Part shown: positions 1 through 64,000 of the stretch, one piece after another | Layout of the letters: each line of letters starts with the position of its first letter | How positions within the stretch are numbered: position 1 is the first letter of the stretch | Position numbers and translations under genes: made by a program | Source: Primulina eburnea | Lineage: Eukaryota; Streptophyta; Magnoliopsida; Lamiales; Gesneriaceae | NCBI RefSeq assembly: GCF_022965805.1 | Contig: NC_133104.1 | Coordinates: 21,971,308-22,035,307, forward strand | Length of the DNA: 64,000 nt | Direction: 5' to 3' | The notes under the pieces: model-generated | Databases searched by the model: none | Told to the model about the DNA's origin: nothing | Seen by the model: only the letters and a program-made list of their open reading frames with translations

Positions 1-547
1 CGAAACACATAGGAGTCGATGCATTGTAGTCGGGGATTCACCGCTTACCTTCGGGTATGGATATCCTATGTGTTATCATGTGTATGTAGATCGAAATCTC
101 TGGCCAGAGTATGGTTGTAATTATGAAAGGTGTTTCATAGATTACACCATCGATGCAACTACGACATGACACATAGTATCGATTCATTGACAACTCTCGA
201 TAAACCAATGGTTGTCGAATCGATCGGGATATATGAGTTGAAGGGACCGTACTGTACGCTAACCATAATTGAATGGTTCTTGCAGGCACTATCATGTGAT
301 ACCTAGGGAATCACGTAAGCGATGCTGCTAGGCGTTTAACGTGATTGGTTGGGTACTATCAGACTTGAGTTCTGACGTTCTTACTATCAAGGAGTTGATA
401 AGTAAGAATGGAGCAATTGGGGTATGCTCGAATAAGGACATGTTTAGTCCGAATCACATGGAGATGTGAACCCACGGCTAGTTGTATCAATGAACCATTG
501 AGGGCCACACAAGTACTAGCTTTGTAAATCCCGATGAGAAGTAAAAT

Positions 548-930
548 AGTTCAATGTGTTGAACGGCTTATAAAGGAGTTTATAAGCGTAAGTAAAATTA
601 GAAGTTGACTTCTATAAAGGAGAAAATAGTTCAAGTGTTGAACGGCTTATAAATGTGTTTATAAGTGTAAAGAAAAATAGAAGTATGACTTCTATGAGAG
701 AAATGTAAATTTTAATTTATGGAAGTGTTCCTAATTAAAATTTGGCCAAGTGACTAATGTTTTGAAAATTGTGATTTTCATAAACATTATTGGACTAAAT
801 TAAATTAATTCAAGTGTTGAATTAATTAAACACTAGTGGGCCTAGTAGAGTCCAAATAATTAAATTAATTCAAGTGTTGGATTAATTAAATAATATTGAG
901 TCTTAGAGCTCAATTAAAATAATTATTTAA
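548..930 (+). repeat. Chain of AT-rich inverted repeats in the Cop1 LTR
   Basis: About ten short inverted repeats follow each other with 2-5 nt spacers, for example GTTCAA-TGTG-TTGAAC, TTATAAA-GGAG-TTTATAA, AGAAGT-TG-ACTTCT and AATTAATTCA-AGTGT-TGAATTAATT. The first three form a block of about 75 bp present twice (549..624 and 628..702). The chain recurs in the 3' LTR (about 7690..8060) and in both Cop2 LTRs (about 48310..48700 and 56190..56590). It lies upstream of the TATA-like box. Confidence 0.8.
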
Positions 931-1024
931 CTAGTGGGACTTGAGTAAATTCAAGTAAATTTAATTTGTCTCAAATATGTTTGAGATAATTAAATTTAGT
1001 CCATGGTTTTTAATTGATTAAAAA

Positions 1025-1034
1025 CTATATATAG
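1025..1034 (+). promoter_or_regulatory. TATA-like box of the Cop1 LTR
   Basis: CTATATATAG lies about 525 nt before the LTR end, a fitting place for the U3/R boundary. Cop2 has a TATA-like box at the equivalent place. Inferred from sequence only. Confidence 0.5.
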
Positions 1035-1560
1035 ATGCATGGGAGGTGAAGAGTTGGGAATACTTTTGAATAAAATATGGGCATGCAACTTTTTGTATCA
1101 ACTTTTTGCAACCCCAAGACTTGATCTCCTCCCTCATTCTACACTCCATATGGCCGAAACTCTCCTCATTTCTCCAATTTTTCTCTTTTGTTCTTCAATT
1201 GTTGAGAAAAAATACTTCTCTTTGAAAAATCTCTTTTTTCTAGTGCAAAAAGAGGGGATTTACCTAGTTGTGGTGGGCTTATTTTGAAGGAAAGTCAAGA
1301 GGAGGAGCTTGTAGATTCTTCATGCCATTCAAGAGCTAAGGTTTTACACCTTAGTTGGAGCCATAAAATCAATCCTTGTGATTGATAGGTAATTTTCTCA
1401 ACACCCTATGCTTGAAAGTTGAGATTTTTGTATATGTTTGCACAACTAGTACATGGTGTTCAATTTTGAAAATTTTATACCAAAATTTCGGTTTTCATGT
1501 TTTGAAAACATTTTGTGCTTCCGTTGCGATTTTGAACACCGTATATCGATCCCTTTCAAG

Positions 1561-1574
1561 TGGTATCAAGAGCT
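1561..1574 (+). other. Cop1 primer binding site
   Basis: TGGTATCAAGAGCT starts 2 nt after the LTR end. It matches the 3' end complement of initiator tRNA-Met (TGGTATCAGAGC) with one extra A, a common plant variant. Confidence 0.85.
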
Positions 1575-1683
1575 AAGGTTACTAGTTTTTGTGCAACATA
1601 TACAAGATATTATATTGAGGGCGATTTCTAACCGTTTGAGATGAAAATTTGCAACAAAACCGAGGCCTTCTTGTGGGGAATTT

Positions 1684-1786
1684 CGGGCAGCATGTTGCTG
1701 CCCGTTTCGGGCAGCTCGGGCTGCCCGAGGGCTGCCCATTTCGGGCAGCAAGGGCAGCCCGAGGGGCTGCCCGAACAGCCCCTAAA
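1684..1786 (+). repeat. GGGCAGC/GCTGCCC inverted-repeat cluster in the Cop1 leader
   Basis: GGGCAGC and its complement GCTGCCC alternate several times within 100 nt, giving nested stems such as GGGCAGC-ATGTT-GCTGCCC and GGGCAGCCCGAGGGGCTGCCC. The surrounding DNA is AT-rich. The equivalent in Cop2 is at 55335..55430. Confidence 0.8.
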
Positions 1787-2883
1787 GTTTAATAAAAAAA
1801 AAAATTTTTGCATGTTGGCCGGAATGTTGGCCGGAATCCGGCGACGGAACTCCGGCGACGGCGATGACGACTAGGGTTTCCAAAAGTGTTTTGGAATATC
1901 AAAGTGTCATGGGCCTTGAGTTGTTGGGCCATTAGATGGTCAACATATTTGTGAATTTTAAATGGGCCAAAATGTTTTTGGTGAAAAAAGTTTTTGGGCC
2001 CTTAAGTTTAAAATTACAAAAGTTGCAAATTTTTCTCATAAAATAAATAATTGAAGTTGGACTTTAATTATTTATAGTAAATTGTGATTTATAAGAAATT
2101 CGGTTATAAATAAATTAATTGGAAAGTAGACAAAGGTGTTTGTATACTTTGTTAATTTAGTTTATAATCGTGGCGGTTAGTGATTGGATCAAGATATATA
2201 ATATTGGATCAATTAATTATAGTGATAATTAATTGATGGTGTATGATATGTGATATTATGCATGAAGGATGATCAAAAGCCCAAGCCCAATTTGCTAGGT
2301 GTATGCTAGGATATTTGTTGTATGATTGTAATAATTATCAATTTAAAGTGGGCTTGGTTTATGGCCCGTTCCCACCCCATGAGATGTATCCCTATGTGCC
2401 ATGGATATTTATTTGTAAATATTAGTAGGGAAGATCAAGATTGGAAGATGGTGGCCTGGTGATTATGAAGATCGAAGACATGTAATATTGGATGCTAATG
2501 TAAATGTTGCATTGCATCCCGTGCATTTACCCTAGGATTGGACCTAGGCCCGTGTTTGGCTCACACGGGCCATTAGTTTGGGGCGATTGATCATCCTTGT
2601 TTGTTTTCTATTTATAATATGCATGATATGTTATAAATAATGAGTATGTGCGTTATTATTATTATAATAACAAAGTTGCATGAATCCGGCAAACATACGA
2701 TCAAACATGGCGAGCTTTTAAAATAAAATTAATGATGAGACCTTTCAAAATTAAAAACCCTCATTTTGAATAAGATTCAAAATTAATATCAAGCCCGAAA
2801 AGGGGAATTATAAATTTGTTTATAATTTCCTTGTCTTCCATCGACAATGGGTGCATGATGAACGCTACCCGTACTCGGGGCTC

Positions 2884-3171
2884 GGCTCATATTATTGGGG
2901 GGCCCTGGGTGCCGGAAAGCTGTGACATCCATTGACATGGTGATGTGAACTACGTGGAACTCCCATGATTTCGGCTCATATTATTGAGGGAACTCATGGC
3001 GACCGTCCATTAAGGTTCAACATCGATGGGTAAGGCTTGACACGTGAAGATGAACGACGTCATATTATTGGGTCCTAATCAAACGTGAGACAAAAGTTTA
3101 CGTTAAGGGTTGCATTGTGATGCAATTGGAAACTACCTTTTAGGAATTGTGATTGGCTGATATTATTCGGG
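2884..3171 (+). repeat. Four-fold TCATATTATTGGG-type repeat in the Cop1 leader
   Basis: The motif GGCTCATATTATTGGGG and variants occur near 2884, 2972, 3060 and 3154, each followed by a short GC-rich stretch. The same set is present in Cop2 (53950..54242, reverse strand), so it is a stable part of the family. Confidence 0.7.
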
Positions 3172-3364
3172 ATCATAATTCGCTAATTGGACCTTACGTA
3201 CCTACTGAGGAAAGGAGTTTCCCGTTTTCACTAGAGGGTAGTGAAAGATGTCAAAACAGTGGGAGTAAATATTTATAAAGTTAAAGTCCATACTTTATAT
3301 CTTACCAAATATTTAAATAGTCATCAACATTTATCTGTTTTACTTTTCAGTACAAATTTTGACA

Positions 3365-4214
3365 ATGTCTTCGATTCGCAATCCGATATCTATATACTCG
3401 ACAAACACATATTAACTGGACCTAATTACCTCACTTGGCTAAGAAATAAAAATCGTCTTGAATTCGGAAAGGGTAACATATACACTAACTCAGTCGCCCC
3501 CTGTTGAGGCTCCGACTGACTGCAATCCTGAGGAATTGCAGGCTTACAAGGAATGGTGTGACCATGACTTGATAGCCAGGTGTTATATGCTGACTTCTAT
3601 GAACGATGAGCTTCAGAGGCGTTTTGAGGGTGCAAAGAGTGCTGCTGACATTCATTTGCATCTCAAAGAGCTCTTTGGAGAGCAAAACGCGTCCTCTAGG
3701 CATGCTACCGTCAAGGAGCTGATCACTTTGCGCATGCGAGATGGGGCCTCGGTCCATGAGCATGGCCTAAAGGTGATCGGGCTCGTGGACAAGCTCGTTG
3801 GCATGGATTGATCTTGCCTTCGGAGTTGACCACGACGTGTTGCTGTTATCGCTGCCTAGCTCATTTGATCCTTTTGTGGTGAACTTCAACATGAACAAGA
3901 TGGAACCGACCCTTGAGGAGTTGGTAACATGCTTGTTACGTTTGAGTCCACCATCAAGAAAGAGAAGTTGGTTCTTTATGTGGGTTCTTCATCTGGTACG
4001 AAGATTGATCCACATGGGAATGGAAAGAAGTTCTTTCCAACGTCCCGAGAAGAACGTGCCCTTGTTGAGGCAATCTCCGAATCCCGTTGTGGCAGCCAGA
4101 CCAGTTAAGGCTGACAAGACTGGTGATGTTCATCACTGCAAGAAGCCTGGACATTGGAGGCGAAATTGCAAAGAATATCTTGCCCAGAAGTGTTCTGGAA
4201 ACGGTATGTTCTAA
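3365..4214 (+). pseudogene. Cop1 gag (copia nucleocapsid), frameshifted
   Basis: Gag forms the virus-like particle and packages the RNA. The reading starts at an ATG (MSSIRNP), matching Cop2's MYSIRNP start. It loses frame before 3458, is open to about 3811, then continues in other frames. Recognisable parts are the copia gag block (SADIHLHLKELFGEQ) and a basic tail. The zinc knuckle reads HHCKKPGHWRRNC: its first cysteine is missing compared with CHYCKKPGHWRRNC in Cop2, so the CCHC motif is broken. At least three frame changes are visible, so no full protein can be made. Family assignment is secure from the close match to Cop2. Confidence 0.88.
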
Positions 4215-4229
4215 ATTTAAGTAAACATT

Positions 4230-6545
4230 TTAATTAACTCTACTTCTTGGGTATTAGATACCGGTTGTGACTCACATCTCTGTAATGGGTTACAGGTGAT
4301 GGGAAGAAGTAGGAAGCTTAAGGAAGGTGTGACCTTCTTGAGGATGGGCAATGGAGCAAGAGTTGCTGCCAAGACCTTAAGAGTTTACTTATTGTTGAAC
4401 AATAGTTTAAGTTAATTAAGAGATGTTTGTTTGTACCTTTTGATGAAAAACATTTTCCATTTCTATTGTGATAAAATGGATATTCTTGTTTATTTAGCAA
4501 AGGTGTTTGCAACATTTACAAGAATGAATGTTTAATTGGTACTTGAGAACTTGAAAACGATCTCTATAACTTAAAATTAAAAGATATTCCAAATGTCCAT
4601 TCAAAGGCAGACACCATATGAGATATGGATGGGTAAGCCTCCCAAATATTCTTATCTTAGAATATGGGGAGCCCTGCTTATGTGAAGCAGGTAGTGGGAG
4701 ATAAATTGGATTGTTGATCCATTTTATGTTACTTTGTGGGATATCCAAGGAATTAAGTTGGATATCATTTCTATCATCCCCAAGAAACAAAAGTGTTTGT
4801 TTCTAGGAATGCAACCTTTTTGGAAAGGGATTTTCTATTGGATAGAAAAAGGCAGATGATAGAACTCGAAGAGTTCGAGAGAAACCCACAATTATAGAAC
4901 CCACACCCGATGAGCCAAGAGAGGAGATACAAGCTCCTAGCAGATAAGAGAAAGTCTCGAGACCACCTATGAGGTATGGTCAGCTTCTTGAAGAAGGCCA
5001 TGATGAGCCTAACCATGGATGTGATCCATGGACCTTCAAGGAAGCGTTATCTGATGCCAATTCATCCAAGTGACTTGAAGAAATGGAATCTGAGTTGAAT
5101 TCCATGCATTCGAACCAAGTGTAGGATCTTGTGATCCACCTGTGGGAACTGTTCCCACAGGGACTTGGGGAGGATGGGAAGGTGTTGACCTTCAAGGCGC
5201 GATTGGTGGCAAAAGGATGTACTCAAAGACAAGGAGTTGACTTTGAGGAAACCTTTTCCCAATCGCAATGTTCAAGTCCATAAGGATTTTATTAGCCATA
5301 GCTGCATAGTATGACTATGAGATATGGCAGATGGATTTAAGACAAAGTCTTTCTTAATATGGGATTTGAGAAAGTGTTTTACATGTCTCAAACTGAAGGT
5401 TTACATCTGTCGGAAGTGAGCATATGGTATGCAAACTTCAGAGATCTATTTATGGTCTAAAGAAGGCATCTAGGAGTTGGAACCTCAGATTCGACAGTAC
5501 AATCAAATAGTTTGATTTACTGTGAATCATGAGGGACCCTATGTGTATAGAAGGTCAGTGGGAGTGTTGTGACATTCCTGGTGCTTTATGTTGATGACAT
5601 TCTACTCTTGGGAATGATGTAGGAATGTTGCAATCAACAAAGATATGGTTAGCGAGTAAGTTCTCGATGAAGGACTTGGGTGAAGCATCTTTGTATTGGG
5701 ATACAGATCTATTGAGATAGATCGAAAAGATGACTTGGTCTCACCCAGTCACATACATGATACCATCGTGAAGCGGTTCTCGATGATGCGTCCTTGAGAG
5801 GACATCTACCAATGTGTCATGGCGTGTCCCTATCCAAGTCTGTCTCCTGAGACTGATGCAGAGATAGTGACGATGACACGCATTCCGTATGCTTCGGCAA
5901 TTGGTAATATCATGTATGGGATGATATCTACACGTCCTGACGTGGCGTTTTCACTATGTGTAGTGAAAAGATATCAATCGAACCCCGGTCTTCCACAACT
6001 AGAAAGCTGTGAAAGACATCCTCAAGTTGTTGAGAAGGACCAATAAGTTGTTCTTGGTCTATGGGGGTAGAGAACTGAAATTGGAAGGCTATACCGACTC
6101 TAGCTTCCAAAGCGATATCGATAACTCGAAGTCAACCTCTAGGTTGTATTCATGCTCAAAGGTGCTGCTGTCTCTTGGAAGCGTTCCAAGCAAGACAATA
6201 TTACGGATTCCAGCACAGAGGCCGAATACATTGCTGCATCAGATGCAGCAAGGGAGGCTGTTTGGATAAGGAATTTCGTCTAAGAGTTGGACGTCATTCC
6301 TAATGGAGTTGCTCCTATCCGGTGTTGTGTGACAACACGGGAGCTATAGCTCAAGCAAAGGAGCCAAGGTCTCATCAGAATCCAAACTCGTATTGAGGAA
6401 AGTACCACATCCTCGGAGAGATTGTGGAAAGAAGAGTAGTGTCTATTGACAAAGTCGGCTCCGCAGATTATGTTGTTGATCCACTAGCTAAGCCTTTACC
6501 TGGACCATTATCGACAAGCATCGCGAATCAATGGGTTTTATGCAT
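4230..6545 (+). pseudogene. Cop1 pol remnant: protease, trace of integrase, RT, RNase H
   Basis: Fragments appear in copia order in shifting frames. The protease active site reads WVLDTGC (about 4245). After the start of the pre-integrase linker the sequence jumps near 4590 to the end of integrase (YEIWMGKPPKYS), so the catalytic core is gone. RT follows, with YVDD at about 5590, then RNase H with GYTDSSFQSD and a damaged C-terminus ending near 6545. Stops and indels are frequent throughout. The domain order (integrase before RT) is that of Ty1/copia. The piece lost corresponds to about 650 nt in Cop2. Confidence 0.88.
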
Positions 6546-6566
6546 ATGGGTAGTTGGCTCTAGTGC

Positions 6567-6576
6567 AAGTGGAGAT
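6567..6576 (+). other. Cop1 polypurine tract
   Basis: AAGTGGAGAT lies directly before the 3' LTR start. Cop2 has AAGTGGGAGAT at the same place. It would prime plus-strand DNA synthesis. Confidence 0.7.
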
Positions 6577-8779
6577 TGTTAGAGTAGGTGCCCGTCGAGC
6601 CAAGTGTTGGCCGAGTGTTCACAATGAAACTCTATGTATAGCAATCTTTATTTTAATAATATTTGAAATTATTATTTTGGCAAATCTTTATCTGTATACC
6701 CATGCTAGCTGCATAGATAAAGCCCTTTGAGTATACAATAGTAGAAAGAATATGAGATGCTCATATGATGAGTATCATGAAACTCATATTTGTAATACTG
6801 TATATTCTAAACGGTTCCTAGTCGATTCAGCCGCCACTAAGAAGGATATAGGCCGCTAGAGTTCGAGACTAGTATCTGCGATGTGAGTACCATGTTTCAT
6901 TGGTAGGGGACATTGTGATGTCCGAACATGCAGATAGGGCACCTTGTAGAGTGCACTGAACAACCCTCCATAAAAGGGACTTTCCAAGTGGTTCTCACTT
7001 ATCGAGTGGAAATGTCCTAGTTTATGGTTGTACAGAATAGTCCTTATGACCCGGGACAACATTGAGACTCTATGTGCTAGAATTACACTTTGACTTGTTT
7101 ACCGACTCTTATGGGGTCATCAGGTGGCAAGGTTGGGTGTTCTGTCGAAACACATAGGAGTCGATGCATTGTAGTCGGGGATTCACCGCTTACCTTCGGG
7201 TATGGATATCCTATGTGTTATCATGTGTATGTAGATCGAAATCTCTGGCCAGAGTATGGTTGTAATTATGAAAGGTGTTTCATAGATTACACCATCGATG
7301 CAACTACGACATGACACATAGTATCGATTCATTGACAACTCTCGATAAACCAATGGTTGTCGAATCGATCGGGATATATGAGTTGAAGGGACCGTACTGT
7401 GCGCTAACCATAATTGAATGGTTCTTGCAGGCACTATCATGTGATACCTAGGGAATCACGTAAGCGATGCTGCTAGGCGTTTAACGTGATTGGTTGGGTA
7501 CTATCAGACTTGAGTTCTGACGTTCTTATTATCAAGGTGTTGATAAGTAAGAATGGAGCAATTAGGGTATGCTCGAATAAGGACATGTTTAGTCCGAATC
7601 ACATGGAGATGTGAACCCACGGCTAGTTGTATCAATGAACCATTGAGGGCCACACAAGTACTAGCTTTGTAAATCCCGATGAGAAGTAAAATAGTTCAAT
7701 GTGTTGAACGGCTTATAAAGGAGTTTATAAGCGTAAGTAAAATTAGAAGTTTGACTTCTATAAGGAGAAAATGGTTCAATGTGTTGAACGGCTTATAAAT
7801 GTGTTTATAAGTGTAAAGAAAAATAGAAGTATGACTTCTATGAGAGAAATATAAATTTTAATTTATGGAAGTGTTCCTAAATTAAAATTTGGCCAAGTGA
7901 CTAATATTTTTGAAAATTGTGATTTCATAAACATTATTATGGACTAAATTAAATTAATTCAAGTGTTGAATTAATTAAACACTAGTGGGCCTAGTAGAGC
8001 CAAATAATTAAATTAATTCAAGTGTTGGATTAATTAAATAATATTGAGTCTAGTAGAGCTCAATTAAAATAATTATTTAACTAGTGGGACTTGAGTAAAT
8101 TCAAGTAATATTTAATTTGTCTCAAATATGTTTGAGATAATTAAATTTAGTCTATGGTTTTTTATTTGATAGAAAACTATATTATATGAATGCATGGGAG
8201 GTGAAGAGTTGGGGAATACTTTTGAATAAAATATTGGTTGGCATGCAACTTTTGTATCAACTTTTGCAACCCCAAGACTTGATTCTCCTCCCTCATTCTA
8301 CACTCCACATGGCCGAGATTCTCCTCCCTCATTCTACACTCCACATGGCCGAAACTCTCCTCCCCATTCTCTCCCAAGATTTTTCTCCATTTTGTTCTTC
8401 AAATTGTTGAAGAATAAAATACTTCTCTTTGATAATCTTCTTGTTTTTCTAGTGCAAACAAGAAGGGATTTACTAGTTAGTGTGGGCTTGATTTTGAAGG
8501 AAAGAACTCAAAGAAAAGGAGGAGCTTGTAGATTTCTTCATGCCATTCAAGAGCTAAGGTGTTTACACCTTAGTTGGAGCCATAAAATCAATCCTTGTGA
8601 TTGATAGGTAATTTTCTCAACACCCTATGCTTGAAAGTTGAGATTTTTGTATATGTTTGTACAACTAGTACATGGTGTTCAATTTTGAAAAATATTATAC
8701 CAAAAATTTCGGTTTTCATGTTTGAAAACAATTTTGTGCTTCCGTTGCGATTTTGAACACCGTATATCGATCCCTTTCA
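6577..8779 (+). repeat. Cop1 3' LTR (complete, 2203 bp)
   Basis: It starts TGTTAGAG and ends CCCTTTCA, the same ends as the Cop2 LTRs. Position 7144 onward equals the start of the window. GypA coding sequence begins at 8780. No gene is supported inside. Confidence 0.93.
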
Positions 8780-8784
8780 AGATA

Positions 8785-9765
8785 TGAGGAGACTAGGGAA
8801 GATGGTCACATGGGTAGCATTAAGATGAAAATTCCATCGTTCCATGGGAAATCTGACCCGGAGGCATACCTAGAGTGGGAAAAGAGGGTAGAGTTCATAT
8901 TTGAATGTCACAACTACTCCGAACAAAGAAGGTGAGGTTGGCAGTGGTTGAATTCTTAGACTATGCTCTCATTTGGTGGGATCAATTAGTGACCACTAGA
9001 AGGAGGTATAATGAGAGACCCATTGAGTCTTGGGATGAGATGGAGAGGGTCATGAGAAAAAGGCTTGTACCCAATCACTATTATAGAGAGATGTTTAAGA
9101 GGCTACAAACTTTGAGGCAAGGAGCTAAGAGTGTTGAGGACTACTATAAGGAGTTGGAAGTAGTCATGATTAGGGTAAATATTGAGGAGGATAGTGAGGC
9201 GACTATGGCACGTTTTCTTTGTGGTTTGAACAGGGAAATTCAAGATCAAGTGGAGCTTCGGCACTACTTGGATCTAGACGAGATGGTGCAAATGGCCATA
9301 AAGGTCGAGCAACAACTCAAAAGGCGTGGGGTTGGCCGTACCAGTCAAACTGGGGGTGCATTATCTTCTTGGAGATCAAATGTGGGGAAGCGTGAGGAAA
9401 ACAAGGTGGTGGCCAAGCCCAAATTTGAGACCAAACAAGAGACGCCTAAGCAAAGAGTCCAAGGTAAATCTGAAACTCCTCTCACTCGATCTAGAGATGT
9501 TAGATGTTTTAGGTGTCAAGGATTAGGACATATTTATAGTGAATGTCCTAATAAAAGGGTGATGATTCTGAATGATTATGGTGAGTATGAGTCTCAAAGT
9601 GAGGGAGATGGCGAGGGTATTGATGATGATATGCCTGCGCTGGAGGATCCCGATGAGGGATATGTAGCGGTTATAGGAGAAGCACTAGTGACAAGGCGAA
9701 TCATGAGTGCCCAAGTCAAGGATGAGGAGGCTAGCCAAAGGGAGAATTTGTTCCACACTAGGTGT
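8785..9765 (+). pseudogene. GypA gag, N-terminus removed by Cop1, one frameshift
   Basis: The structural protein of the gypsy particle. It opens with a recognisable gag segment (IKMKIPSFHGKSDPEAYLEW), shifts frame near 8925 and is then open. The Retrotrans_gag core contains LIWWDQL and VEDYYKELE. A CCHC zinc knuckle, CFRCQGLGHIYSEC, lies near 9510..9551, followed by an acidic stretch. The first part of gag lies beyond Cop1 and is not visible. Apart from the single indel near 8925 it is well preserved. Confidence 0.88.
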
Positions 9766-10440
9766 TTTGTGAATGGTAGGATTTGCAATGTAATCATAGA
9801 TGGGGGAAGTTGCACTCATGTGGCTAGTGTTGAGATGGTGGAAAAATTGTGATTGCTTACAATAAAACACTCTCAACCATATAGGCTTCAATGTTGAATG
9901 ATTGTGCGGAAGTGAAAGTAAATAGGCAAGTTCTAGTGTCCTTTTCTATTGGGAAGTATGTGGATGAGGTTTTGTGCGACGTGGTGCCCATGCATGCATG
10001 TCATATTTTGTTGGGTAGACCATGGCAATTTGATAGGCACGTTACTCATGATGGGTTCAAAAATCGATACTCATTTGTTTGAAAGAAAGAATCCATTGTA
10101 TTGCTTCCTTTGTCCCCAAAGCAAGTATTGGAGGACCAATTGAAAAAGAAAAAGAGAGATGAGGCCGAAAAAAGAGTGAATTAAAAAGTGAGATGGCCTT
10201 TGAAAACAAAAATGAAGTGGCTGAAAAAAAGAGTGATCAAAAGAGTGAGATAGCCATAAAAACAAAAAAAGAGAGGAAAGAAAATGAGGGAAAAGAAAAA
10301 GAGAGGAAAGAGGCCAAAAAGAAATCATACATGGCCCAAAAAGGTGAGTTGAAACAATTGTTGCACACACATGAACCACTTGTGTTATTCTTTACAAGGA
10401 GATCCTCCTTAACACAAGTGATATAGCCGGATCCCTTCCG
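9766..10440 (+). pseudogene. GypA aspartic protease and Lys/Glu-rich linker, broken
   Basis: The protease cleaves the gag-pol polyprotein. Its active site reads IIDGGSCTHVAS (about 9790), the DGGS variant found in this branch of gypsy. A TGA stop at 9850..9852 is followed by a frame change near 9890; the frame then reads through HILLGRPWQFD until another stop at 10080..10082. From about 10140 to 10340 comes a strongly purine-rich stretch encoding many Lys and Glu, the linker usual between protease and RT in this group. It contains a further in-frame stop. No intact protein is possible. Confidence 0.82.
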
Positions 10441-11962
10441 AGCGTTATTGTTTCACTTTTTCAGGAATTTGACAATTTATTTCCGGAGGAGCTACCTCAA
10501 GGCTTACCACCATTGAGGAGGATTGAACACCAAATTGATTTGGTGCCCGGGAGTGCCTTGCCGAACCGTCCAGTTTATAGGAGCAATGCGGAGGAGACTA
10601 AGGAGCTGCAACGACAGGTAAGTGAGCTATTAGATAAAGGGTTTGTGCATGAGTCCATGTCACCTTGTGCGGTGCCCGTTTTACTAGTCCCTAAGAAAGA
10701 TGGATCATGGCGTATGTGTGTAGATTGTAGGGCAATCAATAACATAACCATTAAGTATAGGCATCCCATACCTAGACTAGATGATATGTTAGATGAATTG
10801 CATGGGTCTTGCATTTTTAGCAAAATTGACTTCAAAAGTGGGTATCACCAAATTAGGATGAGAGAAGGTGATGAGTGGAAAACTGCTTTTAAAACTAAAT
10901 ATGGGTTATATGAGTGGATGGTTATGCCTTTTGGCTTAACTAATGCACCTAGCACCTTTATTAGGTTAATGAATCATGTTTTGCGTGCACACATAGGAAA
11001 ATTTGTTGTGGTCTATTTTGATGATATCCTAGTGTATAGCAAAAACTTAGATGAGCATGTTAACCACTTGAAACTTGTGCTAATCACATTAAGGGCTGAA
11101 AAAATTTGTATGCTAACTTGAAGAAATGTGATTTTTGTACTAGCAAACTTGTCTTCCTTGGTTTTGTGGTAAGTTCACAGGGTATACAAGTTGATGAAGA
11201 CAAGGTAAGTGCTATTCGAGATTGGCCAACGCCTACTACTGTTGGTCAAGTTCGAAGTTTTCATGGTCTTGCAAGCTTCTATAGGAGGTTTGTCAAAGAT
11301 TTTAGCACATTGGCGGCACCGATGACGGCGGAGATCAAGAAGAACGTTCCATTCCATTGGAGCGAGGAGCAAGAGAAGTCCTTTAATCTCATTAAGCAAA
11401 AATTGATTAATGCTCCTTTACTTGTTTTACCTGATTTTGCTAATACGTTTGAAATTGAATGTGATGCTTCAGGTGTAGGTATTGGTGGCGTGTTGATGCA
11501 AGGAGGAAGGCCGGTAGCGTACTTTAGTGAGAAGCTCAATGGGGTAGCGCTGAACTATCCCACGTATGACAAGGAGTTCTATGCACTTGTGAGGACTCTT
11601 GAGACGTGACAGCACTACTTGAGGCCTAAAGAGTTTGTGATTCATACGGATCATGAGTCTCTAAAGCACCTCAAGGGGCAACAAAAGCTGAACAAACGGC
11701 ATGCTAAGTGGGTGGCGTTCATAGAGACATTCCCCGACATGATCAAATACAAGCAAGGTAATGAAAACGTAGTGGCCGACGCAATATCACGGAGGTATGT
11801 GCTTTTCTCTACTTTGGAATCTAAAATCTTGGGGTTTGAGCTTGTTAAAGAATTGTATGTGCTAGATGATGACTTTAAAGAAGTGTTTGAAACTTGTATG
11901 CATGGTCCACATGATAAATTCTACTTGCATAAGGGTTTCTTGTTTAGAGAGGATAGATTGTG
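10441..11962 (+). pseudogene. GypA reverse transcriptase and RNase H, broken, cut by GypB
   Basis: RT copies the element RNA into DNA and RNase H removes the RNA. RT blocks seen in order are the [12 protein letters not shown] start, [42 protein letters not shown] and the catalytic [12 protein letters not shown] one-base indel near 11105 shifts the frame. RNase H shows [14 protein letters not shown] and [13 protein letters not shown] to TGA change at 11607..11609 breaks the conserved ETWQHYL motif; the frame then continues ([18 protein letters not shown]) to the GypB junction at 11962. The rest of pol continues at 20702. Confidence 0.9.
11958..11962. other. GypB target-site duplication, left copy (TTGTG)
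   Basis: TTGTG here and at 20702..20706 flank GypB exactly. They lie in the GypA pol frame and mark one integrase-mediated insertion. Confidence 0.95.
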
Positions 11963-12254
11963 TGTGGGGACCCGGGCTCTAATTCTTTTTCTTGGGATTA
12001 AATGGATTGTTATTAAAAACGTGGGTCAAATTTTTGCTTTTTACAATAAATCAAATGTAACTAAACAAACATAATTCTTAGTTTAACTTACAATATAAAC
12101 ATGAAGTACAAGTCTTGTTCTTACAACTAGTGTTCAATACCATCTATAAACAAACGGTAGTACAAGTCTAACAAAAGAACCACTAGTCCTCTGCTGCGCC
12201 CGAGATCACCACGCTATCACGATCCTCTCTGTCTCGACCCAGATCCTGCCCCAC

Positions 12255-12288
12255 CTGTTGTTATGCACACATACAGACATAACAACAG
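12255..12288 (-). other. U5 hairpin CTGTTGTTATG in the GypB 3' LTR
   Basis: CTGTTGTTATG and CATAACAACAG form an 11-bp stem around a 12-nt loop. It is the copy of the hairpin at 19068..19101 and has counterparts in GypD and GypG. Confidence 0.7.
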
Positions 12289-13479
12289 CCGTAAAACCGG
12301 TGAGAACAAATCCCAGTATAAACATGTATACATGCATTAAACAATCTAAAACATGAAACATGCTAATATGACTGTCATTCATATAAAATCATGCAATGCA
12401 AGTCTAATGATGTCTAGATGCGACTCGACTAGAACTCTAGGGATCCCGTTGTGAATAAGACGTCACTGGCTGTCACCTACCCTACCAATCGAGGTGCTGT
12501 ATGTCTTATTCCTAGACTTCGGCCTGATCTGTATCCGCGTCTACAATAGGGGCGGTGATCTTCCCCTAAGCTGAGATATCGCCGAACATCTAGTAGTCTG
12601 CCTGATCTCCAGACTGCCCTATCTTAATGCATGAATACAAAATCTGTAAACAAGCATAATGCAATGCTACACGATCTGTAAACAAAGCATAGCAAGATCT
12701 GAATACAAGTTCTATAAACAAATCTATAATAATCATAATCATATCAAGGTATGAACAACAAAAATAGTATGTGATTTTGGTTGGGAAACTCAAATGTGAT
12801 CTCATTTGAGTCGTGATTCCCCAAACAAAACATGTACTATACCTTTCGTCGTAGAATCGCTTTCACGGTCGTCAATACGAATCTGAAATGGAAATGTGGA
12901 TACGCACTCTATCAATTTCTAATCTAAATCAACACATAACCAAGTCACTACGTGATCTCAATACAATTTGACGGCATAACGACGTAATTCTCGATACCGG
13001 TCAATCCAAATCTCAACAAATATCAACACTATCTCATTTTCAGTCATAATCTAATACAATATCCATCCAAAACACAATAATTCTGCCCCAATAATTCATA
13101 AACCATACTGAAATTCATAGGAAATGTATATGATATCATTTCTTTGATCCGTTTACAAATATATCATGCTCAATACGTCAAGAACACAATATAACTATCA
13201 TATTCTCATTTCCCCAATATGTGAATTTCGAAACTTACTGAAATCGAATAAAACTTACATCACTTTGTAGATAATGAAGAGAGAAGCTCAAAACCGAAGT
13301 CGGATTTGAATTTGGATGATTAAATCTTATGAAATCACCATTTAAAAGTGGAAGGAAGTTTGGAGCTTTTCCTCTGCAACTCTCGATTATTTCTGATGGA
13401 ATGAAGGAAAATTCGTGCCAAGATATATATACTTTGCATGCCCCAATACACATGGCAAATCTTATGAACTACACGTCTC

Positions 13480-13737
13480 GCGCATATGCGCGGCATTACT
13501 CGCGCATGTGCGCGAGACCTACTGTCTCGGCAGATTTAGCACTCGCGCATATGCGCCACTAAACTCGCGCATATGCGCCAATGGTTCTGGACGCTCCGCG
13601 CATATGCGCCACTACTCTCGCGCATATGCGCCAAGGCTGCTGTACATGTCGCGCTTATGCGCCACTCTTTCCGCGCATATGCGCCACTGCTACTGGAATT
13701 CTCATGCATATGCACGCATTCCTTCGCGCATATGCGC
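13480..13737 (-). repeat. Array of ten GCGCATATGCGC palindromes, GypB 3' LTR
   Basis: Ten copies (seven exact, three variants such as GCGCATGTGCGC and GCGCTTATGCGC) of a 12-bp palindrome are spaced about 17-45 nt apart. In element direction the array is in U3, upstream of the TATA box. The matching array is at 20293..20550. Confidence 0.92.
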
Positions 13738-13888
13738 CATAGCTTCGGCCTTACTCATTCTTTTGACTATCTTTCACATCTTTATTATACATTTCCCTTT
13801 CTTCTCTAGTCCAATGAAATACATCTAAAATCATCTTAATTATCAACAAATCCCTCTGATTATGATAACTAAATCTTCGAGCCTTACA

Positions 13889-13901
13889 TTTCTCCCCCTC
13901 T
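13889..13901 (-). other. GypB polypurine tract
   Basis: In element direction AGAGGGGGAGAAA lies directly before the 3' LTR. GypD and GypG have almost the same tract. Confidence 0.88.
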
Positions 13902-13908
13902 AAGAAAT

Positions 13909-13926
13909 GATTTCGCCCTCGAAATC
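13909..13926 (-). other. Pre-polypurine hairpin of GypB
   Basis: In element direction GATTTCG-AGGG-CGAAATC, a 7-bp perfect stem with a 4-nt loop, 7 nt before the purine tract. Equivalent hairpins occur in all other gypsy elements here that retain this region. Confidence 0.8.
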
Positions 13927-13989
13927 GCACATCATTCTATCAATGAAAGCATCAAAAGTAATAATATCAAAGTTAGATCAATACTTACA

Positions 13990-15042
13990 TTATTGAAATA
14001 ATTCGGGGTGTTTCTGTCGCATGTTGGCTTCTGTCTCCCATGTCGCTTCTTCAGTGCCGTGACGACTCCATTGGACTTTCACTAGGGGAATATTCTTCGT
14101 TCTGAGCTTCTTTTCTTTCCGATCAAGAATCTGTATCGGTTGTTCAACATAGCTCAATGTCTGATCAAGTTCAGCTTCGTCAGGTTGAATGACATGAGAA
14201 ACATCTGGCATATACTTACGCAACATCGATACATGAAAGACATCATGTATCCCAGATAGAGAAGGAGGAAGTGCAAGTCGATAAGCTCGATCGCCAATCT
14301 TCTCAAGAATCTCGTAAGGACCAATGTATCGAGGAGATAGTTTCCCGCGTTTGCCAAATCGAACAACGCCTCTGAATGGAGAAATCTTTAAGAATACTCT
14401 ATCTCCCGTCTCAAATACTAACGGTCTACGTCTGATATTGGCATACTTTGCTTGTCGATCTTGTGCTGTCTTCATCCTCTTCTGAATGAGTTTCACCTTC
14501 TCTGTCATGTCACGAATCATATCTGGCCCAAGTTCTGGTACCTCTGAAACGTCATCCCAGTATAGCGGAGATCTGCACTTCTTGCCATACAAATCTTCAA
14601 ACGGTGCCATCTCGATACTCGTCTGATAGCTATTATTGTAAGAGAATTCGCAAAGAGGTAGAGAGTCTTGCCAACCAATGCCAAAATCTAGCACGACGGC
14701 TCTCAACATATCCTCTAATGTCTGGATAGTACGTTCTGACTGTCCGTCTGTCTGAGGATGGTAAGCAGTACTCAGGTGTAATGTCGTACCTAAGGCCTGC
14801 TGTAAACTGTGCCAGAAGTCTGAAGTGAATCGTGGATCACAATCTGATACGATAGACTTCGGCACTCCATGCAGTCTGACTACCTCACGAATATAAATCT
14901 CCGCCATCTGATCCTGTCTATACGTCATTCTGTATGGGATGAAACAAGCAGATTTGGTCAATCTGTCAATAATGACCCAAATCGCATCACAGCCTTTGGA
15001 TGATCTAGGTAACTTCGTCACAAAATCCATGGAAATGTGATC
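13990..15042 (-). pseudogene. GypB integrase core and chromodomain-like C-terminus
   Basis: Integrase inserts the cDNA into the chromosome. The catalytic core begins with DHISMDFVTKLP, has IVSDCDPRFTS (second Asp; the usual Arg is now Cys) and QTDGQSERTIQTLE (catalytic Glu). The C-terminal part has FHVSMLRKYMPD and ends in VQWSRHGTEEATWETE, the chromodomain-like tail of Tekay/Del-type chromoviruses, which is thought to guide insertion to heterochromatin. The frame is open here but separated from the upstream part of pol by the TAG at 15043..15045, where relatives have Trp in the motif WKWEHI. As one polyprotein it cannot be made unless that stop is read through. Confidence 0.9.
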
Positions 15043-16755
15043 CTATTTCCATTCAGGAATAGATAAACTCTGAAGTAATCCACCAGGCTTCTTCCTCTCG
15101 GCTTTCACCTGTTCGCAGTTCAACCACTTAGATACAAATTCGGCAATGTCCGACTTCATTTGCTTCCACCAGAATTGGGTCTTCAAGTCGTTGTACATCT
15201 TCCTGCCACCCGGATGAATGCTGAACCGACTACAATGTGCCTCTGTCAGAATCTGCTGTCTCAAATCTGCAACATCTGGCACAACTAGACGGTTATTCAC
15301 GTACAACACATGATCTCGTACCTGATATTCTGATACATGCCCTGATCTGACCATTTGGATTGATCTTTGCACATTCTGATCAGTTCTTTGTGCTTCCTTG
15401 ATCCTCGTAATCAAATTGGGCTCAACTTGGATCGTAAAAAGTCGTAGTGGCTTACTATCTCTATCAAACTCTACTCCAGATGTACAGCAATTTTCAACTA
15501 ACTTGTTAACACCTATCGTCGATAAGGACAAAGAACATACCTTACGACTCAAGGCATCTGCTGCTGCATTTGACTTTCCTGGATAATATTTGATTTCACA
15601 GTCAAAATCTTTCAGAAGATCTAGCCATCTACGCTGCCTCATGTTCAGTTCTGATTGAGAGAATAGGTACTTTAGGCTCTTGTGATCGGAGAAGATCTCA
15701 AATTTCTCGCCGTAGAGATAATGACGCCAAATCTTTAATGCAAATACGATAGCCGCCAATTCAAGATCGTGAATGGGGTATCGAACTTCATGTGGCTTCA
15801 ATTGTCTCGAGGCGTATGCGATCACATGGCCTCGCTGCATAAGAACACATCCCAAACCTCTATGAGAGGCATCACAATATACAACGAAATCACCCGTACC
15901 TGAAGGTATCGTCAATATTGGAGCACTAGTCAGTCTTTTCTTCAATTCAACAAAACTAGACTCACACTCCTCTGACCAAACAAATGGTGCATTCTTTTGT
16001 GTCAATTGAGTTATTGGCTTTGCAATACTGGAGAAATCTTTGATAAATCTTCTGTAGTATCCGGCTAAGCCCATGAAACTGCGTATTTCTGGCACAGAAG
16101 TCGGTCTCGACCAACTGATCACAGCTTCCACTTTACTTGGATCAACAGAAATACCATCTCCAGAAATGATATGCCCCAAGAATACAACTCGGTTCAGCCA
16201 AAACTCACACTTTGACAATTTCGCATACAGTTGCTCATTTCTCAATGTCTGCAAAACAATTCTGAGATGCTCTGCATGCTCATTTTTGTTCTTCGAATAC
16301 ACCAAAATATCATCTATGAAAACGATCACAAAATCATCTAAATACCTCTGAAAAACTTGGTTCATCAAGCCCATAAATACCGCAGGAGCATTTGTTAAAC
16401 CGAAAGGCATGACAATAAATTCGTAATGTCCATACCTAGTTCTAAATGCTGTCTTCGGTATATCTACATCTCGAACTCGGAGCTGATGATATCCGGATCG
16501 CAAATCAATCTTAGAATACACAGAGGATCCCTGCAACTGATCAAATAGGTCATCGATCCTAGGCAAAGGATATTTATTCTTGATCGTTGCCTTGTTCAGC
16601 TGCCTGTAATCAATACACAAACGCATCGAACCATCTTTCTTCCGCACAAACAGCACCGGAGCGCTCCAAGGAGATACACTAGGTCTGATATATCCCTTGG
16701 CCAGAAGATCTTCTAATTGTGCTTTCAATTCTTTTAGTTCGATGGGTGCCATCCT
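15043..16755 (-). pseudogene. GypB reverse transcriptase, RNase H and integrase zinc domain
   Basis: RT motifs in order: [44 protein letters not shown] and the catalytic [10 protein letters not shown]. RNase H follows with [24 protein letters not shown] and [10 protein letters not shown], so its acidic residues are present. The integrase zinc-binding segment starts at [12 protein letters not shown] and ends WLNCEQVK; relatives have CLTC here, so the first zinc Cys is now Trp. A TAG at 16756..16758, where GypD has Tyr (RAPYRM), separates it from protease, and another TAG (15043..15045) ends it. All three parts share one frame. Confidence 0.92.
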
Positions 16756-18526
16756 CTACGGAGCTCTCGAAATAGGGACGGTACCTGGTGTAAGATCAAT
16801 ACTGAAGTCTACCTCACGAACCGGAGGTAATCCTGGGATTTCATCTGGAAAAATATCTGGAAATTCCCGCACTACTGGTATTTTTGCCAATGTCGGGCTC
16901 GACTTCTGCATGTCTACAGCATAAATAAAGAAACCATCCGCTCCTTTCTGTAACAATCTGTTCATAGTAAGAGCCGAAATCAAGGGAATCCGAGATCTGG
17001 AACCCTTCCCGTAGAATTTCCACTCGTCTGTCATCTCGGGTCTGAATCTGACAATCTTGTGGAAACAATCCACGGTAGCTCTGTACTTTGTTAGCATGTC
17101 AATACCGACTATACAATCAAAATCAGCTAGACCCAATACTATACAATCTAGGTCAATCTCATGCCCCTCAAACTGTAGAAGGCAATGTCTAACCGTAGTT
17201 ACAGAAATCAATCCACTTCCCAACGGAGAATTAATAGACACAACATCTAGCAAAGACTCAACAGGCAAAGAATGCAACAATGAAAATCGCTCTGAAATGA
17301 ATGTATGCGATGCACCTGTATCTATCAAGATATAAGCAGGATAACCATAAAGAGAGCAGTTACCTGCTATAACATCATCTGGTGCATCTTGTGCTTGATC
17401 TTCTGTCAATGCAAATACTTGAGCCTGTTGCCTCGGGGGTTGAGTCACTGTCTGACTACCACGACCTCTGGGTTGAGTCGGTGCTGGTGGAGGCTGAAAA
17501 GAGTGAACCGATGATGCCTGCCGCTCAAACTGAGGTACTGGCCCGGATGCTCTTCCACTCTGGCCTTGCTGTACACTCCTCTGGGGACAGACTTTGGCAA
17601 AATGCCTCGGTTGCCTACAAATGTTGCATCGGCCTGTAACTCCCTGGCATTGTTCAGTCGCATGCCTACCCCCACAAGAATTGCAGTAGACACCTGAAGT
17701 CCTTGAACTTTGATCAAACCCATTCTGTCTTGATCCGCTGGAGCTGGACGAACTGCTCCCAGGTCGCTTAAACTGTTTCCCCTTCGCCTTCAGCTGTTCT
17801 TTGCGTCCACTACTACTACCACCGCTTTCGAATCTAGGAGGAGGAACTTGGGATGGAGGTGGTGGCGGTCTCAGACTCGGTGCAACATACGGAGAACTCC
17901 GTTGCCTAAGTAATCTTGCTTCAGCTCCTTTGGCACGATTCAATGCATCCGAGAAATTATCGGGTCTCCCAGTATTGACCAACAGTAAAGATATCTGGAT
18001 TCAGGCCATTTATAAACTGATCTGCCATGGCCTCATCATTTCCTGAAACATGAGGTGCAAAACGAAGCAAAGAAGAGAATTTGGCAACGTACTCCTCAAT
18101 GTTCAATTGCCCTTGCCTCAGATTGGCAAATTCTGCACCTTTATCCTTGCGATAAGAGATGGGAAAGAAACGCTGATAGAATTCCGTCTTGAATACCTTC
18201 CACGTAATCTCGGTACCCCGCTGCTCTAAAGCTCTCCTAATGTTCAACCACCAATTCTTGGCTATATCTTGCAATTGATGGCCAATTAGCTTTATTCTCT
18301 TCTCATCACTGTACTCCAAAGAGTCGAATAACATTTCAATGTCCTCAAGCCAACTTTCGCACTCGATGGCATTCTCGGTACCTTTTAATGTGGGAGGTCG
18401 AAAAGATTGGAATCGCTTCAGCAACGTCTCCATAGGGGTCGCTGTAACATCCATAGGATCTCCGGATGTGCTCCCCTGTTCTGGCGCTGCTGGTCGTAGA
18501 GGTACGGCTGCTCTTCTAGGTGGCAT
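16756..18526 (-). pseudogene. GypB gag and protease, one frameshift
   Basis: Gag starts MPPRRAAVPLRP; the same MPPRR start is used in GypD and GypG. The gag core includes WWLNIRRALEQRG and YRKDKGAEFANLR. A frame change near 17975 interrupts it between INGLNPDIFT and LVNTGRP-type sequence. Two zinc knuckles follow: CNSCGGRHATEQC and CNICRQPRHFAKVC; the second has PRH where relatives have QGH, losing a conserved Gly. The protease active site is ILIDTGASHTF. The frame ends at the TAG at 16756..16758. Confidence 0.92.
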
Positions 18527-18758
18527 ATCTAATAATCCAAAGGATTAGTATACAATATATACAACTGTCTCAGCCATCCTCTAGTCAGTTACCTCTGATC
18601 TAGAATCAGTTCTGATTCAGTTTATCACATGCTGAAAAAAATCAAACACAAACAACATGTAATAGGAAAGCAATAATCATGCTAGCACATCATAAGCAAG
18701 GAAGAAGACTCGATCTACCCCGCTCATTCTATCCCATCTCAGTCTAAAGGAACTCTCT
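18527..18758 (-). other. GypB leader between primer site and gag
   Basis: A short untranslated segment. No gene or strong motif is visible. Confidence 0.7.
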
Positions 18759-18770
18759 GCTCTGATACCA
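18759..18770 (-). other. GypB primer binding site
   Basis: In element direction TGGTATCAGAGC, an exact match to the initiator tRNA-Met 3' end complement, 5 nt after the 5' LTR. Confidence 0.93.
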
Positions 18771-19067
18771 CCTGTTGTGGGGACCCGGGCTCTAATTCTT
18801 TTTCTTGGGATTAAATGGATTGTTATTAAAAACGTGGGTCAAATTTTTGCTTTTTACAATAAATCAAATGTAACTAAACAAACATAATTCTTAGTTTAAC
18901 TTACAATATAAACATGAAGTACAAGTCTTGTTCTTACAACTAGTGTTCAATACCATCTATAAACAAACGGTAGTACAAGTCTAACAAAAGAACCACTAGT
19001 CCTCTGCTGCGCCCGAGATCACCACGCTATCACGATCCTCTCTGTCTCGACCCAGATCCTGCCCCAC

Positions 19068-19101
19068 CTGTTGTTATGCACACATACAGACATAACAACA
19101 G
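19068..19101 (-). other. U5 hairpin, GypB 5' LTR
   Basis: CTGTTGTTATG and CATAACAACAG form a perfect 11-bp stem around a 12-nt loop. GypD and GypG have the same hairpin with C:G or G:U in place of the T:A pair. A second, smaller stem (CCGG-AAAA-CCGG) lies alongside. It is in the transcribed leader near the primer site. Confidence 0.75.
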
Positions 19102-20234
19102 CCGGAAAACCGGTGAGAACAAATCCCAGTATAAATATGTATACTTGCATTAAACAATCTAAAACATGAAACATGCTAATATGACTGTCATTCATATAAA
19201 ATCATGCAATGCAAGTCTAATCATGTCTAGATGCGACTCGACTAGAACTCTAGGGATCCCGTTGTGAATAAGACGTCACTGGCTGTCACCTACCCTACCA
19301 ATCGAGGTGCTGTATGTCTTATTCCTAGACTTCGGCCTGATCTGTATCCGCGTCTACAATAGGGGCGGTGATCTTCCCCTAAGCTGAGATATCGCCGAAC
19401 ATCTAGTAGTCTGCCTGATCTCCAGACTGCCCTATCTTAATGCATGAATACAAAATCTGTAAACAAGCATAATGCAATGCTACACGATCTGTAAACAAAG
19501 CATAGCAAGATCTGAATACAAGTTCTATAAACAAATCTATAATAATCATAATCATATCAAGGTATGAACAATAAAACAAGTATGTGATTTTGGTTGGGAA
19601 ACTCAAATGTGATCTCATTTGAGTCGTGATTCCCCAAACAAAACATGTACTATACCTTTCGTCGTAGAATCGCTTTCACGGTCGTCAATACGAATCTGAA
19701 ATGGAAATGTGGATACGCACTCTATCAATTTCTAATCTAAATCAACACATAACCAAGTCACTACGTGATCTCAATACAATTTGACGGCATAACGACGTAA
19801 TTCTCGATACCGGTCAATCCAAATCTCAACAAATATCAACACTATCTCATTTTCAGTCATAATCTAATACAATATCCATCCAAAACACAATAATTCTGCC
19901 CCAATAATTCATAAACCATACTGAAATTCATAGGAAATGTATATGATATCATTTCTTTGATTCGTTTACAAATATATCATGCTCAATACGTCAAGAACAC
20001 AATATAACTATCATATTCTCATTTCCCCAATATGTGAATTTCGAAACTTACTGAAATCGAATAAAACTTACATCACTTTGTAGATAATGAAGAGAGAAGC
20101 TCAAAACCGAAGTCGGATTTGAATTTGGATGATTAAATCTTATGAAATCACCATTTAAAAGTGGAAGGAAGTTTGGAGCTTTTCCTCTGCAACTCTCGAT
20201 TATTTCTGATGGAATGAAGGAAAATTCGTGCCAA

Positions 20235-20247
20235 GATATATATACTT
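20235..20247 (-). promoter_or_regulatory. TATA box of the GypB 5' LTR
   Basis: In element direction AAGTATATATATC, about 45 nt downstream of the last palindrome. The equivalent box is present in the other LTR. Confidence 0.6.
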
Positions 20248-20292
20248 TGCATGCCTCAATACACATGGCAAATCTTATGAACTACACGTCTC

Positions 20293-20550
20293 GCGCATAT
20301 GCGCGGCATTACTCGCGCATGTGCGCGAGACCTACTGTCTCGGCAGATATAGCACTGGCGCATATGCGCCAGTAAACTCGCGCATATGCGCCAATGGTTC
20401 TGGATGCTCCGCGCATATGCGCCACTACTCTCGCGCATATGCGCCAATGCTGCTGTACATGTCGCGCATATGCGCCACTCTTTCCGCGCATATGCGCCAC
20501 TGCTACTGGAATTCTCATGCATATGCACGCATTTCTTCGCGCATATGCGC
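20293..20550 (-). repeat. Array of ten GCGCATATGCGC palindromes, GypB 5' LTR
   Basis: Same array as in the 3' LTR. Some units here are exact where the other LTR has a variant (for example GCGCATATGCGC against GCGCTTATGCGC). It occupies U3, ending about 45 nt before the TATA box. Confidence 0.92.
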
Positions 20551-20701
20551 CATAGCTTCGGCCTTACTCATTCTTTTGACTATCTTTCACATCTTTATTA
20601 TACATTTCCCTTTCTTCTCTAGTCCAATGAAATACATCTACAATCATCTTAATTATCAACAAATCCCTCTGATTATGATAACTAAATCTTCGAGCCTTAC
20701 A

Positions 20702-20706
20702 TTGTG
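20702..20706. other. GypB target-site duplication, right copy (TTGTG)
   Basis: Pairs with 11958..11962. GypA pol continues from here in frame. Confidence 0.95.
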
Positions 20707-21759
20707 CATTCCTAAATCATCAATTCGTGAATTACTTGTTAGGGAAACACATGGGGGTGGCTTGATGGGACACTTTGGGTGGCTAAAACTTTAAGTGCAT
20801 TGCATGAACATTTTTATTGGCCACATATGAAGTGTGATGTTGAGCGTGTTTGTGAGAAGTGCATAACTTGTAGGCAAGCTAAGTCCAGGACACTACCACA
20901 TGGATTATATACACCACTTCCCGTCCCGAGTGAACCTTGGGTTGATATCTCTATGGACTTTGTTTTGGAGTTGCCTAGGACAAAGAAGGGGAGGGATTCG
21001 ATATTTGTTGTAGTGGATAGGTTTTTTAAAATGGCACATTTTATTGCTTGTCACAAGACTGATGATGCATCTAACATTGCGGATTTGTTCTATAGAGAAG
21101 TCGTTAGGTTGCATGGCATGCCTAGGACTATTGTGTCTGACCGTGATGTTAAATTCTTAAGTTACTTTTGGAAAACACTATGGGCTAAACTTGGCACTAA
21201 ATTACTATTTTCTACGACCTGTCATCCTCAAACGGATGGTCAAACTGAGGTAGTCAATAGGACGTTAGGAACTTTATTACGTGCTATTCTTAAGAAGAAC
21301 TTAAAGAATTGGGAGGATTGCTTGCCATTTGTTGAGTTTGCTTATAATCGTTGTGTGCATTCTACTACTAGCTATTCGCCATTTGAAGTTGTATACGGTT
21401 TTAATCCTTTGACTCCGTTGGATTTGATGTCTTTACCTGTGAGTGAAAGGTTAAACATGGATGGCAAAAAGAAGGCTGAATTTGTTAGGGGGTTGCATGA
21501 AAAGGCCAAAGCCAATATTGAGAAGCGGAATGAGCAATATGCCAAGCAAGCTAACAAGGGGAAAAAGAAGGTGGTATTCGAGAAGTCTGAATATCCGGAG
21601 AAGCGACGCTCAAAGCTATTACCTAGGGGCGATGGACCATTCCAAGTTCTTGAGAGGATCAATGACAACGCCTACAAACTCGATCTGCCAGGTGAGTACA
21701 ACGTAAGTTCTACAATTAATGTTAGTGATTTCTCGTTGTTTGATGTAGGTGATGAGCAA

Positions 21760-21775
21760 GATTTGAGGACAAATC
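21760..21775 (+). other. Pre-polypurine hairpin of GypA
   Basis: GATTTG-AGGA-CAAATC: a 6-bp stem and AGGA loop about 6 nt before the purine tract. It sits inside coding sequence (DLRTNPF) and differs in stem sequence from the other elements, keeping pairing. Confidence 0.7.
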
Positions 21776-21781
21776 CTTTTC

Positions 21782-21794
21782 AAGAAGGGGAGGA
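21782..21794 (+). other. Probable GypA polypurine tract
   Basis: AAGAAGGGGAGGA directly before TGATGCG, the likely LTR start. It lies within the pol reading frame, as is typical for CRM-like elements. Confidence 0.65.
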
Positions 21795-22734
21795 TGATGC
21801 GAACACGGGTCGTCGAGCCCCAAGGAAAGCATGGGACCCTTTGCAGTTGCCGGAGGGACCAGTCACGAGGGGTCGATTAAAGAAGTTCAAGGAGGCACCA
21901 CAAGGAGTCATGAGTAGGCATGAAGGAGTCGTGACGCATGGGAGTGTGTTAGAAGACCAAAGGAATAGTATTCAAGTACTGATAGCATTGGCCAAGTCTG
22001 GACGGACCTGTACACGGACCTGCACACGGGGTCCTTGCTCTATACAACCTGAGGTGCCCATTGACAGTATCTACACGGACCCAACGACGGACCCAGGCAC
22101 GGGGTCCGTGCCCTATTACATTGGCGAAGACAGAGTCTACACGGACCCGTACGCGGAGGTGAGCACGGGGTCCGTGTCCATTGTTTCCAACTGAAGTCTG
22201 TTTACCGAGTGTACACGGACCCAGACACGGAGGTCTGCACGGGGTCCGTGCCTAGCATTTTTTTGCGCGAATTATTTCCTTCTTTAGAGTTTTATTTTGT
22301 TAGGTAACTAGATTCTAGTAATCTTTTTGATATGTAAACCATATTGGACGAAATTTTACACACAATACACATATTATTTTGAGTTTTATCAAACTTGTGG
22401 GAATTTTCTCTCAACTTTTCAAGGCTTTAGCTTTGTTAAATCAAATCAAACTTATCAAAGTTTATAACTTTGTGGCGTTTGTCGATCGTGCTTGTGCGGA
22501 TTGTCGTAGGCGTCGTTCTTCGAAGGTTCGTATCAAATTTCGATTTTTATCCTCGTGTTTATTTGTTGCTAAACTTTTATAGTTTAGAGGTGAATAACAC
22601 ATCAATTACTTGATTCAAAAGATCGTGAAAACACACGAGTCTTATTATCGTAATTAAATAGAGGGTGCGATTGCGTTTTAATCGTTTTTGCTATTTATTC
22701 GTGTCGAGATTCACATCAAGTCCCGACCTCATCA
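21795..22734 (+). repeat. Probable GypA 3' LTR (about 940 bp)
   Basis: The start is set by the purine tract (TGATGCG) and the end by CCTCATCA, after which unrelated sequence begins. The 5' LTR is outside the window, so the limits cannot be confirmed by comparison. Contains the palindrome array 22012..22250; the rest is AT-rich with no gene. Confidence 0.6.
22012..22250 (+). repeat. Four-unit ACACGGACC...GGTCCGTG inverted-repeat array of GypA
   Basis: Four units starting near 22013, 22073, 22138 and 22212 each carry ACACGGACC and, 20-30 nt later, CACGGGGTCCGTG, giving GGACCC/GGGTCC stems. The first three are translated at the end of pol (YTDP...GTGSV peptides); the fourth lies after the stop. 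Confidence 0.85.
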
Positions 22735-24285
22735 GTACCTACAACAATAAAGTCTAGTGAGTCTAAAGAATCAGCATGCATATATCATAAGTAACAAGTA
22801 ATAATAATAAAATTGCATGCAAGGTAAAAATATCATGAGTCTGTCGTAACATAAAAATATCATGTCATGAGTAATTATTATACGTGCATAACTGAACTGA
22901 AAATCATAAGTGAAATGTTGCTCGATAGAGCCCTGTCATGAAATAGCATATAATTACTTTTCTGTTGAGAATATGTTCTACGCTAGTGGCCCATAACGTG
23001 AAATGAATCGTCTGATCAGACTAAACCAAAGTATACTGGGCGGCAGAGATCTACCAATACATGAACATTAACTGAACCGGTCAGTGACCACCGGATGAAG
23101 TAATAATCCCATGATGAGCTGCAATCCCATGAACGTGAAGTGGCCACAAGCAATATCGCATATATCTCAAAACGAACATTTTATAACTTTATGCACGTAA
23201 TATAATTAAATGTCCTTTATCATTTTACCGAAAGGGTTGGATCGTTCCCAGGCTCGCTGCGACCTAAATATAACATGAAAAACATGCAACTAACTTAACT
23301 TGACCAAAACTTCGTCCTTGAACCCAAAACGAGACAATTACGCCCAATGACTTGGTGTTTAATTCATGACTCCGTGCCAACCCGAACCAACACCGAACCA
23401 TCATTTATTCATGATTAAAATGCACCTAAAATGATGAAATAATGCTCCAAAAATTTCAGTGCTTCGAAATTTTTGGAATAGAGGCCAAAAACATGAAACA
23501 CACTTTCGAGAGTCATTTTGGCACATTGCACCGTAAATTCTCGAGCGGCCAAAAACATGACCTTCCTAACTCGATGAGGTACTGTACAGTCCAAGGCCAT
23601 GGGCTAAAAGCCAACCAAGAACCCGAAACATACCTCTGAACCGCGGGTACAGTTGCTGTCAAAAATACAGGAGCTGTTGGTGCATTTCCTTGCGTCGTTT
23701 GAAAGGCTAATGGCCATTGGGGCTTGCACCACCAACCAGAGCCTTTTACCAACATCCTAGGGTGTGGTTTGAACCATGTCTAAGGGCCCTAGGCCAGCCA
23801 CAACTCAAACAACACCAGAGACAACTCGAAGCTCCCACCCGAGAACGCATATGCACGCGTGGGGTGTCTCGCTTGTTCTTGCTGTCACGGACCATTCCAG
23901 TGGCCATTTGATTGACCATGGCATGATCTAGACATCAATAGGTATGGTATGAACCATGGCTAAGGGCTAAAAAACCAACCAAGATCCATACCACCCCTAG
24001 AATTCAAAACATACACATGCAGCAAATGAAGGGATCGAAGGGGGTTTGTCTTGTTTTGTTTGGAAACCAATGCAACCATGGACCAAGCCTTGAAAGGCCG
24101 ACTTGGTCTCGTCTTAGACATGACAAGGAGATGTTCTAACCATGGCTATAGCCCTTAGGGCAGCCAAGATCAGAATCATTCCCCTTGACAGCAAAACCGA
24201 ATATTCGAACTCAAAAAGACTTTATGGAAGAGTTGCTGCATTTTCTCAATTCCAGCGGGCATGGGGCTTGAACTAATGGACCAAC
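22735..24285 (-). other. GypI: non-coding LTR-like remnant
   Basis: No gene is supported. It begins where GypA ends and shares a segment (CTAGTGAGTCTAAAGA and nearby) with GypH at 45778, suggesting that both are LTRs of related gypsy elements on the minus strand. GypA and Cop3 appear to have inserted into it. Identity is tentative. Confidence 0.4.
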
Positions 24286-24913
24286 TGAAAGGGGATCAGT
24301 TAAGGTGACCGAAATGCAAATGAAGCAACAAAATTTTCGATTTTTGAAGATAAACTTCGAGCACCTCTACTAATGTTAGCAAATACAATATAACACAATA
24401 GTGACATTCATAGTTTGTTAAGAAAGTACCTATCAATCTCAAATATTGATGTAATGGCTCCAACCAAGTTGTAAACAACTGGGCTCTTCAAGGCAAGACA
24501 AATCTACAAGCTCTCCTTGTCCTTCCTTCAAAATCAAGCCCAATACCAAACTTAAAAGATCCACCTTATACTTGCACTAGAAAATGTAGGATATTTTTCT
24601 TTGAGAAGAGAATTTTTTCTCCAAAAATTGAAGAAGAAAATTGAGAGAAAAATTGAAGAAAAAAACCCCTCAAAATTTCGGCCAAAGTGAGGGAGAGTGG
24701 GAGAGTGGAAGACTTTTCTTGGTCCCTGAAAAAGTTGAGTTAAGCATGTGCATGCCATGCCTTGGTTATACAAAAAGTTGTCTCCCAACTCTTCACCTGC
24801 CATGCATGCATTTTTATTTGATTTTTAACAATTAAAAATCCATAGACTTAATTTAATTATCATAAACAAATTGGAGACTAATTAAACATTACTTGAATTT
24901 ACTCAAGTCACTA
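24286..24913 (-). repeat. Cop3 copia LTR, left fragment
   Basis: It starts TGAAAGGGGATCAG, the reverse of the LTR end seen in Cop1 and Cop2, and follows the Cop2 LTR with clear divergence. There is no primer site to its left, so this is a 3' LTR or a solo LTR. It is cut at 24913 by GypC and continues at 44730. Confidence 0.85.
24909..24913. other. GypC target-site duplication, left copy (CACTA)
   Basis: CACTA here and at 44725..44729. The copia LTR reads across the junction when GypC and one copy are removed. Confidence 0.93.
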
Positions 24914-26947
24914 TGTGACACCCTGACCCGTTTTAAAAGAAAATAAACTCTAAAATGCGGAAGCTTTAAAATAAATGAACTTGGAGGATATATGATCTTT
25001 AAAAAATTTTGGCAAAGTTTCCCCATAAAAAGAACTCATAACCTACTTAAGAAATAAAACCAAAACACAATAGAATTATCACAACTAAACATAACAATAT
25101 ACACATTCAAAAGTAGAACCTGTGATTACCAAAATATTTGAAACGAGTTAAACTCCCCAAAATATACCAAATGCTTTACAACAAAATATAATAGTCAACT
25201 TCCATCAACACGAAACAAAATACTTTCTTATCCATCCATAACCAAAATAATCCTTCACCCTTCCTCCAAGCTTGGCACATTTCCTTCTTCTGTCTTGACA
25301 CCACGCTGTATCAATCCCGTTTACCTGCATCTGCATCTCATGAACATAACTGAAATGAGTTATAAAACTCAGCAAGTAGACCTTTAAATAACAAATACAT
25401 ATATCATAGTGCAATGGAAGAATCCGTATCATTTCTTTACCGCGATATGCCATCAATCAATAAAATACATACATAACAATTATAAGATGGCATCTATAGC
25501 ACAATTCATTTCTTTTCATTTGTATGGCATTGATAGGTCATCAATCAATGGTACACATGTACGTCTCAGTCAAAATCAGTCACAGTACATGTCATTATGT
25601 TGATCAACTTCAGTCAAGTGGGTTTAGAATTACCATAGGTAACACCACAATACCATATAACCATCAAGCCATAAAAAAAACATTCATTGAAACATTTAAT
25701 CAAACATGTGGTGTGCGTGCTAAAACTTTAGCTCCTTTACTTTGCCATTTGGCTTCAATTCCATTTCTTTTGAACATATCAATACATACCATATATATAA
25801 TCAATGATTTAAAGGAGCTAACATCATTTAAAACACCATTTATCATATACATAGTTCATAAGATGCATTCAAAGGAAAAGTCTACTTACAACCCAATACA
25901 AAAGTGCTTGCTAAGTCTTGAGGGATTCCTACAACACAATATCAATAATAATACCATCAACAACTCAATAATCAACTAACCAAAGCAATAAACCCATAAA
26001 ATCAACACACGTATAAGTTCCATAATTTCCCCAACACTAAAATCCAACAATAACTAAAGCCACAAGCTTACCTTATCTCCTTGGACCCATAATAAACTTC
26101 TTCTCACTTCAATTATCCAACTACAAGCTTGAATCAAAGGTATCCAAAGAAGAAAATGAGAAACCCTATCTTCCAAGTCGATGGAGAGAAAAGAAGGAGA
26201 AGGGAAATGAGTAAAAATTGTGTCACATTCGATTTTATGCCTTCCCAAACACCAAAACACGCTTTTCTAACTGTACAGGGCGCTGGGGCGGTCAAGTTTT
26301 ACCGCCCTAGCGCGGACCTTACTGCCAAAACCCAAAATTTCAGAGCCAGGGGCGCTGGGGCGGTCAAACATTACCGCCCTAGCGCGGTACCTGCTGTCTC
26401 GGCGCATACTCTGCGCACTGCTGCCTCAAAGATCGCCTCCGAAACGCCTCTTCCCGTCATAATTTGGAAAAAATGGTAAACTACAAAGTTGTATCTCTAT
26501 GTCTTTTCTTGATTCTCTCCAAATTTCAGATCATTTGGAGGTCTGAGTAAAACGTTATGCTAAATCTCCCAACATGTGCCACTGGAAGAACGACGAAACA
26601 CACGACACACTTCGGGGCGCTTTTGGCCTATCTTCCACAATGATTTGAACAAAACGCAAAACGTCAAAGTTATAGCCTTATGTCTTATCTTTCTAATGAA
26701 AGTAGCCTCACATCAATTGGATCAATATACAAAACATTAGGCTAAAAATCACAACTACTGCCACATTTTCATACCGTTAAAGCACTTCCATTACCTATTT
26801 AACTCAAATTCAACCTTCTATTCTACCCATTCATATCTATTCCATTCTATAACATTCATTACCATTAATATCATAATGTAAAGCCATAAACAATCACAGT
26901 AAAATACCGTAATTCAAAATAAAAGAATTGAATGATCGGCTATTACA
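24914..26947 (-). repeat. GypC 3' LTR
   Basis: In element direction it begins TGTAATAGCCGATC and ends CAGGGTGTCACA. It contains the inverted-repeat array at 26278..26389 and a TATA-like GGCATAAAATC (about 26230..26240). No gene is supported. Confidence 0.94.
26278..26389 (-). repeat. Two paired GCGCTGGGGCGGT / ACCGCCCTAGCGC inverted repeats, GypC 3' LTR
   Basis: The arm GGCGCTGGGGCGGT is followed after 7-8 nt by ACCGCCCTAGCGCGG, and the pair is repeated. In element direction the array is in U3, about 40 nt before the TATA-like box. Same array in the 5' LTR (44056..44168). Confidence 0.88.
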
Positions 26948-26961
26948 ATTCTCCTCCCCTT
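26948..26961 (-). other. GypC polypurine tract
   Basis: In element direction AAGGGGAGGAGAAT, directly before the 3' LTR. Confidence 0.85.
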
Positions 26962-26965
26962 ATAA

Positions 26966-26985
26966 AAATTTCGTCCCCGAAATTT
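26966..26985 (-). other. Pre-polypurine hairpin of GypC
   Basis: In element direction AAATTTCG-GGGA-CGAAATTT, an 8-bp perfect stem with a GGGA loop, about 5 nt before the purine tract. Confidence 0.8.
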
Positions 26986-26988
26986 ACC

Positions 26989-28409
26989 TCAAGACGTAAA
27001 CAATTCAGGATAACGTTGCTTCATTTCTTCCTCGGGTTCCCATGTTGCTTCTTCGATGATATGATTACTCCATAACACCTTCACGATCCCAATTTCTTTG
27101 TTTCTAAGCACTTTAACCTTTCGATCCATTATTTGCACTGGCCGTTCATGATAACTCAAATTTGGCATTAAGTCTAGTGGTTCGTGACGAAGTACATGAA
27201 TTGGATTCGACACATATTTACGAAACATTGAGACATAAAATACATTATGTACTTTATCCAAATCCGGAGGCAAAGCCAATCGATAAGCTCGCTCACCAAT
27301 CCTATCAAGAATCTCGAAAGGTCCAATAAAACGAGGACTCAACTTCGCTTTCTTCCCAAATCTCATAACTCCCTTGAGATGAGCTATCTTAACAAACACG
27401 TGATCACCTACCTCGAAAGCCAAAGGTCTTCTTCGAACATCTTCATAGCTTTTCTGTCGAGATTGCGCAGCTTTCATTCTTTCTCGAATCAATGCTACAA
27501 CATCAACCATTTGCTGAACTAACTCTGGTCCTAACATCTTTCTTTCACCTACTTCATCCCAAAACAAAGGGAACGACACTTTCTCCCATACAAAGCTTCA
27601 TAAGGTGCCATGCCAATCGAGAACTGATAGCTGTTATTATATGTGAATTCCACAAGAGGCAGCTTCAAATCCCAACTTCCAGGAAAATCAATAATGCAAG
27701 CTCTTAACATGTCCTCAAGAATCTGAATAACTCGTTCTGATTGTCCGTCGCTCTGAGGATGATAAGCTGTACTGAAGACCAACTTTGTACCCAAAGCTCT
27801 ATGTAAACTCTTCCAAAATTCAGATGTAAATCTTGGATCACGATCAGAAACAATTGACACTGGTATCCCATGAAGTCTAACAATATCTTGAACATAAGCA
27901 TCGGCATACTGATTCATCGAATAAGTAGTCTTGACAGGAAGAAAATGCGATGACTTGGTCAAACGATCAACAATGACCCAAATCGAATTATAACCTTTCT
28001 GCGTCCTTGGAAGTCCGACAACAAAGTCCATTGTGATATGTTCCCATTTCCACTGAGGTATCGGCAATGACCGCAACAATCCTGCAGGTCTTTGGTGCTC
28101 AATCTTAACCTGCTGACATGTTAGGCATTCAGAAATATACAATGCAATATCCTTCTTCATACCTGGCCACCAGAAAAGTCGACGAAGATCTTGGTACATC
28201 TTGGTATTACCTGGATGAATCGAATATGGTGCGGTATGCACCTCAATCAAAATATCTCGTCGAATATCATCACCGATAGGAACACATATTCGACCTCTGA
28301 AGGTCATCAACCCATCACTATTTAAACCAAACTCAGAATTTCCTTTTTGCTCAGCCTTAGATCTCATTTCCAACAATTTCTTATCATGCTGTTGTCCAAC
28401 TTTAATCAT
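26989..28409 (-). pseudogene. GypC integrase with chromodomain-like tail, frameshifted
   Basis: The zinc domain shows HTAPYSIHPGNTKMYQDL and CLTCQQVK, so its His and Cys residues are intact. The core has TMDFVVGLPRTQKG, IVSDRDPRFTS and QSDGQSERVIQILE, giving the D,D,E triad. A frameshift near 27580 (at CRSP/LFWDEV) separates the C-terminal part, which has FYVSMFRKYV and ends VLWSNHIIEEATWEPEEE, a chromodomain-like tail. A further frameshift near 28410 separates this frame from RNase H. Otherwise well preserved. Confidence 0.9.
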
Positions 28410-28410
28410 G

Positions 28411-29262
28411 TCATTTCAAAGTAGGGCAAATCACCAAAGCTGAAAGTCGAGCTACCGTACCTTTCTCGACCAAGGCGATCTCATTACTTTGCAAGTCCAA
28501 CAATAAAGGTTTTTGAATCATAGAACTCAACACAACTCGTGATTTCCGACTCAGTGCATCTGCAACTACATTCGCTTTCCCAGGGTGGTAACTGATAGTG
28601 CAATCATAATCCTTAACAAGTTCCAAACATCTCCTCTGACGCATGTTCAATTCCTTCTGAGTAAACAGATATTTAAGGCTTTTATGATCTGAGAAAATCT
28701 CACACTTTACTCCATACAAATAATGCCGCCATATCTTCAAAGCGAATACCACAGCTGCCAACTCAAGATCGTGAGTCAGATAATTCTTTTCATAATCCTT
28801 TAGCTGACGGAAAGCATAAGCAATTACCTTACCACGCTGCATCAATACAGCACCAAGTCCTTTCTTAGAAGCATCAGTGAACACTACAAAGTCTTCAACT
28901 CCTTCAGGAAGTGACAACACTGGAGCCGATGTCAATTTATCCTTCAACTCTTGAAAACTTTGTTGACACTCATTTGTCCATTCAAATTTAACTGTCTTTC
29001 TTGTCAATGTGGTCAACGGCAGGGCTATCTTTGAGAAATCAGCGATGAAACGACGATAGTAACCTGCTAAACCAAGAAAACTTCGTATCTCAGCCACTGT
29101 CATAGGAATAGGCCACTTCTTCACTGATTCTATCTTTGTTGGATCCACGGTAATTCCATCTTTAGAAACAATATGGCCTAGAAAAGTCACTTGGTCCAAC
29201 CAAAACTCGCACTTCTTTAACATAGCATATAACTGATTATCCCTCAATTGCTGCAGCACAGC
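28411..29262 (-). pseudogene. GypC RT C-terminus and RNase H, cut by GypE
   Basis: It starts inside RT ([28 protein letters not shown]) at the GypE insertion and continues through [14 protein letters not shown] into RNase [25 protein letters not shown] and [10 protein letters not shown]. Two conserved residues differ (YAFRQL for YASRQL, NYLTHD for YPTHD). It ends at a stop at 28411, where the frame shifts into integrase. The other half of RT is at 32917..33600; across GypE the frame is unchanged, since GypE plus one TSD is 3654 nt. Confidence 0.9.
29258..29262. other. GypE target-site duplication, left copy (ACAGC)
   Basis: ACAGC here and at 32912..32916. Removing GypE and one copy gives an uninterrupted RT frame reading HLRAVLQQ. 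Confidence 0.95.
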
Positions 29263-30691
29263 TGTAGTGACCCGTTCCAGAATCACCTACTAATCAAGAA
29301 CTAAGCATGCGATTAACTTAATTAAAAACAATCAGAAATAAAGGCGGAAAACTGTCACCAAAAGATAGTTATACAACCCAATCGAAAATCCAGGACAACT
29401 CAACTAAAATGAAATATACGGTACAACCATATCGAATCAAAAAGATACCGAAGAACTAAACCAACCAGCTACTCAACGTCCTCCTCCTCCTCCTCCTGAG
29501 CTGTCCAACCTGAGGCCTGCCCCGTGGGAATGGGGTGTCCAAGATAAACAAAACCGAGGACATGAGCGATAAGAACGCCCAGTACAAAAGCATGAGTATA
29601 CAAACCTATATGAAATGCACATGCTATGATATGATACCAGGGTAGTCAAGAAACAGGAGTAACAAAGGATCTCAATATGCTCAGTCTAGAGGCGCCAAGT
29701 GGATAGTGCCGCGCGGTACTCCTCTGGGTCACTGCATCCACTACAAGAACAGACGTGGACCTAAAATGTCCCGGATCACCGAAGCCCTCCGAACCCGTCG
29801 GCCACTGTGTACTCTCGGTGTCCATGCGTCCACAACACAAGACAGGGCTGAGCGGCCCCACAAGATATAGCTTATCTCGAAAGAGATACAGCTCAACAGT
29901 AAAGGCTATCTCGAAGGAGATACGGCTCAACATGAAATGCAACATGCATCATACAGCGTGACATAATAGCATGCATCATATGACATATATCAATACACCA
30001 CATAATCATGCAACACATATAAGAATGTATACTCGACCAGGATATCTCGGATAGTACTTTCGTACCTCTATCACTGCAATCCTAATCCACTGGAAAACCA
30101 GACAAACAGGTCTATTCCAAGCCTATTCATCAAGTGAAAACCATCACTAAAACTTATCTACCAGACTTAACTAGATAATCCTGAAATAATAATGATACAA
30201 TTCCAAACCTTCGTCCGTCGCTAGCCCGCTGATGCCGCTAGCTCCCAACTAGAGCACAGCTCCGCTACAAAGCCAGTAGCTCCCTGCTAGTGCCTGAACC
30301 TCGGGAAAGACTAGAAACCTCTCAGAAACGACTAAAACGCTCTGGAACGCTCTGAAATGGCGAGTAAGAAATGAAGCCTCGCGCCTCTATTTATAGCCAA
30401 TGTTCGGACGATCCGATCCACTTCGGAAGCTCCGATCCGGTACACTTCGGACGATCCGAACCCACTTCGGACGATCCGAACCTTGCATGTGTTCTACGTG
30501 TCCAGCCACCTGTCTCGGACGATCCGAACCCTTGCTCGGACGATCCGAATTCTGCATGTCTGCCACGGGTCCAGCCACCTGGCTCGGACGATCCGACATC
30601 TGGCTCGGACGATCCGAACCATGATCGGACGATCCGAACCCGGTTCGGTCCTTCCGATCCCACCGAAAAATAATTAATCCAATAATTAACT
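29263..30691 (-). repeat. GypE left arm: inverted LTR lacking its U3 tip
   Basis: Reverse complement of 31483..32911, almost identical. Homology stops at 30691 and pol sequence starts at 30692 with no purine tract between. Includes the palindrome array at 30403..30658. No gene is supported. Confidence 0.93.
30403..30658 (-). repeat. Array of ten TTCGGA-NNN-TCCGAA inverted repeats, GypE left arm
   Basis: Ten units of the form TTCGGACGATCCGAA (6-bp arms, 3-nt spacer), most exact. Two larger blocks repeat a GTGGCTGGAC linker between units. Mirror of the array at 31517..31772. Confidence 0.92.
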
Positions 30692-31296
30692 GAATGGTGT
30701 ATGGGCGACGTTGTCGTACTCCATTATTCTGGGACGAAGTTGGGGAACGACATGTTGAGGGACCGGAGTTAGTCCAGCAGGCTATTGATAAGGTTGCAGT
30801 AATCAAGAAACGGATTAAGATCGCTCAGGATCGACAGGCTAGTTAGGCGAACACCAAGCGGCGACCTCTTTATTTTCAGCCAGGTGAGAAAGTGTTTCTC
30901 CGAGTTTCGCCTTTTCGCAGGATTTTGAGATTTGGTCTCAAGGGTAAGCTGTCTCCGAGATTTATTGGTCCATTTGAAATATTGGAAAGCGTGGGAGATT
31001 TGGCTTACAGACTTGCATTGCCGCCATACCTATCAAGTATTCATGATGTATTCCACGTATCTTTGTTGAGACGATACGTAGCAGATGAGTCTCACATCTT
31101 GCATCCCTCTGAAGTTCAACTAAATTCGGATTTGTCTTACGTGGAACGACCAGTGCGGATTCTCGATCGCAAAGACAAGGTATTGCGGAATAAGATCATT
31201 CCTCTTGTCTTAGTTCAGTGGCAGCGCAGAGGCACTGAAGAAGCCACTTGGGAGCTAGAGAGTCGTATGCGTTCGGAGCATCCAGAGCTCTTTTGA
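30692..31296 (+). pseudogene. GypE pol fragment: integrase C-terminus with chromodomain-like tail
   Basis: Only the end of integrase is present. It starts abruptly at the junction with the inverted LTR (GRRCRTPLFWDEVG), runs through RIKIAQDRQAS, a TAG stop at 30844..30846 (relatives have Tyr), then FLRVSPFRRILRFG, FHVSLLRRYVADE and VQWQRRGTEEATWELE, the chromodomain-like tail, and ends at a natural stop after HPELF. Gag, protease, RT, RNase H and the integrase core are absent. It cannot support its own movement. Confidence 0.92.
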
Positions 31297-31447
31297 GTTG
31301 TACTGTAGTTGTACTATGGATGTGTGTGTGTGTTTTCCGCTGTAATCCAAAGATCAGTTGTGTTCAACAACAATTGAGATATAATAACAATGTTGTTACT
31401 CCTTTTTGTTCATCCTATAAACCTGATTTCGAGGACGAAATCTTTTT
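31297..31447 (+). other. GypE 3' untranslated segment with pre-polypurine hairpin
   Basis: About 150 nt between pol stop and purine tract. At 31425..31442 it carries GATTTCG-AGGA-CGAAATC, a 7-bp stem with AGGA loop, 5 nt before the purine tract. No other feature seen. Confidence 0.78.
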
Positions 31448-31460
31448 AAGGGGGGGAGAA
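31448..31460 (+). other. GypE polypurine tract
   Basis: AAGGGGGGGAGAA directly before the forward LTR, showing that this LTR is a normal 3' LTR. Confidence 0.9.
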
Positions 31461-31516
31461 TGTAGTATCCCGATTCCTAATTTGAGTTAATTATTGGATA
31501 ATTATTTTTCGGTGGG

Positions 31517-31772
31517 ATCGGAAGGACCGAACCGGGTTCGGATCGTCCGATCATGGTTCGGATCGTCCGAGCCAGATGTCGGATCGTCCGAGCCAGGTGG
31601 CTGGACCCGTGGCAGACATGCAGAATTCGGATCGTCCGAGCAAGGGTTCGGATCGTCCGAGACAGGTGGCTGGACACGTAGAACGCATGCAAGGTTCGGA
31701 TCGTCCGAAGTGGGTTCGGATCGTCCGAAGTGTACCGGATCGGAGCTTCCGAAGTGGATCGGATCGTCCGAA
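31517..31772 (+). repeat. Array of ten TTCGGA-NNN-TCCGAA inverted repeats, GypE right arm
   Basis: Units such as TTCGGATCGTCCGAA, ending about 7 nt before the TATA box. The short peptides translated from it on either strand are by-products of the repeat. Confidence 0.92.
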
Positions 31773-31778
31773 CATTGG

Positions 31779-31790
31779 CTATAAATAGAG
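31779..31790 (+). promoter_or_regulatory. TATA box of the GypE LTR
   Basis: CTATAAATAGAG, a near-perfect plant TATA box just downstream of the palindrome array. The mirrored copy lies near 30384..30395 in the left arm and points the other way. Confidence 0.75.
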
Positions 31791-32916
31791 GCGCGAGGCT
31801 TCATTTCTTACTCGCCATTTCAGAGCGTTCCAGAGCGTTTTAGTCGTTTCTGAGAGGTTTCTAGTCTTTCCCGAGGTTCAGGCACTAGCAGGGAGCTACT
31901 GGCTTTGTAGCGGAGCTGTGCTCTAGTTGGGAGCTAGCGGCATCAGCGGGCTAGCGACGGACGAAGGTTTGGAATTGTATCATTATTATTTCAGGATTAT
32001 CTAGTTAAGTCTGGTAGATAAGTTTTAGTGATGGTTTTCACTTGATGAATAGGCTTGGAATAGACCTGTTTGTCTGGTTTTCCAGTGGATTAGGATTGCA
32101 GTGATAGAGGTACGAAAGTACTATCCGAGATATCCCGGTCGAGTATACATTCTTATATGTGTTGCATGATTATGTGGTGTATTGATATATGTCATATGAT
32201 GCATGCTATTATGTCACGCTGTATGATGCATGTTGCATTTCATGTTGAGCCGTATCTCCTTCGAGATAGCCTTTACTGTTGAGCTGTATCTCTTTCGAGA
32301 TAAGCTATATCTTGTGGGGCCGCTCAGCCCTGTCTTGTGTTGTGGACGCATGGACACCGAGAGTACACAGTGGCCGACGGGTCCGGAGGGCTTCGGTGAT
32401 CCGGGACATTTTAGGTCCACGTCTGTTCTTGTAGTGGATGCAGTGACCCAGAGGAGTACCGCGCGGCACTATCCACTTGGCGCCTCTAGACTGAGCATAT
32501 TGAGATCCTTTGTTACTCCTGTTTCTTGACTACCCTGGTATCATATCATAGCATGTGCATTTCATATAGGTTTGTATACTCATGCTTTTGTACTGGGCGT
32601 TCTTATCGCTCATGTCCTCGGTTTTGTTTATCTTGGACACCCCATTCCCACGGGGCAGGCCTCAGGTTGGACAGCTCAGGAGGAGGAGGAGGAGGACGTT
32701 GAGTAGCTGGTTGGTTTAGTTCTTCGGTATCTTTTTGATTCGATATGGTTGTACCGTATATTCATTTTAGTTGAGTTGTCCTGGATTTTCGATTGGGTTG
32801 TATAACTATCTTTTGGTGACAGTTTTCCGCCTTTATTTCTGATTGTTTTTAATTAAGTTAATCGCATGCTTAGTTCTTGATTAGTAGGTGATTCTGGAAC
32901 GGGTCACTACAACAGC

Positions 32917-33600
32917 TCTCAAATGTTCTCGATGAAGTTCACGAGTCTTCGAATAAACCAAAATATCATCAATAAATACAATGACGAAACTGTCCAAATA
33001 AGACTTGAAGACTCGATTCATAAGATCCATAAAAACTGACGGTGCATTCGTTAACCCGAAAGACATAACCAAAAATTCATAATGACCATACCTAGTTCGA
33101 AAAGCAGTCTTAGGTATGTCGTCTTCTTTCACTTTCAATTGGTGATAACCCGATCGCAAATCAATCTTGGAAAATACTGTTGCCCCTTGCAATTGGTCAA
33201 AAAGATCATCAATTCGGGGCAAAGGATACTTGTTCTTAATTGTAACTTTGTTGATCTCTCGGTAGTCAATACACAAACGTAGTGACCAATCTTTCTTTTT
33301 CACAAACAACACTGGTGCCCCCCATGGTGAAGAACTCGGTCTAATAAAGCCTTTATCTAACAATTCTTGCAATTGGTTCTTTAATTCTTTCATTTCAGTC
33401 GGTGCTATTCGATAAGGGGCTTTAGAAATAGGAGCAGTACCAGGTACAACATCAATGACAAACTCGACTTCTCTATCGGGTGGCAATCTCGGCACATCAT
33501 CGGCAAAGACATCCGAATACTCTCGAACAATTTCAATACCATTAACATCCACATCATATTTCTCACTCACATCCATTACTGACGTCGGAAATCCTGACAC
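32917..33600 (-). pseudogene. GypC reverse transcriptase, N-terminal half
   Basis: From the protease-RT linker ([18 protein letters not shown]) through [56 protein letters not shown] and the catalytic [10 protein letters not shown] to the GypE junction. Small departures from relatives are visible (KKDW for KKDG, MSFG for MPFG). A frameshift near 33590 separates it from protease. The second half of RT is at 28411..29262. Confidence 0.9.
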
Positions 33601-35057
33601 CCCTTAACCAACATCTTATTCACCTTCAAGCAAGAAATAAAAGAAGTGCCAAGCGAAGTACCTGAACCCTTGAAGACATTACTGTCACCTTCTTCTGTCG
33701 GAAATCGCACCGTCTTTTCAACACAATCTATCGCTGCACGATACGATGATAGCCAATCCATACCCAAAATCACATCAAACTCAATCATAGGAATCACAAT
33801 AAGATCAGCAAACAAAATTCTCTAATTCACTTGAATAGGACAAGCTCTAATCACACTTGTTGGGCAAATCACATCTCCCGAGGGAAGCATAATAGTAAAC
33901 TGGAGAGGTTCAAATACAGGTGCAATACCCAACGATCTCATGAAAATTTCAGACATAAAAGAATGTGTAGCTCCAGTATCAATTAAAGTAAGGGCTACAT
34001 TGCCTGAAATCTGAATAGTACCTGATATAACCGACGTATCAGGATTAACACCCTCCTTAGTCAAAGAGAAGATGCGCCCTTGGACTCGTCCTCGGCCTGA
34101 AGATTGGGTGCAGTTGATGGCAATGTGACCTACACCTCCACATCTGTAACATTTGTTGCTCCCTACGAGACATTCACCCTTGTGGGGCTTGTTGCATTTG
34201 GAAAATAAAGGTCTATTCGTCTCAGACTGAACTGCAGGAGCTTTACCTCGATGTTCTTCTTTTCCTTTGCCTTTGTATCCCCCTTTAAAACTTTGATTCG
34301 AAGCTTGATTCTTTTGATTGAAGTTTTGCCTTCTCAATTGTCTTTCCTTCTCAATCTCTTTCTCATCCTGTTCCGCTAAAAGAGCTTTCTCCACGATCTC
34401 CTTATACGTTGCGGCCTTAGACATTCTGACATCCTTCCTGATCTCGGCTCTCAAGCCTCTCATGAAGTGTTCCCCTCGATCTTTGTCATTCGAAGCAATG
34501 AAAGGAACAAACAAGCAACCTTCTTCAAACTTCAAAATAAAATCATTCACATTCAAGTTGCCCTGGTTTAGTTCCAAGAACTCCTTCACTTTCCGAGTCT
34601 TGACATCCGTGGAGAAATATTTGTCATAAAATAGCTCCTTGAACTCATTCCATTTAAGGGTTTGAACATTGACAGTTACCTTCGTAGCCTCCCACCAAAT
34701 GCGCGCAGTCTTGGTTAGAAGAAACACTGCACAACTAACTCGATCATTATCTTCAAAGTGTAGATAGTCAAAGATTGCTTCAATAGCTTTAACCCATTCC
34801 ATAGCTGCAAGAGGATCCGTACCTCCCACGAACTCAGGTGGATTCATTCTTTTAAATCTGTCATAAGCTCCCTCTGAACTGGGCTCCTGCCTCACAAGGC
34901 CTCTACCTCTCCCTTGAGCTGGGTTCTGCAATCTCAATAACTGTTGGATCTGTTCTCCATGAACTTTGGCTTGCTCCTTGAGCAACTTACTAAACTCACC
35001 AACAACTCGAGATGAGGAACTATCTTCTTCCTCTACAACTTTCCTCTTAGGTGGCAT
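33576..35057 (-). pseudogene. GypC gag and protease, one internal stop
   Basis: Gag starts MPPKRKVVEEED at 35057. The core has PPEFVGGTDPLAAMEWV and IWWEATKV, the DUF/Retrotrans_gag type of Tekay elements. A lysine-rich region precedes the zinc knuckle CYRCGGVGHIAINC. The protease active site is LTLIDTGATHSF. A TAG at 33822..33824 interrupts the protease; the same frame continues (LFADLIVIPM, ILGMDWL) to about 33590, where it shifts into RT. The gag part alone is open over roughly 400 codons. Confidence 0.92.
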
Positions 35058-35218
35058 CTCCTACATTGCATCTCAGTTTAAAATCATTTGAAATCATATA
35101 TATACCATAAAAGATACATACCATCATATCATTACGTCAATGAGTTGCAGAAGTATACATACCGAAGTGTCTCAAACAGAAGAAGTCATGTGCCAATCCA
35201 TTGGTCCGAAAAATCATG
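35058..35218 (-). other. GypC leader between primer site and gag
   Basis: About 160 nt of untranslated sequence; nothing else recognised. Confidence 0.7.
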
Positions 35219-35230
35219 GCTCTGATACCA
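35219..35230 (-). other. GypC primer binding site
   Basis: In element direction TGGTATCAGAGC, exact initiator tRNA-Met type, 5 nt after the LTR end. Confidence 0.93.
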
Positions 35231-35235
35231 CTAAA

Positions 35236-36166
35236 TGTGACTCCCTGACCCGTTTTAAAAGAAAATAAACTCTAAAATGCGGAAGCTTTAAAATAAATGA
35301 ACTTGGAGGATATATGATCTTTAAAAAAAATTTGGCAAAGTTTCCCCATAAAAAGAACTCATAACCTACCTCAATAAATAAAACCAAAACACAATAGAAT
35401 TATCACAACTAAACATAACAATATACACATTCAAAAATAGAACTTGTGATTACCAAAATATTTGAGACGAGTTAAACTCCCCAAAATATACCAAATGCTT
35501 TACAACAAAATATAATAGTAAACTTCCATCAACACGAAACAAAATACTTTCTTACCCATCCATAACCAAAATAATCCTTCACCCTTCCTCCAAGCTTGGC
35601 ACATTTCCATCTTCTGTCTTGACACCACGCTGTATCAATCCCGTTTACCTGCATCTGCATCTCATGAACATAACTGAAATGAGTTATAAAACTCAGCAAG
35701 TAGACCTTTAAATAACAAATACATATACCATAGTTCAATGGAAGAATCCGTATCATTTCTTTACCGCGATATGCCATCAATCAATAAAATACATACATAA
35801 CAATTATAAGATGGCATCTATAGCATAATTCATTTCTTTTCATTTGTATGGCATTGATAGGTCATCAATCAATGGTACACATGTACGTCTCAGTCAAAAT
35901 CAGTCACAGTACATGTCATTATGTTGATCAACTTCAGTCAAGTGGGTCTAGAATTACCATAGGTAACACCACAATACCATATAACCATCAAGCCATAAAA
36001 AAAACATTCATTGAAACATTTAATCAAACATGTGGTGTGCGTGCTAAAACCTTAGCTCCTTTACTTTGCCATTTGGCTTCAATTCCATTTCTTTTGAACA
36101 TATCAATACATACCATATATATAATCAATGATTTAAAGGAGCTAACATCATTTAAAACACCATTTA
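35236..36166 (-). repeat. GypC 5' LTR, part next to the primer site
   Basis: Matches 24914..25850 of the other LTR. Cut at 36166 by GypD; the rest is at 43621..44724. Confidence 0.94.
36162..36166. other. GypD target-site duplication, left copy (ATTTA)
   Basis: ATTTA here and at 43616..43620. The GypC LTR continues without gap when GypD and one copy are removed. Confidence 0.94.
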
Positions 36167-36264
36167 TGTAAGGCTCGAGAATTATCCGTGTCATCGATGT
36201 GAGACTTGAAACCATGAGAATGCATGATATTTAGAGTGGAATTTGTGAAGCATGGCCGAAGCCA

Positions 36265-36470
36265 CACCGCCCCCGCGGTGCTAAGACTACCGCACCCGCG
36301 GTGTAGGTGACAGAAATTGGTGAATTTGTGCGAACAGACACCGCACCCGCGGTGCTAGCAAGACCGCCCCCGCGGTGTGAGACCGCACCCGCGGTCTAGG
36401 TGCTACATTTTTGGATGAACTCGCCGTAAGCACAGCGCACCCGCACTCTTGAGTTACTGCACCCGCGGTC
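36265..36470 (+). repeat. CACCGC-ACCC-GCGGTG inverted-repeat array, GypD 5' LTR
   Basis: Seven units of the form ACCGCACCCGCGGT (5-6 bp arms, spacer about 4 nt), one of them degraded. The array ends about 45 nt before the TATA box. The 3' LTR has eight units. Confidence 0.92.
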
Positions 36471-36515
36471 TGCATGCGAGATTGCCACCTTTGAATTTCG
36501 TGTTGACACATGGCA

Positions 36516-36530
36516 CATATATATATATAG
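36516..36530 (+). promoter_or_regulatory. TATA box of the GypD LTR
   Basis: CATATATATATATAG, 45 nt downstream of the palindromes; the same box is in the 3' LTR. Confidence 0.65.
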
Positions 36531-37608
36531 GAATCTGCTGAGTCTTCATTTTTCAGATCTCCATAGCAAGAACCGAGAGCTCCCAAGAAATCCTTCAAAC
36601 TTCTTTCAAGTTGTGATTTAGATTGTGCAAGATTTAGAGATCCGATTTTAATTCCGAGGTAAGATTTGTGTTCCTTGCATTGACGGCTACAAAGTGACGT
36701 AAGTTTTATGCATTTTCAGCATGGTTCGAAACATAGGTGTTGGAGAATTTATGATTTTGTTGAAGATATGTGTTCTTGATAGTATGTGCTTGATATATTC
36801 ACTAACGAATCGAATTATGGATGTCATATGCTATGGGTTCGATTTTCCAGCATGCATGGATCGAGTTTATGCAGATTTCAGAATATATATGGATGTGTTG
36901 ATGGGATTAGGAATGAATTATGATTGTGTATCATTGTTTGAGTTGATCGGTATTGCGAGAATACGCCGTTATGCCGTCGATTGTTACCGGGATGGAGTAT
37001 TGACTTGTACAAGATTTTGATATGAGTTATATCTTGATAGAATGCTTTGTATATTGTCATTTCAGATTAGTCTTGACAGAGTGACATTCCGACTTCAAGA
37101 TCTCGACAGACATTGTGCGACGAAAGGTATAATTCATGTGGTCACGGGATTGCACAACTCGATTCAGATTTGATACGAGTTTCCCTAAATCACATACTAG
37201 ATTGTTATTACATTTGATTATGTAATGCCTTGTTTATTGATTTATATTCGAGTCCTGAGATAGGAGAGATTGGCAGACTTGCCAACACTAGACGTTTCGG
37301 TGTATCGACGCATAGGAGCAGATTTGCTATATGTGTAGACCCTCGATACAGAGTTGACCGAAGTCTAGGAATAAGACGTACCGTTGCCCCTATTGGTTGA
37401 GTAGGTGACAGACCGTCTTATTCACACCGGGATCCCTAGATTAGAAATGAGTCGAGTCAAGATTTAAATGTTGAATACAGATTTGTATTCTTCTACATGT
37501 TTAGATTTTATTCATGTTACTTGATATATTCTATGCTTTTGTACATGATTATGACATTGCATGCATCCATGTTTTATACTGGGATATGTTCTCACCGGAG
37601 TTATCCGG

Positions 37609-37642
37609 CTGTTGTCGTGTCTGTATGTGTGCATGGCAACAG
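37609..37642 (+). other. U5 hairpin, GypD 5' LTR
   Basis: CTGTTGTCGTG and CATGGCAACAG pair through 11 positions if two G:U-type wobbles are allowed, around a 12-nt loop. Counterpart of the GypB hairpin. Second copy at 43278..43311. Confidence 0.65.
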
Positions 37643-37951
37643 GTGGGGCAGGATCAGGGTCACGACGAGGAAGAGAGAGTTGATAGCGTGGAGATCTCGG
37701 GCGTGGAAGATTCCTAGTGTTTCCTACTGGACTTGTAGCACTTATGTTTGTAGTTGTTATTGAACACTAGTGTATGTTTGTACGCACAGACTTGTATGTA
37801 TATTACGTTGTTTAATTTCTATTGAGACATGTGATGCTTTCGTTAATACATTTAAATTAATGTTAAAAGCAAAATTTTGACCCACATTTTCGAACAAAGA
37901 TCCAATTAAATCCCAAAAGAAGAGAGTTAGAGCCCGGGTCCCCACAACAGG

Positions 37952-37963
37952 TGGTATCAGAGC
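37952..37963 (+). other. GypD primer binding site
   Basis: TGGTATCAGAGC, 5 nt after the 5' LTR. Confidence 0.93.
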
Positions 37964-38203
37964 AGTAGGTTCTGTAGACTGAGATAGAGTAGAATGAGCG
38001 GGGTAGATCGAGTCATCTTCCTTGCTTTTGAGATGCTAGCATGGTTTATTGCTTTCCCTATTATATGTTGTGTTGTATTATCTGAATTGATTTACAGCAT
38101 TTCAAGCCTGAATCAGAACCGATTCTTGATCAGAGTCTATGATCAGAGGAAGGCTGAGACAGATGATATTGGTTGTGTACTAATCAGTTTTATGATCAGA
38201 TTT

Positions 38204-39688
38204 ATGCCGCCTAGACGAGTGCCACAGCCAGAGCAGGGTAGCACGACCGGTGCACAGATGGATGTTACCGCTACGCCGATGGAGACCTTATTGAAGAGAT
38301 TTCAGTCTTTCCATCCGCCTACCCTGAAGGGCACAGAGAGTGCAGTAGAGTGCAAGAGCTGGCTTGATGATATCGAGATGTTGTTTGAGTCTTTGGCATA
38401 TACTGATGAGCGACGTGTGAAGTTGATAGGGCATCAGATGCAAGAGGTTGCAAAGAGCTGGTGGTTGACGACGAAGAGAGCCTTGGAGCACCGAGGCATT
38501 GACATTACGTGGAAAGTTTTCAAAGATGAGTTCTATCAGCGCTTCTTCCCCGTCTCCTACCGGAAAGATAAGGGAGCTGAATTTGCGAATCTGAAGCAGG
38601 GACAGTGGAACATTGAGGAGTATGTTGCTAAATTTTCTGCATTGCTACGATTTGCACCGCATGTGGCCGGGAACGACGAGGCAGTGGCCGATCAGTTCAT
38701 CAACGGATTGAATCCGGATGTTTTTACTTTGGTGAACACGGGACGGCCTAGTACTTTTTCAGAGGCACTGAACCGAGCAAAGGGAGCAGAGGCTGGCTTG
38801 ATCAGGCAGCGAGGGGCTCCCTACGGTGTTCAGGTGCAGAGACCGCCACAGCCTACCACCGTTCAATTTCAACCACCTCCTCCTCGTTTTGACAGCGGAG
38901 ATAGTGGTAGTGGCAAGAAGGATTTTCTGAAGGCTAAGGGCAAACAGTTTAAGAAATCTGGGAATAGTTCATCGAGTTCGAGTGGATCTCGACAGAGAGG
39001 TCAGGGTTCAGATTACAGTGGCGTGTATTGTAGCTCGTGTGGAGGACGACATGCGACGGAGCAGTGTCAAGGAGTTATGGGACGCTGCAACATCTGTAGG
39101 CAACAGGGACACTTCGCTAGAGTTTGTCCTCAGAGAGGTGCACAACGATTCCAGAGCACAGGATCATCAGCACCAGCGCCACAGATGGAGAGACAGGCAT
39201 CTTCTGTACACTCCTTTCAGACACCCTCCACACAGACCCAGCAGAGACCAGGAGGTAGTCAGACGGTGAGTCAGCCTCCCAGACAGCAGGCACGTGTCTT
39301 TGCCCTGACAGAGGAGCAGGCGCTGGAGGTGCCAGATGACGTCATTGCAGGTAACTGTTTTCTTTGCGGTTATCCTGCATATGTGTTGATAGACACAGGG
39401 GCATCTCATACATTTATATCTGAACATTTTGCATTGAGACATTCATTGCCTGTTGAGTCGATGTCTACGGTAGTGTCTATAGCTTCTCCGTTGGGAAGTG
39501 GTTTGACATCTGTGACTACTGTTAGACACTGTATGCTTCAGTTTGAGGGGCATGAGATTGATCTTGATTGTGTAGTACTTGGTTTAGCTGATTTTGATTG
39601 TATAGTTGGCATAGACATGTTAACCATACAGGGCCACGGTAGATTGTTTCCACAAAATTGTCAGATTCAGACCCGACATGACAGATGA
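38204..39688 (+). pseudogene. GypD gag and protease
   Basis: I place the start at the ATG of MPPRRVPQPEQG, matching GypB and GypG, though the frame is open further upstream. The gag core has WWLTTKRALEHRG and YRKDKGAEFANLK. Two zinc knuckles are intact: CSSCGGRHATEQC and CNICRQQGHFARVC. A Gln/Pro-rich stretch leads to the protease with VLIDTGASHTF and DFDCIVGIDML. Just after that a small indel near 39625 shifts the frame, so the last 20 codons are not the native sequence. Gag itself (about 400 codons) looks functional. Confidence 0.92.
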
Positions 39689-40745
39689 GTGGAAATTTTA
39701 CGGCAAGGGTTCCAGATCTCGGATTCCCTTAGTATCTGCTCTGACTATGAGTAGACTGCTTCAGAGAGGAGCAGAGGGCTTTCTCGTATATTCAGTAGAT
39801 TTACTGAAGTCGAGCCCAGCATTGGCAGATTTGCCAGTGGTTTGCGAGTTTGCAGATGTTTTTCCTGATGAGATTCCAGGGTTGCCTCCGATTCGAGAGG
39901 TTGATTTCAACATAGATCTTATGCCCGGTTCTGTTCCTATTTCGAGAGCTCCGTATAGGATGGCACCGATAGAGCTGAAAGAGTTGAAAGCACAGTTGGA
40001 GGATCTTCTGTCCAAGGGATATATCAGACCCAGTGTATCACCTTGGGGTGCTCCGGTGCTTTTCGTTAGAAAGAAAGATGGTTCGATGCGACTGTGTATT
40101 GATTACAGACAGTTGAACAAGGCAACAGTGAAGAACAAGTATCCTTTGCCTCGCATCGACGATTTGTTTGACCAGTTACAGGGATCTTCGGTATATTCGA
40201 AGATTGATTTGAGATCAGGGTATCATCAGCTCCGAGTTAGAGACGTTGATATTCCGAAGACTGCATACCGAACCAGGTATGGACATTACGATTTTGTTGT
40301 TATGCCTTTCGGTTTGACGAATGCACCTGCGGTGTTTATGAGTTTGATGAACCGCATTTTTCAGAGATATTTAGATGAGTTTGTAATTGTGTTTATCGAT
40401 GATATTTTGGTGTATTCGAAGAGTTTGACTGAGCATGCAGATCATCTGAGAATCGTGCTGAAGACTTTGCGACAGGAGCAGTTGTATGCCAAACTGTCCA
40501 AGTGCGAATTTTGGTTGCGACAGGTTGTCTTCTTGGGGCATATTATATCTGGAGATGGCATTGCAGTAGATCCGAGTAAAGTTGAGGCTGTTATCAGTTG
40601 GCCGATACCGACTTCTGTGCCTGAGATACGCAGTTTCATGGGTCTAGCCGGGTATTATCGTCGTTTTATCCGAGATTTCTCCAGTATAGCGAAGCCTATT
40701 ACCCAGTTGACACAGAAGAACATGCCGTTTGTATGGTCGGAGGAT
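39626..40745 (+). pseudogene. GypD reverse transcriptase
   Basis: The frame is open from about 39678. Motifs: [56 protein letters not shown] and the catalytic [10 protein letters not shown]; then LGHIISGDG and [14 protein letters not shown]. All RT catalytic residues are present. At about 40745 (WSEDC) the sequence jumps into the integrase core, so RNase H is missing. The open frame runs on out of frame to 40808. Confidence 0.92.
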
Positions 40746-41710
40746 TGTGATAGACAGACTGACCAAGTCAGCGTGTTTTATTCCGTACAGGATGACCTAT
40801 CGACATGATCAGATGGCAGAGTTGTATGTCAAGGAGGTCGTCAGATTGCACGGTATGCCGAAGTCGATAGTATCAGATCGTGATCCACGATTCACTTCTC
40901 ACTTTTGGCACAGCTTGCAGCAGGCTTTGGGTACGACTTTACACCTGAGCACTGTTATCATCCCCAGACAGACGGACAGTCAGAGCGGACTATCCAGACT
41001 TTAGAGGATATGTTGAGAGCTGTAGTACTAGACTTTGGTACTAGTTGGCAGGATTCATTGCCGTTGTGTGAGTTTTCATACAACAACAGCTATCAGACGA
41101 GCATAGAGATGGCACCGTTCGAAGCTTTATACGGAAAGAAGTGCAGATATCCGTTGTACTGGGATGATATTTCTGAGGTACCAGTGTTGGGGCCTGATAT
41201 GATTCGTGAGATGACAGAGAAAGTGAAGATCATTCAGAAGCGAATGAAGACGGCACAGGATAGGCAAGCGAAGTACGCCAATATTAGACGCAGACCGTTA
41301 GTATTTGAACAGGGAGACAGAGTATTTCTGAAGATTTCACCTTTCAGAGGCGTTGTCAGATTTGGCAAACGTGGGAAGTTGTCTCCTAAATACGTTGGTC
41401 CGTATGAGATTCTTGAGAAGATTGGCGATCGAGCTTACAGATTTGCTCTTCCTCCTTCACTGTCTGGTATACATGACGTTTTTCATGTATCGATGTTGCG
41501 CAGATATATGCCAGATGATTCGAAGCCGAGTTAGATCATACTCTGAGCTATGTTGAGCGACCGATACAGATTCTTGATCAGAAGGAGAAACAGCTTAGAA
41601 CCAAGACTATTCCGCTTGTGAAGGTTCAGTGGAGTCGTCATGGTATCGAGGAAGCAACTTGGGAGACGGAGTCTGAGATGAGACAGAGGCATCCCGAGCT
41701 ATTCTTATGA
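40746..41710 (+). pseudogene. GypD integrase remnant, zinc domain deleted
   Basis: It begins in the core at [17 protein letters not shown], directly after [13 protein letters not shown] (Asp) and QTDGQSERTIQTLE (Glu) are present but in different frames, because of an indel near 40950. The C-terminal part shows FHVSMLRRYMPDD, then a deletion of about 20 nt with a frame change near 41520, then VQWSRHGIEEATWETE (chromodomain-like tail) ending at the TGA 41708..41710. The first catalytic Asp (in the MDFV block) was lost with the deletion. Inactive. Confidence 0.9.
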
Positions 41711-41774
41711 TGTGAGTCTTTCTTCCCACTTTTACTTTACTGTTTTGTGTATACATGCTTGATTACTGGTTTAT

Positions 41775-41792
41775 GAGTTCGAGGACGAACTC
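41775..41792 (+). other. Pre-polypurine hairpin of GypD
   Basis: GAGTTCG-AGGA-CGAACTC, a 7-bp stem with AGGA loop, 6 nt before the purine tract. Confidence 0.8.
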
Positions 41793-41798
41793 CTGTCT

Positions 41799-41812
41799 AA
41801 GAGGGGGAGAAA
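41799..41812 (+). other. GypD polypurine tract
   Basis: AAGAGGGGGAGAAA directly before the 3' LTR. Confidence 0.92.
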
Positions 41813-43615
41813 TGTAAGGCTCGAGAATTATCCGTGTCATCGATGTGAGACTTGAAACCATGAGAATGCATGATATTTAGAGTGGAATTTGTGAAGCATG
41901 GCCGAAGCCACATCGCCCCCGCGGTGCTAAGACTACCGCACCCGCGGTGTAGGTGACAGAAATTGGTGAATTTGTGCGAACAGACACCGCACCCGCGGTG
42001 CTAGCAAGACCGCCCCCGCGGTGTGAGACCGCACCCGCTGTCATGTAAGGACCGCACCCGCGGTCTAGGTGCTACATTTTTGGATGAACTATCCGTAAGC
42101 ACAGCGCACCCGCACTCTTGAGTTACCGCACCCGCGGTCTGCATGCGAGATTGCCACCTTTGAATTTCGTGTTGACACATGGCACATATATATATATAGG
42201 AATCTGCTGAGTCTTCATTTTTCAGATCTCCATAGCAAGAACCGAGAGCTCCCAAGAAATCCTTCAAACTTCTTTCAAGTTGTGATTTAGATTGTGCAAG
42301 ATTTAGAGATCCGATTTTAATTCCGAGGTAAGATTTGTGTTCCTTGCATTGACGGCTACAAAGTGACGTAAGTTTTATACATTTTCAGCATGGTTCGAAA
42401 CATAGGTGTTGGAGAATTTATGATTTTGTTGAAGATATGTGTTCTTGATAGTATGAGCTTGATATATTCACTACCGAATCGAATTATGGATGTCATATGC
42501 TATGGGTTCGATTTTCCAGCATGCATGGATCGAGTTTATGCAGATTTCAGAATATATATGGATGTGTTGATGGGATTAGGAATGAATTATGATTGTGTAT
42601 CATTGTTTGAGTTGATCGGTATTGCGAGAATACGCCGTTATGCCGTCGATTGTTACCGGGATGGAGTATTGACTTGTACAAGATTTTGATATGAGTTATA
42701 TCTTGATAGAATGCTTTGTATATTGTCATTTCAGATTAGTCTTGACAGAGTGACATTCCGACTTCAAGATCTCGACAGACATTGTGCGACGAAAGGTATA
42801 ATTCATGTGGTCACGGGATTGCACAACTCGATTCAGATTTGATACGAGTTTCCCTAAATCACATACTAGATTGTTATTACATTTGATTATGTAATGCCTT
42901 GTTTATTGATTTATATTCGAGTCCTGAGATAGGAGAGATTGGCAGACTTGCCAACACTACACGTTTCGGTGTATCGACGCATAGGAGCAGATTTGCTATA
43001 TGTGTAGACCCTCGATACAGAGTTGACCGAAGTCTAGGAATAAGACGTACCGTTGCCCCGATTGGTTGAGTAGGTGACAGACCGTCTTATTCACACCGAG
43101 ATCCCTAGATTAGAAATGAGTCGAGTCAAGATTTAAATGTTGAATACAGATTTGTATTCTTCTACATGTTTAGATTTTATTCATGTTACTTGATATATTC
43201 TATGCTTTTGTACATGATTATGACATTGCATGCATCCATGTTTTATACTGGGATATGTTCTCACCGGAGTTATCCGGCTGTTGTCGTGTCTGTATGTGTG
43301 CATGGCAACAGGTGGGGCAGGATCAGGGTCACGACGAGGAAGAGAGAGTTGATAGCGTGGAGATCTCGGGCGTGGAAGATTCCTAGTGTTTCCTACTGGA
43401 CTTGTAGCACTTATGTTTGTAGTTGTTATTGAACACTAGTGTATGTTTGTACGCACAGACTTGTATGTACATTACGTTGTTTAATTTCTATTGAGACATG
43501 TGATGCTTTCGTTAATACATTTAAACTAATGTTAAAAGCAAAATTTTGACCCACATTTTCGAACAAAGATCCAATTAAATCCCAAAAGAAGAGAGTTAGA
43601 GCCCGGGTCCCCACA
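41813..43615 (+). repeat. GypD 3' LTR (1803 bp)
   Basis: Same ends as the 5' LTR; 23 nt longer because of one extra palindrome unit at 42038..42060. Ends at the ATTTA duplication. Confidence 0.95.
41911..42139 (+). repeat. CACCGC-ACCC-GCGGTG inverted-repeat array, GypD 3' LTR
   Basis: Eight units, one more than in the 5' LTR. The extra unit carries a T in place of G (CGCTGT), and the first unit has CATCGC for CACCGC. Confidence 0.92.
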
Positions 43616-44724
43616 ATTTATCATATACATAGTTCATAAGATGCATTCAAAGGAAAAGTCTACTTACAACCCAATACAAAAGTGCTTCCTAAGTCTTGAG
43701 GGATTCCTACAACACAATATCAATAATAATACCATCAACAACTCAATAATCAACTAACCAAAGCAATAAACCCATAAAATCAACACAAGTATAAGTTCCA
43801 TAATTTCCCCAACACTAAAATCCAACAATAACTAAAGCCACAAGCTTACCTTATCTCCTTGGACCCAAAATAAACTTCTTCTCACTTCAATTATCCAACT
43901 ACAAGCTTGAATCAAAGGTATCCAAAGAAGAAAATGAGAAACCCTATCTTCCAAGTCGATGGAGAGAAAAGAAGGAGAAGGGAAATGAGTAAAAATTGTG
44001 TCCCATTCGATTTTATGCCTTCCCAAACACCAAAACACGCTTTTCTAACTGTACAGGGCGCTTGGGCGGTCAAGTTTTACCGCCCTAGCGCGGACCTTAC
44101 TGCCAAAACCCAAAATTTCAGAGCCAGGGGCGCTGGGGCGGTCAAACATTACCGCCCTAGCGCGGTACTTGCTGTCTCGGCGCATACTCTGCGCACAGCT
44201 GCCTCAAAGATCGCCTCCGAAACGCCTCTTCCCGTCATAATTTGGAAAAAATGGTAAACTACAAAGTTGTATCTCTATGTATTTTCTTGATTCTCTCCAA
44301 ATTTTAGATCATTTGGAGGTCTGAGTAAAACGTTATGCTAAATCTCCCAACATGTGCCACTGGAGGAACGACGAAACGCACGACACACTTCGGGGCGCTT
44401 TTGGCCTATCTTCCACAATGATTTGAACAAAACGCAAAACGTCAAAGTTATAGCCTTATGTCTTATATTTCTAATGAAAGTAGCCTCACATCAATTGGAT
44501 CAATATACAAAACATTATGCTAAAAATCACAACTACTGCCACATTTTCATACCGTTAAAGCACTTCCATTACCTATTTAACTCAAATTCAACCTTCTATT
44601 CTACCCATTCATATCTATTCCATTCTATAACATTCATTACCATTCATATCATAATGTAAAGCATAAACCATCACAATAAAATACCGTAATTCAAAATAAA
44701 AGAATTGAATGATCGGCTATTACA
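43616..44724 (-). repeat. GypC 5' LTR, U3 part (begins with the GypD TSD copy)
   Basis: Continuation of 35236..36166. 43616..43620 is the duplicated ATTTA. Holds the array 44056..44168 and a TATA-like box near 44007..44018 (GGCATAAAATC in element direction). Ends TGTAATAGCC at 44724. Confidence 0.94.
44056..44168 (-). repeat. Paired GCGC/ACCGCCCTAGCGC inverted repeats, GypC 5' LTR
   Basis: Same two pairs as 26278..26389, with one G to T change in the first arm. Confidence 0.88.
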
Positions 44725-45547
44725 CACTAGTTGAATAATTATTTTACTATTGGGCTCTACAAGACCCAATATGATTTAGCTAATTAAACACTTGAATTAA
44801 TTTAATTATTTGGACTCTACTAGGCCCACTAGTGTTTAACTAATTCAACACTTGGATTAATTTAATTTAGTCCATAATAATGTTTATGAAAATCACAATT
44901 TTCAAATACATTATTTATTTGGCCAATTTTTAATTTAGGAACACTTTCATAAATTAAAAAATTACATTTCTCTCATAGAATTCATACTTCTATTTTATTT
45001 ACGCTTATAAACGCATTTATAAGCCGTTCAACACATTGAACTATTTTACTTCTCAACGGGATCTAGAAAGCTAGTACTTGTGTGTCCCTCAATGGTTCAT
45101 TGATACAACTAGCTGTGGGTTCACATCTCCATGTGATTCGGACTAAGCATGTCCTTATATGAGCATACCCCAATTGCTCCATTATTACTTATCAACTCCT
45201 TGATAACAAGAACGTCAGAACTCAAGTCTGATAGTACCCAACCAATCATGTTAAACGCCTAGCAGCATCGTTTACATGATTCCCTAGGTATCAAATGATA
45301 TTGCCTGCAAGAACCATTCAATTATGGTTAGCGTACAGTACGGTCCCTTCAACTCATATATCCCGACCGATTCGACAACCATTGGTATATCGAAAGTTGT
45401 CAATGAATCGATACTATGTGTCATGCCGTAGTTGCATCGATGGTGTAATCTAAGAAACCCCTTTCTTAATTATCACCATACTCTGATCAAAGATTTCAAA
45501 CTACATACACATGATATCACATAGGATATCCATACCCGAAGGTAAGT
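44725..45547 (-). repeat. Cop3 copia LTR, right fragment (begins with the CACTA copy)
   Basis: It continues the LTR of 24286..24913 and follows the Cop2 LTR to the CCCGAAGGTAAG segment, where it breaks off; the last 600 nt or so expected are absent. GypH sequence follows. Confidence 0.85.
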
Positions 45548-45932
45548 TGAAACGTCTACTAGTTTTTAAAAAAATGCGAAATAATTTTTTTTTTAAATTA
45601 AAGCTCGCGCTTTTCGAAAGAACATACATATGAAAATATTCATCTCCTCTCAATCTCATAAATCGTAATGCGGAAAACATATGGTCCTCGGGTCGTGTCA
45701 CCCCACCAGGTCTGCCTACTCAGAGTTCGGCACCTCCAGTCTCCTCATCATTAAGCTCACCTGCATCACACACGCCTAGTGAGTCTAAAGACTCAACACA
45801 CCTGTACTAGGAATAACAAGTACATATACATAGCACACAGCAGTGAAAAATATCATACTCAACATATCTTTCGTGAACTTAAAAGCTTAATGCCAACATA
45901 CCTTGCATGAACTTTAAAACATGAACATAAAC

Positions 45933-46052
45933 ATGTCGTATAAAATCATGTCGTGTCAAATCATGTCATCTCATGTCATCATATACGTATACGTGTCGTG
46001 TAAAATCATATCGTCTCAAAGCATGTCATCTCATGTCATCATATACGTATAC
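45933..46052. repeat. 60-bp tandem duplication in GypH
   Basis: Two 60-bp units (45933..45992 and 45993..46052), each ending CATCTCATGTCATCATATAC, differ at a few bases. Confidence 0.85.
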
Positions 46053-46240
46053 ATTTTCTTTTTAATTGAATTCAGTTCATTAGTTGTGACTTTCGTATCA
46101 GCTCTATCGTGTCAGCTCTATCGATGGATCCATCTATAAAAACCCTGGTACCCGGCGGCAGGAGACATCAGCGACAGCATTACCCGCCCACTGAGCCCGG
46201 GCCTCAGCTCATCATATCATAACAATGGAAATACGATCGT

Positions 46241-46295
46241 CGGGCTCCCTCTGGGGCCTTTTCCCGAAAACGGGCTCCCTCTGGGGCCTTTTCCC
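46241..46295. repeat. 30-bp tandem duplication in GypH
   Basis: CGGGCTCCCTCTGGGGCC followed by TTTTCCC occurs twice with a 30-bp period. Confidence 0.88.
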
Positions 46296-47661
46296 TCACG
46301 ATATCTCCAATCATATCATCGTATACATATACATCGTCAGTCACAACAACTCCCATCCTTCAAAAAAATCATCATATTCATCACTTAATAAAAACATGCA
46401 TATACGTAATTTTTCCTTTAAACCAAGCATGCAACGTATATTTTCATAAAATCTTAAAAATCATATTCATGATGCATAAACATTTAAAACATGATAAAAT
46501 GTGCTCAAGGCGCTGCCAGGACCAAAATCTCACCCCGGGTGAAAAATGACTATTTTTCCCCTGGAAACCCAAAAATTACCATTTTGCCCATAGACGTAAA
46601 TTTTCACTTCTTTGACATTTTCTTAATTTCATTGACTCTAATACATCTCAAATATTTATTTAAGCCTACAAGAATTTTACCATATTTTTATTTGGCTTAA
46701 ATCGATGACCTTTAAATTAATCCTTAAATATAACATAACAATGTGCTTTAATCCCGAATTAAATCAAACATTAGCATAAAATTCCCAAATTAAAAACTTA
46801 GACTTCAAATAATGATGTGAGCTTAAATATAATTTCCCATAATTTTATTAAGCTTAAATCTAGACGTTTCCATTAATCCTTTAATTAACGTTTCGTGCGG
46901 CGATTAAATCCCGAATAATTCCAAAACTCATTATTTTGATCTGAAGCTTACCAAACTCCTAAAAATATCCCAAAAAATTTTTAAAATCATTCCTAGACGT
47001 AAACTCGAGCCCAATTCATAACTTAACCGAATTGTTTTAAAACTTGGAGCGGGGTCCCGATTTTAACCCGAATCGACTCGAAACTTAATCGAATTATACC
47101 AAACTTATACCATGCCCAAAACACGCCCTATCAGCCCCAAAACTCCACGTTCCAGCCCTCATAGACTCACGAAGACAGCCTCAATAGCTGCTGGAATTTT
47201 CCAGCAGCTTCCCTTCGAGCCTAAATTCTAGCACTATCCATAAATGCGTTCCTAGCCTTCAGCCCACGGATATAGCCATGAACCATCCTCCCCTAGCCCA
47301 CCCTAGGACCCTGCTGGACCCACTAGACTCAAGGCACCAGCTACATGCAGGATACAACCTGCTGAGAGCCGAGAAACAACACCACCCATCACCCGAGTCC
47401 TAGTCCCTCAAAATTGCACTCGATCGCCCGGCCTTGGGGCGGTTCCAGCAGCGGTCAAGCCTCTCTAAACCGGGTCTCAGACCCAGCAGGGCCTGATCCA
47501 AGGCTTGGTTCAGCCCTCACACAAGCTGGTGTAGCAGAAAAACATGGATTGAAACTCCTAACACCTCACAACCGATCTACTCTTCAAACTTTCGATCTCG
47601 CTTACTTTTGATCTTTCTTCGACTAGAATTTAACACACCTCAACCACACCCCTTAGACATC

Positions 47662-47666
47662 ATAAT
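47662..47666. other. Cop2 target-site duplication, left copy (ATAAT)
   Basis: ATAAT here and at 57698..57702 flank Cop2 exactly. Confidence 0.93.
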
Positions 47667-49813
47667 TGAAAGGGGATCAGTTACGGTGGCCGGAAACGCA
47701 ACGGAAGCACAAAAATTTTCGATTTTAGCATATAAATTTCGGCCACCATGATTTTGTGTAGGAAATACAATAAAACACCAAAATGACATTCATAGTGTGT
47801 CTAGAAATAGTTACCTATCAACCTCTTAAGGTTGATGATGGCTCCAACCAAGTTGTGAACAACTTGGCTCTTGAATGGAATGAAGATCTACAAGCTTCCT
47901 TGGACTCCTTTCTTTCCTTCAAAATTAGGCCCACCACTAGCAAACTAGAACCCCTCTTATTTTGCACTAGAAAAATAAAAGGATTTTTCAAAGAGAAGTA
48001 TTTTTATTCCTCAACACTTGAAGAGAAAAATTGAGAGAAAACTTTGAGAGAATAATAATTCAATATTTCGGCCATTGTGAGCTAGAATGGGGGAAGGGAG
48101 ACTTGTCTTGGACTTGCAAAAAGTAGAGACAAAAGTAGCATACCAAGCCTTGATATTTGAAAAAGTTGTCTCCAACACTTCACCTCCCATGCATGCATAT
48201 TATATGGTTTTTTATCAAAATAAAACCATGGACTAAATTTAATTATCTCAAACATATTTGAGACTAATTAAACATTACTTGAATTTACCCAAGTCCCACT
48301 AGTTAAATAATTAATTTAAATTGAGCTCTACAAGACTCAATATAATTTAATTAATTCAACACTTGAATTAATATAATTATTTGGACTCTACTAGGTCCAC
48401 TAGTGTTTAATTAATTCAACACTTGAATTAATATAATTTAGTCCATAATAATGCTTATGAAAATCACAATTTTCAAATACACTATTCAATTGGCCAACTT
48501 TTAATTTAGGAACACTTCCATAAATTAAAATTTACATTTCTCTCATAGAAGTCATACTTCTATTTTTCTTTACACTTATAAACTCATTTATAAGTTGTTC
48601 AACACAGTGAACTAGTTTCTCCTTTATAGAAGTCATACTTCTAATTTTCCTTACGCTTATAAACTCCTTTATAAGCCGTTCAACACATTGAACTATTTTT
48701 ACTTCTCAACGGGATCTAGAAAGCCAACACTTGTGTGGCCCTCAATGGTTCATTGATACAACTAGCCGTGGGTTCACATCTCCATGTGATTCGGACTAAA
48801 CATGTCCTTATATGAACATACCCCAATTGCTCCATTCTTACTTATCAACTCCTTGATAACAAGAACGTCAGAACTCAAGTCTGATAGTACCCAACCAATC
48901 ATGTTAAACGCCTAGCAGCATCGCTTACATGATTCCCTAGGTATCAAATGATAGTGCCTGCAAGAACCATTCAATTATGGTTAGCGTACAGTACGTTCCC
49001 TTCAACTCATATATCCCGACCGATTCGACAACCATTGGTTTATCGAGAGTTGTCAATGAATCGATACTATGTGTCATTCCGTAGTTGCATCGATGGTGTA
49101 ATCTATGAAACTCCTTTCATAATTACCACCATACTCTGATCAGAGATTTCACACTACATATACATGAAAACACATAGGATATCCATACCCGAAGGTAAGC
49201 GGTGAATCCCCGACTACAATGCATCGACTCCTATATGTTTCGACAGAACACCCAACCTTGCCACCTGATGACCCCTTGAGAGTCGGTAAACAAGTCAAAG
49301 TGCAATGCTAGCACATAGAGTCTCAATGTTGTCCCGGGTCATAAGGACTAATGGTGTACAACCATAAACTAGGACGTTTCCACTCGATAAGTGAGAACCA
49401 CTTGGAAAGTCCTTTAACGGAGGGTTGTTCAGTGCACTCTTCCAGGAGCACCTATCTGCATGCTTGGACATCACAATGTCCCCTACCAATGAAACATGGT
49501 ACTCACATCGCAGATACTAGTCTCTAACTCGAGCGGCCTATATCCTTCTTAGCGGCGGCTGAATCGACTAGGAACTATTTAGAATATACAGTATTCCAAA
49601 TATGAGTTTCATGATACTCATCATATGAGCATCTCATATTCTTTCTACTATTTGTATATTCAAGGACTTTATCTATGCAACTAGCATGGGCATACAGATA
49701 AAGATGTGCCAAAATAATAATTTCAAATATAATTAAAATAAAGATCGTTTATACATAGAGTTTCATTGTGAACACTCGGCCAACACTTGGCTCGACGGGC
49801 ACCTACTCTAACA
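47667..49813 (-). repeat. Cop2 3' LTR
   Basis: In element direction TGTTAGAG (49813) to CCCTTTCA (47667). Carries the AT-rich inverted-repeat chain. No gene is supported. Confidence 0.95.
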
Positions 49814-49824
49814 ATCTCCCACTT
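49814..49824 (-). other. Cop2 polypurine tract
   Basis: In element direction AAGTGGGAGAT directly before the 3' LTR. Confidence 0.85.
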
Positions 49825-49827
49825 GCA

Positions 49828-50394
49828 CTAGAGCCAACTACCCATATGCTTCAAACCCATTGATTCGCGATGCTTCTCGAATAATGGTCCAGGTAAAGGC
49901 TTAGTTAGTGGATCAGCAACATTATCTGCGGAGTCGACTTTGTCAATCATGACATCTCCTCTTTCCACGATCTCTCTGAGGATGTGGTACTTTCTCAATA
50001 CGTGTTTGGACTTCTGATGAGACCTCGGCTCCTTTGCTTGAGCAATGGCTCCCGTGTTGTAACAAATCACCGGGACAGGAGCAACTCCATTAGGAATGAC
50101 GCCCAACTCTTGGACGAAATTCCTTATCCAAACTGCCTCTTTTGCTGCAGCTGATGCAGCAATGTATTCTGCCTCAGTGGTGGAATCCGCTGTATTGTCT
50201 TGCTTGGAACTCTTCCAAGAGACAGCAGCACCATTGAGCATGAATATGAATCTAGAGGTTGACTTTGAGTCATAAATATCGCTTTGGAAGCTAGAGTCGG
50301 TATAGCCTTCCAATTTTAGTTCTCCACCCCCATAGACCAAGAACAATTTATTGGTCCTCCTCAAGTACTTGAGGATGTCTTTCACAGCTTTTCA
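49828..50394 (-). pseudogene. Cop2 RNase H, after a nonsense codon
   Basis: RNase H removes the RNA strand during reverse transcription. The domain has VYGGGELKLEGYTDSSFQSD (catalytic Asp), STTEAEYIAASAAAKEAVW (catalytic Glu) and SKHVLRKYHILRE, and the copia C-terminus VADPLTKPLPGP. It is in the same frame as RT but cut off by a TGA at 50392..50394, within the conserved HWKAVKDIL motif where related elements have Trp (TGG). The rest of the domain is intact. Confidence 0.9.
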
Positions 50395-52380
50395 ATGTGG
50401 AAGACCGGGGTTCGATTGATATCTACTCACTACACTTAGTGCAAAAGCCACGTCAGGACGTGTGGATATCATTCCATACATGATGCTACCAATTGCCGAA
50501 GCATACGGAATGTGTGTCATCGCCGCTATCTCCGCATCAGTCTTGGGAGACATAGACTTGGATAGGGTCACGCCATGACACATTGGTAGATGTCCTCTCT
50601 TGGACTCATCCATCGAGAATCGCTTCAGGATGGTATCAATGTACGTGGACTGGGTGAGACCAAGCAATATCTTTGATCTATCTCTGTAGATTTGTATTCC
50701 CAATACAAAAGATGCTTCACCCAAGTCTTGCATCGAGAACTTGCTTGCTAACCATATCTTGGTTGATTGCAACATTCCTACATCATTTCCAATGAGTAGA
50801 ATGTCATCAACATACGGCACCAAGAATGTCACAGCACTCCCACTGACCTTCTTATACACACAGGGTTCCTCAGGATTCTTAGTAAAATCAAACTCTTTGA
50901 TTGTACTATCGAATCTAAGGTTCCAACTCCTAGATGCCTGTTTTAGACCATAAATAGATCTCTGAAGTTTGCATACCATATGCTCACTTCCGACAGATGT
51001 AAACCCTTCGGGTTGAGACATGTAAATTTCTTCCTTAATATCCCCATTAAGAAATGTTGTCTTAACATCCATCTGCCATATCTCATAGTCATACCATGCA
51101 GCTATGGCTAGCAAAATCCTTATGGACTTGAACATTGCGACTGGAGAAAAGGTTTCTTCAAAGTCAACTCCTTGTCTTTGAGTATATCCTTTTGCTACCA
51201 ATCGCGCTTTGAAGGTCAATACCTTCCCATCCGCCCCAAGTTTCCTCTTGTAAATCCATTTACACCCTATGGGAACAGTTCCCTCAGGTGGATCCACAAG
51301 ATTCCACATTTGGTTCGAATGCATGGAATTCATCTCAGATTCCATTGCTTCAAGCCACTTGGATGAATCGGCATCAGATAAGGCTTCCTTGAAGGTCCTT
51401 GGATCACATCCAAGGTTAGGCTCATAACGGCCCTCTTGAAGAAGCAGACCATACCTCATAGGTGGTCTCGAGACTCTCTCGGATCTTCTAGGAGCTTGTA
51501 TCTCCTCCCTTGGCTCTTCGGGTGTGGGTTCTACAATTGTGGGTGTCTCTCGAACTTCTTCGATTTCTATCATCTCTCCTTTTCTATTCAATAGAAATTC
51601 CCTTTCCAAAAAGGTTGCATTCCTAGAAACAAATACCTTTGTTTCTTGGGGATGATAGAAGTAATATCCAACAGAATTCTTTGGATATCCCACAAAGTAA
51701 CATAAAATGGATCGACTATCCAATTTATCTCCCACTACCTGCTTCACATAAGTAGGGCACCGCCATATTCTAAAATATGAATATTTGGGTGGCTTACCCA
51801 TCCATATCTCATATGGTGTCTTATCAACTGCTTTTGTATGGACATTGTTCAACAACAGTGCCGCTGTCTCAAGCGCATATCCCCAAAAGGATGGCGGCAA
51901 CTCCGTGAACCCCATCATAGACCGAACCATGTCCATCAAAGTCCGGTTACGACGCTCCGAAACACCATTCAACTGTGGTGTTGCGGGCGGAGTCCACTGC
52001 GAGAGAATCCCATTCTCCCTTAGATACTCTTGGAACTCGGCACTCAAGTACTCACCACCCCGATCCGATCGAAGTGTCTTGATGCTTCGTCCCAACTGAT
52101 TCTCTACTTCACTTCTGAATTCTTTGAACCTTTCAAAAGCTTCAGATTTGTATTTCATCAAATACACATACCCATACCTCGAGAAATCATCGGTAAAGGT
52201 GATGAAGTAGGCATGTCCATGCTTAGTGGTGATGCTAAGCGGACCGCACACATCGGTATGGATCAAATCCAATAACCCTTTGGCTCGCTCCACATGGCCC
52301 TTAAATGGAATTTTGGTCATCTTTCCTTTTAGACAGGATTCACAAGTCGTGAGAGCATTAATATCAGACATAACATGCCA
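50395..52380 (-). CDS. Cop2 integrase and reverse transcriptase (pol)
   Basis: Integrase: zinc cysteines in CESCLKGK, first Asp in IHTDVCGPL, second in LRSDRGGEYLS, Glu in NGVSERRNRT, so the D,D,E triad is complete. After an acidic/proline linker (EEPREEIQAPRRSER) comes RT: VDPPEGTVPIGCKWIYKRK, ARLVAKGYTQRQGVDFEETF, MDVKTTFLNGD and the catalytic YVDDILLIGND. The frame is open over nearly 680 codons and ends at the premature TGA before RNase H. Upstream it is shifted by one base relative to gag-protease, with the change between 52350 and 52385. Without those lesions this would be one copia polyprotein. Confidence 0.93.
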
Positions 52381-52385
52381 ACTCC

Positions 52386-53756
52386 CACTAGCTTGTTCAT
52401 CCTTCTTAAGGAAATATGTCCTAATCGAGCATGCCATAATTGTGCCGAATTTAGAGTATCTTGTTTTCTCTTGTTTGTTGTTGTTATCGCTTGGACATTG
52501 TTTAGTGGAATATCTTTCAATTTTAAGTTATAGAGATCGTTTTCAAGTTCCCCGGTACCAACTAAACATTCATTCTTGTAAATGTTGCAAACACCTTTGC
52601 TAAATAAACAAGAAAATCCATCTTTGTCCAACATAGAAATGAAAATAATGTTTTTCACCAAGTCGGGTACAAACAAAACATCTCTCAAAATTAACTTAAA
52701 ATCATTGTTCAAAAGCAAGTAAACATCTCCTACGGCCTTGGCAGCAACCCTTGCTCCATTGCCCATCCTCAAAAAGGTCTCACCTTTTCTTAGCCTTCTT
52801 CTTCTTCCCATCACCTGCAAATCATTACAGAGATGTGAGCCACAGCCGGTATCTAATACCCAAGAAGTAGAGTTAATTGAAATGTTTACTTCAATATAGA
52901 ACATACCTTTTCCAGAACCCTTCTGGGCAAGATATTCCCTGCAGTTACGCCTCCAATGTCCAGGCTTCTTGCAGTAATGACAAACGTCAATAGTCTTGTT
53001 AGCCTTCACTGGTGTGGCTACCACAACAGGACTCGGAGCTTGCCTCTTCGAGGGCACATTCTTCTTGGGACGTTGGAAAGAACGCTTCTTTCCCTTCCCA
53101 CGTGGATCGGTCTTCATACCAGATGAAGAACCCACATAAAGAACCGACTTCTCTTTCTTGATAGTGGACTCAAAAGTCACAAGCATATTCACCAACTCCT
53201 CAAGGGTCGGCTCCATCTTGTTCATATTGAAATTCACCACAAAAGGATCAAATGAGCTAGGCAGCGATAACAGCAACACGTCGGTGGTCAACTCCGAAGG
53301 CAATATCAAATCCATGCCAACAAGCTTGTCCACGAGTCCAATCATCTTTAGGCCATGCTCATGGACCGAGGCCCCATCTCGCATGCGCAAAGTGATTAGC
53401 TCCTTGACGGTAGCATGCCTAAGAGGCCGAGTCTGCTCACCAAAGAGCTCCTTGAGGTGCCAATGAATGTCAGCAGCACTCTTTGCACCCTCAAAACGCC
53501 TCTGCAGCTCATCATTCATAGAAGCCTGCATATAACACTTGGTCTTCAAGTCATGGTCACACAAATCCTTGTAGGTCTGCAATTCCTCAGGAGTGCAGTC
53601 AGTCGGAGCCTTATCAGGGGGCGACTCAGTCAGTGTATATGCAATCTTTTCCGAGTTCAAGACGATTTTCAGGTTTCTTAGCCAAGTGAGGTAGTTTGGT
53701 CCGGTTAACACATGTTTTTCGAGTATGGCAGAAAGCGGATTGCGAATTGAATACAT
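52386..53756 (-). CDS. Cop2 gag, protease and pre-integrase domain
   Basis: I start it at the ATG of MYSIRNPLSAIL (53754..53756); the frame is open further upstream without copia similarity. Gag core: HVLTGPNYLTWLRNLKIVL and SAADIHWHLKELFGEQ. A basic region leads to one zinc knuckle, CHYCKKPGHWRRNC. The protease active site is STSWVLDTGCGSHLC. The pre-integrase domain shows LWHARLGHISLRRMNKL. The frame then shifts into pol. All functional motifs up to the shift are intact. Confidence 0.92.
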
Positions 53757-55535
53757 CGTTAAATAGTACTGAAAAGTAAACAGATAAATGTTAATGACTA
53801 TTTTAAAATATTTAGTAAGATATAAAGTATGGACTTTAACTTTATAAATGTTTACTCCCACTGTTTTGACATCTTTCACTACCCTCTAGTGAAAACGGGA
53901 AACTCCTTTCCTCAGTAGGTACGTAAGGTCCAATTAGCGAATTATGATCCCGAATAATATCAGCCAATCACAATTCCTAAAAGGTAGTTTCCAATTGCAT
54001 CACAATGCAACCCTCTACGTAAACTTTTGTCTCACGTTTGATTAGGACCCAATAATATGACGTCGTTCATCTTTACGTGTCAAGCCTTACCCATCGATGT
54101 TGAACCTTAATGGACGGTCGCCAAGAGTTCCCTCAATAATATGAGCCGAAGTCATGGGAGTTCCACGTAGTTCACATCACTATGTCAAATGGATGTCACA
54201 GCTTTCCGGTACTAAGGGCCCCCCAATAATATGAGCCGAGCCCCGAGTACGGGTAGCGATTCGTCATGCACCCATTTGTCGATGGAAGACAAGGAAATTA
54301 TAAACAAATTTATAATTCCCCTTTTCAGGCTTGATATTAATTTTGAATCTTATTCAAAATGAGGGTTTTTAATTTTGAAAGGTCTCATCATTAATTTTAT
54401 TTAAAAGCTCGCCATGTTTGATCGTATGTTTGCCGGATTCATGCAACTTTGTTATTATAATAATAACGCACATACTCATTATTTATAACATATCATGCAT
54501 ATATTATAAACAGTAAACAAACAAGGATGATCAATCGCCCCAATACTAACGGACCGTGTGAGCTAAACACGGGCCTAGGTCCAATCCTAGGGAAATGCAC
54601 GGGATGCAAATGCAACTATTACATAAGCTTCCAATATTTACATATCTTCGATCTTCATAATCATCATTGCCACCATCTTCCAATCTTGATCATCCACTAT
54701 ACGAATATTTACAAATAAATATCCATGGCAAATAGGGATACATCTCATGGGGGTGGGAACGGGCAATAAACCAAGCCCACTTTATAAATTGATAATTATT
54801 ACAATCATTCAACACAAAATATCCTAGCATACACCTAGCAAATTGGGCTTGGGCTTTTGATCATCCTTCATGCATAATATCACATATCATGCACCATCAA
54901 TTAATTATCACAATAATTAATTGATCCAATATTATATATCTTGATCCAATCACTAACCGCCACGATTATAAACTAAATTAACAAAGTATACAAACACCTT
55001 TGTCTACTTTCCAATTAATTTATTTATAACCGAATTTCTTGTAAATCACCATTTACTATAAATAATTAAAGTCCAACTTAAATTATTTATTTCATGAGAA
55101 AATATTTGCAACTTTTGTAATTTTAAACTTAAGGGCCCAAAACTCATTTTTCACCAAAAACGTTTTGGCCCATTTAAAATTCACAAATATGTTAGCCATC
55201 CAATGGCCCAACAACTCAAGGCCCATGACACTTGGATATTTCAAAACACCTTTTGAAAACCCTAGTCGTCATTGTCGTCGCCGGAGCTCCGTCGCCGGAT
55301 TCCGGTAACAAAATTTTTTTTTTTATTTTTAAAAGAGGGGCGTTCGAGGGGCTGCCCTTGCTGCCCGAAACGGGCAGCCCCTCGGGCAGCCCGAGCTGCC
55401 CGACACGGGCAGCAACATGCTGCCCGAAATTTCCCCCAAAAAGCCTTGGTATTTTGTTGCAAAAAATACACTCATGCGGTTAGAAATCGATCTCAACATA
55501 ATATCTTGCATTTGCTACACAAAAACGTAACCATA
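53757..55535 (-). other. Cop2 untranslated leader
   Basis: About 1.8 kb without a supported gene. It has the fourfold CAATAATATGAGCC motif (53950..54242; the complement of the Cop1 repeat) and the GC-rich cluster at 55335..55430. Both match the Cop1 leader in place and order. Confidence 0.78.
55335..55430 (-). repeat. GGGCAGC/GCTGCCC inverted-repeat cluster in the Cop2 leader
   Basis: Alternating GGGCAGC and GCTGCCC copies, including CTGCCCGAAACGGGCAG, form nested stems about 110 nt from the primer site. Same position as 1684..1786 in Cop1. Confidence 0.8.
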
Positions 55536-55547
55536 GCTCGGATACCA
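55536..55547 (-). other. Cop2 primer binding site
   Basis: In element direction TGGTATCCGAGC, initiator tRNA-Met type with one change, 2 nt after the LTR. Confidence 0.85.
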
Positions 55548-55549
55548 CT

Positions 55550-57697
55550 TGAAAGGGGATCGGTTACGGTGGCCGGAAACGCAACGGAAGCACAAAAATT
55601 TTCGATTTTAGCATATAAATTTCGGCCACCATGATTTTGTGTAGGAAATACAATAAAACACCAAAATGACATTCATAGTGTGTTTAGAAATAGTTACCTA
55701 TCAACCTCTTAAGGTTGATGATGGCTCCAACCAAGTTGTGAACAACTTGGCTCTTGAATGGAATGAAGATCTACAAGCTTCCTTGGACTCCTTTCTTTCC
55801 TTCAAAATTAGGCCCACCACTAGCAAACTAGAACCCCTCTTATTTTGCACTAGAAAAATAAAAGGATTTTTCAAAGAGAAGTATTTTTCTTCCTCAACAC
55901 TTGAAGAGAAAAATTGAGAGAAAACTTTGAGAGAATAATAATTCAATATTTCGGCCATTGTGAGCTAGAATGGGGGAAGGGAGACTGATCTTGGACTTGC
56001 AAAAAGTAGAGACAAAAGTAGCATGCCAAGCCTTGATATTTGAAAAAGTTGTCTCCAACCCTTCACCTCCCATGCATGCATATTATATGGTTTTTTATCA
56101 AAATAAAAACCATGGACTAAATTTAATTATCTCAAACATATTTGAGACTAATTAAACATTACTTGAATTTACCCAAGTCCCACTAGTTAAATAATTAATT
56201 TAAATTGAGCTCTACAAGACTCAATATAATTTAACTAATTCAACACTTGAATTAATATAATTATTTGGACTCTACTAGGTCCACTAGTGTTTAATTAATT
56301 CAACACTTGAATTAATTTAATTTAGTCCATAATAATGTTTATGAAAATCACAATTTTCAAATACATTATTCAATTGGCCAACTTTTAATTTAGGAACACT
56401 TCCATAAATTAAAATTTACATTTCTATCATAGAAGTCATACTTCTATTTTTCTTTACAATTATAAACTCATTTATAAGTTGTTCAACACAGTGAACTAGT
56501 TTCTCCTTTATAGAAGTCATACTTCTAATTTTCCTTACGCTTATAAACTCCTTTATAAGCCGTTCAACACATTGAACTATTTTTACTTCTCAACGTGATC
56601 TAGAAAACCAGCACTTGTGTGGCCCTCAATGGTTCATTGATACAACTAGCCGTGGGTTCACATTTCCATGTGATTCGGACTAAACATGTCCTTATATGAG
56701 CATACCCCAATTGCTCCATTCTTACTTATCAACTCCTTGATAACAAGAACGTCAGAACTCAAGTCTGATAGTACCCAACCAATCATGTTAAACGCCTAGC
56801 AGCATCGCTTACATGATTCCCTAGGTATCAAATGATAGTGCCTGCAAGAACCATTCAATTATGGTTAGCGTACAGTACGGTCCCTTCAACTCATATATCC
56901 CGACCGATTCGACAACCATTGGTTTATCGAGAGTTGTCAATGAATCGATACTATGTGTCATGTCGTAGTTGCATCGATGGTGTAATCTACGAAACTCCTT
57001 TCATAATTACCACCATACTCTGATCAGAGATTTCACACTACATATACATGAAAACACATAGGATATCCATACCCGAAGGTAAGCGGTGAATCCCCGACTA
57101 CAATGCATCGACTCCTATATGTTTCGACAGAACACCCAACCTTTGCACCTGATGACCCCTTGAGAGTCGGTAAACAAGTCAAAGTGCAATGCTAGCACAT
57201 AGAGTCTCAATATTGTCCCGGGTCATAAGGACTAATGGTGTACAACCATAAACTAGGACGTTTCCACTCGATAAGTGAGAACCACTTGGAAAGTCCTTTA
57301 ATGGAGGGTTGTTCAGTGCACTCTTCCAGGAGCACCTATCTGCATGCTTGGACATCACAATGTCCCCTACCAATGAAACATGGTACTCACATCACAGATA
57401 CTAGTCTCTAACTCGAGCGGCCTATATCCTTCTTAGCGGCGGCTGAATCGACTAGGAACTGTATAGAATATACAGTATTCCAAATATGAGTTTCATGATA
57501 CTCATCATATGAGCATCTCATATTCTTTCTACTATTTGTATATTCAAGGACTTTATCTATGCAACTAGCATGGGTATACAGATAAAGATGTGCCAAAATA
57601 ATAATTTCAAATATAATTAAAATAAAGATCGTTTATACATAGAGTTTCATTGTGAACACTCGGCCAACACTTGGCTCGACGGGCACCTACTCTAACA
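55550..57697 (-). repeat. Cop2 5' LTR
   Basis: 2148 bp, same ends as the 3' LTR, adjacent to the primer site. TATA-like stretch at about 56080..56089 (TGCATATTATATGG on the plus strand). No gene is supported. Confidence 0.95.
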
Positions 57698-57732
57698 ATA
57701 ATCACGACCTTAACAGCACTCAGCACCCATCG
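57698..57732 (-). other. Cop2 TSD copy (ATAAT) and GypH right remnant
   Basis: 57698..57702 is the second ATAAT. The remaining 30 nt belong to the sequence into which Cop2 and GypG inserted. Confidence 0.7.
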
Positions 57733-57880
57733 TGTAATGCCTGAGATTTAATCATTTTAATCAGACGTTGATTAATTGACGTAATGGAAGTCATAGGAAC
57801 TCAAATGACGAAGTCAGGCGTTGGTTTATGTTAAGCCAAGATGTTGAACCGAACATCTCAAGATGTTAGGCCGAACATCT

Positions 57881-58052
57881 CGCGCCCGAGCGGCAGAAAA
57901 GCACCGCCCGAGCGCGCATGTATAATTGTGAGGGCCGAGAGTTCTTCGCCCTAGCGAGCAACTTTTGACCGCCCGAGCGATAGGAGATGTTCAGCCGAGG
58001 ATCTCGACCGAAACTGACTCGCCCTAGCGGTAGGTTTTGACCGCCCTAGCGA
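57881..58052 (+). repeat. CCGC-CCKA-GCGG inverted-repeat array, GypG 5' LTR
   Basis: Six units such as ACCGCCCTAGCG and GCGCCCGAGCGG, preceded (57838..57880) by two copies of AGATGTT...GAACATCT. The array ends 50 nt before the TATA box. The 3' LTR copy is at 63273..63444. Confidence 0.9.
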
Positions 58053-58101
58053 GAAACGTGCAGAACATGCACAATGCCACTTGCCCTTATATCATTCAAT
58101 G

Positions 58102-58115
58102 TATATATATATATA
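58102..58115 (+). promoter_or_regulatory. TATA box of the GypG LTR
   Basis: A TATATATATATATA run 50 nt after the palindromes, conserved in the 3' LTR (about 63494). Confidence 0.65.
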
Positions 58116-58883
58116 CATACAAACGAATATTCTTGAGAAACGAAGGAAACCGAGGCAAGAGGGAAAGAAAGGGTTCGACGCATAGATTTGTGATTTGTGA
58201 GAAATCCGTCCGTCCGATTTTGAATCCGACTTGGGTATCGAGTTCCTATCAACGTAGGCTACAACTGGACGTAAGTTTTACTACGTTTTGACATGCTTTG
58301 AAATTATGATATTGTCAGAATTGAATGGAACTCATATATGTTGTTCTCGACATATTAGACATCATAGAATCGAAGTCAGATTAAGAAACGGACTGATTAT
58401 GGAATTGTTATGATTTTCGGAATAGTTTTGGAGTCAAGTGATATCAGAATTGAGTTGTTATTGAGTATGAGATATTAGAATTAATATCTGATTGATAGGG
58501 TATTGTTGGGTATATTGATATTATACCGTTATGCCATCGATATTGAATTAGATTGCGTATTGAGCAGGACAGATTTAATTCGAGTGGTATATTGATATTA
58601 TACTCCTCGATATTGTTCTTGTCAGATTGAGTATTGACAGATTTGAGTTCGAGACTTCGACAGAATCAGAATATCAGAAAGAAAGGTATAAATTAATGTT
58701 GAGTTGGGATTGCACAACTCGAGTGAGGCGTGACTCGAGTTTCCCTAAATCACATACTTTCATTTATTGCATTGATATTTGCAATTGATGAGACTTATGA
58801 TTGTAGTCTATTGAGTTATAGGTAATGTATGATAAGATTGATATTTGTAGTTTATTGATTTATAGCTACTGCATGTAATGACT

Positions 58884-59132
58884 GCTGATTCGCTAGTCAT
58901 CGACTGATTTGCTTAGATACTGAATGCATGTATTGACTACTGAGTTGTTGAGTCATAGGCTGATTCGCCTAGTCACCGGCTGATTCGTCGGGTTATAGAC
59001 TGATTCGTCTATTTATTGGCTGATGTGCCTAATTATAGCTGATTCGCTTAATCACAGGCTGATTCGTCTGGTTATTGGCTGATTCGCCTAATTCTTGACT
59101 GATTCGTCAATTCTGTGGTTGATTCGCCCAAA
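58884..59132 (+). repeat. 20-nt minisatellite of TGATTC-loop hairpins in the GypG leader
   Basis: About eleven units with a 20-nt period, each built around TGATTC, most flanked by complementary triplets: GGC/GCC, GAC/GTC or AGC/GCT. It lies downstream of the TATA box and so in the transcribed 5' leader. Not present in GypB or GypD at that place. Confidence 0.88.
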
Positions 59133-59435
59133 CACTGGATATATGTATTATATCGATGCCGTTTAGGAATTGATTCATTCCTATCGACTGAGATTCGGTA
59201 TAATTACTATTATTCAGACTTCGGGTTCCCTAGGATAGAGTTGAGTCGAGTCTGAGACGACGCGTTGTTTGAGTCGAGTCTGAGTCTGAGTATGATTCAG
59301 TGTTTGATATTGATTTATGTTTCTGATTTGAGACATGTTATGAATATTTGTTATTATGCTTTTATATATGTTTTTATATATGATTGCATGTGTACATTGT
59401 TTATACTGGGATTCATTCTCACCGGAGTTATCCGG

Positions 59436-59470
59436 CTGTTGTCTTGTTTTGTATGTGTGCATGACAACAG
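59436..59470 (+). other. U5 hairpin, GypG 5' LTR
   Basis: CTGTTGTC and GACAACAG form an 8-bp stem, extendable, around a loop with GTATGTGTGC as in GypB and GypD. An ACCGG...CCGG stem precedes it. Confidence 0.68.
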
Positions 59471-59777
59471 GTGGGGCTGGATCAGGGTCAAGAAGAGGAT
59501 GAGAGAAGACAGATAGCGTGGTGATTCCGGACTTGATTTAGAGATAGGGTTAGACACTTGATATTAGCTGTTAAACCCTAGTTGAATACATATATGTTGT
59601 ACATGACTTGTACTTTTATACTGAGATGTATGTTCATGTTTAATATGTAATTTGAGTAAATTGCATTACGTTTCCGCTATGTATTTTAAAAAAAAAATTT
59701 AGACCCTGTTTTATAATTGATTAATTAGTCCCAAACATGATTAAGAACTTGATTAGCGTCCGGGTCCCCACAACAGG

Positions 59778-59789
59778 TGGTATCAGAGC
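59778..59789 (+). other. GypG primer binding site
   Basis: TGGTATCAGAGC, 5 nt after the LTR. Confidence 0.93.
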
Positions 59790-60043
59790 GATAGATCCTT
59801 TAGATTGAGATAGAAGAGGCTAGTGAGCGGGGTAGATTGAGTTTTCTTTCCTTGCTTGTGAATGCTGGCATGCTTACTGCTTTATACAATACATGTTACT
59901 TGATTTATCTGATTTGATTTTGTAATATGTATTATTGGGAACGAATCTGAACTGATTCTCGATCAGCAGTAAGATGATCGGGAGGGAGATTGAATTGAAA
60001 CAGATGTGTGGGATTGGGGTACTAATCCTTTTGAGTTTCAGAT

Positions 60044-61153
60044 ATGCCTCCTAGACGAATTCCAGAACAGGGTAGTACATCGAATCCTCCAATGGATGTA
60101 TCGCCGACTCCAATGGAAACCTTGCTGAAAAGGTTTCAGTCATTCAAACCACCCACTCTGAAAGGTACTGAGACACCAGTCGAGTGTGAGAGTTGGTTAG
60201 GTAGCATTGAGTTGCTGTTTGATTCACTGGGATACAGTGATGAGCGCCGGATTAAATTGATTGGACACCAGTTGCTGGATGTTGCACAAAGCTGGTGGGT
60301 TACAATGAAGAGGGCCTTGGAGCAGCGAGGTACGATTATTACTTGGGATGTATTTAAAACTGAATTTTATCAGAGATTTTTCCCAGTGTCGTACAGGAAA
60401 GACAAGGGGGCAGAGTTTGCCAATTTGAGATAGGGTCAGCTGAACATTGAAGAATATGTGACCAAGTTCTCTACCTTGTTGAAGTTTGCTCCACATGTGG
60501 CTGATAATGATGAAGCCGTGGCTGATCAGTTCATCAATGGCTTGAATCCTGATATTTTTACATTGGTGAACATAGGGCGACCTAATAACTTTGCTGATGC
60601 CATGAATAGAGCAAAGGGCGCTGAAGCGGGCCTGATAAGGCAGAGAGGAGCTGAATTTGTTCCTCCAGTGTCGAGACCACAGCAACCACTTTCCCGATTC
60701 GAGGGCGGTAGTAGCAGTAGTGGAAAGAAAGATTTTCTGAAGGCTAGAGGAAAGCAGTTTAAGAAGTCTGGCGGCAGTTCTTCTAGCTCTAGTGGTTCTC
60801 AGCAGAGTTATACTGGCGTTTACTGCGGAAATTGTGGAGGGAGACATTCCACTGAACAATGCCAAGGAGTACTTGGTAGCTGCCACTTCTGCAAGCAACA
60901 GGGACATTTTGCCAGAGTATGTCCACAGAGGGGTTCCCAAAGATCCCAGGGAGCTGAACCATCTGGATCAGCGGCACAGTGGGGTAGACGATCAGCTGCC
61001 GTTCCTTCATTTCAGCCAGCACCATCTCAGTCACAGCAGAGGCCAGGAGGAAGCCAGACAGTTGGCCAGCCTCCTAGACAGCAGGCCAGAATATTTGCTT
61101 TGACCGAGGAGCAGGCTCAGGAAGCACCAGATGATGATGTTGCAGGTAACTGA
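60044..61153 (+). pseudogene. GypG gag, one in-frame stop
   Basis: Starts MPPRRIPEQGS, as in GypB and GypD. The core has WWVTMKRALEQRG and YRKDKGAEFANLR. One CAG to TAG change (60431..60433) interrupts it; the same frame resumes at once and stays open for over 230 codons. Two zinc knuckles are intact: CGNCGGRHSTEQC and CHFCKQQGHFARVC. A Gln/Pro-rich stretch leads towards protease, where the frame is lost after 61153. Apart from the single stop, gag is well preserved, unlike pol. Confidence 0.9.
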
Positions 61154-63060
61154 TTTGTTTGATTATCCTGCATATGTATTGAGTAATGCCGGTGCTTCAC
61201 ATACTCTTATTTCTGAAAGATTTGCATTGATGTATGCATTCTCTGTTGAGTCCCTATGTACTGTAGTATCTGTTTATTTTCCTTTGGGGAAAAGATCTTG
61301 TATCAGTGATTTCTGTTAGATCTTGTGTACTACAGTAGGATGAGAATGAGATCGAGTTAGAGTATATGATAGCTAGTATTGTACCGATGTTGTCTGAGTT
61401 TGGGACTGCATTACGCATATTGATATGCGGATCAAGTACAGAGCTACCCTAGATTAATTTTAGAAGAGGGTGAGAATTGAACCTGAGATGGCCAAGGGAT
61501 GAATATGGTACGATAAGAATTCTAGATTGAGAATTTCTTTGATATTCGTACTAGTTATGACTCGATTATTACAGAAAGGAGCAGAGTGACTCCTTATGTA
61601 TTCAGTTGATTTACTGAAGTTGAGTCTATCATTGGCTGATTTACCAATGATATGAAAATTATTGATGTTTTCTCTGGTAAGACTTCAGATCTGATTCCAA
61701 TCAGAGAAATTGATTTTAGCCTTGAATCTGATTGAATATTGATGTTTATTCTGAGTACGTGGTTGAAACAGATTGTAGACAATGGAGATTACATTGTACC
61801 GTCCGAACCAGAGCTGATGTTGAAACGTTAGCAGTTCAAAAAGCTGATTAGAATGGTTAGAACTCAATAACAATAGTCAGAACAGAGTGTCGATCAGAGT
61901 AACAGATATGTGATTTTATATGTGGTATGAGGTTGATTATTCTGTGATATCAGATGTGTCAAAATTGTACAGCAAAGCTTGATATTGATAGTCAGAGCCG
62001 AATACCAGGTAGGTATTTCTTCTTTAATTTATGTTATTAACTGATTGGTGTATATCAAATAGTTCGAATCAGAAAGAACAGATATTGTCAGAAGCTTACA
62101 GTCATGGATTCAGTGTTCAGTCTGATGATTGAGACTGTATTGTATTCGAACAGATAGTTGTGATTGAGATCAGTTATAACAGAAATGTATTAAAATGTTG
62201 GCAGAAATTGTACTGATATGTCTGAATCGCTAACAGAAAAGACAGAAAGATAGAAATCAGAAGATTTATTACAGAATTGTATAGTTCTAAATAGAAATGG
62301 GAGTACATTTCTATGGCTTTCGTAATGAAATTACCGCCATTTTTTTTCAGATTGTAATATGATATGATTGTGATTGACAGATTGTTCAATCTATATCTAT
62401 TAGTTTGTACAAGATAACGTACAAACATGACCAGATGACACAGATTGATGTCAGAGAAGTGGTCAGAAAGATCAGAATGCCACAATAGACTATGTCAGAT
62501 TGTGATTTTGCTTGAGATCGTATTCGTGACAGAATGTATCACGAGCTTTCTTCTAGATTGTTTTACAGATTGACAGACAGTCAGAGTATATTATCCAGAC
62601 ATTGGAGGATATCCAAAAAGCTGCAGTGCTGGATGTTAGCACTGGTGGATATGACAGATTGTCACTATCTGAGTTATGAGATGATGTTAATTATCAGACT
62701 ACCAGAGGGGTTATGAGAAGGAAGATGAAGATAGTTCAGAAAGGACAGACTTAAGAAACCAACGTCGGATGATGACGATTGGTATTTGAAGCTTAAGATG
62801 GTATCTGTCCTTGATTGAGATAAACAGATTTTATAACAGCAGATGGTACTGATATGGGATGAGCTATAGCTTGATTTATACGGATGGTGTATAGCCAGTA
62901 ATGCGAGATTGATTCTGTCAAAAGGACGAGAGAAGTATTATGATAGTGTACTTCATGACGGCTTATTCCAGATGTGAAATCTAAGGTTGATACCAGAAAG
63001 AGATTTCAGAATGGATTCATTGAGATGAGAGTTTGATTTAAACTATGTTATACATTTCTT
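61131..63060 (+). pseudogene. GypG pol remnant
   Basis: Only traces remain. The protease region reads YPAYVLSNAGASHTLISERF, so the catalytic DTG is now NAG. Around 61440..61640 short stretches resemble the protease-RT linker of GypD (such as SVDLLKLSLSLADL). Near 62585..62640 an integrase trace (QTLEDIQKAAVLDV) is visible. RT and RNase H motifs were not recognised. Stops occur in all frames. No product expected. Confidence 0.8.
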
Positions 63061-63086
63061 CTGATATATCTGAATTGATTATTTGT

Positions 63087-63104
63087 GAGTTCGAGGACGA
63101 ACTC
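63087..63104 (+). other. Pre-polypurine hairpin of GypG
   Basis: GAGTTCG-AGGA-CGAACTC, extendable by one pair on each side, 6 nt before the purine tract. It is perfect although pol just upstream is ruined. Confidence 0.8.
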
Positions 63105-63110
63105 AGATCT

Positions 63111-63124
63111 AAGAGGGGGAGAAA
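63111..63124 (+). other. GypG polypurine tract
   Basis: AAGAGGGGGAGAAA, as in GypD, directly before the 3' LTR. Confidence 0.92.
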
Positions 63125-64000
63125 TGTAATACCCGAGATTTAATCATTTTAATCAGACGTTGATTAATGGACGTAATGGAAGTCATAGGAACTCAAATGA
63201 CGAAGTCGGGCGTTGGTTTATGTTAAGCCAAGATGTTGAACCGAACATCTCAAGATGTTAGGCCGAACATCTCGCGCCCGAGCGGCAGAAAAGCACCGCC
63301 CGAGCGCGCATGTATAATTGTGAGGGCCGAGAGTTCTTCGCCCTAGCGAGCAACTTTTGACCGCCCGAGCGATAGGAGATGTTCAGCCGAGGATCTCGAC
63401 CGAAACTGACTCGCCCTAGCGGTAGGTTTTGACCGCCCTAGCGAGAAACGTGCAGAACATGCACAATGCCACTTGCCCTTATATCATGCAATGTATATAT
63501 ATATATACATACAAACGAATATTCTTGAGAAACGAAGGAAACCGAGGCAAGAGGGAAAGAAAGGGTTCGACGCATAGATTTGTGATTTGTGAGAAATCCG
63601 TCCGTCCGATTTTGAATCCGACTTGGGTATCGAGTTCCTATCAACGTAGGCTACAACTGGACGTAAGTTTTACTACGTTTTGACATGCTTTGAAATTATG
63701 ATATTGTCAGAATTGAATGGAACTCATATATGTTGTTCTCGACATATTAGACATCATAGAATCGAAGTCAGATTAAGAAACGGACTGATTATGGAATTGT
63801 TATGATTTTCGGAATAGTTTTGGAGTCAAGTGATATCAGAATTGAGTTGTTATTGAGTATGAGATATTAGAATTAATATCTGATTGATAGGGTATTGTTG
63901 GGTATATTGATATTATACCGTTATGCCATCGATATTGAATTAGATTGAGTATTGAGCAGGACAGATTTAATTCGAGTGGTATATTGATATTATACTCCTC
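63125..64000 (+). repeat. GypG 3' LTR, first 876 nt
   Basis: Starts TGTAATACCCGAG and follows 57733 onward closely to the window end, including the palindrome array (63273..63444) and TATA box. Confidence 0.94.

Follow-up and report, generated by a model that had tools for sequence, protein, structure and literature searches.

The window analysed here, a 64,000-nt stretch of the Primulina eburnea genome (C4:21971308-22035307 of an assembly of 812 Mb in 1224 contigs), contains a 3649-bp insertion (29263-32911) that splits the reverse-transcriptase (RT) gene of another element and has U5 at its outer border on the left and right alike. Its origin in one integration, of a DNA terminating in U5 on either side, is well supported. 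The same genome carries at least seven further U5-out insertions enclosed by a single 5-bp duplication (TSD), and the window insertion is no one-off. The recurrence of such U5/U5 insertions suggests that unfinished reverse-transcription products can join tail to tail and still integrate. The features of the window insertion and of the gene that it interrupts are as follows.

28414..29262, minus strand: interrupted host RT gene, downstream part, with the rest of RT and RNase H (ORF, profile match)
29258..29262, no strand: left TSD copy, ACAGC (sequence, script comparison)
29263..30691, minus strand: inverted LTR arm of 1429 nt, reverse-complementary to LTR positions 25-1451 and lacking 24 nt of the U3 tip; its U5 tip faces outward (BLAST, global alignment, repeat search)
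30692..30697, no strand: 6-nt filler at the arm/pol junction (comparison with intact copies)
30698..31296, plus strand: 3' portion of pol containing a single in-frame stop, a Tf2-type SH3 domain and a chromodomain-like stretch (profile matches, intact copies)
31448..31460, plus strand: purine tract preceding the right LTR (sequence; the same in intact copies L005 and L007)
31461..32911, plus strand: complete LTR of 1451 bp with its U5 tip outward (sequence, BLAST)
32912..32916, no strand: right TSD copy, ACAGC (sequence, script comparison)
32914..33603, minus strand: interrupted host RT gene, upstream part, RVT_1 1-171 of 205 (ORF, profile match)

Read from left to right, the insertion thus comprises an inverted LTR arm, a short filler, a segment of pol that extends from the integrase region up to the purine tract, and finally a complete LTR. 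A script comparison of the sequence confirmed the coordinates given in a preliminary description of this DNA, with ACAGC abutting both borders, i.e. at 29258-29262 and 32912-32916. The interruption of an RT gene, also described there, was borne out: the gene lies on the minus strand and, when its flanks were scored unjoined, the right flank gave a match to RVT_1 (1-171 of 205), and the RNase H domains were located in the left one. The two flanking ORFs, compared unjoined, read as fitting each other. The left 1429 nt had been described as the reverse complement of the right LTR, and BLAST aligned them to LTR 25-1451 in that orientation at 99.65% identity; the U5 ends claimed for both outer borders were seen in the repeat search and in BLAST. 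Three details needed adjustment: the arms differ by three substitutions and two one-base gaps in a global alignment rather than by about four differences, the left arm stops 24 nt and not about 23 nt short of the U3 tip, and its join to pol, which was correctly recognized, contains the filler at 30692-30697 that had gone unmentioned, with alignment to the pol of intact copies starting at 30698. The repeat search of the window returned inverted arms of 1264 and 151 nt ending exactly at the 5-bp TSD, and these arm lengths together with the exact ending exclude a chance origin. The 1264-nt arm was printed as '100% complementary', a rounded value, and all three substitutions fall inside the arms. 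At alignment column 696, both window arms share a base that differs in four LTRs of two other elements (both LTRs of L011, and L012 and L006, which are the LTR pair of one element). Set against the usual plant substitution rates, three substitutions over about 1427 aligned positions suggest an age well under a million years.

The window element is a Ty3-type LTR retrotransposon, putatively chromovirus-like. In what remains of its pol, the Tf2-type SH3 domain that follows integrase was recognized by PF24626 (87.8 bits; cut-off, 30), and a chromodomain-like stretch at the end of pol scored 22 bits with PF00385, under the Pfam cut-off of 25.1. Intact relatives have ordinary U3/U5 outer ends, e.g. 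L002/L005 with the TSD GGGTC, and the direct LTR pair that characterizes them, exposing U3 on one side and U5 on the other, is lacking in the window insertion. Since both of its outer ends are U5 while those of its intact relatives are normal, it is an aberrant copy and no regular Ty3-type member.

A 37-nt pattern across the window junction matched the genome only once with up to three mismatches, in the window itself. The junction is thus unique in the 812-Mb genome, which rules out a propagating lineage for this insertion. The preliminary description had set a lineage against one-off errors; the outcome is recurrent independent errors, as the seven other insertions differ from the window and from each other in joins and TSDs. 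These were found from U5 tips. The 28-nt U5 tip common to the window and related subfamilies has 7227 matches (3629 + 3598) with up to two mismatches, and the U5 sample was drawn from nine patterns, for which 100 of 7227, 74 of 74, 4 of 4, 100 of 167, 61 of 61, 42 of 95, 1 of 1, 59 of 59, and 100 of 107 matches were listed; the remaining 53 matches of the sixth pattern already lie within the listing of 100 of 167, whose pattern is its end. Merging reduced 541 rows to 528 distinct U5 ends and 319 insertion clusters, each U5-out unit being counted once. Among the matches listed, neighbours within 10 kb formed 10 outward pairs versus 1 inward pair (two-sided sign test, 0.012), and, as a control, no U3-out pair was present within 10 kb among 100 listed of 618 U3 tips. 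An identical 5-mer was found at both outer borders in eight of the nine U5-out units compared, i.e. ACAGC (window), AGACT (L010), ATAGG (L021), AGTGT (L025), TGGTT (L026), AAATG (L031), AGAAT (L032), and CTTGC (L035). The ninth, L022 (C1:22985274-22992235), has GAAAT and ATAAC in the border positions compared, hence no TSD, and was left out of the eight; it consists of a minus-sense full element running into the 5' LTR (to 1115), followed by a plus-sense LTR to the U5 tip. The tenth outward pair (C1:6817261-6833010) was rejected as two normal elements in opposite orientation with the TSDs GAATC and GAAAC, and a wider pair (C1:12805258 and 12818601, 13 kb apart) has unlike flanks and probably represents two insertions. 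In the sole U5-in pair (C2:11073395 and 11078594), a normal PBS adjoins one U5 end. The rate of U5/U5 insertions with a single TSD is about 2% (8 of 319 clusters, or 7 of 318 without the window), a value that is only indicative because the patterns derived from copies that had been encountered beforehand and the window was part of the sample from the outset.

The layouts of the eight units are listed below, where 'minus' denotes the reverse-complement LTR read inward from the U5 tip and positions are numbered along the LTR of the closest reference copy.

Window insertion: minus over the LTR and the purine tract and on into pol; plus from 25
L010, 5330 bp: minus across a complete LTR, the purine tract, some of pol, a fragment of the PBS, and another piece of LTR ending at about 99; plus for the final 212 nt
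L021, 425 bp: minus from 1451 to 1229, then plus from 1253 to 1451; arms of 200 nt, perfect
L025, 1571 bp: minus from 1434 to 1272, then plus from 32 to 1434
L026, 1641 bp: minus from 1434 to 1184, then plus from 40 to 1434
L031, 1783 bp: minus from 1321 to 17, then plus from 841 to 1321
L032, 1368 bp: minus from 1321 to 276, then plus from 77 to 269, then plus from 1179 to 1321
L035, 3000 bp: two LTRs (1430 + 1562 bp), U3 tip to U3 tip via 8 nt

In all eight, the layout can be read as a pair of DNAs, each begun at U5, that were joined at the ends away from U5. The joins contain 0-7 nt of shared sequence or a short filler (partly judged by eye): besides the 6-nt filler of the window, L010 shares 1 nt, L025 and L026 share none, L021 has a 1-nt filler, L031 shares 3 nt, L032 about 7 nt, and L035 6 nt beside its filler (by eye from L026 onward). 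For L021 and L026, by-eye values were used, the script overlap values being inflated by variants near the join. A 7-nt stretch common to pol just past the window break and to U3 near its start is suggestive but was given no weight, the junction containing no intact copy of it. In L035, the filler and the first U3 bases resemble, by eye, the PBS/U5 border in the minus sense; separately, the last 132 nt of U5 are tandemly duplicated in its right arm (C2:24609861-24611422) and in that arm only. Of the 16 joined ends (L035 counted twice), 8 lie less than 100 nt from the U3 tip, for which the chance is about 5e-6 if ends are assumed to be uniform and independent over the LTR. This cluster would fit DNA that was double-stranded from the purine tract onward, or stalling before the tract. 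Six other ends lie about 160-480 nt from U5 and resemble early stops of minus-strand synthesis, as expected of partial products.

Minus-strand DNA starts with U5 at its 5' end, the position of the tRNA primer, and two outward U5 tips therefore point to two minus-strand starts. The natural reading is either that two minus strands were joined 3' to 3' or that one strand was folded back. We tentatively prefer, at a little below even probability, the joining of incomplete minus-strand cDNAs at their 3' ends before integration. For the window, one strand would have extended as far as the integrase region of pol, and its partner would have stopped 24 nt before the U3 tip. The joining would most likely involve two minus strands within one particle, where RT may hold both 3' ends together with little or no complementarity so that each strand is copied onto the other, and such mutual copying would directly yield a linear duplex with two U5 ends. 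Integrase could then insert this duplex like normal cDNA, giving the 5-bp duplication; concerted integration in vitro works with two like ends. The product has an outward LTR promoter on either side but lacks a PBS and is therefore predicted to be incapable of copying itself, and the unique window junction is consistent with such a dead-end product. Against the joining of two strands stand L025 and L026, the joins of which have no complementarity at all, and L022, which has this kind of layout without a TSD. The broader proposition, that tail-to-tail joining of minus strands by the element's own RT in one particle is a regular side path that turns aborted cDNAs into integrable two-U5 DNAs and seeds inverted LTR repeats with outward promoters, is offered as a possibility that we consider somewhat less likely than not.

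The preliminary description proposed one integration of a reverse-transcription intermediate with two U5 ends, which stands, and derived this intermediate from an intramolecular fold-back, which is not established. In a fold-back, a stopped minus strand would snap onto its own LTR and copy it to U5, and the hairpin would later be converted to a linear duplex with two U5 ends. We regard this as somewhat unlikely. Every structure can be read as a stop point plus a fold-back point, the smallest loops being 8 nt (L035) and about 25 nt (L021) long, the shared sequence at the switch in L031 (3 nt) and L032 (about 7 nt), both by eye, fits as well, and snap-back synthesis is reported, in the text available, for a bacterial group II intron-like RT (PMC12337344). 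The likeness of the arms within each insertion also points this way: the same haplotype in both arms is automatic with one template, whereas two molecules would have to come from the same source copy. No unit with unlike inherited variants between its arms was found, the arm ends compared being alike within each case. In some cases like arms are weak evidence, because insertions unrelated to one another likewise show no difference across the 143 nt compared (window, L021, and L022; L025 and L026; L031 and L032). They are telling for L010, the 112-nt haplotype of which has four genome matches, two of them its own arms; L021, L025, and L026 each carry a variant further in that is common to their two arms. 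The four differences over 143 nt in L035 result from its 132-nt duplication, and the terminal 130 nt are identical. The arms of L031 show five differences in 481 nt; in four, the left arm agrees with the scorable reference LTRs and in the fifth the right arm does, a pattern as expected for later mutations. Against the fold-back, a hairpin has only one U5 end, and its opening or copying into a duplex is unexplained and has left no trace in the sequence. The loop of L021 contains no purine tract to prime the conversion, and L032, in one arm of which 270-1178 are missing, requires a second change if the strand templated itself. Two-strand joining is the simpler of the two, since the fold-back needs the extra hairpin-copying step.

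Alternatively, integrase may hold two incomplete cDNAs by their U5 ends and insert both, with host end joining linking the far ends afterwards. The nearly blunt joins of several units, the short fillers in the window, L021, and L035, and the loss of 16-39 nt at the U3 tip in the window, L025, L026, and L031 are all compatible with this. Host joining is nevertheless unlikely in our judgement, because integrase would have to pair the ends of two molecules and a broken chromosome would have to be repaired every time, and because the 6-nt TGTAGT overlap and PBS-like filler of L035 look like copying. As a general explanation, a pair of neighbouring insertions, an inversion at a later time, or an assembly error is highly improbable: the tenth pair is a real example of neighbouring insertions, and the unlike flanks of the 13-kb pair and the missing TSD of L022 point the same way, but the U5 tip is flush with an identical 5-mer on both sides in eight units, two neighbouring insertions are ruled out wherever one TSD encloses the pair, an inversion would require breaks exactly at the TSD/LTR border each time, and an assembly error is an unlikely source of the window structure given seven like insertions at unrelated sites, each with its own TSD.

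If two-strand joining is correct, a cDNA left unfinished but with one good end would sometimes escape loss, since two of them can be combined and integrated, and the joined ends would constitute a genomic record of the sites at which minus-strand synthesis stopped in vivo. The insertions would also be evidence from nature for the acceptance of two U5 ends by a plant Ty3-type integrase. They would supply inverted LTR repeats and promoters facing outward, and these might in turn feed into silencing. The number of such insertions in any assembled genome can be obtained by pairing U5 tips that face outward and checking for 5-bp TSDs.

DIRS-type retroelements use a tyrosine recombinase and are not known to generate a TSD. 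They share inverted terminal repeats with the window insertion, which differs in having a 5-bp TSD and an integrase-type pol. In the open-licence literature searched, no description of U5/U5 or inverted-LTR insertions of the present kind was found. The closest published class found, going by the portion of that paper at hand, comprises the complex LTR-retrotransposon insertions explained by template switching (Sabot and Schulman 2007, PMC1950507). As in the window, with its ACAGC, an abnormal RT product is there inserted in one event with one 5-bp TSD; in those insertions, three LTRs and two cores all point the same way and the outer ends are normal, whereas the window LTRs are inverted and both ends are U5. 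An internal third LTR and two direct cores are absent from the window insertion, which has one partial core between its inverted arms. RT clamp activity and snap-back synthesis, in which RT joins or self-primes DNA 3' ends with little complementarity (PMC10805873, PMC12337344), are, in the sections at hand, test-tube or bacterial-repair activities of other RTs. In Ty3, plus-strand strong-stop DNA builds up in particles as a dead-end product, showing that partial products of LTR length exist; two-U5 integration, seen in the window insertion, is not described in the available text of that review (PMC5371799).

Several other arrangements were observed in the same genome. Three loci, L027 (C3:44386603), L028 (C8:18137402), and L030 (C12:25614827), consist of three same-orientation LTRs at even intervals of about 1.7-1.8 kb, each array being enclosed by a single 5-bp TSD (GTGCC, ATAAC, and GAAAA, respectively; flanks by eye), and resemble the complex insertions of Sabot and Schulman. 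A longer array of this type at C10:18294902-18303553 has six same-orientation U5 tips at regular intervals of about 1712 bp. L023 (C1:43248099-43250985) contains two complete same-orientation LTRs with 5 bp between them, and at position 2864 of L019 and position 1840 of L018 a short U5 tip lies on unrelated or protease-coding sequence with no full LTR. The window itself also contains an inverted repeat pair (4609-8316 and 48068-51821, 91% identity) and two direct repeat pairs (47666-49815 and 55549-57699, 98.6% identity; 11959-13890 and 18773-20703, 99% identity).
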